Source: a virus
IMG/VR virus record: IMGVR_UViG_3300046791_000242
Location: 1-44,664 of that record
Length of the DNA: 44,664 nt
Strand: one strand, 5' to 3'
Under the pieces are notes generated by a model. It was not told the DNA's origin, made no database searches, and saw nothing but the letters and a program-made list of their open reading frames with translations. Positions 1-44,664 of this stretch are shown here, piece by piece (position 1 is the first letter of the stretch; every line of letters starts with the position of its first letter). The position numbers and the translations under genes are program-made.

Positions 1-38
1 TACACTAGAAGCCCCACCTGAAAGGAAGGTGCACCCCT

Positions 39-272
39 GTGACTAAGAAGATGAACGACATGACCCCCGAGGAACGCGAGGTCATGGCATACGCTCACGG
101 CCTCATGGACGGCGAGAATGTCCTGAACCTGCCGCTCATTCCGGGCGACATTGAGAGCCCCGCGCTATGGGGGCTGCTCATCATCGGTCCGCTACGCGGC
201 CTGTTCGAGGACGACGAGGGTGCGCTCGCTGCCGCCCGAGAGCGCCTCGCCGAGTTGGAGGACCAAGCATGA
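39..272 (+). CDS. hypothetical protein, 77 aa
   Basis: Unrecognised small acidic protein and the first gene of the left rightward cluster. The GTG at 39 is chosen as start. ATG 51 is an alternative, because the only purine-rich stretch (AAAGGAAGG, 21-29) is rather far from 39. The stop overlaps the next gene by the 4-nt ATGA junction, so translation is probably coupled. The middle is hydrophobic (LWGLLIIGPLRGLF) but too short and broken for a confident membrane helix, and the C-terminus is an acidic/Ala helix. If the window is circular, the promoter-like repeat at 44584-44641 lies just upstream. Function unknown. Confidence 0.6.
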   Translation: MTKKMNDMTPEEREVMAYAHGLMDGENVLNLPLIPGDIESPALWGLLIIGPLRGLFEDDEGALAAARERLAELEDQA

Positions 273-1117
273 CGGGCGACCTGCGCGACTCCGCTAGGGC
301 GGGAGCCGTAGCCCACGCAACAAGTAACACCGACCCGAACGAGCGCGGCAACGCCCTTGAGCGGCTGGGCATTGACCGCAATACGAACACAGACCCGGGC
401 GCCCTCATGGTCACGGCCCGCAACATGCTCGAAGTGGCCGCGGCCATGGTCGAGAGGGCCACGACCATCGAGGACATTACCGCAGCCAAGGGCTACGCCG
501 AGGCGCTGCGGGTGTTCGTCAAGCATCGGCAACTCGGCGTCGAAGTCGAGCGGCCCGCCTCCGAGGTCATCCTTGAGGCGGAGTTCCGGGCGGGTGACGA
601 ACTCATCCGTATGCTCGAAGACGGTGAGCGGCTTGCTCCGGGTCAGAGCAAGTCGGTTGCCAATCGGTACGGTAGGGCTCCGACTATCAGTCCCCTTTCA
701 TCACTGCCGGAACTTGGCATCAACGAGCACGACGCCAAGCGTTGGCAGCAACTAGCCCGCCAGTACGACCGCGACATTGGCAAGTTGCGTGCCCGCATGG
801 CGGAGGTGCCGCTTGAGGCCCGTCTGTCCCGTGCCCTGCTCGTAGCGGGCGAGTCGGCCATCAGCCGCAAGGTCAAGGTCTACAAGGACCCGACCGCCAG
901 CAAGGACGAGGCCGAGTTCGACGGCGTCCTCTCTGTTCAGCAAGTTATCGCTGCCGTCGAGAAACTGCGTGGCCCATACGGGGCCGGTGCCCTGACCGTG
1001 GACCTCGACGCGCTCGACGCGGACGAGAGGGCTGCGCTAGCCTCCGACGTGGAGAAGGCAGCCCGTCTACTGGTCAGCATCCTCAAGGTGCTGCGCGGTG
1101 GGGACATCCGTGCCTAG
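269..1117 (+). CDS. putative DNA-binding protein of a phage/mobile-element family, 282 aa
   Basis: Start is ATG 269 (ATGA overlap with the previous stop), with GGAGGA about 7 nt upstream; the frame is open further 5' but without such a site. Residues about 65-190 resemble a family I know from phages and mobile elements: a helical region with EAEFRAGDELIRML, followed by a segment of the form LPELGINEHDAKRWQQLA. In relatives the second segment is a helix-turn-helix-like 'LGI..xxSxRWQxLA' motif. The C-terminal third is helical and charged. A DNA-binding or regulatory role is an inference from that motif, and no partner ParB-like gene is adjacent. It ends in Arg-Ala-stop, forming an 8-nt GTGCCTAG overlap with the next gene. 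Confidence 0.7.
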   Translation: MTGDLRDSARAGAVAHATSNTDPNERGNALERLGIDRNTNTDPGALMVTARNMLEVAAAMVERATTIEDITAAKGYAEALRVFVKHRQLGVEVERPASEVILEAEFRAGDELIRMLEDGERLAPGQSKSVANRYGRAPTISPLSSLPELGINEHDAKRWQQLARQYDRDIGKLRARMAEVPLEARLSRALLVAGESAISRKVKVYKDPTASKDEAEFDGVLSVQQVIAAVEKLRGPYGAGALTVDLDALDADERAALASDVEKAARLLVSILKVLRGGDIRA

Positions 1118-1409
1118 GCCGACGAGCCCGGACGCCTTCATCAACCGGCTGGACGGCAAGAACATCCCGCCGCCCCTCGCGCACAGCATCGAGGACATCC
1201 GTATGCGACCCGGCGAGTGCTGGGTGCGGTGCGTCTGCGGATGGTACGCGGAGGCGGCTGGTCCGGAGGACTCGTTCATCAGCAAGACCGACTTCGAGGA
1301 GGTCGTCGTGACCCTGCCTAGGGGCACCGGCCTCAAGGAGCAGTACGCTAGCCACATCTACGACACGAAGCACCAGCCGTTGCTGGAAGGAGGGACCGCA
1401 TGGGCCTGA
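1110..1409 (+). CDS. hypothetical protein with CxC motif, 99 aa
   Basis: Start taken as GTG 1110, which overlaps the upstream stop in the junction GTGCCTAG and has GGTGGGGA just upstream; GTG 1098 in the same frame is possible. The protein contains ECWVRCVCGWYAE, a Cys cluster followed by an aromatic residue. That pattern occurs in small phage proteins that bind a metal or form part of a domain, but three cysteines alone do not prove a zinc site. The rest is mixed polar sequence without a signal peptide or membrane helix. It overlaps the next gene by 10 nt. Function unknown. Confidence 0.6.
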   Translation: MPRPTSPDAFINRLDGKNIPPPLAHSIEDIRMRPGECWVRCVCGWYAEAAGPEDSFISKTDFEEVVVTLPRGTGLKEQYASHIYDTKHQPLLEGGTAWA

Positions 1410-1705
1410 CCGACCGAGCACTCGCCCAGCAGGGCGATGCGCTCCACGCGAAACTGCTCGAGAAGCGCGACCCGAAGACGCACGTCGTCCGGGTGGGCAT
1501 CGAGAGCACCGGCATCGGGGGGACGCTTGACCTCCCCGGCATCTACAACGACCTCAACATGTACGAGGGGATGCTCCGGAGTGACGCAATGCGCGTTCAG
1601 CCCGAGCGCGAGGACGGCGACGGACGCCCTGTCCGTGGCCTCATGGACCCCATCGAAGCGCAGCGTGCCGAGCAGGCCCGCTACGAAAGGAAGCGCCGTG
1701 GCTAA
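1400..1705 (+). CDS. hypothetical protein, 101 aa
   Basis: ATG 1400 follows a strong ribosome binding site (GGAAGGAGGG) inside the end of the upstream gene. The product has an N-terminal helix, a central beta-like segment (KTHVVRVGIESTGIGGTLDLPG) and a strongly basic, charged C-terminal tail ending ERKRRG. No domain recognised. The stop is embedded in GTGGCTAA, the start of the next gene, giving the 8-nt overlap seen at several junctions in this phage. Such overlap implies translational coupling within the early operon. Confidence 0.6.
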   Translation: MGLTDRALAQQGDALHAKLLEKRDPKTHVVRVGIESTGIGGTLDLPGIYNDLNMYEGMLRSDAMRVQPEREDGDGRPVRGLMDPIEAQRAEQARYERKRRG

Positions 1706-1991
1706 ACCAATCACCCTGAGGGACCGGCTCCTGCAATGGGAGCGGACCTACGCCATCGTGCGTCGGGCAGTCACGCCCGACGAGTTCCGTGGCATCCTCG
1801 CTGCCATGTCCACCGTCGAGGGCGTCGCGCAACTGAGTTCGTACATGCGGCTCGCTGAGTCCGTCATGGCGAACGACCGCTCCGCGGCCGAGACTGCGGG
1901 CAAACTCGTGTGGGGTGTCGAGCCCCCGACTGAGGAGGACATCCTGCAATGGACCCTCGAAGAGGCGCCGGTCGATGAGCCGAGCAAGTAG
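1698..1991 (+). CDS. hypothetical helical protein, 97 aa
   Basis: Start GTG 1698 lies in the 8-nt junction GTGGCTAA and follows GAAAGGAAG. The same frame is open further upstream, but that part is antisense-like and overlaps a well-supported gene. The product is mostly alpha-helical and acidic at its end, without cysteines or membrane segments. It overlaps the next gene by 17 nt. I do not recognise a family. Its position in the tightly coupled early cluster is the main evidence that it is expressed. Confidence 0.6.
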   Translation: MAKPITLRDRLLQWERTYAIVRRAVTPDEFRGILAAMSTVEGVAQLSSYMRLAESVMANDRSAAETAGKLVWGVEPPTEEDILQWTLEEAPVDEPSK

Positions 1992-2244
1992 GGCCGGGGA
2001 CGGGGACGAGTGTCCCTTGTTCCCTGAGCACGGGCAGATGGTCTGCCTCCTGCAAGAGGACCCGCCCCTGCAATACTGCCCCGCGCAGATGCACGACGGC
2101 AGGCCCAACGGCAAGGCTCCCGCGAGCCGCGCCATCTGGCCGTACCACGGGTTCGAGGACAGCGTCAAGGCGTACATGGCGAGGCTAGACAAGGCCATCC
2201 GCGAGGCTAGCATCGAAGACTTAGAAGCATTGGAGGTGCTGTAA
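1975..2244 (+). CDS. hypothetical Cys-containing protein, 89 aa
   Basis: ATG 1975 lies inside the end of the previous gene. The first third carries spaced cysteines and histidines (DECPLFPEHGQMVC, then LQYCPAQMHDG), a pattern I associate with small conserved phage proteins that may bind zinc. The C-terminal half is helical and acidic. The stop overlaps the following start as TAATG. Function unknown, though a structural metal site is plausible from C...H...C...C...H spacing. No enzyme motif is visible. Confidence 0.6.
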   Translation: MSRASRAGDGDECPLFPEHGQMVCLLQEDPPLQYCPAQMHDGRPNGKAPASRAIWPYHGFEDSVKAYMARLDKAIREASIEDLEALEVL

Positions 2245-2462
2245 TGGGAGACACACGCCCGGGACCGGGCATCATCGACCCCGACGAGGAGCCGGAGGTC
2301 ACGACGGTTGAGCGCATCCGCGAGGTTATCGCTGGCGACAAGCGGGCGGTAGTGCGGCGCATCATCCTGTATGTCATCGCTGGCGCGCTCATCGTGTCCC
2401 CGCTGCCCGTGGTCGCCATCATCCCGCTCATCCTGCTGGCAACGACGGACCAACTCGCATGA
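2244..2462 (+). CDS. small membrane protein, 72 aa
   Basis: ATG 2244 shares one base with the upstream TAA and follows GGAGGT at about 6 nt. The N-terminal half is polar and acidic and probably cytoplasmic. A continuous hydrophobic stretch follows from about residue 39 to 68 (RIILYVIAGALIVSPLPVV...), long enough for one helix or a short hairpin broken at the proline. The protein ends soon after. No family recognised. A holin-like role cannot be excluded, but it lies far from the lysis genes on the minus strand. Confidence 0.6.
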   Translation: MGDTRPGPGIIDPDEEPEVTTVERIREVIAGDKRAVVRRIILYVIAGALIVSPLPVVAIIPLILLATTDQLA

Positions 2463-2710
2463 CCGTCGCTGCACGCGGTGACCGCAAGCGCATCGGCGCG
2501 TTCGGGCGGATGCGGGACCGGGCTACGTCCGGCGACCGCATCGCTCACATGGACGAGGATGTCCGCGAGGTGACCGACCACCTGCGCCGCACGCTGCTCG
2601 ACAAGGCGGCGACCATGACCGTCCTCGGCTTCGCCGTGGACGAGGAGTCCTACGAGTTCGCCATCAACGGGCGCATCGTCATCGGAAGCGTCATCGTGTA
2701 CCGTGCCTAG
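2459..2710 (+). CDS. hypothetical protein, 83 aa
   Basis: ATG 2459 overlaps the upstream stop by ATGA. The N-terminus is basic (many Arg), the middle helical and the C-terminus beta-like (FAINGRIVIGSVIVYRA). It ends in Arg-Ala-stop, so its last eight bases are GTGCCTAG, the start of the next gene. No domain is recognised and no membrane segment is convincing. Only its place in the operon and its tight overlaps support it. Confidence 0.55.
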   Translation: MTVAARGDRKRIGAFGRMRDRATSGDRIAHMDEDVREVTDHLRRTLLDKAATMTVLGFAVDEESYEFAINGRIVIGSVIVYRA

Positions 2711-3020
2711 TTCCACCACCGTCCAATACCACCAGCGGTTCAGCAGCCTCATGCTCACCGAAGAGAACGGGGCCGACATGGCGTGGCGGTACGTCGAGAA
2801 GGGCTTTAGTGATGCCGTCTTCCACGCCATCAAGGCGCACGAGGGGGCCGTCATCGTGAGCACGCCACGCCGCATCACGCATGAGCCGAACGACTGGACG
2901 CTCGACACGGGCCTCGAGATGCGCGCCACTCTCACCCCCATCGCTCGACCGCGGGTCATGGACCCGTGGGCTGGTCCCGTCTACATGGAAGTGCAGCGCG
3001 AGTGGTTCGGCGATGAGTAA
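2703..3020 (+). CDS. hypothetical protein, 105 aa
   Basis: Start is GTG 2703 in an 8-nt GTGCCTAG overlap. Mixed alpha/beta sequence with aromatic residues, without cysteines or membrane helices. It ends 8 nt inside the nuclease gene, which begins at ATG 3013, so the two are likely co-translated and may act in the same pathway. No family recognised. Confidence 0.55.
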   Translation: MPSSTTVQYHQRFSSLMLTEENGADMAWRYVEKGFSDAVFHAIKAHEGAVIVSTPRRITHEPNDWTLDTGLEMRATLTPIARPRVMDPWAGPVYMEVQREWFGDE

Positions 3021-4056
3021 GGCGACCTTCGAGCAAGTCAACGGCAAGGGCTTCCGGTTCTACAAGTACGACCGGGGGGACGGGTCCGAGCCCGTGCACC
3101 TGTTGTCCGTCTCGAGCATCCGCACCTTGTGCGGGGAGCAGTTCAACCTCGTCAACTGGAAGATGGCGAACCTCGCCGACGCTGCCCTCGGTACGCAGAA
3201 GCGCACCGTCATCGGGCCACGGGGCGGGAAGTCAGAGAAGCGTCAGGTGTGGGAGTACCCGTCCGAGTTCGTCCGCATGTACAACGAGACTGACGGCGAG
3301 CAGGGGAAGATTGACGCCCTTCGCAAGTGGCTCCGGGCTCGAGCCGACGACCCTCGCAACATCGCTGCCGTCCGCGGCTCCATCACCCACGCCTGCATCG
3401 AGCGGGACATCCCGTGGCACAAGGTGGAACGTGCGCTAGTCGAGCACGAGTTCAGCCTGCTATCTCACAGCGACCGCAGTGACCTCGGGCGGAGCATCAA
3501 CGACGAGGACATCTTCTTCGTCCGCAACTCGATGCGCCACTACTGGCACATGCGAGCCGCCCACCGGTTCGTCATCATCGCCCGGGAGTGCCGGGTCATG
3601 AACCTCGAGAGCGGGTACGCCGGGACGTTCGACGCCCTCGTCTGGATGGCGCCCGCCTCGTACCCGGCCGACATGCCATTGCCATTGCCCGAGGTCATCA
3701 CCCCGGAGTTCGTGGCGGAGGTGGGCGGCCGTATCATCCTGCTGGACTGGAAGACCAGCGGCGGTATCTACACCGACCAAGTGCTCCAAGCCCACGCCTA
3801 CCTAGGAGCCGAGGCCGTCATGGTGGACGGGCTCGTGGAGCCTAGGCTCACGCTCCTGCTCAACGCCGCCACGGAAGGCGGCCTCGTGCACATCCGGCCC
3901 GACGGCTGGGGCCTGCACCTGTTCCAGTGGACCACCTTAGCGATGAACGCGTACCTCGCGTCCGTCATCTTCGCGCGCTTCCTCGCCGCGAACCCTGACC
4001 CTAGTGCCCTGTTCAGCGAGGAGTTCAAGGGCAAGAGCGAAGAGGAGGACGCATGA
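3013..4056 (+). CDS. PD-(D/E)XK nuclease, RecB/Cas4-like exonuclease, 347 aa
   Basis: Start ATG 3013 overlaps the upstream stop; the open frame continues upstream but only across the previous gene. Motifs in order match the RecB/Cas4-type fold: RGSITHA with H126; GYAGTFDAL with D207; ILLDWKTS with D245 and K247 (the DxK of the active site); and LQAHAY with Q259 and Y263 (the QxxxY motif). Proteins of this family are metal-dependent DNA nucleases, and phage members act in recombination and end processing. No recombinase partner is evident beside it, although an RNase H-fold exonuclease lies in the same cluster (7859). The C-terminus is acidic. Residues 50-110 are less conserved and perhaps bind DNA. 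Confidence 0.8.
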   Translation: MSKATFEQVNGKGFRFYKYDRGDGSEPVHLLSVSSIRTLCGEQFNLVNWKMANLADAALGTQKRTVIGPRGGKSEKRQVWEYPSEFVRMYNETDGEQGKIDALRKWLRARADDPRNIAAVRGSITHACIERDIPWHKVERALVEHEFSLLSHSDRSDLGRSINDEDIFFVRNSMRHYWHMRAAHRFVIIARECRVMNLESGYAGTFDALVWMAPASYPADMPLPLPEVITPEFVAEVGGRIILLDWKTSGGIYTDQVLQAHAYLGAEAVMVDGLVEPRLTLLLNAATEGGLVHIRPDGWGLHLFQWTTLAMNAYLASVIFARFLAANPDPSALFSEEFKGKSEEEDA

Positions 4057-4622
4057 GTGTTCTCGACCAGATGACGCGGAACGCGTCAGAGCGCAAGGCG
4101 GACGCATCCGCCACCCTCACCCCCGTGGGCCTCGAGATGACGCCACCCGGCGCCTACGTCACGATGCCCGCAGATGAGCGGCGGTCACTGCTAGCCGCGT
4201 TCACCGAAGCCATCGGCCACATGGAGCGCGGACTCACCGTCCTCCGGGCGGCCGAGCGGAACCTGAACAAGGGGCTTGGCTTCACCATGGAGGCGGACTA
4301 CTTCGACGTGGACCGGGGCAAGGAAAGCGTTGACGCTGACCTGCGCCAAGAGGCAGACTGCGTCGGATTGACGCCGCCCGAGCCACCAGTAGATGCCGTG
4401 GCCGTCGCCCTCGAAGTCTTCGGGGAAGACGCGTTCGCTGCGGACTACGCCGCCCAGCAAGAGGCCGCCAAGGCGGCGACGTTCAAGGCAGCCGCCCAAG
4501 AGGGCGTGCTGTGGGTCTGCCCGGACCACGGGTTCGACCACATCATCACCCGCAAGGGCCGGACTCGGGACTTCCGGGCCTGCACCGCTTGCGGGCAGTA
4601 CGAAGGGAAGGTGCAATCATGA
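4053..4622 (+). CDS. hypothetical protein with C-terminal zinc-ribbon-like motif, 189 aa
   Basis: ATG 4053 overlaps the nuclease stop by ATGA. Residues 1-150 are helical and acidic. The C-terminus carries WVCPDHG...ACTACGQYE, i.e. CxxH followed about 20 residues later by CxxC, the usual layout of a small zinc ribbon. Direct coupling to the nuclease suggests an accessory DNA-binding or regulatory role, but that is an inference. It overlaps the following secreted-protein gene by 4 nt. Confidence 0.6.
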   Translation: MSVLDQMTRNASERKADASATLTPVGLEMTPPGAYVTMPADERRSLLAAFTEAIGHMERGLTVLRAAERNLNKGLGFTMEADYFDVDRGKESVDADLRQEADCVGLTPPEPPVDAVAVALEVFGEDAFAADYAAQQEAAKAATFKAAAQEGVLWVCPDHGFDHIITRKGRTRDFRACTACGQYEGKVQS

Positions 4623-5209
4623 AACGACTCGCACTACTGTTCGCCGCACTCGCGGCACTCGCCCTCGCCGGTACGGCGTCGGCCACCCCCGTCAGCAATG
4701 GCGGCACGGACTCGCACCAAGTGTGGGTCTGCAAGTACGTCGGCGCCCCCGGCGACTTCGAGACACTCAAGCCGGGGAAGAACCCCATCATCGTTGACGT
4801 TGCCGCTGCCGACGCCTATGTCGGTGCCGACTTCGCTGACGGCCAGACCCACAGCCTCGTCATCGACATCGCCACGGACGAGAACACGGGCCAAGGCGAA
4901 CGCTACACAGGAGAGGCCACTTGCCCAAGCGACGCAAACCCCGACCCATCCGCAACCCCGACCTCCTCGCCCTCGGACGAGCCTTCGCCAAGCCCGAAGG
5001 ACGTACCCAGCGGAGAGCCATCGCCCGTGCCGTCGCCAACGCACAACGCCGTGCCGACGCCCGACCGGGGACCCCTGCCCCCGACGGACATGGACTCGGG
5101 GACGACCTCGCCCTTGTCGCCGCTCTCGCTGAACGCGACGCTCCTAGTCCTCTTGCTGGCGGGTAGCCTCGGCAGCATCGGCGCCCTCGCTATCAGCAAG
5201 CGCCGCTAG
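4619..5209 (+). CDS. secreted, membrane-anchored surface protein of actinobacterial type, 196 aa
   Basis: Start ATG 4619 (ATGA overlap, GAAGGGAAGG upstream) begins a clear signal peptide: MKRLALLFAALAALALAG with likely cleavage after ASA. Residues about 32-100 contain VWVCKYVGAPGDFE...KPGKNPIIVDV, a domain I know from actinobacterial cell-surface proteins. A Pro/Ser/Thr/Asp-rich spacer follows, then a hydrophobic helix (LNATLLVLLLAGSLGSIGALAI) and a basic tail SKRR. The sequence LPPTD lies about 17 residues before the helix and recalls a sortase signal, but it has D where G is usual. The product should be exposed on the infected cell. Exclusion of other phages is one possible role; nothing in the sequence proves it. 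Confidence 0.7.
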   Translation: MKRLALLFAALAALALAGTASATPVSNGGTDSHQVWVCKYVGAPGDFETLKPGKNPIIVDVAAADAYVGADFADGQTHSLVIDIATDENTGQGERYTGEATCPSDANPDPSATPTSSPSDEPSPSPKDVPSGEPSPVPSPTHNAVPTPDRGPLPPTDMDSGTTSPLSPLSLNATLLVLLLAGSLGSIGALAISKRR

Positions 5210-5565
5210 TGTCAGTCCCCACGTACGTTTGGCTCATGAGCCAGCGTCTCTCCGTGACGGTGGAGCCTGCGCTCCACCACACGGAGGAGGGGGCCGAACA
5301 CGCCCACCGGGCGTACGGCGTCTATGACGAGGCCAACCAGTCCATCAGTCTCGACACCGACATGGGGCACGAGCGGCAGCGTGAGACGTTCCTTCACGAG
5401 AACCTGCACGCCATGCTCGCCATCGGGCAACTCGACTCCGTACTCGACAGCGAGTCCGGGCACGGGGCCAGCGAGCACGTTGTCTCCGTCCTCTCCCCCA
5501 TCCTGCTCGCGTGGATGCGGGACAACCCCAACGCAGTCAACTACCTACGAGAGGAGCCGACGTGA
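5209..5565 (+). CDS. small HExxH metallopeptidase-like protein, 118 aa
   Basis: GTG 5209 shares a base with the previous TAG; ATG 5236 is a later in-frame option. The key motif is FLHENLHAML (H63, E64, H67), followed 22 residues later by E89 in SEHVV. Two His ligands, a catalytic Glu and a downstream Glu ligand match a minimal zincin. The C-terminus (SPILLAWMRDNP) resembles small phage metallopeptidase-like proteins. There is no signal peptide, so it should act in the cytoplasm. The substrate is unknown. Proteins with this core can cleave regulators, but no target is visible here. Confidence 0.6.
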   Translation: MSVPTYVWLMSQRLSVTVEPALHHTEEGAEHAHRAYGVYDEANQSISLDTDMGHERQRETFLHENLHAMLAIGQLDSVLDSESGHGASEHVVSVLSPILLAWMRDNPNAVNYLREEPT

Positions 5566-6047
5566 CCACGTACCTCGCCGGTCCCATGACCGGCATCAAG
5601 TCCTTCAACATCCCCGAGTTCGACCGGGTGGCCGACATCCTGCGGACCAGCGGGTACACCGTCATCAGCCCCGCCGAGTTGGACGACCCGGCCATCCGGG
5701 CTATCAGCATGGCAAGTCTGGACGGGGCCATCGCCACGCTCGAGAGCCACGGCCAGACGTGGTGGGACTTCCTTGAGCGCGACTGCCGCCTCATCGCCAC
5801 CGATGGCATCGAAACCATCACCGTCCTCCCCGGGTGGGAGGGCAGCAAGGGCGCACGGTTGGAGACGTTCGTGGGCCACCTGAGCGGCAAGCCCATCTTC
5901 CGCTACTCCGAGCACCCGCTCGGGTTCACGCTCGTGCAGGTGGTGCCCCTCGACCTCGCCCGCGCGTGGTCCGGGGAGCCGTGGCTCGTCACCTCCGTCC
6001 CGCACTACAGCTACAACGGCATCATGGCGATGGGGGTGGACGAATGA
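5562..6047 (+). CDS. DUF4406 / nucleoside 2-deoxyribosyltransferase-like protein, 161 aa
   Basis: Start GTG 5562 overlaps the previous stop (GTGA). The N-terminus TTYLAGPMTG, the central segment DCRLIA...ITVLPGWEGSKGA and the following Glu of LETF fit the DUF4406/deoxyribosyltransferase fold, in which YLAGPM forms the nucleotide-binding turn. Members act on nucleosides or nucleotides, and phage copies are often unassigned. It sits directly before a predicted dATP/dGTP diphosphohydrolase, so the pair may manage the nucleotide pool. The last about 45 residues (aromatic, beta-like) extend beyond the usual domain. Confidence 0.7.
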   Translation: MTTYLAGPMTGIKSFNIPEFDRVADILRTSGYTVISPAELDDPAIRAISMASLDGAIATLESHGQTWWDFLERDCRLIATDGIETITVLPGWEGSKGARLETFVGHLSGKPIFRYSEHPLGFTLVQVVPLDLARAWSGEPWLVTSVPHYSYNGIMAMGVDE

Positions 6048-6484
6048 GCGTCAAGCGCACGACCCCGGAGGAGCGCAAGGCCATGCCCCTCGCCTCCGGC
6101 GTCCTCGACTACTTCCCCGACGCACTGCTCGTGGTCGCCGAGGTCAGCCGCATCGGCAACGAGCAGCATCATCCCGGCGCACCGTTGCACTGGGACAAGT
6201 CCAAGTCCGCGGACGAGGCCGACGCGCTGATGCGTCACCTCGTGGACCGGGGCACCCGGGACAGCGACGGCGTGCGCCACTCAGCCAAGGTGGCGTGGCG
6301 TGCCCTCGCACTCTTGCAGCGGGAGTTGGACGCGGAGGTCGAGGGGACGGCCCTCCACTACTCCGGCGAGGTGCTGACCCGCAGCGTCGGCTGGAAGGCC
6401 GTCATGGGCGGGCCCGACACCTGCTCCCACTGCGGGGTCACCCACGGGGAGCACGTCCTGTCGTGTCCGAACTGGACGACGTGA
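6044..6484 (+). CDS. dATP/dGTP diphosphohydrolase-like protein (DUF5664 type), 146 aa
   Basis: ATG 6044 overlaps the upstream stop. Residues 14-95 (GVLDYFPDALLVVAEVS...NEQHHPG...LHWDKSKSADEADALMRHL...RHSAKVAWRALALLQ) closely match the helical domain known as DUF5664 or dGTP_diPhyd_N. That domain is related to MazG-type NTP pyrophosphohydrolases, whose Glu/Asp/His residues bind metal. The tail adds CSHCGVTHGEHVLSC, a zinc-knuckle-like addition. The family includes enzymes of 2-aminoadenine (Z-DNA) phages but is also common in phages without that pathway, and no PurZ-like gene is visible here. Likely role: trimming purine dNTP pools. Confidence 0.75.
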   Translation: MSVKRTTPEERKAMPLASGVLDYFPDALLVVAEVSRIGNEQHHPGAPLHWDKSKSADEADALMRHLVDRGTRDSDGVRHSAKVAWRALALLQRELDAEVEGTALHYSGEVLTRSVGWKAVMGGPDTCSHCGVTHGEHVLSCPNWTT

Positions 6485-6678
6485 CGGACGAGGTCGAGGC
6501 GCTCATGCGTTCCCGGCCCTCCGCTGACGGGGAGTCCGTGGCCGACGTGGTCGCCCGCCTCGGCGTCAACTTCGATGACATCCAGACCATGTGGTACCAG
6601 ACGAGCGACGGCTCCATTCAGGTCGTCTGCTGGCCGATGAACTACCACATCCACACGCAGGAGTGCGGGCGTGCCTAA
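6463..6678 (+). CDS. hypothetical protein, 71 aa
   Basis: The start is uncertain. GTG 6463 has GGAG about 11 nt upstream, whereas GTG 6481 would give the GTGA overlap common in this cluster. The product is acidic at the N-terminus and ends MNYHIHTQECGRA. The segment MWYQTSDGSIQVVCWPMNYH is beta-like. Its last eight bases are GTGCCTAA, which is the start of the next gene. No family recognised. Confidence 0.5.
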   Translation: MSELDDVTDEVEALMRSRPSADGESVADVVARLGVNFDDIQTMWYQTSDGSIQVVCWPMNYHIHTQECGRA

Positions 6679-6922
6679 GGTCCGCAAGCACCACCACGTG
6701 GATGGCATTACTTGCACCGGGCCACTTACCAAGGACGAGTGCGACGCGCTCTACAGCGCGTGGCAAGAGGAGCGGGAGGACGTGCTAGCCGCACGGGTCG
6801 CCGCTCGCACAGACCCACGGGACCCGACCTACTGGAAGGGCGACGACACCAAGTTCGGGCAGAAAGTCCGAGCGATTAGGACGGCGAACGCCGTCGAAGG
6901 AGGTACACTGGATGCCGGTTAG
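6671..6922 (+). CDS. hypothetical protein, 83 aa
   Basis: GTG 6671 is within the 8-nt junction GTGCCTAA. The N-terminus KVRKHHHVDGITCTGPLTKDEC is His/Cys-bearing; the middle is a charged helix (SAWQEEREDVLAARVAARTD) and the C-terminus mixed. It overlaps the next gene by 11 nt. No domain recognised. A metal site from three His and two Cys is possible but not demonstrated. Confidence 0.5.
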   Translation: MPKVRKHHHVDGITCTGPLTKDECDALYSAWQEEREDVLAARVAARTDPRDPTYWKGDDTKFGQKVRAIRTANAVEGGTLDAG

Positions 6923-7157
6923 AGACGGCCGCTGGGTCAGTTGGTCCAGCATCATCGCGGCGGAGAAGGCCGAGGCAGGCGAGGTGGAGGAGCCCGCTGG
7001 TCCCGCCCCCAAACCGCAGGGCCGCGTCCATCGCATCGGACGCAACAAGGCCGCAGCCGAGGCAGCCATCGCGGCTAGCACCGGCAAGGTCGTCAGCCTA
7101 GACGACCTGCTCGCCGAACCCACCCCCATCACCCCGCTTGAAGGAGCACCTGAATGA
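6912..7157 (+). CDS. hypothetical protein, 81 aa
   Basis: ATG 6912 follows a strong AAGGAGGT site located in the upstream gene. The sequence begins PVRDGRWVSWSS, then a Glu/Ala/Pro-rich flexible middle, a basic helix (RIGRNKAAAEAAIAAS) and an acidic C-terminus. It looks largely disordered with one helix. The stop overlaps the next start (ATGA), so the small membrane protein downstream is probably co-translated. Function unknown. Confidence 0.5.
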   Translation: MPVRDGRWVSWSSIIAAEKAEAGEVEEPAGPAPKPQGRVHRIGRNKAAAEAAIAASTGKVVSLDDLLAEPTPITPLEGAPE

Positions 7158-7435
7158 ACCTCACCGACCTGCTTGACAAGGCCAGCGCCCTGCTCAAGGA
7201 CGAGCCCGCCCGAGTCATCGGCTACGGTGCTGCCGTCATCGTCTTCCTCGTGGCTAAGGCCAGCGGCTCCATCGAGGACATCCCCTTCGACCAGACCGTC
7301 GTCATGGCTACGGCGGCCATCGCCACCGTGACCACGGTCATCGAGACAATCCGCCACCTCGTCACCCCGGTCGCCAAGTTGGCACCCGCCGCCGGGAACC
7401 CGGACGACATCAACGTGGACGCACCGGGTGCCTAG
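7154..7435 (+). CDS. small two-helix membrane protein, holin-like, 93 aa
   Basis: ATG 7154 has GAAGGAGC upstream. Two hydrophobic segments are visible: about 21-36 (VIGYGAAVIVFLVAKA) and about 48-66 (VVMATAAIATVTTVIETI), separated by a short acidic loop, with an Ala/Pro/Asp tail. Size and layout fit small phage holins or holin-like proteins, but it lies in the early cluster, away from the endolysin candidates. The call is topology only. It ends Gly-Ala-stop, producing another GTGCCTAG junction. Confidence 0.55.
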   Translation: MNLTDLLDKASALLKDEPARVIGYGAAVIVFLVAKASGSIEDIPFDQTVVMATAAIATVTTVIETIRHLVTPVAKLAPAAGNPDDINVDAPGA

Positions 7436-7649
7436 CCTGTTCGAGGAACTTGCAAGCGGGTCGGCGCCCGCTTGCAAGGTCTGTGCCTACCTCTCCAACC
7501 TCGCGCCCAGCGAGCAGATGGAGTGGCACGCGGAACTGTCCAAGAGCGTGAGCCAAGTCGGCAACACCGCTGTCGTGACCGCACTCGCCCGCCGAGGGGT
7601 GCGCCTAACGGAGGTCAGCGTGCGACGCCACCGGAGCCGACATGAGTAG
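7428..7649 (+). CDS. small CxxC protein with HTH-like C-terminus, 73 aa
   Basis: GTG 7428 is in a GTGCCTAG overlap. The layout CKVCAYLSNLAPSEQMEW, then TAVVTALARRGVRLTEVSVRRHRS, resembles small actinophage/actinobacterial proteins in which a CxxC segment precedes a helix-turn-helix whose last helix is VRRHRxxH. DNA binding is therefore plausible, possibly as a packaging or transcription accessory, but I cannot assign the role. It overlaps the next gene by 8 nt (ATGAGTAG-type context). Confidence 0.55.
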   Translation: MPSLFEELASGSAPACKVCAYLSNLAPSEQMEWHAELSKSVSQVGNTAVVTALARRGVRLTEVSVRRHRSRHE

Positions 7650-7869
7650 CCTGAGCGTGGAACTGACCACGCCTAGCCTCGAGCAGGCCGTCCGTAACCA
7701 CAAGAAGGTCGCGCGTGCGGCCATCCGGTTGCAGAAGTCCATCGAGGCGGACACCATCCTCGACAACCTCATGCCCATCATCACCGCTCGGCTCGCCGCG
7801 CAGGCGCAGCAGGGCCTCATCCCCGCTATCAGCGTGGCCGAACTCATGGACATGGCTGATGAGGCTTGA
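7642..7869 (+). CDS. hypothetical helical protein, 75 aa
   Basis: ATG 7642 lies inside the preceding gene's end. The product is almost entirely alpha-helical with a basic middle (NHKKVARAAIRLQKSIEAD) and acidic end (MDMADEA). It overlaps the exonuclease gene by 11 nt. Tight placement between a predicted HTH protein and a nuclease suggests a DNA-metabolism accessory, an inference from context only. Confidence 0.5.
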   Translation: MSSLSVELTTPSLEQAVRNHKKVARAAIRLQKSIEADTILDNLMPIITARLAAQAQQGLIPAISVAELMDMADEA

Positions 7870-8494
7870 GGGTGCGGGTCACGGGCTGGTCCTCGACCTA
7901 GACATCGAGAACCGACCCGAGTCCTACTGGGTCAAGGACATGCCCACGGCCCGCATCACGGCCATCGCCTCCGCGTGGGTCGGTGACCACGACACGATGG
8001 CGGTCTACGCCATCACTGCCGGGGGCGGGTACTCCCAGTACGACGAGATGCTCCTCGCTTTCAAGGAGCGGTACGACCGGGCCGACCTCGTGACCGGCCA
8101 CTACGTCACGATGCACGACCTCCCCATCATCAACGGTGCACTGTACGACCGTGGGCTCCCGCTCCTCGGCAAGAAACTCGTGTGCGACACGAAGGTGCAC
8201 ATGTTCAAGAAGGCGGACGTGCCAGCCACGCAGGAGTGGCTGCTCGAGACGCTCGACCCGAAGTGCCCCATCGGGCTCCCTCTCATCAAGTACCACATGA
8301 GCCAGCGCATGTGGCGGGACGCCAACTTCCTCTCCCCGGAGGGAGTGGAGCAGACCGCCATCCGCGTTAGCACGGACGTGCACGCCCACGAGCACATGCG
8401 CCAAGCCATGCTCGACCGGGGGATGCTACGCCCGCCGAAGATGTGGAACCCCGGAGGCGGAGTGTCGGGCGTCGGCACCCCGACCTTCGGGTGA
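7859..8494 (+). CDS. RNase H-fold 3'-5' exonuclease (DnaQ/PolB-exonuclease-like), 211 aa
   Basis: ATG 7859 is the start that fits the overlap with the upstream stop. Motif I is LVLDLDIENRP (D15, E17, the DxE pair). Motif II is VTGHYVTMHDLPII (D87 in the usual 'GHNxxxFDLP' position). A candidate motif III is RVSTDVHAH (D173). Such domains proofread or degrade single strands using two metal ions. It stands alone here, without a polymerase domain, so it may be a trans-acting proofreading or repair nuclease. The C-terminus is Pro/Gly-rich. The weak point is motif III, where the classic Tyr or His is not obvious. Confidence 0.7.
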   Translation: MRLEGAGHGLVLDLDIENRPESYWVKDMPTARITAIASAWVGDHDTMAVYAITAGGGYSQYDEMLLAFKERYDRADLVTGHYVTMHDLPIINGALYDRGLPLLGKKLVCDTKVHMFKKADVPATQEWLLETLDPKCPIGLPLIKYHMSQRMWRDANFLSPEGVEQTAIRVSTDVHAHEHMRQAMLDRGMLRPPKMWNPGGGVSGVGTPTFG

Positions 8495-8616
8495 CCCTCG
8501 TTGACTTCGTGGTGGCGGTCCAGTTCTGCTTTAGTGGGGCTATACTGGTTGGGCTATGGCTTACGCGGAAGTCTTACGCAGAAGCCGTTGAAGCGAAGCG
8601 TATCAAGAGGAAGTAA
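8491..8616 (+). CDS. single-pass membrane micro-protein, 41 aa
   Basis: A 42-codon frame that starts at GTG 8491 with a GTGA overlap and ends TAA 8614-8616, one base before the next start. The translation begins TLVDFVVAVQFCFSGAILVG, continues LWLTRKSY and ends with a basic tail (AKRIKRK): one hydrophobic helix plus a positively charged cytoplasmic end. It fills an otherwise empty 120-nt gap in a cluster with no gaps, which supports it. Function unknown; accessory lysis or membrane-modifying peptides have this form. Confidence 0.6.
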   Translation: MTLVDFVVAVQFCFSGAILVGLWLTRKSYAEAVEAKRIKRK

Positions 8617-8617
8617 C

Positions 8618-8998
8618 GTGACTGCCAACAAGGGGCCGGTGAGCAAGGACGATGACTGCCCTGCCCGCGGCCCCGCGTTGGCGCACACCCCCTCCCCCGT
8701 CAACCACACCCGGTGCCGCCACTGCGGCGCCCTCCTCGGTATCAACTCTCGACCGGCCGTCCCTGAGGGCAGCCCTGACCTCCCGCCCCTCGACGTTGCC
8801 GCCCGTCTACGCATGATGGGCCTGATGCCCGACTCCGACCCGCTCAACGAAGCGAAGTGGACCACTGGGCTCGGCCCCCAAGGCAGCGAGTACGGCCCCG
8901 GACGCACGCGCGGCGGCAACCTGTCCGAGAAGGACAAGCGGAGGCTAGACTTCTACGTGAACAAGGTGCGCGCACGAGACGAGGTCCTCGATGTATGA
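8618..8998 (+). CDS. hypothetical protein with CxxC motif, 126 aa
   Basis: GTG 8618 follows AAGAGGAAG at a good distance; the longer frame reading upstream crosses the micro-protein gene. The N-terminal third is polar with DDDCPARG and TRCRHCGALLG, a probable zinc knuckle. The middle is Pro-rich, and the C-terminus is helical (LSEKDKRRLDFYVNKVRARDE). It overlaps the next gene by 8 nt. No family recognised. Confidence 0.55.
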   Translation: MTANKGPVSKDDDCPARGPALAHTPSPVNHTRCRHCGALLGINSRPAVPEGSPDLPPLDVAARLRMMGLMPDSDPLNEAKWTTGLGPQGSEYGPGRTRGGNLSEKDKRRLDFYVNKVRARDEVLDV

Positions 8999-9206
8999 CC
9001 CGAACGTTATCGTAGCCGCCTTCCTCGTGCTCGCGGCGCTCGCGTGGGGCCTGTACAAGGTGCCTCATCACACGTGCCCCGAGTGCAAGCACTGTCAGGC
9101 GCTCGAGCACGAGAAGGCTGTCCGCGAGCACGACAAGTTCCACGCCTACTTCGGCATCAAGAAGCCCGACCCCAAGTGCAACCGGTGCAACGAGGGGATG
9201 AGGTAA
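8991..9206 (+). CDS. membrane-anchored zinc-finger-like protein, 71 aa
   Basis: ATG 8991. Residues 5-22 form a hydrophobic helix (NVIVAAFLVLAALAWGLY), followed by HHTCPECKHC and, near the end, KCNRCNEG. Two CxxC pairs about 35 residues apart make a zinc-binding module. The middle (LEHEKAVREHDKFHAYFG) is helical and His-rich. The protein would sit with its zinc module on the cytoplasmic face if the short N-terminus is outside. Function unknown. Confidence 0.55.
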   Translation: MYDPNVIVAAFLVLAALAWGLYKVPHHTCPECKHCQALEHEKAVREHDKFHAYFGIKKPDPKCNRCNEGMR

Positions 9207-9215
9207 CCTAGAAGC

Positions 9216-9569
9216 ATGACTGCACCCGCCGCCCCCACCATCTTCGCCGTCAGCAATGGCGAGCGCATCCTCGTTCGCTGGCGCCCCGTGGCGACGGCGG
9301 AGTCGTACACCCTGTACCTGCAAGAGGCAGGCGGCGCGCGCGGCGTGGAGGACACGATTGACGACAGCGAGATTGGCGCGGACGGCTGGCTGGTCACGTG
9401 GACCCGCCCGAACGCAGGCGTCATCACGGTGGACGTGACTGCTACGAACCTCGGCGCCGAGGAGTCCGCGGCTAGCAACGCTATCCAGCGGAACCTGACC
9501 GGTGGGTCTACTCAGACCCCGACGGACGCGCTACGCCACACTATGAAGGGCGCGCAGCATCCCGCTTAG
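9216..9569 (+). CDS. fibronectin type III-like domain protein, 117 aa
   Basis: ATG 9216 begins APAAPTIFAVSNGERILVRW, then TAESYTLYLQEAG and ITVDVTATNLGAEESAASNA. The spacing of Trp/Tyr and the 'W.p...a..Y.ly' pattern suggest one fn3-type beta sandwich (residues 4-92), with a polar tail. Such domains occur on phage virions and bind cell surfaces weakly. It is the last rightward gene and overlaps the 3' end of the convergent minus-strand gene by 39 nt, an unusual arrangement. A hairpin inside that opposing gene (9642-9670) may end this transcript. Confidence 0.55.
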   Translation: MTAPAAPTIFAVSNGERILVRWRPVATAESYTLYLQEAGGARGVEDTIDDSEIGADGWLVTWTRPNAGVITVDVTATNLGAEESAASNAIQRNLTGGSTQTPTDALRHTMKGAQHPA

Positions 9570-10976
9570 GCGCTGACGCGCCGCCCGATTGTGGGTGATG
9601 CGCGCTGCGGCCTCCGCGTTCCTCGCCCGACTCCCGGCCTTCGCCCTCCGACGGTCTGTCACGGAGGGCGTTTCCGTGCTCCCCTGCTGCTGCATCCCCG
9701 CGGGCGGGCCTTCGGGCGCCGGTACGGCGGCGACTTCGACTGCCGGTGTGTCCAGCGTGAGGGCCAGCGCGAGCGCGTCTGGTAGGACGGTGACAGCCGA
9801 GCCGCTGCCCGCCGTGACCGTCGGCGTGCTGAACGCGGTCACCAGCGCCAGCGCCGAGGGGCTGACCAATACGGGAGTCGCGATGGCGGGCGTGCCGTAT
9901 GTCGTGGTCAACGCGAGGGCGGGGGGCAGGGAGACGCGCGGGGCGAGGACGGCGGGCGTCCCGTAGGTGGTGGTGAGGGCCAGCGCCGTCGGCAGGCAGA
10001 TGTTGTTGACCACCACCGATGGCGTCGCCATCGTCAGCGTCAGGCCCACGGCGGCAGGCAGCGCCACCCGTGGGGCCGCCACCGCAGGCGTGCTCATCGT
10101 GAGGACGAGCGCCACGGAGGCGGGTGACGCCAGTACGTTGTTCGTCGCCGTGACCGTCGGCGTCCCGTAGGACGTGGTCAACGCTAGGGCGGTCGGCTGC
10201 GAGTTCCAGTTCACCGTGACGGCGGGCGTCCCGTAGGTCGTTACCAGCGCGAGGGCACCCGGCTGCGGGTTGACCAGCGCCGGGCGCACGGCGATGAGGG
10301 TGGCGAAGTTGCGGGCGTTGCTCGTGTCGTGCGTCGATACCGCGCCGCGGTCCTCGGACGCAGCGTTGACCTGACGGAAGGAAACGACGCCCTCAATCTG
10401 ACCGACGGTGCTGTTGTCCACCGTGCTAGAGCGCGCCTGTCCGCTGTAGTTGGTGAGCGTGCCCGCCCCCGTGCCAGTCCACGAGCCCGTGCCCGAGGTC
10501 ATGCCGTTGGCATCGACGGCTATCCAGAGCGTGTCCTCCGTGCCCCAGCCTGCGGGGTTCAGGGAGGAGGGGTCGGCGATGGCGGCGCCGGAGCCCGAGG
10601 GCACATCGCTAATCTCGGGGACCGTCGAGGGGTGCGCGCCCACGATGGTCATGAGTATCATGGTCGCGTGCCCGGTGACCGTCGCCGCCTGCGTGACCGT
10701 GAAGGTGCCCGTCTCGGTGCCATCCGACCACTTGTAGGCCGCGCCGAAGCCGCCGTTGGTGGAGCCCGAGTCAGCGAACTCGGTGAAGCCGCCACCCCAC
10801 GCGGAGAACTGCGGGGTGGTGCTCGACTGGTACGTCAGGCAGATTGCAATGAGCAAGTCCCCGCTGCTCTTGGTCAGCGAGGTCAGGCTCGGGAACGTCC
10901 GCGTCTGGGACGTGTCCGCTTGGTTCGTGAAGAGTATCCGCGACCCTGCGGTCGTCGGGATTGTCGGGAAGGCCAC
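9531..10976 (-). CDS. fibre-type virion protein with eight ~22-aa repeats, 481 aa
   Basis: GTG start at 10976 with GGGAGGG about 10 nt upstream. Residues 1-235 form a beta-rich Gly/Ser/Thr domain typical of phage tail-associated proteins. Residues about 237-415 contain eight tandem copies of a motif like PxALALTTTYGTPAV, each 22-26 residues. After a Pro-rich link (PAPEGPPAG), the last 45 residues are strongly basic and helical (DRRRAKAGSRARNAEAAARI). It is the last gene of the leftward late operon, which favours a virion appendage. The basic end is odd for a fibre and might bind nucleic acid or a partner protein. Confidence 0.6.
   Translation of the reverse strand: MAFPTIPTTAGSRILFTNQADTSQTRTFPSLTSLTKSSGDLLIAICLTYQSSTTPQFSAWGGGFTEFADSGSTNGGFGAAYKWSDGTETGTFTVTQAATVTGHATMILMTIVGAHPSTVPEISDVPSGSGAAIADPSSLNPAGWGTEDTLWIAVDANGMTSGTGSWTGTGAGTLTNYSGQARSSTVDNSTVGQIEGVVSFRQVNAASEDRGAVSTHDTSNARNFATLIAVRPALVNPQPGALALVTTYGTPAVTVNWNSQPTALALTTSYGTPTVTATNNVLASPASVALVLTMSTPAVAAPRVALPAAVGLTLTMATPSVVVNNICLPTALALTTTYGTPAVLAPRVSLPPALALTTTYGTPAIATPVLVSPSALALVTAFSTPTVTAGSGSAVTVLPDALALALTLDTPAVEVAAVPAPEGPPAGMQQQGSTETPSVTDRRRAKAGSRARNAEAAARITHNRAARQRLSGMLRALHSVA
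9642..9673 (+). terminator. intrinsic-terminator-like hairpin at the convergent boundary
   Basis: CGCCCTCCG (9642-9650) pairs perfectly with CGGAGGGCG (9662-9670), 9 bp with an 11-nt loop, followed by TTT. It is downstream of the last rightward gene (ends 9569) and lies inside the opposing minus-strand gene's 3' part. It is the best candidate to end the left rightward transcript. Confidence 0.5.
9732..10268 (-). repeat. eight degenerate 66-78 nt tandem coding repeats
   Basis: DNA for residues 237-415 of the 481-aa fibre protein. Each unit encodes a variant of PxALALTTTYGTPAV plus a short variable strand. Units differ in both sequence and length, so expansion is old or under selection. On the plus strand the same region shows recurring CCGTAGG and GCGAGGG patterns. 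Confidence 0.65.
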
Positions 10977-10996
10977 GGGAGGTCAGTCCCTCCCTG

Positions 10997-11422
10997 CTAC
11001 GCCAGAGTGAAGACCGTTGCCCCGTTGGCCCCGACCGTCAGCGTGTTACCCGCTGTCGCTGTCACGTCCGCGCCGCCCGAGTCGAGCAGGCAGTAGCACA
11101 GGATGTTACCGCCGACCTCGTAGATGGCCGCGAACTTGGCGACGATGGAACCGGCCGAGGCCGTCCACACCGGAGCCGTGGTCATCACGACGGTCACTGT
11201 GCTGGTGCCCGACTTCGTCATCGCGAGCGCGATGCCGCCGGTCGTATACCCGTTCGCGTTGGCGTGCTCGTTGGTGACGCCCGCGTAGGTGTTCTCGGTC
11301 GCCGCCAAGTCTGACGTGCTGAGGAACAGGGCCATCTTGAACGTGTCGGAGTCAACGTCGATGAGGGCGTCGAGGATGTTCGACCGCCCCGAGTTCGTCA
11401 TGACCCATGCGCCTGCTGCCAT
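10997..11422 (-). CDS. virion structural protein, small tail/appendage type, 141 aa
   Basis: ATG 11422 with CCTAGGAGAC upstream. The segments DVDSDTFKMALFLSTSDL, TNEHANANGYTTGGIALA, APVWTASAGSIVAKFAAIYE and ILCYCLLDSGGADVTATAGN match a family of small beta-rich phage structural proteins found near tail-fibre genes; 'GNGYTTGG' and 'LLCFC.LD' are typical. It lies between a collagen-like protein and a repeat-bearing fibre protein, so it is probably exposed on the tail. Confidence 0.65.
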   Translation of the reverse strand: MAAGAWVMTNSGRSNILDALIDVDSDTFKMALFLSTSDLAATENTYAGVTNEHANANGYTTGGIALAMTKSGTSTVTVVMTTAPVWTASAGSIVAKFAAIYEVGGNILCYCLLDSGGADVTATAGNTLTVGANGATVFTLA

Positions 11423-11430
11423 TGTGTCTC

Positions 11431-11865
11431 CTAGGTGTTGATGTTGAGGCTACGGGTTGAACCGTCGCTCATGGTCATAGTGTAGTGGCTGACGAAGTTG
11501 TTGGCGTCGAAGTGCTCGAGGATGTCCACCACGTAGATGCCGTCCGCCCCCTTGGGGCCGACCGGACCCTGTGGTCCGACCTCTCCCCGTGGGCCAGTCG
11601 GCCCCATGAGGCCGCTAGGCCCGGACAACCCGGGTTCCCCGCGCGGGCCGGGTGACCCAGTTGCGCCCGTCGCGCCACGTGGACCCGTAGGCCCCGGTAC
11701 GCCGGGTGCTCCGTCGCGCCCGGGAGTGCCGGGGGAGCCGTCGGCGCCGTCCTTGCCCTTGATGAACTCGACGCCCGCGAATGGGCTAGGCGCAGGAGGG
11801 TTGCGCTTCGCATCCCGGGCAGCCTGTCGAGCGAGCCGAGCGGCCCGCTCGCGGGTCGTCTCCAC
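11431..11865 (-). CDS. collagen-like repeat fibre protein, 144 aa
   Basis: GTG 11865 sits in a TAGTG overlap with the upstream gene. The N-terminal 30 residues are basic and helical. Residues 37-109 form an uninterrupted run of 24 Gly-X-Y triplets rich in Pro, giving a collagen-like triple helix. The last 35 residues (IYVVDILEHFDANNFVSHYTMTM...) look like a small beta-rich trimerisation or tip domain. Phages use such rods as flexible connectors in fibres, so a trimer is expected from the repeat. The same triplets produce strong G/C strand asymmetry at 11540-11760. Confidence 0.8.
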   Translation of the reverse strand: METTRERAARLARQAARDAKRNPPAPSPFAGVEFIKGKDGADGSPGTPGRDGAPGVPGPTGPRGATGATGSPGPRGEPGLSGPSGLMGPTGPRGEVGPQGPVGPKGADGIYVVDILEHFDANNFVSHYTMTMSDGSTRSLNINT

Positions 11866-12098
11866 TAGCGGACTCGGGGGTTCGTCTTGCGGGGCTTGGC
11901 GGTGCGGGTCGTCGGGTGGCTGTAGCCAGTGGCGTTCCGCGCCTTGCTGACGGGCGGCTTGGGCTTCGGCGCCTGCATGGGCGTCCCGGCCTTGGACATC
12001 ACGGGCTTCGCGCCGCTCGAGCCACCGCTCTTGACGCGTGGTCCAATCTGGATGCCCGCAGCCTGCGGAGCGTTCTTCTTCTTGCCCCAGTCAATCAT
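11865..12098 (-). CDS. hypothetical basic, disordered protein, 77 aa
   Basis: ATG 12098 with AAGGAGACG upstream. The product is Lys/Arg/Pro/Ser/Gly-rich throughout, with little hydrophobic content and a net positive charge. It looks unstructured and may bind nucleic acid or act as a linker. It lies between the peptidase-like endolysin and the collagen-like gene and shares one base with the latter. No family recognised. Confidence 0.5.
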   Translation of the reverse strand: MIDWGKKKNAPQAAGIQIGPRVKSGGSSGAKPVMSKAGTPMQAPKPKPPVSKARNATGYSHPTTRTAKPRKTNPRVR

Positions 12099-12109
12099 TC
12101 GTCGTCTCC

Positions 12110-12820
12110 TTAGAACAGCGTCTTGATGCGGACCCGCTCGGCGGCCACAGCGGCAGCGACGGCGGTCTTCACCTTGGCGTTGCAGACGACTTCATCGGCC
12201 GCCTTCTGAGCCGCAACGGCGGCGTCCAACTGCGCCTGCGTGTACCCGGTGGCCGGAGGCGGCACGGGCTTCTCGAGCGCGTTACGGAGGATGGTCGGCA
12301 TCCCGTAGGAGCCGATGAACTTGGCGAGTTCGGCCTCGGAGACTGGCTCGCCGAGGTACTTGGTGCCGTCCGGCAGGTTCTCGGGAGCGCCCGGGTCGCA
12401 CAGCCAGAAGCCCTTGTCCGGGCTCCACGCTACGAAGATGGCGTGGCCGCCCGTGAAGTTCGGGTACCAGCGCCGGAAGTGCGTGCTCATGTTCGTGAGT
12501 TTGCCGAGCACGAGGCCCACGCGGGGGGCGCCGTTCATCTTGAAGTGGGCGATGATGTTGGCCGCGCCGGTCTGGCTCGGGTTCAACTCAATCTTCGGGT
12601 ACCGCTTGGCGACGCCAACTCGGAAGTTGGTCATGTTCGAGAAGCCGGTGTCCCCGGAGGCGGCGCGCAGGGCGTCAGCCTCGGCCGGGTGCGGCGGGAT
12701 GCTCGGGTCGTACCCCTCCCGCAGGAACTCGACACCGCTCGACCAGAGGCAGTCCTCGTCGGGACCGGCCTGCTGCTCGGTGATGTGGTTGTGATACGGG
12801 AGGAAGGACGGGGCAGCCAC
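12110..12820 (-). CDS. papain/C39-fold cysteine peptidase, probable endolysin, 236 aa
   Basis: GTG 12820 overlaps the upstream TAG. The N-terminus holds EDCLWSSGVEFLRE (C24), the centre GGHAIFVAWSPDKGFWLCDPGAP (H126, D142). Cys, His and Asp in that order match papain-like C39-type peptidases, in which Cys heads a helix and the His lies in 'GGHA' before a strand ending in DP. Residues 195-236 are an Ala-rich helix with basic residues. Placed beside membrane-protein genes, it is the best endolysin candidate, presumably cutting peptidoglycan cross-links. There is no signal peptide, so release would need a holin. Confidence 0.7.
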   Translation of the reverse strand: MAAPSFLPYHNHITEQQAGPDEDCLWSSGVEFLREGYDPSIPPHPAEADALRAASGDTGFSNMTNFRVGVAKRYPKIELNPSQTGAANIIAHFKMNGAPRVGLVLGKLTNMSTHFRRWYPNFTGGHAIFVAWSPDKGFWLCDPGAPENLPDGTKYLGEPVSEAELAKFIGSYGMPTILRNALEKPVPPPATGYTQAQLDAAVAAQKAADEVVCNAKVKTAVAAAVAAERVRIKTLF

Positions 12821-12891
12821 TACAGGTTGCCGGTTAGGTACAGGACTACGAGTACGACGCCAACGATGGCTAGGATGAGCATGAGGCTCAT
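12820..12891 (-). CDS. hydrophobic micro-protein in lysis cassette, 23 aa
   Basis: A 24-codon frame starting at ATG 12891, preceded by AAGGGAGAA at ideal spacing. The translation begins SLMLILAIVGVVLVVLYLTG and ends NL, so it is nearly all membrane helix. An in-frame ATG at 12906 would give 28 residues and an ATGA overlap with the upstream gene. It ends one base into the endolysin start. Its place between a three-helix membrane protein and the peptidase suggests a lysis role such as a small holin or regulator. It is easy to miss because of its length. Confidence 0.6.
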   Translation of the reverse strand: MSLMLILAIVGVVLVVLYLTGNL

Positions 12892-12902
12892 AGGTTCTCC
12901 CT

Positions 12903-13250
12903 TCATGGCTTGTCCGGGTCGTCTACGTCCCACAGTTCGACCTTGACCCAGTATAGCAGGGCGGAGATGAGGATGATGTCCCAGTGGACGGCGAACAGGA
13001 GCCGGACGAGGTCGGGCATCTCGGCGAGGTTGATGCCCAGCGCCCGGATGCCGAGGCTCTCGAGGCCGATGACGGAGAGGGCGACGAAGAGGCCGAGGTC
13101 GCGCCGCAGGATGACGGGGACCCGCTCCTCCGCACGCTGAAAGAGGATGACGCGCCGCACCATTCCGAAGATGCCCGCGCCGATGCACAGCACGAAGCAC
13201 AGGAGGGCGACGAGGTTGATGTAGTTCATCAGTGCAGCCCAGTCCATCAT
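12903..13250 (-). CDS. three-helix membrane protein, putative holin, 115 aa
   Basis: ATG 13250, or the second ATG 13247. Three hydrophobic segments are visible: about 9-31 (NYINLVALLCFVLCIGAGIFGMV), 53-70 (LGLFVALSVIGLESLG) and 83-104 (LLFAVHWDIILISALLYWV), separated by a basic loop (RRVILFQRAEER) and a short acidic loop. The end is acidic (DVDDPDKP). Length and topology fit class I holins, and it lies immediately upstream of the peptidase-like endolysin. The call rests on topology and neighbourhood, since holins share little sequence. Confidence 0.6.
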   Translation of the reverse strand: MMDWAALMNYINLVALLCFVLCIGAGIFGMVRRVILFQRAEERVPVILRRDLGLFVALSVIGLESLGIRALGINLAEMPDLVRLLFAVHWDIILISALLYWVKVELWDVDDPDKP

Positions 13251-13390
13251 GCCCCCGGCAGCGTCAACCGCTGCTTATATTTGCGCTCGGCCGCGGCAAT
13301 CTTCAACCGGGCGAGGCGGATACGGCGCTCCGCTTCCCGTAGGTCCATGTCCGTGTCCCTCAGGAGCGCCTGATGCGCGGCCCGCTCCAC
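13247..13390 (-). CDS. small helical charged protein, about 47 aa
   Basis: The frame ends at TGA 13249-13247 inside the next gene's start. GTG 13390 is used here, just after the upstream stop. TTG 13411 (54 aa) or ATG 13348 (33 aa, with GAGGGA upstream) are alternatives. The translation is a single charged helix (REAERRIRLARLKIAAAERKY) ending KQRLTLPGA. It fills a gap between two lysis-cassette genes and overlaps the start of the next, which argues for expression. Function unknown. Confidence 0.45.
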   Translation of the reverse strand: MERAAHQALLRDTDMDLREAERRIRLARLKIAAAERKYKQRLTLPGA

Positions 13391-13391
13391 G

Positions 13392-13646
13392 TCACGCTCG
13401 TCGTTCTGCAAGGCTCACCGCTCGTTCCATCACGTCAGCCGCCGTCTTCAACGTTTCGGTGGCGGCGACGAGGAGGGCTTGGGCTTCCTTCTTCTCGGCG
13501 TACTCACGCTCGAAGGATGCCTTCCATTCCGTACGCTCCTGCTCGTGCGTCCTACCAATCACGAGATACCCCCTTTGGAGGGCAACGAAGAACCCCAGCA
13601 CCAACGGCAAGTTGAGTGCGAGTAGGGCAAGGAAGTCAGGCTGCAC
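13392..13646 (-). CDS. membrane-anchored coiled-coil protein, 84 aa
   Basis: GTG 13646. Residues 5-25 are hydrophobic (FLALLALNLPLVLGFFVALQ). The rest is a charged helix with coiled-coil character (HEQERTEWKASFEREYAEKKEAQALL...). One N-terminal anchor plus a long helix resembles spanin-like or accessory lysis proteins, and also a family of small actinophage membrane proteins placed before holins. The neighbours (lysozyme-like upstream, holin-like downstream) support a lysis cassette role. A true spanin is not expected in a host without an outer membrane. Confidence 0.55.
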   Translation of the reverse strand: MQPDFLALLALNLPLVLGFFVALQRGYLVIGRTHEQERTEWKASFEREYAEKKEAQALLVAATETLKTAADVMERAVSLAERRA

Positions 13647-13674
13647 ACGGGTTCCTCATCGCGCATCCAGTGTA

Positions 13675-14331
13675 CTACGGGGTGTCGTACGTCGTCTCGA
13701 GGCGCTTCACGCGCGCCTCGTACCAGTGGAGGGCGTGATACGGCTGGATGTACTCCCTCCGGGGCACGTCGTTGACCATGAAGCGGACCGGCTTGGGGGC
13801 CGGTGGCGGCTTCGGTGGGGTGACGGTGCGCGTGGGGAGGACGTAGGTCGAGTTGCTGTAGGCCCGGAGCAGCGGGTTGACCGTGGTCCCGGCGTTCTTC
13901 TCTACGTCGGCGTCGCTCAACCCGTAGTGGGTGCTGCTCCAATCGGAGGAGGCGAGGCCCGCAAGGAAGTCCACCGCGCGCCCGTGCTTGAGGGCTTGCA
14001 GCGTGGCGTATATCCCCGGAAGGAACTGGTTGCCCTTGCTGACCTTGAAGATGTAGGCGGCGCCCTTGATGGCCTCGGCGATGGACCGGTACTTGACGTA
14101 CCAGACGCCCTTGTACTGGAAGGTACCTTGCCCGTACTTGCTCGCCCCGGCGATGCCCGCCCGCACGAGGAACGGGTTGTGCCCGCGCACGTTGGCGAGG
14201 CTCTTGAAGTTGACGTGGACCCACGCGGCGACGGCGAGGATGAGTTGCCCGTTGTTCGGGTTGGCGCCGACCGCTTTGAGGAACTGCTTGGCTAGCCGGA
14301 CCTCCGCCGCGCTAACCTTGCGGCGCGCCAT
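13675..14331 (-). CDS. lysozyme-like domain protein, catalytic Glu not seen, 218 aa
   Basis: ATG 14331 directly follows the stop of the fibre gene. Residues 12-110 (FLKAVGANPNNGQLILAVAAWVHVNF...RGHNPFLVR...GQGTFQYKGVWYVKYRSIAEAIKGAAYIF) match the lysozyme-like fold that actinophages use in lysins and tail tips, where the helix reads 'ALVAWxxAEG...NNPLNT'. Here the position normally held by Glu in AWxxxE reads VHVN, so the usual acid is missing. Residues 165-190 are a Pro-rich linker (PTRTVTPPKPPPAPKP) and the C-terminus is basic. It may bind rather than cut peptidoglycan, or use another acid. The context is the border of tail and lysis genes. Confidence 0.55.
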   Translation of the reverse strand: MARRKVSAAEVRLAKQFLKAVGANPNNGQLILAVAAWVHVNFKSLANVRGHNPFLVRAGIAGASKYGQGTFQYKGVWYVKYRSIAEAIKGAAYIFKVSKGNQFLPGIYATLQALKHGRAVDFLAGLASSDWSSTHYGLSDADVEKNAGTTVNPLLRAYSNSTYVLPTRTVTPPKPPPAPKPVRFMVNDVPRREYIQPYHALHWYEARVKRLETTYDTP

Positions 14332-17300
14332 CTACGTGGCTACGATGCGGGCGTACACGGTGAACGCGGAGAGCAACTGCATGTCACCCGGCGTGCCCGT
14401 CTTCGTGGCGTCGATGGAGATGATGGGGTTGTTGGTCACGTCGAGCAGGGCGTTCACGGCGAGGGGGACACCGTTGCGGTGGATGTTCGATGAGCCGCTG
14501 TCTATACTGATGGTGCCCAGCGAGGTTGACGGCACAGAGGCGGTGCCCTTCATGAAGCCGAGCACCCACTTGTGGCTGCCAGAGAGCGCCGTTCCACCCG
14601 ACGAGATGAAGAAGGACGACGTGAGGTAGTGGATATACCAGTCGGTCCCGAAGGGCAGGCTCATGTCCGCGGTCTGCCAGCGGGTAGTCGTCGCCGACTT
14701 CACGATGAAGAACGTCTCGGACTTGATTTCCTGCGAGGAGTTGATGGAGAACAGTTGACGGCTCACCCACCGGGTACCGTCGTAGAAGAACAGCGTGTTC
14801 GCTAGGTCCGACCGCGTGTACTCCTGCCCGGTCGCGGGGCCGGAGGGGAAGGACGTGCCGGTGGGCGGCAGCCACAGGCCGCTGCCCTTGAGGGACCAGC
14901 CACCGGAGCCGGTGGCGACGCTGGACCGCACCTCCGCCGGGGTGCCAGCGGCGAAGGGGGTGCCGCCGCCGTCGGCCGCGCCACCGCTGTCATAGGTGTC
15001 GAGGTACCGGGAGGTGAGCGCGTCGGTGGCCTGCAACTTGAGGGCGCCTGCCCCCGGGTCGGTCGCGTTCGGCTTCATGTACACGCGCGCGTTGTTCGGG
15101 TCGTCCGCCCCACCCGACGGGATGGCGGGCGTCTGGACGAGCAGCCGCTCGCGGCGCCGGAGCGTGAGGCTCGAGCGGGGGCTGATGACCGTCTCGTGGG
15201 TCGTGCCCGCGCTGTCGTACCACGCGTAGGCGGCCCAGTAGATGGCGCTCGCCGTGGTCCAGTCCCAGTTGGTGAACTTGTGGACCTTGGTAGGCGTCGC
15301 CACAGCGAAGCCTCGGAAGTTGGCGCCGTCGTAGGTCAGGCCGTTCGCCATCGTGGCGGCGGTGCCGAAGTCGCGGTTCGCCGTGTTCGTCAGCGTGGTC
15401 CCCGCGAACGTGTACCCGTAGACGGCGCTGGTGGTGGCGAGCCAGTAGGTGGCGGCGCTCGCGTTCAGGGCGTCGGCGACCCGGGCGCCGCCCCGGAAGG
15501 TGTCGGTGGTGCCGCTGAACGTGGGGCCAGCCGCCGCGGAGTAGACCGTGGACGATACCGCGAGCGTGGTCTTATCGACCCGCACCGCCTTCGGGTAGAC
15601 CCCGGCGCCCGTCCCGGTGGTGGTCGTGATGATGAGTTCGTCAGCGGTGGCGTCGTAGAAGATGCCCGCCTTCGACTTGGTGCCGGTGATGGCGGTCTGC
15701 ACGGCGCTGTTGGCGATGTAGCCCAGCGTCGAGGTGTCGTACTTCCAGACCACGCCCGAGGTGTCGAGCAGGTACAGGTACGACCCATCGTGCGCGGCGC
15801 CAATCATGGGCAGCGTCTCGAGCCGGGTGTCCACGTCGTACTCGTAGGTGAAGTAGACGTTGGGCTTGCCGCTAGAGTCCTGCACGCCCCAGCCGGTGCC
15901 GTCGAAGGTCGTGCCGTCTCCGGTTCGCGTCTCCTTGCCCGACCCGTCGTTGCGGTCCCACCAGTACCCGTCGCTGGATGAGGTATGCCGACAGCCGACG
16001 TAGATGGTGGTGCCGCCCGCGACGGTCAGGCTCGACGTGAGGGCCACGTCGTGGTGGTTCGAGTTGCCGGTGACCGGGCTCTCGCCGCCAGCGGTGTAGG
16101 TGGCCGACTCTCGAGCGCCTACACCAGCACCCGATGCGTTGGTCCACACGCCATTGCGGATGGAGGCGTCGCCGCCATAGCCGGACACGTAGACGCTGAC
16201 CTTGGTGATGCGTCCGTCCCTCGGCATGACCATCGGCGTCGCCATGTGGCTGTCGGTGCTGCCGGTGAGGGCAATCCACGTGTCGCTGACGTGGCTGGTC
16301 GAGCCTGACGTGGTGGTCGTGGTCGTCGTGCTGCCCGTGGCCGGGACGCTCGAGACGAGGACGCCCGAGGAGGCGCGGAAGGCGTGGGCCACGTAGCCCG
16401 TGGCGGGGTCGCAGGCAATCCAGTAGACCGCGCCGCCGACGAAGGCGGAGTCGTAGGCGATGCCGAGGCTGGTGGCCTGCGCGGAACTGGTCAGCGTGAG
16501 CGCGTCGAGCGCGGCGCTGATGGAGGGCGCGTTGACCGGGGCGGAGACACCGTTGGCGAGGGTGAGGATGCCGTCGCCCGTCAGGCCCACGGAGCCGGAG
16601 AGGTCGTTCGTCTCGGTCGAACTGAACGAGTTAGCGACGATGTCGCCCTTGAAGTAGACGGGGGTGTTGCTGTCGGTCGGGATGTTGACGATGATGACGT
16701 TGCTAGCATCGACCAGCCGGACACCGTAGGAGTCAATCTCAACCCGGCGCCCCGTGCCAAGGCCGGTGCCGCCCGCTTGCAGCAGGGAGGAGAGGACGAT
16801 GGTGGCGGCGAGGATGTCGGCGGTCACGGCCCCCGCCTGCAACACCCGCGTACTGATGGAGTCCACCTGTAGCATCGCCTCGGTGATGCTGTCGGCGGGG
16901 AGGGTACTGGCGTCCGGCCCCTCCACTGTGCTCGGGAGGTCGAAGACCGAACTGTACTCGGAGAACTGGCCGTACACGTCCTCGGCCCGGACGCGGGCGG
17001 CGTAGTGCGTCAGGCTGAGAGCGGGAATAGACATCGTGCTCGACTGCTCGGGCAGCACGATGGTCAGCGGGGTGTCCCACAGCGGGGTGGCGCCGTCAAA
17101 CTGGTGCGTGACCTGCACCTCCCACGCCCGCTGCTTCGGCTCGGGGGCCGTGTTGACGGTGATGAGCAGGCGCACGATGCCGGAGTCCACGCTCGACTCG
17201 AGCGTCGGCGCGTCGGGGGCGGTGATGGCGTCCGGCGGGTCCATGATGCCGTCGCTGACCACCGTGTACTCCTCGCCCGTAACGAGGCTGCCGTCGGTGA

Positions 17301-17490
17301 TGGCGTTGGTCAGGACGAAGGCGGTGCCGCCGATGCTCTCGCTGAACGTCAGCGTATCGGAGGTCGGGACCGTGAGCACGTAGTAGGTGGTGGCCTCATC
17401 CACGCCCGAGTTAGTCGGGAGGACGTTGGCGAACTTGAACGCGCCGTCTACGAGCAGGCCGTGCGCGACCGCCGTGATGATGCTAGCCAT
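14332..17490 (-). CDS. large tail fibre / receptor-binding protein, 1052 aa
   Basis: ATG 17490 follows the previous stop directly (TAGATGGC). Residues 5-65 form a small domain also present in the neighbouring hub protein (AHGLLVD...TTYYVLTVPTSDTLTFSES). Residues 90-190 form an fn3-like domain. A helical/beta stalk follows (DSITEAMLQVDSISTRVLQAGAVTADILA), then repeated strands that look like a beta-propeller (IGAAHDGSYLYLLDTSGVVW..., IFYDATADELIITT..., LTYDGANFRGFAV). The C-terminus is a Ser/Thr/Gly-rich beta domain, probably the receptor tip. Large, modular and last of the tail genes, it most likely recognises the host surface. Confidence 0.7.
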   Translation of the reverse strand: MASIITAVAHGLLVDGAFKFANVLPTNSGVDEATTYYVLTVPTSDTLTFSESIGGTAFVLTNAITDGSLVTGEEYTVVSDGIMDPPDAITAPDAPTLESSVDSGIVRLLITVNTAPEPKQRAWEVQVTHQFDGATPLWDTPLTIVLPEQSSTMSIPALSLTHYAARVRAEDVYGQFSEYSSVFDLPSTVEGPDASTLPADSITEAMLQVDSISTRVLQAGAVTADILAATIVLSSLLQAGGTGLGTGRRVEIDSYGVRLVDASNVIIVNIPTDSNTPVYFKGDIVANSFSSTETNDLSGSVGLTGDGILTLANGVSAPVNAPSISAALDALTLTSSAQATSLGIAYDSAFVGGAVYWIACDPATGYVAHAFRASSGVLVSSVPATGSTTTTTTTSGSTSHVSDTWIALTGSTDSHMATPMVMPRDGRITKVSVYVSGYGGDASIRNGVWTNASGAGVGARESATYTAGGESPVTGNSNHHDVALTSSLTVAGGTTIYVGCRHTSSSDGYWWDRNDGSGKETRTGDGTTFDGTGWGVQDSSGKPNVYFTYEYDVDTRLETLPMIGAAHDGSYLYLLDTSGVVWKYDTSTLGYIANSAVQTAITGTKSKAGIFYDATADELIITTTTGTGAGVYPKAVRVDKTTLAVSSTVYSAAAGPTFSGTTDTFRGGARVADALNASAATYWLATTSAVYGYTFAGTTLTNTANRDFGTAATMANGLTYDGANFRGFAVATPTKVHKFTNWDWTTASAIYWAAYAWYDSAGTTHETVISPRSSLTLRRRERLLVQTPAIPSGGADDPNNARVYMKPNATDPGAGALKLQATDALTSRYLDTYDSGGAADGGGTPFAAGTPAEVRSSVATGSGGWSLKGSGLWLPPTGTSFPSGPATGQEYTRSDLANTLFFYDGTRWVSRQLFSINSSQEIKSETFFIVKSATTTRWQTADMSLPFGTDWYIHYLTSSFFISSGGTALSGSHKWVLGFMKGTASVPSTSLGTISIDSGSSNIHRNGVPLAVNALLDVTNNPIISIDATKTGTPGDMQLLSAFTVYARIVAT

Positions 17491-20391
17491 CTAGATTGCT
17501 CCTGAGATGCCGGATACCACTAGGGTACCTCCCACCCGCTCGTACACGATGCCGGTGCTCTGGTCCAGCCAGTACCGGGAGACGGGGGTCACGACGGTGG
17601 GCGGGGTCCAGCCAATCTGCCACTCGGCAGTCGTGCTGATGTTGTGCGCGGTGAGCAGGTCGTTGCTCGGCGGCGTGTCGTCCTCCCGTGGGGCGAACGT
17701 GAGCGTCGTGTTCAGGTCCCCGCGTTGCAGCGCGGTCCACGTGATGCCGACCGCCGTCCAGTACCCGGAGCCGAAGTTCGTGGTGAGGACGCTGCCGTCC
17801 TGAATGTCAATGGGGAACTGGTCGAGCAGGTCGTAGCCGTCTCGGGGAAGCAGGAAGCCTGAGCGGATGCCCAAGGCCACCTGCTTCCCCAGTTTACCAG
17901 CGGCTTGCGCTGCCTGCTGGACGCGGCGTGTGAAGTCGTTGGCGTCGCTCACCCCGTCGATGAACATGGGCAGGCTGAACTTGCCCCATATCGCCTCGTT
18001 GATGCCGGTTCCGCTCTTGGTCCCGTAGCGCACGCGGACGCCATCCTTGTCCCGCCCGATGGCGGAGATGCGGGTGGCCCAGTCGTTGCCGAAGGGGATG
18101 ACGCGGTATCCCTGCACCAGTTCGCCGAAGCGGAGGCGCAGGTTGTCGCGGACCACGCCGGGGTTGTCGGCGAGCACCCACTGGTACGTGTTGTTCGCGG
18201 TCTTCTTGACGTAGAGCCGGGACCGGCGGTTCTGGCCCGCCCGGTGGCTGTCGATGAGGCCGACGATGAAGTTGAGGCACGGCTGGTAGGTGGAGTAGGC
18301 GGTCACCGTCTCCGTGAACGAGGCGATAGCGCCCGTGCTGATGAAGCCGACCGGGCTGTTCGGGTCCTCCCGGCTGCGGGTGAGTTGGTTCGTGATGATG
18401 GTGCTGATGGCGGTCGCCACGTACTTCGAGCCGCCGCTCGTGTACACCTTGTCCACGTTGGCGGGGTCGTAGTGCTCGTCAATGACGTAGTCGAGGAGGG
18501 CGAGGTAGTCCAGCCCGTAGAAGACGATGTCGTTGTCGCTGGCGTCGTAGTCCCATACGAGCCCTTGGAAGACCTCGCGCCACCCGTCGCCCTGCCGAAA
18601 CTCGACCGCGTAGTGGGTCTGCTTCGGCTCGATGACGGGCAGTTGCGGGTGGTCGGCGCCGAGGGTGAAGTGTATCTCGCCGGGGCTGTTGTACAGGATG
18701 GAGGCGCCAACGTTCATGGCGTCCTCGAGCACGGCCACCGTGTTGCCCGGGCCGCGGGTGGTGACCCGCGTCATGGTCCCGGCCGTGACGTTGGTGGAGA
18801 AGAGGACCTGCCCGGTGACGTGGTCCTGAATGGTGAACGTGGTGCTGGTCGGCACGGTGTAGACGTAGTAGGTCTTCCCGACCACGAGGCCGGTGCCGCC
18901 GGTCAGGGCGGAGAAGCGGAGCGGGGCGTCCGCCGTCAGCCCGTGGGGCGTGGCGGTCGTCAGGGTATCGGTCCCGGCGTTGCCGGTCACGTTGCCACCC
19001 ACCGCGTTGAACTTCATCTCCTTGATGAGGATGCGCCACGGCGCCCGGGGGCGGCTCTGGATGGCGTTCGTGGAGACGGTGGGGTCGATGGCAAAGGCGG
19101 CGTTGACGACGATGGTGGCGTAGGTCCAGTTGCTAGCCGACTGGTTATTGTCCCAGTACCGGGCGCGCCAGTAGTATGTGCCCGCCGCCAGCCCCGCCCC
19201 GCCGTAGGGGACGCGGAACTCGGTGGAGCCAGCGACGACGTACCGCTTGCCCGTCTCCCAGTAGATGTGGTTCGGGTCGTCCCAGTTCGCGTGGCCCGGG
19301 GTGGCTACGTCGCTCAGTTCAATCTGGTAGGCGAGGAGCGTATCCCCCGCGTCCACGTCCACGAACGGAGCGGCGAAGTTGATGCCGTCGAGGCTGTCGA
19401 AGTCGGAGCCGGAGGCGGGCGAGAGGACGGGCGCGGTGGGCGCGGTGTTGGTGACGCTGAACGAGGTCAGGTTGGTGTAGAGGCTCCACTGCCCCTCTTG
19501 GTCCTTGACCCGGGCGCGCCACTTGTACGTGGTGCTGGTCGCCAGCCACGAGACGACGGAGGGGACGTGGTCGAAGATGGCGGTCTGGCTGGCCGTCTCG
19601 GACTCGGGCTGGTCCACGTCGTAAAGCAGCGTGCCGCCTGTGACCACCTGCCCCGCGTTGGTGGCCGCGCTCGTGTACACCTGCACCTGCGACCGGGCCA
19701 ACTTATCGGTGGTCTTGATGTCGGCGAAGGTGCCGCGGAAGCCGGTGAGGGCGGAGACGGCGCCGCTGGGCTCGATGACCGTGGGCGTCGTAGGCACCGT
19801 CAGCCCGTACTCGTAGGTCAGGGTGATGGTGGGCTTGAGCGCCGCCACGCCCGACTCGGCATCGTCGCTGATGTAGGCGTAGTTGTCGTCGGTCGAGGTG
19901 TTGCCGAGGATGGTGATGCCGTGGTTGGTGGCCTTCCCGCCGCCCGTCACCGTGGCCGGAGCCATCGCCCGCACGATGGTCGTAATGTCAATCTGCGTGG
20001 GCTCGAGGGCGACCCGGCTCGGGCTCTTGTAGACCTCGCCGCTGGTCGTGGCCGACGGGTTCGTGTAGTCGTTGTCCTGCCACGTGGCGCCCGGGTTCGT
20101 GCCCTCAGAGAACGCGCTCGTCAGCCGCCGGACGTGGATGCGCGGCGAGCCGCTGGGCATGGTATCGCCGAGGATGCCGAGTCCGTCATCGGCGTAGAGG
20201 GTGAGGACCGCCGAGACGATGGTCTTGACGTTGGTCCAGTCGTGGGTGAACTGTAGGAAGCCTTCGTGCTGGTCGCCGCTGTAGCGGCCGACGTAGTGGC
20301 GCTTCCCGTCGCCTGCGCCCTGCGTGTCCCCATTGCTGCGGACGCGGGTCGTGTTGCCCTTCGCTACCGCAAAGACTTTCGTCTCAGACAT
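17491..20391 (-). CDS. tail hub/minor tail protein with DNRLRE-like and fn3 domains, 966 aa
   Basis: ATG 20391. Residues about 20-195 resemble a DNRLRE-type beta sandwich (HEGFLQFTHDWTNVKTIVSAVLTLYAD... ITILGNTS), often carbohydrate-binding. Two fn3-like regions follow (TPTVIEPSGAVSALTGFRGTF..., APTAPVLSPASGSDFD...). Then comes the AHGL-type small domain near minus-strand positions 18775-18975. The C-terminal 400 residues look like an actinophage hub: 'HYAVEFRQGDGWREVFQGLVWDYDASDNDIVFYGLDYLALL', and later 'VQGYRVIPFGNDWATRISAIG'. Together with the Dit-like protein (23196-24113) this suggests a baseplate-like tail tip. Confidence 0.7.
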   Translation of the reverse strand: MSETKVFAVAKGNTTRVRSNGDTQGAGDGKRHYVGRYSGDQHEGFLQFTHDWTNVKTIVSAVLTLYADDGLGILGDTMPSGSPRIHVRRLTSAFSEGTNPGATWQDNDYTNPSATTSGEVYKSPSRVALEPTQIDITTIVRAMAPATVTGGGKATNHGITILGNTSTDDNYAYISDDAESGVAALKPTITLTYEYGLTVPTTPTVIEPSGAVSALTGFRGTFADIKTTDKLARSQVQVYTSAATNAGQVVTGGTLLYDVDQPESETASQTAIFDHVPSVVSWLATSTTYKWRARVKDQEGQWSLYTNLTSFSVTNTAPTAPVLSPASGSDFDSLDGINFAAPFVDVDAGDTLLAYQIELSDVATPGHANWDDPNHIYWETGKRYVVAGSTEFRVPYGGAGLAAGTYYWRARYWDNNQSASNWTYATIVVNAAFAIDPTVSTNAIQSRPRAPWRILIKEMKFNAVGGNVTGNAGTDTLTTATPHGLTADAPLRFSALTGGTGLVVGKTYYVYTVPTSTTFTIQDHVTGQVLFSTNVTAGTMTRVTTRGPGNTVAVLEDAMNVGASILYNSPGEIHFTLGADHPQLPVIEPKQTHYAVEFRQGDGWREVFQGLVWDYDASDNDIVFYGLDYLALLDYVIDEHYDPANVDKVYTSGGSKYVATAISTIITNQLTRSREDPNSPVGFISTGAIASFTETVTAYSTYQPCLNFIVGLIDSHRAGQNRRSRLYVKKTANNTYQWVLADNPGVVRDNLRLRFGELVQGYRVIPFGNDWATRISAIGRDKDGVRVRYGTKSGTGINEAIWGKFSLPMFIDGVSDANDFTRRVQQAAQAAGKLGKQVALGIRSGFLLPRDGYDLLDQFPIDIQDGSVLTTNFGSGYWTAVGITWTALQRGDLNTTLTFAPREDDTPPSNDLLTAHNISTTAEWQIGWTPPTVVTPVSRYWLDQSTGIVYERVGGTLVVSGISGAI

Positions 20392-20394
20392 GGG

Positions 20395-21075
20395 TTAGAC
20401 CTTGGCGCGTAGGCGAGTGATAGCCCTGCTGTGCTGCCGCCAGTTTTCCCGTGCCTCGCCGAGGTCCCCTCGGAGGCCAGCGGGGCTGATGTCGGTGTTG
20501 CCGCTGCGCGTCTGCCACTGGGTGAACAGGTCGCGGGACCGGAGCAGGCGCTCGAGCCCGAGCACCTGACCGTAGGCGACCACGGCCCACTTGTCGGCGG
20601 TGCTGCCGTTGAACACGTCGTCGTCGTCGGTCATCTCGGCGTAGGGCGAGTAGCCCCACACGCGGAGGATGAAGTCGGACTCGGCGCCGTCCACGAGGCT
20701 GTGCACGTAGTTGGTGAGGTACAGGGTGCCGCCCCAGTTGGACCAGCCTGCCTGCGAGTCGTTGGCGTATCCCTCGGCGGCGGATGGGACGGTGTACCAG
20801 CGGATGTTGGGGTTCTGCGTGGTCTTCCAGAGTTCGACCCGGGCGACCTCAATCTCGGGGACGGCCTCGCCGAACTCGTTGAACCGCAGGGGGTAGGACA
20901 GCGTGTCCTCGATGATGTCGATGTCCTCTTGGAACATCTCCGGGCTGATGCGCCCGACCTCGCTGACGGCCATGTTCACCATGCGGCCGATGTCCGTGGA
21001 GGTGAAGGTCCGGTTGTCCGGGTCCCTAAGCGCCTCGCTGAGTTCGTCTTGCAGAACGCCGAACGTGGTGCTCAC
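20395..21075 (-). CDS. head-tail adaptor/connector protein, 226 aa
   Basis: GTG 21075 with AAAGGAGACAC upstream. The N-terminus (GVLQDELSEALRDPDNRTFTSTDIGRMVNMAVSEV) has the form of phage head-tail adaptors, which read 'L...v...L.D.....~t~~~~~~~lN~A~~~i'. A beta-rich central part and a C-terminal helix (LGEARENWRQHSRAITRLRAK) complete the size typical of podophage adaptor proteins. Family members sit below the portal ring. It lies between capsid-associated paralogues and the tail hub, as expected for a joining protein. Confidence 0.65.
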   Translation of the reverse strand: MSTTFGVLQDELSEALRDPDNRTFTSTDIGRMVNMAVSEVGRISPEMFQEDIDIIEDTLSYPLRFNEFGEAVPEIEVARVELWKTTQNPNIRWYTVPSAAEGYANDSQAGWSNWGGTLYLTNYVHSLVDGAESDFILRVWGYSPYAEMTDDDDVFNGSTADKWAVVAYGQVLGLERLLRSRDLFTQWQTRSGNTDISPAGLRGDLGEARENWRQHSRAITRLRAKV

Positions 21076-21100
21076 GTGTCTCCTTTAGGGTGGTATCGGA

Positions 21101-21139
21101 CCCGGCCAGTCCGCCGCACTATGCAGGCGGAGGGCCGGG
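21101..21139 (-). terminator. stem-loop after the third virion paralogue
   Basis: CCCGGCC (21101-21107) pairs with GGCCGGG (21133-21139), and inside CCGCC pairs with GGCGG (21111-21115/21126-21130). It occupies the 73-nt gap before the adaptor gene, parallel to the stem-loop after the capsid gene. Partial terminator or mRNA end-protection is likely. Confidence 0.5.
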
Positions 21140-21148
21140 ACTATTGGG

Positions 21149-21595
21149 TTAGACGGTGAGGGCGGGGTCGGCAACCTCAGACTCGTCAACGACGAACTTG
21201 ATGATGCCGGTTTCGGCGTTGCCACCGCTCGCCACAAGGACGTTGACCTTGCCAGCGAAGTAGATGGGACGCCAAACGTTGATGGCCGTGTCGGCTGCCG
21301 TGACGGCAGTACCAACGGGGTCAACGACGTTCGTCTGCGGGCAGAAGGACACGGCGGTGCCCTCAGTACCCGTGGTGTAGGCGAACAGGGTGGCGCCGGT
21401 CTTGCCGTCCTTGACGGTGATGACCGCCGATGCGTCCAGTCCGCCGTCATAGAAGACGTTGACCAGACGACCGAAGCCAACGCCAACCTCCGCCTCGGTC
21501 GAGTCTCCGCTCGCGTCCGTGACGATGGTGACCTTGGTGCCGACGATGCCACGAGAGCGGTGCTCGACGTGGCTAGGGATTGCTGTACCTGCCAT
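21149..21595 (-). CDS. virion protein, paralogue 3 of a tandem family, 148 aa
   Basis: ATG 21595, two bases after the upstream stop. It shares with the next two genes upstream the plan: G(K)G.V...V..., 'VGFGRLVNVFYDGGLDASAVITVKDGKTGATLF', a central P...VVDPVGTAVTAADTAINVWRP and a C-terminal 'FAGKVNVLVASGGNAETGIIKFVVDES'. This beta-rich fold with an 'iAGn.nv.iAn.tt.dtGll' hallmark is common among small phage structural proteins. It is the most diverged of the three. Likely a capsid or tail surface protein present in many copies. Confidence 0.6.
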   Translation of the reverse strand: MAGTAIPSHVEHRSRGIVGTKVTIVTDASGDSTEAEVGVGFGRLVNVFYDGGLDASAVITVKDGKTGATLFAYTTGTEGTAVSFCPQTNVVDPVGTAVTAADTAINVWRPIYFAGKVNVLVASGGNAETGIIKFVVDESEVADPALTV

Positions 21596-21597
21596 GT

Positions 21598-22026
21598 CTA
21601 GCCCTCCTGAAAGACGAGCGACAAGAGGCCGCTGTCCGTGGTAGTCGCGTTAGCGATGGCAAGTTTCATGTTGCCAGCGACGAAGATGTCTCGGTTGAGG
21701 TCGTTCTGCGTGACGCCCGGGGTGAGCGCCCCACCGGAGGCATTGTCCACGACGCGCGTGGGACGATACGACTCGGCGGCGCCGAACGAGAGGTCCGAGA
21801 GGATGGGGGCGCCCGTGTCGGCGTCCGTGAGAAGGATGTCGGCGGTGTTGGTCATGGTCGCCCCGGCGCCGTCAGTGGCGTCCGTGAAGACTGCGACCAG
21901 TCGCCCGAAGGCGCTGCCGATGGTGGTGGCTGTGAGAGCGCCGCCCGAGCAGACGATGTGGCAGTCGAGGCGGACATAGCCCCTGCCCTTTCGGCTCGTG
22001 GTGACGGCGGTGAGACTACCTGCCAT
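21598..22026 (-). CDS. virion protein, paralogue 2 of a tandem family, 142 aa
   Basis: ATG 22026. It aligns over its length with the gene on its upstream side (22064-22495). Shared segments include 'IGSAFGRLVAVFTDATDGAGATMTNTADILLTDADTGAPILSDLSFGAA', 'YRPTRVVDNASGGALTP' and 'FVAGNMKLAIANATTTDSGLLSLVF'. Similarity is moderate, so the duplication is not recent. The intergenic segment upstream holds a small hairpin (22048-22060). Role as for its paralogues: a probable surface or decoration protein. Confidence 0.6.
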   Translation of the reverse strand: MAGSLTAVTTSRKGRGYVRLDCHIVCSGGALTATTIGSAFGRLVAVFTDATDGAGATMTNTADILLTDADTGAPILSDLSFGAAESYRPTRVVDNASGGALTPGVTQNDLNRDIFVAGNMKLAIANATTTDSGLLSLVFQEG

Positions 22027-22063
22027 TACTGGGTTCTCCCTTTCTTACCCGATACTCGGGCTG

Positions 22064-22495
22064 TTATGACTCGTCAACGAGCAGACACAGGAGGCCCGTG
22101 TCCGTGGTCGTTGCGTTGGCGATGGCGACGTTGGTGTTCCCCGCCAGATAGAAGGGGCGCATGACATCCGCGGCCGAGGTGGCAGCGGTGATGGTTGCGC
22201 CAGCGGAGTCCACGACGTTCTTCGTGGGACGGTACCAGTTGGCCGCAGCGCCGAACGACAGGTCTGCCGTCAGCGATGCGCCCGTCAGGGCGTCAGTGAT
22301 GAGCACGTCCGCGGTGCTGGTCATGGTCGCGCCCGCTCCGGCGACCGGGTCCATGTAGATGCCAATGAGTTTGCCCCACAACTGTCCGATGGACGCTGCG
22401 GAGACTGCGCCAGACGCACACGTGAGGGCGACGTTCACGCGGTGAAGGCCCTTACCCTTGTGCTGCTGGGTCACGACTGTGACGGTTCCTGCCAT
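22064..22495 (-). CDS. virion protein, paralogue 1 of a tandem family, 143 aa
   Basis: ATG 22495 with CAAAGGGAGCATCC upstream. First of three tandem paralogues. Its key segments are 'IGQLWGKLIGIYMDPVAGAGATMTSTADVLITDALTGASLTADLSFGAA', 'YRPTKNVVDSAGATITAATSA' and 'YLAGNTNVAIANATTTDTGLLCLLVDES'. Small size, beta-rich composition and many Ser/Thr/Ala fit a decoration or tail-surface subunit. A glycosyltransferase gene lies directly upstream in the operon, so modification of these Ser/Thr-rich proteins is a testable idea. Confidence 0.6.
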   Translation of the reverse strand: MAGTVTVVTQQHKGKGLHRVNVALTCASGAVSAASIGQLWGKLIGIYMDPVAGAGATMTSTADVLITDALTGASLTADLSFGAAANWYRPTKNVVDSAGATITAATSAADVMRPFYLAGNTNVAIANATTTDTGLLCLLVDES

Positions 22496-22551
22496 TGCTA
22501 GGATGCTCCCTTTGTTACCTGCTGCTCAGGCTGCTCGCCGCTGGGGTGCGG

Positions 22552-23196
22552 CTACCCATTCATTGTAGCACGCGCGATGGCCTGCCACGCCTCCGGCGTC
22601 TTGGCCGCGTCGTACTCATCGAGGACGGGAGGGCGGGCCACGAAGCCCACCTCGTGCGTCTCCGACTCGAGCCGCGAGTGCTCAATGGCTGCGATGGTGC
22701 CGGGTACCTGCCCGACGTGGACGAGGAAGAGGGCCGTCTTGAGGAAGGCGCCGTCCTCCCAGCCCCACTCACCGATGCGCTCGTCCCAGTGGAACTTGCT
22801 CCACGCGTCCTTGTGGACGACGAGGTTGCCGGTGATGAGGAAGTTCGTGTCCCCGGTGGCGACGCGCTGGCGCGTCTCGCTGGTCACGGGGTTCATCGAG
22901 AGGACGTTCGTGTACGGCATGGCGACGCCCTTGGTCTGCATGACCACGGCGACGGCCTCGGCCATCTGCGCGTAGGGGATGTAGGTGTCCGCGTCGTTGA
23001 AGATGTACACGTCCGCGTCGCCCGCGTTCAGGGCCGCGGCGTTCCGGGCCGCGCTGCGGTTGAAGGGCTTGTCCGGGTCGCTATCCCCGGTGTAGACCTG
23101 TAGGCTGGCGCCGATGAGATGCTGCTCAACCTTCTCCCATATCGCCTCGCGGCTGGGGTTGCCGCCGCGCCACGGGACGCAGATGACGGCGCGCAT
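22552..23196 (-). CDS. GT-A fold glycosyltransferase (GT2-like), 214 aa
   Basis: ATG 23196 overlaps the Dit-like gene's stop (ATGA), so the pair is coupled; the longer frame upstream is antisense to known sequence. The N-terminus VICVPWRGGNPSRE is the first strand. FNRSAARNAAALNAGDADVYIFNDADTY contains the DxD metal/sugar-nucleotide site (D68, D70). 'GEWGWEDGAF' (about 142-151) holds the E/D pair that serves as acceptor base region in related enzymes. Together these support a nucleotide-sugar-dependent transferase. Its place inside the structural operon, next to three Ser/Thr-rich virion paralogues, suggests virion glycosylation, which is known from mycobacteriophages. Modification of host surface sugars is the alternative. 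Confidence 0.75.
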   Translation of the reverse strand: MRAVICVPWRGGNPSREAIWEKVEQHLIGASLQVYTGDSDPDKPFNRSAARNAAALNAGDADVYIFNDADTYIPYAQMAEAVAVVMQTKGVAMPYTNVLSMNPVTSETRQRVATGDTNFLITGNLVVHKDAWSKFHWDERIGEWGWEDGAFLKTALFLVHVGQVPGTIAAIEHSRLESETHEVGFVARPPVLDEYDAAKTPEAWQAIARATMNG

Positions 23197-24113
23197 CAGG
23201 CGTACCGCTCGTAGAACCAGAACTTGGACCCGGCCTGCGGGGTGACGGTGGTGAAGACCACGGAGTAGGCGCTCGAGCCCGGGTCCACGGTGGTCCACGT
23301 CGTGTCTCCGCTAGACGTGAGCAGGTCCATGCGGAGGGTTTCGACGCTGTCCTCTTCGAGGGTCATGACCTTGTCCTCGCCCTTGTACCGGATGATGCGG
23401 TTGCCGCTCGAGGCTGGGACGGAGATGGTGAAGACCGTGTCGCCGATGGTGCAGGCGACGGTGCCCGCGGCAGCGCCGACGAGCAGGATGATGTTGACCG
23501 GGCAGATGAAGTTGCCGCGGTTCGAGAGGGTGCCCGAGACGGTGCCGCCCGCACTGAGGCTGTACTCCTGAGGCAGGGCCGCCATGATGGACGGGTCCTT
23601 GCAGATGAGCGTGGCCTGATACGGGATGGCGAGCGCGTCCAGTTCCTCGCCGCCCAGTTGGTCGCGGTCGGTCTGGTGGGAGAGGGCGCGGGGCATGGCG
23701 AGGACGCGGAGGGCAATCTCCCCGTCGAAGTAGTCCTCGACCCGGTTGGTGGGGACGGAGAAGTAGAGGGGCAGGTAGCCGAGGCTCTCGGGGTCCTCGC
23801 GGTAGGCGAGCACGGCGTTGAGGGCGGAGCGCAGGTCGGCCAGCCGGTCGAACAGGAGGGCGCGGGAGAGGTCGTAGAGTGTGCCCGCGATGCGGATGCG
23901 GCGAGCGCCTTGGAAGGGCTGGCCCGCGTCCATGCCGTCCTGCTGGCTGCGCTTCTCCATGTACTGGACGAGGTCCACGTCGGAGAAGTCGAAGGTGTCG
24001 ATGACGGACCCGACGATGCCGGTGCCTGCACCGTCACCCCCGGTGACGTTCTCCTCGATGGCCGAGTCGTTCAGCGTGAACCCTCGGTAGGTCACGTCGC
24101 CAAGTGGGTCCAC
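23196..24113 (-). CDS. Dit-like distal tail protein, 305 aa
   Basis: GTG 24113 with CGGAGGAAC upstream. The N-terminus is 'DVTYRGFTLND', then residues 60-130 'QPFQGARRIRIAGTLYDLSRALLFDRLADLRSAL' in the style of Dit N-terminal belts. The C-terminal half, 'GTVSGTLSNRGNFICPVNIILLVGAAAGTVACTIGDTVFTISVPASSGNRIIRY', fits the Dit galectin-like domain. Such rings join tail tube to baseplate in siphophages. Finding one without a tape-measure or tube gene is odd; it may be the tail ring of a short-tailed phage. It is the first gene after the capsid stem-loop. Confidence 0.6.
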   Translation of the reverse strand: MDPLGDVTYRGFTLNDSAIEENVTGGDGAGTGIVGSVIDTFDFSDVDLVQYMEKRSQQDGMDAGQPFQGARRIRIAGTLYDLSRALLFDRLADLRSALNAVLAYREDPESLGYLPLYFSVPTNRVEDYFDGEIALRVLAMPRALSHQTDRDQLGGEELDALAIPYQATLICKDPSIMAALPQEYSLSAGGTVSGTLSNRGNFICPVNIILLVGAAAGTVACTIGDTVFTISVPASSGNRIIRYKGEDKVMTLEEDSVETLRMDLLTSSGDTTWTTVDPGSSAYSVVFTTVTPQAGSKFWFYERYA

Positions 24114-24133
24114 TAGTTCCTCCGCTACATATC

Positions 24134-24168
24134 AGAGCCCCGACCCGGCGACGCCGAGCCGGGGCTCT
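24134..24168 (-). terminator. strong stem-loop after the capsid gene
   Basis: AGAGCCCCG (24134-24142) pairs with CGGGGCTCT (24160-24168), with an inner CGGC-GAC-GCCG stem. It fills the 71-nt gap between capsid and Dit-like genes on the minus strand. There is no long U-run, so it may give partial termination or protect the abundant capsid message. Confidence 0.55.
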
Positions 24169-24184
24169 AGGTTAGGCTACTGGC

Positions 24185-25159
24185 CTACAGGCCCGAAGCG
24201 GACTCGATGCGGATGTAACGGGCACCGGCCTCGTCAATCAGCATGGCTCCAAGAAAGCCCTTCCAACCGATGGACGCAATCTGCGCCAACTCGTTGCCGA
24301 TGGTCGCCACCATGGGGACCATGTGGAAGGTCGTCTTGCCCCAGTCGCCGAACGCGTAAGCGTCGGGACCGGCGATGAACGTGGAGTAGATGTCCACGCT
24401 ACCAGCGCCACCCGCTGCGAAGACCCGCGCACGCGCGGACTCGAAGAAGCGGACGCCAGCGTACTTGCCGAGTTCGCCGCTCAGGATGCCGTCGGGGCTG
24501 GTGTAGTTACCAACCGACAGCCACCCACCAACGTCGTCGTCCTCTTCAAAGTCGAAGACAACGGCAGGGTGGATGATGCCCTGATAGGTCTGGCCCCCGA
24601 ACAGGGGGACGGAGTCTGCCTTGAGGTTCTGCGCGGCACGTCGCACGAGCGACCCCGTCAGAACGTCCGTGGCACCAACGGCGGTGCGGGCAGCGTTGCC
24701 GCTTCCGGCGTACAGGACGTTGGTCCCGGCCGCGAGGATGCGCCCGACGTACTCGTCGGCAGTCTCAGCCGCGTCGCGGGCGCAGACGGCGCTCGCTCGC
24801 TCCATGAGGTCCACGCTGGACTCCATGACGGCAACGTCGGAGATAGTCCAACGCTGACCGGCCTGATAAGCGGTGAACTCCTCGTAGCCGATGGACAGTT
24901 CGATGGCCGTGGGGGCGACGCCCTCAGCAAGCCATGGAGCCGTACCAGCGGAGACGGAGCCCGCGTTGGTTGTGGGCGTAGCGAACGGCACGCGCAGGAA
25001 GCGCATGGTCGAGTTCGTGCCCTTGACGAAGGTGGCCTTGACGAAGCCACCGCGAAGGTGCGGCAGCGACGGGAGCAGTTCCTCTTCAAGTTCCTTGCGG
25101 ATGAGGGTCTGAACCGTCTTGTCAAAGTTGCTAGTGGCGGTGTCCGTGGGACCGGCCAT
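24185..25159 (-). CDS. major capsid protein, N4-gp56-like HK97 fold, 324 aa
   Basis: ATG 25159 with AAGAAAGGATACC upstream. The protein has an N-terminal helix (FDKTVQTLIRKELEEELLPSLPHL), a segment 'GSVSAGTAPWLAEGVAPTAIELSIGYEEFTAYQAGQRWTISDVAVMES' and 'AVCARDAAETADEYVGRILAAGTNVLYAG'. The motif order LxEGVxPT...Y.A.Q...ISD...A...D is the signature of N4-gp56 family capsid proteins. It directly follows the scaffold gene, as usual. A strong stem-loop just after the stop (24134-24168) may shape the amount of downstream message. Confidence 0.8.
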   Translation of the reverse strand: MAGPTDTATSNFDKTVQTLIRKELEEELLPSLPHLRGGFVKATFVKGTNSTMRFLRVPFATPTTNAGSVSAGTAPWLAEGVAPTAIELSIGYEEFTAYQAGQRWTISDVAVMESSVDLMERASAVCARDAAETADEYVGRILAAGTNVLYAGSGNAARTAVGATDVLTGSLVRRAAQNLKADSVPLFGGQTYQGIIHPAVVFDFEEDDDVGGWLSVGNYTSPDGILSGELGKYAGVRFFESARARVFAAGGAGSVDIYSTFIAGPDAYAFGDWGKTTFHMVPMVATIGNELAQIASIGWKGFLGAMLIDEAGARYIRIESASGL

Positions 25160-25216
25160 TGTGGTCGGTATCCTTTCTTAGGTGTGGGCCGAGTGCGTCG
25201 GCGGCGCTTCGTTAGT

Positions 25217-25786
25217 CTACTGAGGGTTACCGAGGATGTCGTCAGGGAAGGTCCGCAGATGTGCGCGGAGTTCGCTGAGGTCCATGTCCTCGATGGCCTT
25301 CTTGGTCGGAGCCTGTGGTCGCGCGGGGTTCGCCCCCACGGGCCGCGGTGTCTCCGGAACCGCGTCAAACCCCGCCCCTGTCAGGCGGGCTTCACTGGCT
25401 GCTAGCGTCTCGGGCGTCATACCTGAGACTGCCGCCCCGAACAACGCGAACGTTTCCGGGAACTTGGCTGCAACGCCAGCGACGAGAACCTCTTGGCGCA
25501 TGGCCGCGAGTTCCTGTTCCTTGACGCTCAACTGTGCCCGAAGGGCCTCATCTGCCTGCACCTTACCCGACTCGTAGTCCGAGAGTTTCGTGGCTGCCTC
25601 AGCGGCAACCCTCTCGGCCTCGGCCCGGGCTCGGGTCAGTTCAGTGACCTTCGCGTCCAGTCCTGCGTTCCGACTGCGAAGCGTAGTGACCTCGTCCGGG
25701 GTCTGAGTGCCCGTCTCGGGGGTTTGCGTCCCCTCCGCCGGGGCCTCAGGGGCCTCTAACGTGGTGCCTGCACCTGTGTCTGGCAT
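25217..25786 (-). CDS. capsid scaffolding protein, 189 aa
   Basis: ATG 25786 with AGGAGAAGGAG upstream. The layout is a Pro/Thr/Glu-rich disordered N-terminus (TPETGTQTPDE), then a coiled coil of about 75 residues (AKVTELTRARAEAERVAAEA..., QLSVKEQELAAMRQEVL), then a helical C-terminus ending in a conserved-looking tail. Phage scaffolds have precisely this acidic, coiled-coil form and sit immediately before the capsid gene. No protease motif is visible, so scaffold removal may need no cleavage. Confidence 0.8.
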   Translation of the reverse strand: MPDTGAGTTLEAPEAPAEGTQTPETGTQTPDEVTTLRSRNAGLDAKVTELTRARAEAERVAAEAATKLSDYESGKVQADEALRAQLSVKEQELAAMRQEVLVAGVAAKFPETFALFGAAVSGMTPETLAASEARLTGAGFDAVPETPRPVGANPARPQAPTKKAIEDMDLSELRAHLRTFPDDILGNPQ

Positions 25787-25807
25787 GGAACTATTGTACT
25801 CCTTCTC

Positions 25808-28800
25808 CTACGGCGTTGCGAGAACTTCCCGCAACTGCGCCATGGACTCTTCTAGTGTCGGCCCCAAGTCGGCCGCTTGGACCGGCCCAGTAGCCTGCTG
25901 TGCTCGCTCCTGCGACGCCTGAGCCAGAGACTCCTGCGTCGGCTTGACGAGTTCGGTGATGGCCGAGTTGATGGCCTTGGCCCCGCGGAGGGGGCTCATC
26001 TGTTCTGCCGACTTCTCAGCAGCATTGTACAGGCTGATGTCGGTCTTGACCGGCTTGCCCTGCTTCATCGCCGAGGCTTGGTCGAGGCCCTGCTGCGCGA
26101 TGTTCCGCATCCACGCGGGAGCGGTGGCCGGGATGTCCCACGGCGCGGCGGGCAGGAGGTAGGATAGGGCGAACATGCTTTGGCTGTGGCCCAACTTCTC
26201 GATGAAGGCGTCGAACTCCGGGTCGAACTCGCGCTGCGCGCCCACGGCCTTCTGCACGTCGTGCAGGGCATAGGCCATGGCGGTCGTGTGTACGCCGAAC
26301 GGGGTGGCGCCGACGAAGCGGACCATCTCGGGGAGCATCTTGCCCCACATGTAGGAGGCCGGGTAGAGGCCGAACATGGGGTGGTTGATACTCCGCTCGA
26401 ACATGGTCCGTCCGCGGGCGTAGTATTGCAGGCGGTAGGCGTCGTTGAACTTCTCGGCCGCGGTGTCGGCGACGGCGCGCATGAGGTGCGCCTCCGTGGC
26501 GTTGTACACGGTGCCCGCGCCCTTGCTCAGTTTGCCCATCCGCTCGAGCGTGGCGAGCGCCTCCGCCGCGGAGGGGTCGTCGCTGCCCCGGATGAGGGCT
26601 CCGACTGCGGTGTGCGCCCACTCGCCGAACGCCTGCACGGTGCGCTCGATGTCGGGCGGGGCGGAGGGCGGGGCGTGGAGGTGCGTCTCCTCGACCAGCG
26701 TGCGGAACTTCTCCACGTCGGCCCGCTGGGCGGCAATCTTCGCCAACTCACCGGGCATCTCCACGAGGCTGACGCTGCCGTCCTCGCGGAGGTTGGCAAT
26801 CTTCTTCTCGAAGTAGAGGTTCAGGTCCACCTGCGGGCCGAAGGCGAGGTCGTAGACCTCCCCGCCGAACTCGTCCACGTTGCCGCTAGCGTAGCGGGAG
26901 AGGGTGAGGCTGCTGTGCGGGGCGGACGGGCCGTAGCGCCCGTACATGGCCTTGACGTGGTTGATGACCGCGCGTGCCGCCTGCATCTGGTCAGCCGTCA
27001 TCTCGTCCAAACGAGATGCGACCCGCTCCTCGAGATGCTTGAGGAGGGCGTGGCCCAGTTCGTGCCGGATGGCGCCCTCGGGGGTAGCGGAGACGACCTC
27101 CGGTGCCCCGTCCGTGGCCCACGCCAGTTCGTTCCGACCACGGGCGCTGCCCCACGCGGCCTCGCGGTCCGCGGCGCTTCCAGTGAAGTAGCGCGGCGAG
27201 AGGTGCATTGTGGTCTGGCGGTTGCCCTCGAAGTTGCGGGTGGCCGCCTGCGTGTCGAGCGGGTACCCCTGCGGGTAGTCGGGCCGCGGCTTCGTGTGGA
27301 AGTCGTGGTTGATGTTGACGGTCTTGAGGTTCACGTCGGGGAAGTCTCGGGTGAACGCGTTGAGTTCGTCCACGATGGCGCCCTGATACTCCTCGGGCAG
27401 ACCCTTGAGGAGGTCCTGCCCCAGCAGCGTCGGGCGGCGCTCCACGAGTTCTTGGAACGAGGTGAGCGGCTCGTGCTGGATGCCGGAGATGATGCGCTGG
27501 GCGAGTTGCTCCTCGACCTGCGGGTTCCACGCGGCGGCGATGTCGGCGAGGTTGTACTCGACCCCGGCGTGGCTGGTGATGGTGGCGTCGCCAGCGGCCA
27601 CGGCCCGCTTCACGTCCACCCCGAACTCGCGCAGGAGCGCGACCTTGGCGGACGGGTCGAGGTGGTCGGCGAAGACGCTGCTCATCTGGCGCACGAGGTC
27701 GTCGTGCCGAGCGCCCTCCCCGCCGACGAGGGTGGCGAGGTCGGACTTGGTGCCGACCAACTTGCCGTCCCTGATGATGTCGATGGTGCGGCCGAGGCTG
27801 CCCAGCGTGCCGTTCTCCCCGTCGAGGATGCCGGGGCTGAACACCTGCGAGATGTACTCGAGCGGGCTCATGTCGTCGTGCATCCGGGCGGAGGCGGCGA
27901 CGAAGTCTTGGAGCGCGGCGGACTGCTTCCCGGTGAGGCTGAACTGGCGCTCGGCGGTGTTCCAGAACCCCTCCCACGAGAAGTTCAGGGCGTTCCGAAC
28001 GCGGGTCATGTAGTCGGCGTCGGCGCCGCGCTGGGCGAGCGCCTTGACCACGTCCTCCACGCCCAGCCGCCCCTCGCTGATGGCGGAGCGGAGGTCGGCC
28101 TCGTTGCCGATGCCGGAGAACTTGAGGGCCTCGGCCATGTTGTTCAACCCCAGCGCCTTCATGGCGCCGATGTGCTGCGGGGCTGCCCACTCGGCGCCCA
28201 TGGCGGCCATGTACTCGTCGGGGGTCCAGCGGCGGGCCAGTTCGTTGACCCGCTTCGTCATGAAGTCGTTGCCTTGGAAGTTGTCGGCCAGCATCGAGAT
28301 GGCGAAGTCGTCGTCGGAGACGAGGCCACCCTGCCGGATGCTCATGGCGGACTGCATCTCTTTCCACGTGTCTCGCTTCACGATGCCCGCGGTGCTCTCG
28401 CCCGCGTCCTGCGCGGCCTTGAGCGCGCCCTCGTAGTCGGCGACATCCCCCTCGTCGTACGCCTTCTTCATCTCCCGGCCCAGCCCCTTGCGGAAGGAGC
28501 GCAGCATGGCGACCCGCTTCGTGCCCTGCACATCCATGCTGCCGGAGAGGGCGTTGAGGGCGGCGTTCAGGTTCGTGCCGTGCGTCGTCGCGGTCTTCCC
28601 CAGTTTGCCGGAGACGAGGACCTTGGCGCTCTGCTCGTACATGTCCACGTCGGCCATGCGGATGACGCTCGAGGTGTTCATTCGGTCGAGGACGGCGCGC
28701 GTGGCGAGGTCCGCGGCGTTCATCTCGGAGCCGTAGATGGGGGCGACACCGCGCTGCGCGGAGAGGACCCACGGCTCAATCTTCTCCTGCAACTGGAAGA

Positions 28801-31711
28801 AGGGGTTGAGGTGGAACTTGAGGCGGGGGTACAGGTCCTCGGCCAACTGGCCCAGCCGGTTGTGCCCCTCGATGCGCCCGAGGTACTTCTTGGCGCGCCC
28901 CGTGAACTTCTGCGTCAGGCCCACGAAGCGCAGGTCGCCCTCGTAGGCATCGACCACGGCCGTCATCATCTCCTTGGGGCCAATCTGGCCGGAGAGGCGG
29001 GGCGGGATGGCGTCCTTGACCACGTTGTACATGCTCTCGCTCGAGAGGCCGCGGGCGGTGACGATGGCGGAGTTGGCGTCCACCGCGTCGAGCAGCGTCT
29101 CGGCGACCTTGTTGGCCTCCTTGCGCGTCATCGCGTTGAAGCCGTCCCCGGTGGTGATGAGGTTGTCCACGAGCCGAGCCTTCGCCGCCTCGGCGATGAC
29201 GGTGCCGGTCACGCGCGACTTGTAGGCGCGACCCAGCGCGTCGATGTGGTCCAGCGTCTTGTACACCTTGCCCACGGTGCGCGGGAGGGCCTGACCGATG
29301 ATGTTGTGTGGCAGTTCCCGCATCGGGTTGAAGGTGCCGACTTCGGTGCCGACGTGGCCGGTCCACACGCTGCCGACCGGGGCGAGCCTACCGCCGACCT
29401 TGTTGCTCCGCTCGAGCCCCCACAGGTATTCGTCGTCGGGCATGAACCCGAGGTTGTAACTGCCCTGCATCTCGTCCATGAACCCGGCGAAGTCGTCGCC
29501 CATCCCGGCCAGTTCGTCGCTCTCGACCTGCGTCGGGAGGCTGTTGTATATCCGAGAGACGTTGTTACGGAAGTCCTCGACGGACTTGCCGATGGAGGAG
29601 GGGTCGAGGTCCACGAAGTCGAGCGTGGAGTACAGGCTCAGTTCCTTCTGGACCATGGCGTACTGCTCCTCGAGCCCCGACGCCTCGTCCAGCCGCTTGA
29701 GGATACCGCCCGCACCCTGCTTCGTCAGGGTCCGCTTGTTGATGATGACCAACTTGGACAACTTGTCGCCCAAGGTGCTGATGCCGGTCTTGCGCGCAGC
29801 CGCGACCGTGTCCACAAGGCGCCTTGTGGCGTACCCGTAGGTGGACGCGTGGAGGTACGAGAGCATGTCGGCACCGCCGCTGCCCTTGAGGATGTCGTTG
29901 ACCTCGGCCCGCCACTCCTCCGGCTCGAGGTGCTTGTACATCTTCGAGAGGCGGGTGACGAGGTTCTCGATGGCGTCGGCGTCCCACTCACCCTCGCGGA
30001 TGCGGAAGCGGTTGGCCTCCTCCATGATGCGGTCGCCGTAGGCGGTCGGGGCGCCCTTGTGGATTATCTCCTCGACCACGTCGTCGGGGAGGGTCTTCCG
30101 CAGTTCCTCGTTGAGGCCCGCGGCGTACTGGGCGGCGCGGTGCTCGTCGCCCACGACCCGGCGCATCAGGTTGCCGGAGTAGACGCCGAAGTCCTTGTTG
30201 AACAGTTCGGCCAGTTCAGGGTGGAGGGCCTTGAGGCGCTCGACCACGTGGAGGTGCTCCATCTGGCCCATGCCGTCCACGACCCGCTTGACCGTCTCGT
30301 CGGTCAGGAGGTCCATGTGCTTGACGGCGCCCGGGTTGAGCCCGGTCATGGCGCTCATGGGGTCGAGGATGGTGCGGGCGACCTTGGCCGTCTTCCCCAG
30401 CGCCGTCCCCTGTAGCCGGACGTAGGGGGCGCCAGCGAAGCGGATGATGCCACCCGCGCGCTCCGTCTCCATGGCCTTCCCGTACAGGTTGATGCGGGCG
30501 GACGTGCCCTTGAGTTTCGCCCCCGCGCGGAGCACGCCCTCGAGCCCAGCCTGCGCCGTCTCAATCTGCGCGGCGTCCCCGGTCAGACGGGCAGCGGTCA
30601 GGGCCTTCTCGGCGTCGATGGTGAGTTCGGCCAACTTCGTAGCCTTGACGCCCACAGAGGCGGCGGCGCCTGCGCCGACGCTGGCCCACGTGAGCGGGTC
30701 GTAGGCGGCGGAGGAGGCAGCCTCCCACAGCGGGTCGCGGCTGAAACCGGATGAGTTGGCGGTCAGGTAGTCGAGCGCCTCGTCCTCGCTCCACTCGTGG
30801 TCGCTGACCTTCTGGAAGACGGTCTGCTCGAGCGGGGTCATCGTCTTGCCGATGTCCGCGCCGAACCCGCCGACGGTCCCGAAGGACTCGAGTTTGCCCT
30901 GCCCGACGGCCATAATCTCTTCGACGCGGTTCAGGCCGGAGCGGCCCGCGTTCCCCGCGTCCTCGCCACCCGCGTGCATCCGCTCCACGGGGCGGAGGAG
31001 CAGGCTCATGGAGTCGAGGAGGACGCCGATGGTGTCGGTGACGGAGGGGCCGGGGACGAACATGCCCGAGTACAGGGTCGGGTGCTCGAGCGACTTCTCG
31101 GCCTCGCGCGCTTTCAGCGCCTCGGTGATGATGTGCCCTCGGCGGTCGGCTCCGCCCTCGGCGGCCAGTTCCTCCTGCGCGGTCAAGTAGGCGGGGCTGT
31201 CCTTCGGGAGGGCGTTGAACTTGTCCTCGTTGGCGGCGTTGGTGATGGCGCGGGCGACCTCGCCTCCGGGGGTGGCGGCGGCGAACGCCTTGCCAGCGGT
31301 GTCGGTTTCGGCGAAGTCAAGGACCTTGCCCGCGGCGCCAGCGACAATCTCGCCGCCGACCCCGATGGCGTTCGTGATGCCGCGGCCGACGTGGCCGATG
31401 AGGCCAAGGGGACCGGGCGCGTCGCCCAAGAGGCCGCCGTGCTGCCCGTAGCGGTTCTCCGTGTCGCTGCCGAAGAGGCCCTGCTGCAACCCGACAAAGA
31501 GGTTCTGCGTCTCGCCCGCGGCGGACGTGCCGCTGCTAACGGGGTCGAGCAGGTTGACGTTGTACGTGCCCGGGGAGGCGCCGGAGTCGGGACCCTGCTG
31601 CTGCGTCTTCCCCGTGCTCCGCGGCTTGTTGCCGCCCTTGAGCGCAGCGATGCGCTTGTCGGCGGCGGTCGAGCCGGTGTTCCCGGGGGCGATGGGTCGG
31701 TAGAAACTCAC
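25808..31711 (-). CDS. giant virion (ejection-type) protein with zincin motif, 1967 aa
   Basis: Start GTG 31711 (GTGA overlap with the previous stop); an upstream extension in frame lies inside the previous gene. The protein has Gly-rich segments near residues 70-170 (GLIGHVGRGITNAIGVGGEIVAG) and long helical stretches through the middle. GAIRHELGHALLKHLEE carries HELGH at residues 1550-1554, followed some 60 residues later by NVDEFGGEVYDLAF, a suitable third zinc ligand. Large helical proteins between portal and scaffold are ejection (internal virion) proteins in short-tailed phages. A tape-measure role is the other option. The protease domain could clear a path or be used after injection. 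Confidence 0.7.
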   Translation of the reverse strand: MSFYRPIAPGNTGSTAADKRIAALKGGNKPRSTGKTQQQGPDSGASPGTYNVNLLDPVSSGTSAAGETQNLFVGLQQGLFGSDTENRYGQHGGLLGDAPGPLGLIGHVGRGITNAIGVGGEIVAGAAGKVLDFAETDTAGKAFAAATPGGEVARAITNAANEDKFNALPKDSPAYLTAQEELAAEGGADRRGHIITEALKAREAEKSLEHPTLYSGMFVPGPSVTDTIGVLLDSMSLLLRPVERMHAGGEDAGNAGRSGLNRVEEIMAVGQGKLESFGTVGGFGADIGKTMTPLEQTVFQKVSDHEWSEDEALDYLTANSSGFSRDPLWEAASSAAYDPLTWASVGAGAAASVGVKATKLAELTIDAEKALTAARLTGDAAQIETAQAGLEGVLRAGAKLKGTSARINLYGKAMETERAGGIIRFAGAPYVRLQGTALGKTAKVARTILDPMSAMTGLNPGAVKHMDLLTDETVKRVVDGMGQMEHLHVVERLKALHPELAELFNKDFGVYSGNLMRRVVGDEHRAAQYAAGLNEELRKTLPDDVVEEIIHKGAPTAYGDRIMEEANRFRIREGEWDADAIENLVTRLSKMYKHLEPEEWRAEVNDILKGSGGADMLSYLHASTYGYATRRLVDTVAAARKTGISTLGDKLSKLVIINKRTLTKQGAGGILKRLDEASGLEEQYAMVQKELSLYSTLDFVDLDPSSIGKSVEDFRNNVSRIYNSLPTQVESDELAGMGDDFAGFMDEMQGSYNLGFMPDDEYLWGLERSNKVGGRLAPVGSVWTGHVGTEVGTFNPMRELPHNIIGQALPRTVGKVYKTLDHIDALGRAYKSRVTGTVIAEAAKARLVDNLITTGDGFNAMTRKEANKVAETLLDAVDANSAIVTARGLSSESMYNVVKDAIPPRLSGQIGPKEMMTAVVDAYEGDLRFVGLTQKFTGRAKKYLGRIEGHNRLGQLAEDLYPRLKFHLNPFFQLQEKIEPWVLSAQRGVAPIYGSEMNAADLATRAVLDRMNTSSVIRMADVDMYEQSAKVLVSGKLGKTATTHGTNLNAALNALSGSMDVQGTKRVAMLRSFRKGLGREMKKAYDEGDVADYEGALKAAQDAGESTAGIVKRDTWKEMQSAMSIRQGGLVSDDDFAISMLADNFQGNDFMTKRVNELARRWTPDEYMAAMGAEWAAPQHIGAMKALGLNNMAEALKFSGIGNEADLRSAISEGRLGVEDVVKALAQRGADADYMTRVRNALNFSWEGFWNTAERQFSLTGKQSAALQDFVAASARMHDDMSPLEYISQVFSPGILDGENGTLGSLGRTIDIIRDGKLVGTKSDLATLVGGEGARHDDLVRQMSSVFADHLDPSAKVALLREFGVDVKRAVAAGDATITSHAGVEYNLADIAAAWNPQVEEQLAQRIISGIQHEPLTSFQELVERRPTLLGQDLLKGLPEEYQGAIVDELNAFTRDFPDVNLKTVNINHDFHTKPRPDYPQGYPLDTQAATRNFEGNRQTTMHLSPRYFTGSAADREAAWGSARGRNELAWATDGAPEVVSATPEGAIRHELGHALLKHLEERVASRLDEMTADQMQAARAVINHVKAMYGRYGPSAPHSSLTLSRYASGNVDEFGGEVYDLAFGPQVDLNLYFEKKIANLREDGSVSLVEMPGELAKIAAQRADVEKFRTLVEETHLHAPPSAPPDIERTVQAFGEWAHTAVGALIRGSDDPSAAEALATLERMGKLSKGAGTVYNATEAHLMRAVADTAAEKFNDAYRLQYYARGRTMFERSINHPMFGLYPASYMWGKMLPEMVRFVGATPFGVHTTAMAYALHDVQKAVGAQREFDPEFDAFIEKLGHSQSMFALSYLLPAAPWDIPATAPAWMRNIAQQGLDQASAMKQGKPVKTDISLYNAAEKSAEQMSPLRGAKAINSAITELVKPTQESLAQASQERAQQATGPVQAADLGPTLEESMAQLREVLATP

Positions 31712-34260
31712 AGTCGTTCCCGCGTCGTCGTGGACGGCGGCTTGTAGGCCGTCACCTTCGAGCCAGCGGGGGCCGAGCCGCTGACCGGCTTCGCGTATAC
31801 GTTGCCGGAGACGGCCCCACCGGCCACGGCGGGCGGCGTCCACGTGACGCCGGGGATGGTGATGGGCTTTCCGAGCCTAATCTCGGGCGCCTTCTCTTCG
31901 GCGGCGCGCGTGTTCAGGTTCGGGGTCGAGAGACGGCCGGGGTTGTTCGGGTCGAAGCCGAGGTTGATGGGGGCCATGCGGGACTCGGTCGGGATGACGT
32001 TGAGCCACTTCGGGTCGCGGTCGTTCTGCGGCGTCCACCCGGCCGCGGCGATGTCCACCATGTGGACCTGCGAGGACATGGGCTTGAGGGTGTCCGGGGC
32101 CTTGCTCCACGTCGAGTCCTTCTTGTCAAGGAAGGAGGCGTAGCCGGTCTGGCCGACGTGGAGGGCGTCGCCTGTCTCGCCCATCAGGCGAGTCTCGAGC
32201 GCCACGTCACCCTGCTTGGTGACCGCGCCCGTCTCCGCGTCGCGCTCCGTGCCGGTCAACTTGTCGATGTCGTACTGTAACGACAACTGGAAGCCGGGGA
32301 TGTCCTTGATGATGTCGAGGTCGCGGCGCCCCTCCTCGCTCGTCATGTGCATGGCGACCGTGAGGTTGGCGAACATGATGTGCGGGTCGTAGCCGCCGAT
32401 GCCGTCGATGCTGGGCTCGGACGCGGCAAGGGCTGCGGCGGGGTCAATCTGGATGCTCGGGGGAACCTCGTTGCCGTAGTCGTCCACTCCGGGCTGGCCG
32501 TACTGGACGTAGGGGGCGGGGTTGCCGAACGGGGGGAGCGTGCCGGAGAGGTCCATGGTCCACTCGCCGTCGCTGCCTTGTAGCAGTTTCGCCTTGTCCG
32601 GGTCGCCCGGGAAGGTGCTGGCGAACATCTCCTTGCCGTTGACGTTGACGCCGTAGGCGACGTGCTGGGTGCCACCGTACGACAGCGCGTAGACGCGCAT
32701 GACGTTGGCGGAGCCCTTGATGTCCACGGCGTTGCCGTTCGCGTCGAGGGCGCCAGCGGTGACGAGTTGCGCGGGGACGAGGACGGGGACCTGCGCCCCA
32801 CCGGCCGTCTTCGCGTACGAGGTGCGGGCGCCAGCCGGAGCGGCGGCCATGATGTCGGCGATGGGGGCCGCGCCGAGCGCCGTGCCTCCGGCCTTCGGGG
32901 TGAACGCGCCGTCGGGACCGCGGACGCCGGGGGTCAGCATCCAGCCGCTCTCCGGGTCGTTGAGGAGGTCGGCCTCCTCCTGCGCGAACTCGACGCGCTG
33001 GGCGTTGATGGCGTTCTCTTTGGTCGGCGCGCCGTCCCGGTCCTCGAACTGAGTGAAGGACTCCGTCAGCGTGAGGGTGGCCTCCTCCTTGTTCGCCTCG
33101 CCGATGATGGCGGACCGGCGGGCGTCGTCGGTGGCGATGCGCGGGTCGTTGCCCAGCCGGATGAGTTGGTCGGTCTTGCGCTTGTCGGCGTCGAGGATGT
33201 CCTGCGCGGTGACGCCGGGGGCGGAGATGGACTTGTTGTACGACTCGATGATGTCGTTGTAGTCCTCTTGCACCGGGATGGCGTCCACGATGCGGCCGGT
33301 CTGGACAAGGCCCTCCATCTGGCCCTTGAAGCGGTTGGCGTCCGTCACGTGGCCGGTGGCCTCGGCGTGCTCAATCATCTGCTGCAAGGTCTTCTTGGAC
33401 TTCTTGATGGCGGTCTGGATGGTGTCGAGGCCGATGGTCCCGTCGAAGGAGTTGCCGAGGTGCTTGGCGAAGTAGTCGCCGAGGCTCTGCGCCGTCACCG
33501 GCTTGCCGCTGTCGTCGTGGTACAGGACGATGTCGCTGGCTACGGCGCCGTTGGCGGAGTCGCGCTCCGGGCGGGTGACGAGGTTGGCGACCATCCGCAG
33601 CATCTCGTCGGCGTCCTCGGACCCGAGGTTGAAGAGGGCTCCGGAGGCGGTACCGTCCCGCCCCATGCCGGTCGGCGCCGGGATGGCGTACTGACCGTCG
33701 GGTGAAACGAAGCCCTTGGTGGCGAACGCCTCGAGCAGGTTGATGGCCGCGTCACCGGCCTTCGTGCCCTTGCTCAGGTCGTTCATGTACGCGTTGTAGC
33801 GGCGCTCCTTGGCGGCCTGCGTGTCGGCTTGATTCCGGACCTGCACGTTTCGCATGTACTGGCCCGCGTCGCGCTGCAAGATGCGGTAGAGTTCGCTGTC
33901 CTTCGGGACCTTCTTGGCCCAGTGGAGGTAGAACGCCGTCATCTGCGCGTCGCTCTTGTGCTTCGTCGCGTAACTGGCGGTCATCTTCGACTCGGCGATG
34001 CTGTACTCGAGTTGCGTGACCGCGTTCTTGTAGGTGTCGTACAGCGGGTCGTCCGGGCTGATGTCGGTCAGCCGGTCCTTCCAGTGCTTGATGACGATGC
34101 TGTCCGTGGCCTTGTGCCCCTCGAACATGCCGCCCTTCTGCCACGCCTCCATGAGGTTCGAGTCACGGGTGCGCTCCTGCTCCCGCGCAATGGAGAGCAG
34201 GGTCGCTTGCAGGTTCGGGATGGCGCGCGGCTGGCGCCCGAAGTAGCCGGTGCGAGCCAT
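31708..34260 (-). CDS. ejection-type internal virion protein, 850 aa
   Basis: ATG 34260 shares a base with the portal stop (TAATG). Residues 1-400 are helical and charged (QATLLSIAREQERTRDSNLMEAWQKGG, DPLYDTYKNAVTQLEYSIAESKM). The centre is mixed, and the last 120 residues are Pro/Gly/Thr-rich. There is no transmembrane segment or known enzyme motif. Position directly after the portal and before an even larger protein matches the internal-protein pair of podophages, whose products leave the head with the DNA. Sequence alone does not name the family. Confidence 0.6.
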   Translation of the reverse strand: MARTGYFGRQPRAIPNLQATLLSIAREQERTRDSNLMEAWQKGGMFEGHKATDSIVIKHWKDRLTDISPDDPLYDTYKNAVTQLEYSIAESKMTASYATKHKSDAQMTAFYLHWAKKVPKDSELYRILQRDAGQYMRNVQVRNQADTQAAKERRYNAYMNDLSKGTKAGDAAINLLEAFATKGFVSPDGQYAIPAPTGMGRDGTASGALFNLGSEDADEMLRMVANLVTRPERDSANGAVASDIVLYHDDSGKPVTAQSLGDYFAKHLGNSFDGTIGLDTIQTAIKKSKKTLQQMIEHAEATGHVTDANRFKGQMEGLVQTGRIVDAIPVQEDYNDIIESYNKSISAPGVTAQDILDADKRKTDQLIRLGNDPRIATDDARRSAIIGEANKEEATLTLTESFTQFEDRDGAPTKENAINAQRVEFAQEEADLLNDPESGWMLTPGVRGPDGAFTPKAGGTALGAAPIADIMAAAPAGARTSYAKTAGGAQVPVLVPAQLVTAGALDANGNAVDIKGSANVMRVYALSYGGTQHVAYGVNVNGKEMFASTFPGDPDKAKLLQGSDGEWTMDLSGTLPPFGNPAPYVQYGQPGVDDYGNEVPPSIQIDPAAALAASEPSIDGIGGYDPHIMFANLTVAMHMTSEEGRRDLDIIKDIPGFQLSLQYDIDKLTGTERDAETGAVTKQGDVALETRLMGETGDALHVGQTGYASFLDKKDSTWSKAPDTLKPMSSQVHMVDIAAAGWTPQNDRDPKWLNVIPTESRMAPINLGFDPNNPGRLSTPNLNTRAAEEKAPEIRLGKPITIPGVTWTPPAVAGGAVSGNVYAKPVSGSAPAGSKVTAYKPPSTTTRERL

Positions 34261-36263
34261 TACCGCTTACCGCGGAGTTTCGTCTGCGTCATGAGTCGGC
34301 CCTTGGCCTCCCCGTTCTGCACCATTCCCTGTAGCAGTGGGGGCGCGGCTTCGTTGCCGGGGCCGGTCACTAGGGGCTGCGAGCCGCCAGCCTCGGGCGG
34401 GAGCCCGGGGAGGCCGGGGGTCTGGCCCTGAGCCTCGGGTGCGCCGCCGGGGCCGGGGCCGCCGGGGGCGTTGTCGGGGGTCTGCGCCCCGAGCGCGTTG
34501 CGGAGGTCGCTCTGTCCGCTGGTCATCTGGCCCTGCGCCTGCGCCTGCGCGCCAGCGGGGGCCTGTAGGCCGAGGGATTGAAGGGCTGCCATGAGTTGCG
34601 CCATGACCTGCACCCGCTCCGGCCACAAGGTGGCGTCGGTGCTCTCCTCGCGGATGAGTTCCTGCTCCGTCTCCGGGTCGTCCACGCCCACGGCGTCCAT
34701 GCCGCGGACCTGACTCCACAACTTGGCGTTGACGAGGTTGGCCGCCCGGATGGCGTTCTCCTGCTCGTCGCGCGGTGCGAGGCTCGGGTCGGTGATGTCG
34801 AGGTAGCCGCCGCCGCTCTTGAGGATGGTGGCGACGCTCTTGTCCTTCTTGGCCCACACCTTGAGGACCTTCTCCCACACGTTCCGGCTCCACTTGTAGA
34901 GGAGTTTCCGGCGGATGGAGAGGCGGGCCTCGACGTTGGCGATGAGGGCGTTGATGGCCTTGGAGGACGAGAGGACCTGCGCCGGGGCGAGGCCGAGGAG
35001 GAGGTCGTTCAGGCCCGAGGAGGCGGCCAGTTCCCGGTCGATGCGACCGAGGTACTGCTCCAACTGGAACTCGGCGATGAACGGGGTAATGGTTTCGATG
35101 CGGTTACCCGCGCCCGGGGCCACCATCTGGTTCCGGAGGGGCTTGAGGCCAGCCGGGACGAGGCTCGGGGCGTCGGCGCCGGTCAACTGCCAGAAGTCGC
35201 CAGCGACCGCGTTGGCAATCATCTGCGCGCCAGCGTCGATGCGGGTCATCTTCTCGCGGAGCAACTGCTCCACGTCGTACAGGTCCGGGCGGCCGGTCGG
35301 CATACCCGGGATGAAGGTGTTGAACAGCGGCTCGTAGGGCAGGCCGCCCTCGTACTCCGGGTAGAGGAGCGGGCCGCGGACGATGACGTTCCCGGCGATG
35401 ACCACGTTGTACGTGTCCATGCGGATGAACTTGGTGCCCCGCCAGACCGGCTGGCGGTACCAGTAGTCCCACACTTCGATGCGGGCGTCGCCCAGTTGCA
35501 GCCACGCGCGGCGGGGCTCCGAGTCCCAGTTGTCCGGGTACTCGCTGCCGTAGGGGGTGGCGGCCTCGACCAGCGGGATGTACTTGCCATCCTCCTGCTG
35601 GAAGGGGACGATGTTGACGCCGAACGCCTCGATGAGGGCGTTGGGTTCGTAGCGGTTGACGTAGGCGGCCCACTCGAGTTCCGCGTACTCGTCGGTCTTG
35701 TACCCCATCCACAGGTTCCGGGGCTGCTCGACAATCTCGACGCACGCCTTCTTCGGGTCAGCCTGCGCGTCCCAGTAGATGCGAGCGGCGGTCAGGCCGT
35801 AGAGCGACTTGACGGTGACGGCCTTGTGGAACTTGAGGTCCCAGTCCTCGGAGTGCTTCCACGCGGTGCGGAGGCGCTCAATCTGCGCCGCAGACTCGCG
35901 CGCGGCCTTCGTGTTGTCCGTGGCGACCACGTTCTCGATGGGCTCGACGGATTGGAGGGACGACGGCACGTCGATGTAGGGGGTGACGGCGACCTGCCCA
36001 ACGTGCGCCATGCCCACGGTGCGGGCGGACTTGGCGAACGCGTTGAGGTCCGGGCCATCCTGCGTGATGTCCTCGGCGTAGTAGAGGCGGTCGGCGCGGT
36101 CGGCCCAGTCCTTGAGGCGGTCCTGCTGCGGCCGGATGCTCGCCAGTCGGCGGCTCAGGTCGTAGATGACTTGCTTCGTCTCCTCGTCGGCGGCGTGGAG
36201 GAGGCCCTTCTCGAGGGTCATGTCCGCGGTGAGCACGGGACCTGTCTGGAAGGGACTAGGCAT
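34260..36263 (-). CDS. portal protein, 667 aa
   Basis: Start is ATG 36263, which forms ATGCCTAG with the terminase stop (8-nt overlap); the same frame is open further 5' inside the terminase gene. The body contains portal-type segments: 'VIYDLSRRLASIRPQQDRLKDWADRADRLYYAED', 'IENVVATDN', 'KFHKAVTVKSLYGLTAARIYWD', 'YEPLFNTFIPGMPTGRPDLYDVEQLLREKMTRIDAGAQM', 'ASSGLNDLLLGLAPAQ...SSKAINAL'. The C-terminal 130 residues are Gln/Gly/Pro/Ala-rich and probably disordered. Portals form the 12-mer DNA channel at one capsid vertex, and the location after the large terminase is standard. Confidence 0.8.
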   Translation of the reverse strand: MPSPFQTGPVLTADMTLEKGLLHAADEETKQVIYDLSRRLASIRPQQDRLKDWADRADRLYYAEDITQDGPDLNAFAKSARTVGMAHVGQVAVTPYIDVPSSLQSVEPIENVVATDNTKAARESAAQIERLRTAWKHSEDWDLKFHKAVTVKSLYGLTAARIYWDAQADPKKACVEIVEQPRNLWMGYKTDEYAELEWAAYVNRYEPNALIEAFGVNIVPFQQEDGKYIPLVEAATPYGSEYPDNWDSEPRRAWLQLGDARIEVWDYWYRQPVWRGTKFIRMDTYNVVIAGNVIVRGPLLYPEYEGGLPYEPLFNTFIPGMPTGRPDLYDVEQLLREKMTRIDAGAQMIANAVAGDFWQLTGADAPSLVPAGLKPLRNQMVAPGAGNRIETITPFIAEFQLEQYLGRIDRELAASSGLNDLLLGLAPAQVLSSSKAINALIANVEARLSIRRKLLYKWSRNVWEKVLKVWAKKDKSVATILKSGGGYLDITDPSLAPRDEQENAIRAANLVNAKLWSQVRGMDAVGVDDPETEQELIREESTDATLWPERVQVMAQLMAALQSLGLQAPAGAQAQAQGQMTSGQSDLRNALGAQTPDNAPGGPGPGGAPEAQGQTPGLPGLPPEAGGSQPLVTGPGNEAAPPLLQGMVQNGEAKGRLMTQTKLRGKR

Positions 36264-37818
36264 AGTTGGCGTTGAACTCCACTGACTGGGCGCCGTCAAC
36301 CGGGGCGCGGCGGAGGAGGTACACGGCGCAGACTAGCGCCATGACGGCATCTTGGACAAGTTTCCGGTCCTCCAACTTGTATCCGAGGAGTTGCTTCCGC
36401 ACTTGCAGCCAGATGCCTTCCTTCGGGAGGAGCAACCGCCCCTCGTCTATCAGGGTCCGCAGGTCCCCGAGCAACTTGAGTTTCTTTTGACGCGTCCCGC
36501 CGAACTCGACGTTGGTCACGTTCGGCACGTAGAGGTCGATGGCTTCGCGGAACATCTTGCCACCGAAGCCAGTGGCATCAGTAGCAGTGTAGCACATGGG
36601 CGACCCGTCCGACCGGACAACGTCCGAATACGCCTCGTAGGCGTCCTTGGCGAGGTTGATGAGCGTCTCGGTGGACTTCTGCCCCTGCCGCTGCTCGGCG
36701 TAGACGCCGATGAGGAACGGCTTGTCCGGCTCGTCCTCGTTGCGGACGACCTCGAGCACGATGGTCCACGCAGAGTCGGCGGACTTCGCGGGGTCGAGCC
36801 CCTGTAGGTAGACGCCGCGGCGGTGCTTGGCGGAGCGGACGGGCATATCCGGGATGAAGCAGAGTTCGACGTTCTCGCCGTTGAAGTAGGCGCCCTTGGC
36901 CTGCAAGAACTCGCCCTCGATGTTCTGCCGGATGGTCCGCTCGTCCATGTCCGCGATGAGGCGGTCGAACATCTCTTGCCCGAGGCCGTAGCCGATGTTG
37001 TCCCGCGTGCTCATGCGGAGGGCGCACCACCCCGCAAGGCGCCTTGGGTTCTCGCGGTCGCCCAACGTCCACATGTCCGCGAAGTCGGAGCCGAGGTCCT
37101 CGGAGGGTGTGGACACCATGATGAGTTGGCCGCCGGTCCCGAGGCGCCGCAGGTTGAAGACCTCCTTGATGAGGAAGGGGAGGTTGCGCTCGATGCCCGC
37201 CTCATCGAAGGAGACGCCGTGCATGTCCTTGCCCAACTGCCCGAGGGCCTTCTCGCCGGTCGTCCGGAAGTGGACTTCGGCGCCACCGGCCTCGGGGGCG
37301 AACCTAATCCACCGGTAGTCGCCGTATTCCTTGCTGTCCCAGCGGGCGATGGGGCCGTCCTTGGTGAGCGGGCAGCCGCGGCCCCGTTGCCCCTCGTGGT
37401 TGCCGGACAGGAGGCGGACGATGTCGCTGTAGACGAGGTCGGCGACCTCTTGGGCGATGCCGAAGTGGTACCAGTGGTACTCGGACTTGAGCCACCGGAT
37501 GGCCTCGGCCTCGGTCGTCGGCTTGGGCTTGTTGGTCTTATCGAGGCAGCAGAAGATGATGAGGGCGGCAAGGAGCGCGGTCTTCCCCGCGCGGTTGCCG
37601 GAGGCGAGGAGGAGGGTCAGGAACTCCGCCGTACCCGGGCGCTTGGCGTCTCGAGCGAGCACAAGGCCCGCGAACGCGAGTTGGCCGACGTGGATGTCGA
37701 TGGCGAGGCGCTCGCGGCAGAACCCGCGGAACTTGACCGCCTGTTCGACCTGCGGCGGGGTCAGTTTGAAGCGGGCGGCTAGCAGGTACTCCTGATGGCG
37801 GTCAGTCAGGCGAGACAT
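36256..37818 (-). CDS. terL: terminase large subunit, 520 aa
   Basis: Start ATG 37818 is preferred (GGTGAG upstream) over GTG 37830. ATPase motifs: Walker A ASGNRAGKT (about 74-80), Walker B HGVSFDEAG (about 203-206), coupling motif IMVSTPSED (about 234-241). Nuclease domain: LQGLDPAKSADSAW (D342), TATDATGFGG (D414) and LVQDAVMAL (D490), the three acids of an RNase H-like fold. The enzyme translocates DNA into the prohead and cuts the concatemer. The set of motifs is complete. It is flanked by terS-like and portal genes in the usual order. Confidence 0.9.
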   Translation of the reverse strand: MSRLTDRHQEYLLAARFKLTPPQVEQAVKFRGFCRERLAIDIHVGQLAFAGLVLARDAKRPGTAEFLTLLLASGNRAGKTALLAALIIFCCLDKTNKPKPTTEAEAIRWLKSEYHWYHFGIAQEVADLVYSDIVRLLSGNHEGQRGRGCPLTKDGPIARWDSKEYGDYRWIRFAPEAGGAEVHFRTTGEKALGQLGKDMHGVSFDEAGIERNLPFLIKEVFNLRRLGTGGQLIMVSTPSEDLGSDFADMWTLGDRENPRRLAGWCALRMSTRDNIGYGLGQEMFDRLIADMDERTIRQNIEGEFLQAKGAYFNGENVELCFIPDMPVRSAKHRRGVYLQGLDPAKSADSAWTIVLEVVRNEDEPDKPFLIGVYAEQRQGQKSTETLINLAKDAYEAYSDVVRSDGSPMCYTATDATGFGGKMFREAIDLYVPNVTNVEFGGTRQKKLKLLGDLRTLIDEGRLLLPKEGIWLQVRKQLLGYKLEDRKLVQDAVMALVCAVYLLRRAPVDGAQSVEFNANYA

Positions 37819-38212
37819 CAGTGTACTCACCCTCGACGGGGTTCACCGGCTCGAGGAGAGGGACAGCAACACCCCCGCTGACCATCTTGATGAGGGCGAA
37901 CGCCAGTTCGGCCGTCCCCTGCTTCTGTTTCGCCACCTCGCGCTTGTCAATGAGCCCCTCGGCCTTCAAGCCGACGCTCAACATGGGCGCGAAGTCCTTG
38001 TCGAGCAGTTCCTCGTCGGTCATCCCGGCGACGATGTTCAACATGCGCTCTCGGATAAGGCTAGCGAGGTCTTTTCCTACCTTTGAGTCGGGAGGGAGGA
38101 GTTCCGGTGACGCAATGACCGCGTCGGCGGTCGCGTTCGCGGCTTTCCGGGCACGGTAACGCGCCTGCCGAGCCGCAGCGGCAGATTGTGGCTTCTTGGC
38201 GGGTGAGGTCAC
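37802..38212 (-). CDS. terminase small subunit-like protein, 136 aa
   Basis: GTG 38212. The N-terminus is basic (KKPQSAAAARQARYRARKAANATADA), suited to DNA contact. The middle is helical (DLASLIRERMLNIVAGMTDEELLDKDFAPMLSVGLKAEGLIDKREVAKQ), with a short acidic end. It lies directly before the large terminase and overlaps its start by 17 nt. Size and charge pattern match phage small terminases, which recognise the packaging site. The call is mainly by position, since this family diverges strongly. Confidence 0.65.
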   Translation of the reverse strand: MTSPAKKPQSAAAARQARYRARKAANATADAVIASPELLPPDSKVGKDLASLIRERMLNIVAGMTDEELLDKDFAPMLSVGLKAEGLIDKREVAKQKQGTAELAFALIKMVSGGVAVPLLEPVNPVEGEYTDVSPD

Positions 38213-38226
38213 CCACTAAGGGTACC

Positions 38227-38634
38227 TCAGTCGGTCGTTACGCCCCCTTCTCGGACGTAGATGATGGCTCGGCGTACCGCATCGGGCCATCGCTCGACCA
38301 TTGGGACGACTTGGCGGTTGCAGAACCGGCATAGGAGTCCCCGGACGGCCCCGGTGACATGACTATGGTCCACCGCAGGGCTAGTCCCGATGCGCCTGCC
38401 GACCAACTTCCCCGTAAACTGGCATACCTGATGCCACTGGGGGGTTCGGAAGGGGCGTCGGCAGATGGCGCAGCGGTGCCCCTGCTCGTCAAGCATCTCA
38501 TCGCGCACCTCCACGGTGATGTTGTACCCGTTCCGCGCCGCCTGCGTTCGCAGGGCAGTCGCCACAGCCCGGGGAGTCGGGGGCTTCCGGACCTTCTTGG
38601 GCGCGCGAAGCGCGCCTCGCTGTTCGTCGGTCAT
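38227..38634 (-). CDS. HNH / endonuclease VII-type nuclease, 135 aa
   Basis: ATG 38634. Residues 53-120 hold HRCAICRRPF...AVDHSHVTGAVRGLLCRFCNRQV: two CxxC zinc knuckles around a DH...H catalytic segment, the pattern of recombination endonuclease VII/HNH nucleases. The N-terminus is very basic (APKKVRKPPTPRAVATALRTQ). The start region contains a perfect GGCGCGC-GAA-GCGCGCC hairpin at 38600-38616. HNH nucleases next to terminase often support packaging; endonuclease VII relatives resolve branched DNA. Both roles fit this position between replication and packaging genes. Confidence 0.8.
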   Translation of the reverse strand: MTDEQRGALRAPKKVRKPPTPRAVATALRTQAARNGYNITVEVRDEMLDEQGHRCAICRRPFRTPQWHQVCQFTGKLVGRRIGTSPAVDHSHVTGAVRGLLCRFCNRQVVPMVERWPDAVRRAIIYVREGGVTTD

Positions 38635-38650
38635 TCGCCTGCCTCTCGTC

Positions 38651-40303
38651 TCATGCTTCCCAGCCCTCGCCGCTCGTGAAGTGGGCCATCCCAGCGAGTT
38701 CGAGTTTCTTGAGGAGGTCGTTGACGGCCTGCCTCGACTTGCCCACTCCGGCCGCGATGACGCTCACCATGGCGGGGCCGTTCTTCTCGAGCCATTCGAG
38801 CACCTCCGACTGCGCTGGCGCTGTCGCGGAGGTGGCCTCGACCGGGGTAGCGACCCGCCACCCGTAGCCCTCGAAGGCGACGGGGATGGAGAGGTCCTCG
38901 ATGTCCCGGCCAGTGACATAGACGGTGCCGGTGGAGTCCCCGCGGTGGCGGTTGATGAAGATGATGAAGTCGGCTGCGCCGGTAACACCGCGTGTACCCG
39001 TAATGCGGGTCATCCAGTCTTCGGAGCCCGCCTTCCGGTCGTGGGTGACGAAAAGGACCACAGAGCCCGGGTGTTTCTGCGTCACGCGGTGGATACCGGT
39101 CAACAAACTGTAGTCCTCGTCGTAGGCGTTGAGCCCGGACTTCCCCGTCGGCCGCACCTTCCCGAGCACGTCCACGATGACGACACCCTTCGGGTGGTCG
39201 ATGAGGTACGCGTTGACCTCCTCTTCCAGCGGCCCGCCCAACTTGGGCGCCGTCCACCGGAGTTCAAATCCCTTGCCCAGCGGGCGGCCTTGGAGGATGT
39301 CCTTGATGCGCGACTGGCTCCGGCGCCTGCCGTCCTCGAGCGCGTAGTAGCGCACGGGGCGGGGCTCGCCCTTCTGGCCGAGGAGGTCGCTGCCCGCGGT
39401 CAGGGAGACGGCGGCTTGGTACATGAGCAGGGACTTGCCCGCCTTCGGCGGCGCTCCGATGACGCCCAGCCCCTCCGGGATGAGGCCCACGAAGGCGAAC
39501 GCAAGCGGCGGGAGGTCCAGTTTCAACAGGTCAGCGGCGTCCATGCCCCCCAACCCCTCATCGGCGGGACCGCTCTCACCGATGAGGAGGGGGGCGGAGG
39601 GGGTAAGCACCTCGAAGTTGGCGGCATCCCGCGCGAGTGCCTTGAAGTCGGCCTCGCTCCACGGCCACGCCGGGTCGGCGGAGACGATGCGGCCGTTGGC
39701 GTACATCCCCTTGAGGATGGAGAGGAGCATAGCCTCGTCAAACTGGCCCTTGGTCGAGTTGACGAAGGACCCGAGCCAACTGATGAGTTCGGCGTGGGTA
39801 GAGAGGGGGGCACCCGGGTCCCTTGGCGCTTGTGGGACGTAGGCCGACTCGTAGACCCACGAGGGTGCGGGCGTCCACGTTCGCGTGTCAAAGGCCGCGG
39901 CCTCGTAGGCAATGACGTAGCCCTTGCCACCGGCTCGCGTGTCCATCTTGATGCCGCCCCGCCCCACCACCTGCGGAACGTCGCCCGCAGTGGGGTCGGT
40001 AACGTGGAAACGCTGGTAGTGCCCCTCCGTCCGCGTCTTTTGCCACGCGGTTTCGGGGAACTCGAGGCCGTCGGCCTCCGCGCGCTTGACCGCGTCGATG
40101 TCGTCAATGTCGATGGCGACGGTACCGGGCGGCATGGGGACGCCAATCTCGGCGGCGGGAAACTGCTTCCACCACGCGGTGATGACACCGGGCTCGCGGC
40201 TCGTCCCCGTCTTCCAACTGGTGATGAGCGGGCGCTTGTGCTTCGCGGGGAAGATGTCGAAGCCATAGGCTGCGACTTGCAGCGCCTCTTCGAGGCTACT
40301 CAT
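38651..40303 (-). CDS. primase-polymerase / RecA-fold helicase fusion, 550 aa
   Basis: ATG 40303 with AGGAGGACC upstream. The N-terminal 180 residues match bifunctional prim-pol (archaeo-eukaryotic primase): PAKHKRPLITSWKTGT and TVAIDIDD (D65, D67) with later KMDTRAGGKGYVIA. A RecA-fold ATPase follows: Walker A GAPPKAGKS (283-291), Walker B GVVIVDVLG (374-378), then VVLFVTHDRK. Residues 498-545 form a winged-helix-like end (VLEWLEKNGPAMVSVIAAGVGKSRQAVNDLLKKLELAG). It could prime, extend and unwind at the origin. No separate DNA polymerase gene is seen in the window, so this protein or the host must supply synthesis. Confidence 0.8.
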   Translation of the reverse strand: MSSLEEALQVAAYGFDIFPAKHKRPLITSWKTGTSREPGVITAWWKQFPAAEIGVPMPPGTVAIDIDDIDAVKRAEADGLEFPETAWQKTRTEGHYQRFHVTDPTAGDVPQVVGRGGIKMDTRAGGKGYVIAYEAAAFDTRTWTPAPSWVYESAYVPQAPRDPGAPLSTHAELISWLGSFVNSTKGQFDEAMLLSILKGMYANGRIVSADPAWPWSEADFKALARDAANFEVLTPSAPLLIGESGPADEGLGGMDAADLLKLDLPPLAFAFVGLIPEGLGVIGAPPKAGKSLLMYQAAVSLTAGSDLLGQKGEPRPVRYYALEDGRRRSQSRIKDILQGRPLGKGFELRWTAPKLGGPLEEEVNAYLIDHPKGVVIVDVLGKVRPTGKSGLNAYDEDYSLLTGIHRVTQKHPGSVVLFVTHDRKAGSEDWMTRITGTRGVTGAADFIIFINRHRGDSTGTVYVTGRDIEDLSIPVAFEGYGWRVATPVEATSATAPAQSEVLEWLEKNGPAMVSVIAAGVGKSRQAVNDLLKKLELAGMAHFTSGEGWEA

Positions 40304-40329
40304 GGTGCGGTCCTCCTATTGGGGTATCG

Positions 40330-40412
40330 GCCCCGGTGCCTCCAAGGAGCCCACGAATGAGTCCTTGTCGCCAGTCCCATAAGGGGCGTAGGCTATGGTC
40401 AGCACCGGGGGC
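40330..40412 (-). other. paired leader upstream of the prim-pol gene
   Basis: In the 126-nt gap between two replication genes, GCCCCGGTGC (40330-40339) pairs with GCACCGGGG (40402-40410) at nine contiguous positions, plus an outer G-C after a one-base bulge. It encloses about 62 nt and lies just 5' of the ribosome binding site of the 550-aa protein. It could act as a structured leader controlling translation, or simply shield the mRNA. A 26-codon frame inside (ATG 40380, ending in ATGA) looks non-functional. Confidence 0.4.
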
Positions 40413-40413
40413 T

Positions 40414-40439
40414 GGCTGAGTGGACCGCTCTACTCAGCC
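40414..40439 (-). terminator. stem-loop over the stop codon of the 164-aa gene
   Basis: GGCTGAGT (40414-40421) pairs with ACTCAGCC (40432-40439), an 8-bp perfect stem with a 10-nt loop, on the minus-strand message at the 3' end of the first replication gene. There is no U-run after it, so complete termination is unlikely. Attenuation or mRNA stability are more probable. Confidence 0.35.
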
Positions 40440-40924
40440 GTAGCGACTGCTCGAGCCCGCTGGCCCTTGCGGGGGCCGAGGACCGAGGAGGCCGTCGGGT
40501 ACATGTTGTCGTTGAGGCCAACGTCAACCTGAACCGGGCGACCAAGGAGTTCGTTCAGGCTCGGGGCAGGCTTGCCCTCGCTCCACGCGTCGAACTCGTC
40601 TGCGGTCATGAGCGCCTTCATGGCGCGGACCTGCTTGCTGGGGTTCTTGGCCTTGGCGAAGAACTGTAGTCCGGTGAGTTGGTCCACCTCGAGGGGGAAC
40701 CCGGACTCCTCGTCGTACAGCACCGACCCGTCGTCGGCCGTGAGCGCGTAGACCCACTTGAAGCGGTTGATGTCGTTTCCGCTCTCGTCCTGCGTGACGA
40801 AGCCGTCACCGTACTGGCCGCCCGTCACCCACTTGGTTTCGACGCGGGAGAGGATGGCGTCATTGAGCCCGAGGTCAATCTTCGGGATTTTCGGCTGGCT
40901 AGCCGCGAACATGTCGTAGGTCAC
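40430..40924 (-). CDS. replication-associated protein, possibly ssDNA-binding, 164 aa
   Basis: GTG 40924 with TAGGAGGG upstream; the upstream-open frame lacks such a site. First gene of the leftward transcript leaving the control region, directly before the prim-pol/helicase. The text includes 'KWVTGGQYGDGFVTQDESGNDINRFKWVYALTADDGSVLYDEESGFPLE', beta-rich and acidic, then a helical segment and 'LNELLGRPVQVDVGLNDNMYPTASSVLGPRK'. The form (OB-like strands, Gly/Asp-rich) and place suggest ssDNA binding or loading, but I do not recognise a clear family. A hairpin covers its stop codon (40414-40439). Confidence 0.5.
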   Translation of the reverse strand: MTYDMFAASQPKIPKIDLGLNDAILSRVETKWVTGGQYGDGFVTQDESGNDINRFKWVYALTADDGSVLYDEESGFPLEVDQLTGLQFFAKAKNPSKQVRAMKALMTADEFDAWSEGKPAPSLNELLGRPVQVDVGLNDNMYPTASSVLGPRKGQRARAVATAE

Positions 40925-41026
40925 TTGGACCCTCCTAACTGCTGTCGAGGGGGGCTCGACTTGGATACCCAGTGTACCCCGCCGGGGGTCGCCGGGATGA
41001 ACTAAGTGCGCCAGTCGGAGCACTAG

Positions 41027-41156
41027 AAAGCGCCGTTTCCACGCTCAACTGACGTATAGGTACTTTCGGGGCTTTCACTACTTTCAAAAGACTTGTTCAG
41101 GTGAAAGTACCGAAAGCACCTAGATACCCGGTGAGCGTGGAAAACGGGCGTTTTCG
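41027..41156. repeat. large outward-facing inverted repeat with 9-nt iterons
   Basis: Two arms of about 55 nt face outward from a centre near 41089. The inner part is 41058-41078 against 41101-41121 (18 of 21 pairs); the outer part TTTCCACGCTCA (41036-41047) pairs with TGAGCGTGGAAA (41132-41143) perfectly. Inside, CTTTC recurs at 41063, 41072 and 41081, and its complement GAAAG at 41103 and 41112, all spaced 9 nt. Symmetric copies of the same unit running toward both transcripts suggest paired operators or an initiator-binding site. Confidence 0.65.
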
Positions 41157-41511
41157 GGCGTTTCAGGGGTCACGGAGGGCGTAACGGTGCCTCGAAGCAC
41201 CTGTGATGGGTCCCACGAGGGTCGCGTTACGGAAAAGGGGTCCCATGTGACGGGTAAACGGGGTCGTTTCAGAGAGGCTGGCATGTCCCCCGCCGCCGAA
41301 ACACGCACACATTGACGGGGGTACCCCGGTGCCACCTGCGCGGTTCGCACTTCCGGCGCGCGCCCGCCCGCCCGGGCTCGCAGTGCTGCTCGTGCGTGGC
41401 TGGGCGCTGGCACTGGAAGGAATGTTGCTCTCAGCAATACGCTTTTGCTCTCGGCACCTAGGGGACACACCACGTAGTGGTGACAGTCAGACACTCCGGA
41501 ATAGCACGGAT

Positions 41512-41536
41512 GTTCGGTTCCACGCTCAAACCGAAC
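41512..41536. repeat. hairpin presenting CCACGCTCA in its loop
   Basis: GTTCGGTT (41512-41519) and AACCGAAC (41529-41536) form a perfect 8-bp stem. The 9-nt loop CCACGCTCA is the same sequence found in the outer arms of the large inverted repeat (direct at 41039-41047, inverted at 41132-41140). The repeated element may be a protein-binding site, shown here in a cruciform or RNA loop. Confidence 0.5.
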
Positions 41537-41607
41537 GGACGTTCAGGGTCGCGCGCGTCCCGGCGCGCAGGGAACAGGGAAGGCGCGGGGGCGCGAAGAC
41601 CGCGCAC

Positions 41608-41703
41608 GTGCATGAGTCGTTTCACGACTGGTACGCGCGCACAGGAGAGGTTGAGCCGGTCGAACCGAACCGGCCGAAGCGAAAGGAGCCACGAAGTGGC
41701 TAG
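41608..41703 (+). CDS. possible leader peptide, 31 aa
   Basis: A short frame from GTG 41608 (HESFHDWYARTGEVEPVE...) to TAG 41703. It has no strong ribosome binding site and overlaps an alternative extension of the next gene. The reason to list it is the ending: Gly-stop in GTGGCTAG, the same 8-nt stop/start junction used at six well-supported gene borders. It could serve as a coupled leader for the 62-aa gene. Low confidence. Confidence 0.25.
   Translation: MHESFHDWYARTGEVEPVEPNRPKRKEPRSG
41687..41701 (+). promoter_or_regulatory. start-codon hairpin AGCCAC-GAA-GTGGCT
   Basis: A 6-bp perfect stem with a GAA loop whose 3' arm begins with the GTG start codon of the 62-aa gene, directly after the GAAAGGAG ribosome site. 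The gene at 41918 has the same block (hairpin 41910-41922), with C-G replaced by A-T in the stem. The hairpin should modulate initiation at both genes. Confidence 0.6.
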
Positions 41704-41884
41704 CAGCAAGTTCTACGTCATCGGCCGGAATACAGCCATCGCCTACGGTCCCTTCGGGACTCGCAAGGCAGCCAAGGACGCGGTTCGTCGGATGCTCGGC
41801 AGCGAGAAGAAGTATTACGGAACCCTTCGGGTTCGAGATGCTGCCGCTTTCGAGGCCACCGTCCCCACCGTTCGACCGTTCTAG
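41696..41884 (+). CDS. hypothetical basic protein, 62 aa
   Basis: GTG 41696 follows GAAAGGAG at good spacing, and the same initiation block is repeated at the next gene, which favours this start over ATG 41612. The protein is basic and mixed alpha/beta (KFYVIGRNTAIAYGPFGTRKAAKDAVRRMLGSEKKYYGTLRVR); a small RNA- or DNA-binding role is conceivable. Hairpins lie at its start (41687-41701), inside (41748-41760, 41820-41834) and at its stop (41881-41899). Function unknown. Confidence 0.6.
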   Translation: MASSKFYVIGRNTAIAYGPFGTRKAAKDAVRRMLGSEKKYYGTLRVRDAAAFEATVPTVRPF

Positions 41885-41917
41885 TTACGAAGTAACTAGG
41901 AAGAAAGGAGACACGAA

Positions 41918-43348
41918 GTGTCAGCGTTCGTCTTTCCAACCATCGAAGATGGTTGCGATTGCCGACCTTGTTCCCGCCGCCGCGGAGTTCGCGCCGCCAT
42001 CTCCGATGGCTACGTCGAGTCCTACTCCTCAACCCCTTTGGGGGGTTGGCGGCAACCAGCCGACGACCTTCGGTCAGTTCCCACCTTCGGTGTGGAACTG
42101 GAAACCAGCCTCGCCGAACTGCCTTACGGAGTAAGGCGTTCGACGGAACGCCGCTTCACAGCCTTTCAGGCTGTGGACCGTCGAGAAGCAGCCAGCCTCG
42201 CTGCTCCTACGGAGCATTGGCTGCCAAAGAGTGACTGTTCAGTCACTGGACCCGAGTTCGCTAGTCAGCCAGCCAGCCTCGATTGGTGGAACACCAATCG
42301 GCCGGTCATCGGGCAGTTCCTAAAGGAACTGCGGCACGGTGGCTGCGGCACCGAAGGTGCCGGACTCCACGTCAACATCGGAACCCGCGCCTCCTTCGGA
42401 GGCCCTGAGCACCTAGCGCGGTTCGCCACGCTGTGCACGAGCAACCCGCGGTTCTTCACCCGGATGGCTGGCCGGACGCACGACAACGTTCAGCACTGGG
42501 CCAAGTTCGATGTCATCGCCAATCCTACGGATTGGGGTCAGGAAGTTTGGGCCGGAGAAGCATGGTCGTCCCAAAGGGACCGGTACAGCGTCGTCAACGG
42601 TCAGGCTAGGGGCCGAGTCGAGTTTCGACTCCCCGCCGGAACGCTGGACGTAGTCCAGTTCTATGCGATGTTGGAATGGGTCGCCTCCATGGTCGAGTTC
42701 ACCCGTGAGAACCGCACGCCCAACGTCAGCAACTACGTTGCTTGGCTCCGGGGCAACGGTACCTACGGTACCGCCGAAGCCCGGATGAGGGACCTGTTCC
42801 CCAGCCGGTTCGAGTCTCCCGCACACACGGTCGCGGTTTCCACGAGCAACGTACCTAGCGCACGAGCGAGCACGAGCAACGCACCTAGCGCGACGCAGGC
42901 CGCGTATGAAGGCGGGTTGTGCGAGTCCGTGAGGCTGGAAGGCACAGACTACGTCTGTGAGATGCCAGCCGGTCATTCCGGCTCCCACGGCGCACCTTCG
43001 GTGCGAGTCTACTGGGACAATCTGGACGAAGTCAACGCTGACGGCTCCTACGGAGAGGTCTACGACCTGTGCCTCGATGAAAGCGGCGACGGTTCGTGGG
43101 TCTGCACCCGCGGTACTCGCGGCCACGGTGGCTACCACGAAGCCGTTGGCTTCGACGCCGTTTGGGGCGGTGCCTTCGGCACCCTGCCAATCAGCCACGC
43201 TCAGATGACCGCTTCGCTCCGTCCCGTTAGGGACGGCCACTGCTCCGACATCAGTTGCACCGGAGAGCACCGAACCGACATTATCCACACTCCCGGCACT
43301 CTCCCGCTCCGGTGCTTCACGTGCGCTACGCACCCTGTGCGCTCGTGA
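41918..43348 (+). CDS. amidoligase-like enzyme with Cys/His-rich C-terminus, 476 aa
   Basis: GTG 41918 after AAAGGAG and hairpin 41910-41922. Residues 55-265 fit the amidoligase_2 (COOH-NH2 ligase) family: TFGVELETS (57-63), WLPKSDCSVTGPEFASQP with K, D, S and E at about 104-114, GAGLHVNIG (148-155), then RYSVVNGQARGRVEFRLPAGTLDVVQFYAMLEWV (about 222-254). The family forms amide bonds using ATP, and substrates in phages are unknown. A Ser/Thr/Asn linker with a 30-nt tandem repeat (42841-42900) leads to a C-terminal part with repeated C...GHxGxH segments (YVCEMPAGHSGSHG, WVCTRGTRGHGGYH) and more cysteines. Codon use has more A/T at third positions than elsewhere, in step with the hairpin array. 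Confidence 0.75.
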   Translation: MSAFVFPTIEDGCDCRPCSRRRGVRAAISDGYVESYSSTPLGGWRQPADDLRSVPTFGVELETSLAELPYGVRRSTERRFTAFQAVDRREAASLAAPTEHWLPKSDCSVTGPEFASQPASLDWWNTNRPVIGQFLKELRHGGCGTEGAGLHVNIGTRASFGGPEHLARFATLCTSNPRFFTRMAGRTHDNVQHWAKFDVIANPTDWGQEVWAGEAWSSQRDRYSVVNGQARGRVEFRLPAGTLDVVQFYAMLEWVASMVEFTRENRTPNVSNYVAWLRGNGTYGTAEARMRDLFPSRFESPAHTVAVSTSNVPSARASTSNAPSATQAAYEGGLCESVRLEGTDYVCEMPAGHSGSHGAPSVRVYWDNLDEVNADGSYGEVYDLCLDESGDGSWVCTRGTRGHGGYHEAVGFDAVWGGAFGTLPISHAQMTASLRPVRDGHCSDISCTGEHRTDIIHTPGTLPLRCFTCATHPVRS

Positions 43349-43362
43349 TGCGTACGGTCTGT

Positions 43363-43420
43363 GTCCGCGCTCAGGGTCCTTGCGTGGACTCGAGCGTAAG
43401 ACTAATGCGCGATAGGATGA
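43363..43420 (+). promoter_or_regulatory. promoter-like repeat, copy A
   Basis: 58 nt that match copy B (44584-44641) at 47 of 58 positions without gaps. Invariant parts are TTGCGT (43380-43385) and TAATGC (43403-43408) with 17 nt between them, followed by GCGAT.GGATGA. Differences cluster in the spacer, as expected for a promoter. It lies in a 119-nt gap before the gene at 43468. Confidence 0.6.
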
Positions 43421-43467
43421 CCGGCGAAAACCGACCGGCAACCGACCAGCCCAAGGAGGGCAACATC

Positions 43468-43635
43468 ATGGATGCTCGCATCCTCCCTCGCAACGAGGTC
43501 GAGACAGCAGCGTGCCTGCTCATCGAAGCCCTCGTGAGCGAGGCCAACCGACTCCCCGCACAAGGCAGGTGGGCGCGGCGTGGACGCTACGTTGCGTCGA
43601 ACCGGCCCGCCATGCGACGACCGGCGGTCGGCTAA
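43468..43635 (+). CDS. hypothetical protein, 55 aa
   Basis: ATG 43468 with AAGGAGGG at ideal distance; a frame running further upstream crosses the promoter-like repeat. A GGATG-CTCG-CATCC hairpin follows the start codon. The product is an N-terminal helix (PRNEVETAACLLIEALVSEANRL) and a basic tail (RWARRGRYVASNRPAMRRPAVG). First gene of the operon after promoter copy A. Its stop overlaps the next start (TAATG). Function unknown. Confidence 0.55.
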   Translation: MDARILPRNEVETAACLLIEALVSEANRLPAQGRWARRGRYVASNRPAMRRPAVG

Positions 43636-43775
43636 TGGCCGCCTACACCATGACCCTCAAGCGCCTCTGCGCGGCTTGTGGGGTCGAGCACCTCATCCTG
43701 TGGATGAGCGGCGGACTGACCGTCGCCGTCTGCCCTAAGTGCGACGTGGTGGCTTCGCCACCGGAAGGAGAATGA
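43635..43775 (+). CDS. small zinc-ribbon protein, 46 aa
   Basis: ATG 43635 shares a base with the upstream TAA. The sequence LCAACGVEHLILWMSGGLTVAVCPKCDVV has two CxxC pairs about 20 residues apart and beta-like residues between: a compact zinc ribbon. Such micro-proteins can bind DNA, RNA or protein; which is unknown. It ends with a GGTGGC-TTC-GCCACC hairpin (43748-43762) and overlaps the next gene by 4 nt. Confidence 0.6.
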   Translation: MAAYTMTLKRLCAACGVEHLILWMSGGLTVAVCPKCDVVASPPEGE

Positions 43776-44182
43776 CCGTGCCGTGGTTCGACCGCCCCGA
43801 AGGGTTCTACACCAAGTCTTTCGACACGTATGCCGACAAGCGCCCACAGGCACCCGACTGCCTCACGGTGGGGCCGTCGGAGGACGATTACGCTAACTAC
43901 GTTAGCGACCCCAACCCGGAGGCCGAAGCCTACATCGAGTCCGTCGAGGCCACCCGAGCGGCCATGCGGGCCGAGCGGGACGCCTACCCCATAGGGGTAG
44001 AGGTCAAGTGCCTCTACTGCGGCGGCATCATCGAGCATCCCGAATACACACCCGGCCCCGAGCACAACGCACATGGCGTGTGCATCATCGAGGCTGGCCG
44101 ACAGGTTGACGTGGCCTTCCATGAGGAAGACCACCCGTTCGACACCCATCCTGAATGGATGGACGAAGGAGGTTCCGAATGA
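43772..44182 (+). CDS. hypothetical protein, 136 aa
   Basis: ATG 43772 after GGAAGGAG; GTG 43778 is a second option. The protein is acidic, with 'DRPEGFYTKSFDTYADKRPQAPDCL' near the start and a central 'VKCLYCGGIIEHPEY...EHNAHGVC' that has CxxC with nearby His/Cys, a possible zinc site. The end is rich in His/Asp/Glu (FHEEDHPFDTHPEWMDEGG). No family recognised. It contains two strong triloop hairpins (43891-43907, 43984-44000). Confidence 0.55.
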   Translation: MTVPWFDRPEGFYTKSFDTYADKRPQAPDCLTVGPSEDDYANYVSDPNPEAEAYIESVEATRAAMRAERDAYPIGVEVKCLYCGGIIEHPEYTPGPEHNAHGVCIIEAGRQVDVAFHEEDHPFDTHPEWMDEGGSE

Positions 44183-44355
44183 CCCGAGAAGCCCGTCGCG
44201 CAGCGCACCTTGCCCTCGAGGCGTGGGAGCAGCGCAACCCGACCAAGTGCACCCGCATCTTTGACGGCATCTGTCGATGCCGCGATGAACGTCGCCGGTT
44301 CGACCTACGACCGGCCCGCAGCACCGCCACCTATCGGTGGCAGAAGGAGGTCTAG
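44179..44355 (+). CDS. hypothetical basic protein, 58 aa
   Basis: ATG 44179 with GAAGGAGG upstream and a 4-nt overlap with the previous gene. It is basic, with REARRAAHLALEAWEQRNP and KCTRIFDGICRCRDERRRFD, so three Cys lie in the middle. Tiny, charged and Cys-bearing, it resembles other small phage proteins that bind nucleic acids or host factors, but no family is recognised. A GCCACC-TATC-GGTGGC hairpin lies near its end. Confidence 0.5.
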   Translation: MTREARRAAHLALEAWEQRNPTKCTRIFDGICRCRDERRRFDLRPARSTATYRWQKEV

Positions 44356-44571
44356 GTGGCCCGAGAACTGCCGGAAGGCACAGTCACCCGCGTATACCAC
44401 CTCATGCTCGTAACGCAGGTTGTAGGCGGGCGCGACCTCACCCCCGAGGTGCGCGATGCCCTGCAACCTGCCGAGGACGCAATCGGCGACATCCTGATGG
44501 ATGCCCCCTACGGCGACGGCTACCTATGGTCGGTGACGCTCAAGATGGTCGAACCGGCTGGCCTCGCATGA
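44356..44571 (+). CDS. hypothetical protein, 71 aa
   Basis: GTG 44356 follows the previous TAG directly, with AAGGAGGT upstream. Beta-rich with an acidic centre (TRVYHLMLVTQVVGGRDLTPEVRDALQPAEDAIGDILMDAPYGDGYLW). No domain or membrane helix recognised. Last gene before promoter copy B at the right end. Confidence 0.5.
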   Translation: MARELPEGTVTRVYHLMLVTQVVGGRDLTPEVRDALQPAEDAIGDILMDAPYGDGYLWSVTLKMVEPAGLA

Positions 44572-44583
44572 TGCGCGGTCAGC

Positions 44584-44641
44584 GTCCGCGCCTAGGGTCC
44601 TTGCGTGGACCCGCCGCGTTGACTAATGCGCGATGGGATGA
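44584..44641 (+). promoter_or_regulatory. promoter-like repeat, copy B
   Basis: Second copy of the 58-nt repeat, with TTGCGT (44601-44606), 17 nt, TAATGC (44624-44629). The remaining 23 nt of the window follow without a gene. If the two ends join, the first gene at 39 would start some 60 nt downstream, so this promoter would serve the left cluster. That is the main hint for circularity. Confidence 0.55.
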
Positions 44642-44664
44642 GAGCCGGTTCGACCCGGCAGAAA

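Follow-up and report, generated by a model that had tools for sequence, protein, structure and literature searches.

DNA mini-hairpins with a GNA loop, such as d(GCGAAGC), are reported to be extraordinarily stable and form a structural class rather than a genetic system. Phage N4 injects an RNA polymerase whose start sites are DNA hairpins of the C(GRA)G type (PMC4496689). There are three of these promoters in N4, with sequence conservation in both stem and flank. In the mitochondrial genes of Nematomorpha (hairworms), perfect inverted repeats lie within coding DNA and show a binary pattern of identity, from which conversion was inferred by the authors; these repeats are up to 284 bp long and scattered, and no loop specificity was invoked for them (PMC6649704). 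The ssiA and ssiB single-strand initiation hairpins of RSF1010 are recognised by the PrimPol-type primase RepB'; each strand has a single site of 40 nt, contacted at its flank in a sequence-specific manner (PMC4434180), with a conserved flank and a GTG start site.

The DNA analysed here, a virus contig of 44,664 nt from IMG/VR (record IMGVR_UViG_3300046791_000242; hereafter the window), carries an array of short hairpins that resembles each of these systems in part. With the N4 promoters it shares the C(GRA)G triloop mini-hairpin with a C-G closing pair and a stem of 5-7 bp, as well as an N4-gp56 family capsid, but it contains dozens of hairpins with unrelated stems, in both orientations and with GTA loops in addition. 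Like the hairworm palindromes, the repeats are perfect, lie inside functional genes, show binary identity and coding-phase bias and are gained and lost between relatives, whereas the stems are 4-9 bp long, enclose C-GDA-G loops and are crowded, in each phage genome, into a single dense cluster whose location is fixed. A likeness to RSF1010 would consist in hairpin DNA on both strands near a putative origin, a PrimPol-class primase gene and iteron-like repeats, but an array of dozens without a shared flank differs from one site per strand, and RSF1010 serves as the functional analogy for the replication role favoured below and not as a family claim. Loop chemistry and closing pair agree with the GNA mini-hairpins, except that GCA, a member of that class, is absent. 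N4 early promoters and hairworm palindromes are the nearest kin, and neither fits. At the DNA level, no sequence similar to the window was detected in 50,697 phages with the array, positions 1-20 kb and the conserved non-coding element as queries, and no similar cultured phage or plasmid was found.

Extent and loop rule of the array

Perfect triloop stems of at least 5 bp occur at about 2/kb over 1-41 kb of the window and at 11, 14 and 11/kb at 41-44 kb. For positions 41687-43333, a first-pass annotation had counted about 33 hairpins, about 26 of them with triloops, and a recount gave 31 perfect stems that do not overlap, each with at least 5 bp and a loop of 3-7 nt, 25 being triloops. The array within these limits was thereby confirmed, but it reaches further, to hairpins at 41468, 41615, 43692, 43748, 43891 and 43984; the whole is placed at 41300-44010, densest at 41687-43340, and includes an upstream non-coding part and the next genes. 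Codon-preserving shuffles, which the same annotation had proposed as a check, were performed by permuting synonymous codons within each gene while keeping protein and codon use (300 shuffles). In the amidoligase gene, the main carrier, 22 stems reach 6 bp or more, compared with 2.4 in shuffles (z = 13, shuffle maximum 7), 26 compared with 7.5 reach at least 5 bp, and triloop stems of 6 bp or longer number 17 compared with 1.26 (z = 14.8, maximum 4 in 300); no stem exceeds 9 bp. The excess of the array therefore persists under shuffling and the other window genes are close to chance, 14 of them lying near shuffle expectation, with 40430-41023 and 23196-24113 mildly high. A GC content of 66% raises the random stem rate; however, chance, composition or an assembly artefact is refuted, with a practically negligible probability, by z values of 13-18 in codon shuffles, by the presence of the array in six independent assemblies and by the sharp loop specificity.

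Taking as the strand of a C-GDA-G hairpin the one that bears GDA, the plus-strand hairpins are CACCAC(GTA)GTGGTG (41468-41482), AGCCAC(GAA)GTGGCT (41687-41701), which covers the GTG start of a 62-aa gene, CTAGTTAC(GAA)GTAACTAG (41881-41899), which covers its stop, GACAC(GAA)GTGTC (41910-41922), which covers the GTG start of the amidoligase gene, CAACCATC(GAA)GATGGTTG (41937-41955), GCCTTAC(GGA)GTAAGGC (42121-42137), CGGCACC(GAA)GGTGCCG (42346-42362) and CTGGAC(GTA)GTCCAG (42644-42658). Those on the minus strand are GTCCC(TTC)GGGAC (41748-41760), GAACCC(TTC)GGGTTC (41820-41834), GCCATC(TCC)GATGGC (41996-42010), TGCTCC(TAC)GGAGCA (42202-42216), GCCTCC(TTC)GGAGGC (42389-42403), CCAATCC(TAC)GGATTGG (42519-42535), AGCAAC(TAC)GTTGCT (42728-42742), CGGTACC(TAC)GGTACCG (42757-42773), CACAGAC(TAC)GTCTGTG (42943-42959), CGCACC(TTC)GGTGCG (42991-43005), AGGTC(TAC)GACCT (43056-43068), GGTGCC(TTC)GGCACC (43169-43183), GGTGGC(TTC)GCCACC (43748-43762) and CGCTAAC(TAC)GTTAGCG (43891-43907). 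Other loop classes are represented by a 7-bp stem with a 5-nt loop (42030-42048), by CACAGCCT(TTC)AGGCTGTG (8 bp, T-A closing; 42157-42175), CGATTGGTG(GAA)CACCAATCG (9 bp, G-C closing; 42280-42300) and GCAGTTCC(TAAA)GGAACTGC (8 bp; 42313-42332), and by the 7-bp stems GGCGTTC(GACG)GAACGCC (42135-42152), AGTGACT(GTTC)AGTCACT (42230-42247), GAGTCGA(GTT)TCGACTC (42615-42631, inside the conserved RVEFRL motif), CGAAGCC(GTT)GGCTTCG (43138-43154), CCGTCCC(GTTA)GGGACGG (43219-43236), CTCATCC(TGT)GGATGAG (43692-43708) and CTACCCC(ATA)GGGGTAG (43984-44000).

The loops had been assigned to the C-GNA-G class at first pass, which proved right as a class but too broad, the rule being C-GDA-G or its complement and never GCA. 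Across five arrays, stems of at least 5 bp surround 33/85 CGAAG, 22/45 CGTAG and 12/42 CGGAG seeds or their complements (67/172 for C-GDA-G in total), as against 0/47 CGCAG seeds in the same arrays and about 1% of seeds outside arrays, seeds within one genome not being independent trials. The GAA, GGA and GTA loops, with GTA common, sit on stems of mostly 5-7 bp; GDA lies on the two strands 33 and 40 times relative to array direction, which is no strand bias, and outside CGDAG these 73 hairpins in both orientations contain no sequence information, stems and flanks being otherwise unconstrained. Pair positions 2-6 are fully paired in 51/193 seeds, compared with 0.3% outside arrays, while positions just past the stem end pair at chance (0.27), so the stems are perfect. 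The excess of stems over background begins at 4-5 bp for C-GDA-G and at about 7 bp for other loops, a later onset that is expected of a DNA-hairpin stability threshold; nearest-neighbour parameter sets assign equal energy to every triloop, and no loop bonus is readable from them.

That the array serves as structured early mRNA, affecting stability, RNase protection, translation pacing or co-transcriptional structure, is unlikely. Such a role would agree with hairpins being denser in coding than in intergenic DNA, with an array position in the genes that transcription leaving the control region reaches first, with the coverage of two GTG starts and with an RNA fold z of -4.3, but the DNA fold z of -5.2 is no weaker. 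C-GDA-G and C-THC-G occur 21 and 24 times on the coding strand of five genomes, although as RNA the loops C(GAA)G and C(UUC)G are not alike, and single stem defects comprise four G-T and four A-C, without the excess of wobble pairs that G-U pairing would give. Terminator tails are likewise missing, as 2 intrinsic terminators (a stem followed by a T run) were found versus 2.7 expected. The mRNA protection and translation pacing proposed at first pass are therefore not supported, whereas the broader claim of selection on the nucleic acid fold is supported, as far as action at fold level goes, by the shuffles and by recurrence in relatives. A loop set closed under complement, the lack of strand bias and of wobble, and the trade-off between loop and stem together point to DNA and not mRNA, because selection on RNA would not yield that combination of traits. 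UNCG tetraloops were considered as an RNA alternative and rejected, as the stems sit in triloop register and the tetraloop register is unused. A search against Rfam gave only a sub-threshold match (E 0.056), outside the array.

Coding genes and the cost to their proteins

The hairpins are carried by the 62-aa gene (41696-41884, plus strand) and chiefly by the amidoligase gene (41918-43348, plus strand; 476 aa), which was identified by homology to mycobacteriophage and plasmid proteins, its relatives matching PF12224, and which retains the FGVELE, GLHVN and EFR motifs. In Marvinvirus mycobacteriophages and plasmid pGD21-2 (L040, L041, L042), a glutamine-amidotransferase-type gene follows the amidoligase, and the window phage has no obvious partner of this kind. 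Small C...C..P.GHxGxH-type motifs, possibly zinc-binding, occur in otherwise different array genes (window 42919-43200; L018 4732-5229; G011 45332-45652).

Hairpin density is 5.9/kb in coding and 2.0/kb in intergenic DNA. The claim that 13 of 21 triloops in the amidoligase gene coincide with whole codons was reproduced if the start-codon hairpin is counted, and over five genomes the C-GDA-G loops fall into phases 0, 1 and 2 in 25, 3 and 17 cases, a skew which shows that coding constraint filters the hairpins. It had also been proposed that synonymous choices complete the stems, which is an incomplete account. By synonymous codon choice, a C-GDA-G hairpin with a stem of 6 bp or more could arise at 17 sites of the window amidoligase, a count that includes the realised ones, so that the leftover capacity is ordinary background; the same count is 0 and 2 in array-free orthologues and about 1 per 100 aa in other phage proteins. 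Amino acids were changed as well: where the G014 and G013 proteins agree, the window protein is identical at 27/61 hairpin sites versus 83/125 other sites (p = 0.004), hence the hairpins cost amino acids, and with the protein altered to host them, synonymous tuning alone is insufficient.

Recurrence and turnover in relatives

A first scan of IMG/VR returned 22 relatives of the window terminase, with identities of 60-74%, and a profile scan added more; genomes sharing the terminase at 45-75% identity were taken as relatives of the window genome (G000), and their contigs were read and genes called. One cluster of C-GNA-G/C-TNC-G hairpins per genome was found in G000, G007, G014, G015 and G011, with 20-30 short hairpins in the richest genomes, whose unique stems measure 4-8 bp where C-GDA-G or its complement closes them and at least 7 bp where the loop is weaker, a sparse cluster in G010, and two hairpins in G005 before the contig ends. 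The limits of the arrays in relatives were set after C-GDA-G clusters had been seen, and overall enrichment there is thus partly selected, while the codon-shuffle tests, common location, GCA absence, strand symmetry and stem perfection are free of this choice. In G000, G007, G014 and G011, where gene starts are approximate, the cluster starts 0.5-0.9 kb from the start of the gene resembling p40430 (a predicted ssDNA-binding gene, see below) and fades at 1.1-3.6 kb, away from that gene, with few hairpins on the other side. The host genes are amidoligases in G000 and G014 and unrelated small genes in the other genomes. The G014 amidoligase, 45% identical to that of the window, has 8 C-GNA-G hairpins versus 0.22 in codon shuffles (z = 16.8), whereas the orthologous amidoligases of G012 (partial) and G013 have none. 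Since the array occupies the same place in unrelated genes and is missing from orthologues, it is a property of the place and not of the gene, and can be absent. No C-GDA-G cluster was found in the distant terminase relatives G018-G025 and G029, the more distant PrimPol carriers L154-L160 have no array, amidoligase scans of viral contigs returned no carriers other than the genomes already found, and no gene content was found that accounts for presence or absence.

Hairpin clusters without the C-GDA-G loop (G016 and L069/G029) were left out of this comparison. The one in G016 (contig L116, 19518-19771) lies at equal distance from the terminase and consists of near-identical GGAGCCCC(NNNN)GGGGCTCC stems with TATA, GATA, GGTA or TATC loops. 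About 66 bp are conserved (79%) ahead of unrelated genes in L018 (about 5140-5210) and L104 (12925-12990), and contain AGCTCCGAAGGAGAGC, in which a C-GAA-G hairpin has the Shine-Dalgarno sequence as its 3' arm. The G010 contig (L029/L031) has ends (1-1278 and 49276-50541) that repeat each other at 96.5% identity, the conserved non-coding element included. Two Myxococcales/Anaeromyxobacter MAG contigs (L130 and L131) carry terminase relatives of 72% and 64% identity, which may be a lead to the host or a case of mis-binning.

The array itself persists, but individual stems are not maintained between orthologues: G000 and G014 share 7 overlapping hairpin positions versus 5.8 expected, not above shifted controls. 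This turnover bears on a mutational ratchet, the strongest rival to the replication role favoured below and not much less likely than it, in which the hairpins are by-products of template switching and perfect palindromes build up faster than selection on dispensable genes clears them. In one variant, a 3' end would fold back on a stable C-GDA-G mini-hairpin during replication or repair, copy 4-8 nt and return; in another, the arms of extruded hairpins would be made identical through template switching. Stems that are either perfect or absent and end abruptly at chance complementarity, changes in both arms, the lack of any conserved hairpin position, overwritten amino acids and the filtering of phase by coding constraint would all be expected of such a process. 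The hairworm genes, for which conversion was inferred from the same binary identity, provide a precedent (PMC6649704), and two terminal pairs are enough for Pol theta to extend a stem-loop (PMC11292364). However, the ratchet must be confined to one flank of the control region, 2-3 kb long, and must not act in G012 or G013, the return would start from a one-pair seed without a homology guide, the lower density in unconstrained intergenic DNA is unexpected, and no polarity of change was found between the arms. If the origin of the hairpins is mutational, nature would offer here a single locus at which template switching makes palindromes in concentrated form and can be followed directly.

Control region and candidate roles

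The arrays crowd into 0.5-3 kb on one side of a non-coding control region, with ssDNA-binding-like and PrimPol genes on the other. In the window this region contains a long imperfect inverted repeat (41025-41160; DNA fold z = -8.1), a putative origin or operator, and a conserved non-coding element (41243-41397) that five further genomes of the group share with G000 (G007, G010, G011 and G005, and more weakly G012), and each genome has repeated, iteron-like 9-mers in its control region, for example ACCCTCCAT (five copies) and CCGTAACCG (seven copies). Across from the array lie p40430 (40430-40945, minus strand; start codon approximate), for which an OB-fold/DUF669-like ssDNA-binding protein is predicted at low confidence, and, on the same side, a gene for a PrimPol primase/AAA_25 ATPase (38651-40303, minus strand). 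The window also encodes an exonuclease and has a match to the dATP/dGTP diphosphohydrolase N-terminal domain. The control region is taken as the putative replication origin.

We tentatively favour a role of the array in replication, as DNA hairpins flanking this putative origin. The flank would become single-stranded or negatively supercoiled, upon which the hairpins would extrude and offer many redundant sites, independent of stem sequence and usable on either strand, to the priming or ssDNA-binding machinery of the phage. If hairpin number and stability alone matter, nothing would tie a single hairpin to its position while the genes evolve, and protein residues would be given up so that hairpin number stays high. 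This role is favoured by the codon-shuffle excess in the G000 and G014 amidoligases, the common location in unrelated genes, the loop rule with its strand symmetry, the perfect stems and their length threshold, the amino acid cost, and the repeats, conserved element and replication genes in and beside the control region. Several observations speak against it: no array is present in G012 despite its amidoligase, its copy of the conserved element and its p40430 homologue, which makes the array dispensable; replication proteins differ among array-bearing genomes; a higher density in coding than in intergenic DNA is odd for an origin element; and stability alone does not account for why GCA loops, which belong to the GNA class too, are excluded.

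A somewhat more doubtful reading is that the array represents a novel type of DNA element, in which many C-GDA-G mini-hairpins, independent of stem sequence and functional on either strand, are overprinted on any genes at the side of the origin and read by a loop-specific protein that rejects GCA, selection being strong enough to rewrite the proteins. Over kilobases and in diverged phages, the coding sequence appears to be governed by DNA secondary structure and not by protein or mRNA; a functional array would be a new class of origin-flanking element and imply a hairpin-loop-specific protein. Under a functional as under a mutational reading, conservation of a property, hairpin density, separates from conservation of sites.

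Recognition by a transcription enzyme, as in phage N4, is distinctly improbable. The hairpin class agrees in its 3-nt loop, sheared G-A pair, short stem and extrusion by supercoiling (PMC4496689), and the capsid is of the N4-gp56 family, but dozens of sites in both orientations, without a shared stem or flank and with common GTA loops, are not N4-like, and no RNA polymerase was found. A virion-type protein of 2,011 aa (25808-31843, minus strand), conserved in the group, matched nothing in Pfam or among PDB profiles and gave no confident fold match, its low-confidence predicted fold being too poor to search; it bears a metallopeptidase-like RHELGH motif and, towards the C-terminus, a conserved RSINHPMFGLYPASYMWGK block. 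We consider equally improbable that the array acts as a supercoil sink or has another architectural role, for instance in packaging or in resolving the junctions of cruciforms once extruded. Such a role would suit palindromes that are dense, extrudable and next to divergent transcription, as it would a predicted recombination endonuclease VII, a junction/cruciform resolvase, encoded next to the PrimPol gene (38227-38634, minus strand; PF02945, E 1.9e-16); however, this gene is present in the window genome only, being absent from the 12 relatives tested, and nothing links packaging to the site.

Beyond the amidoligase gene, a direct repeat of 84% identity (GGGTCCTTGCGTGGACYCG...GACTAATGCGCGAT) lies downstream (43346-43420) and again at the contig end (44569-44641), and resembles an operon promoter or operator that has been repeated.
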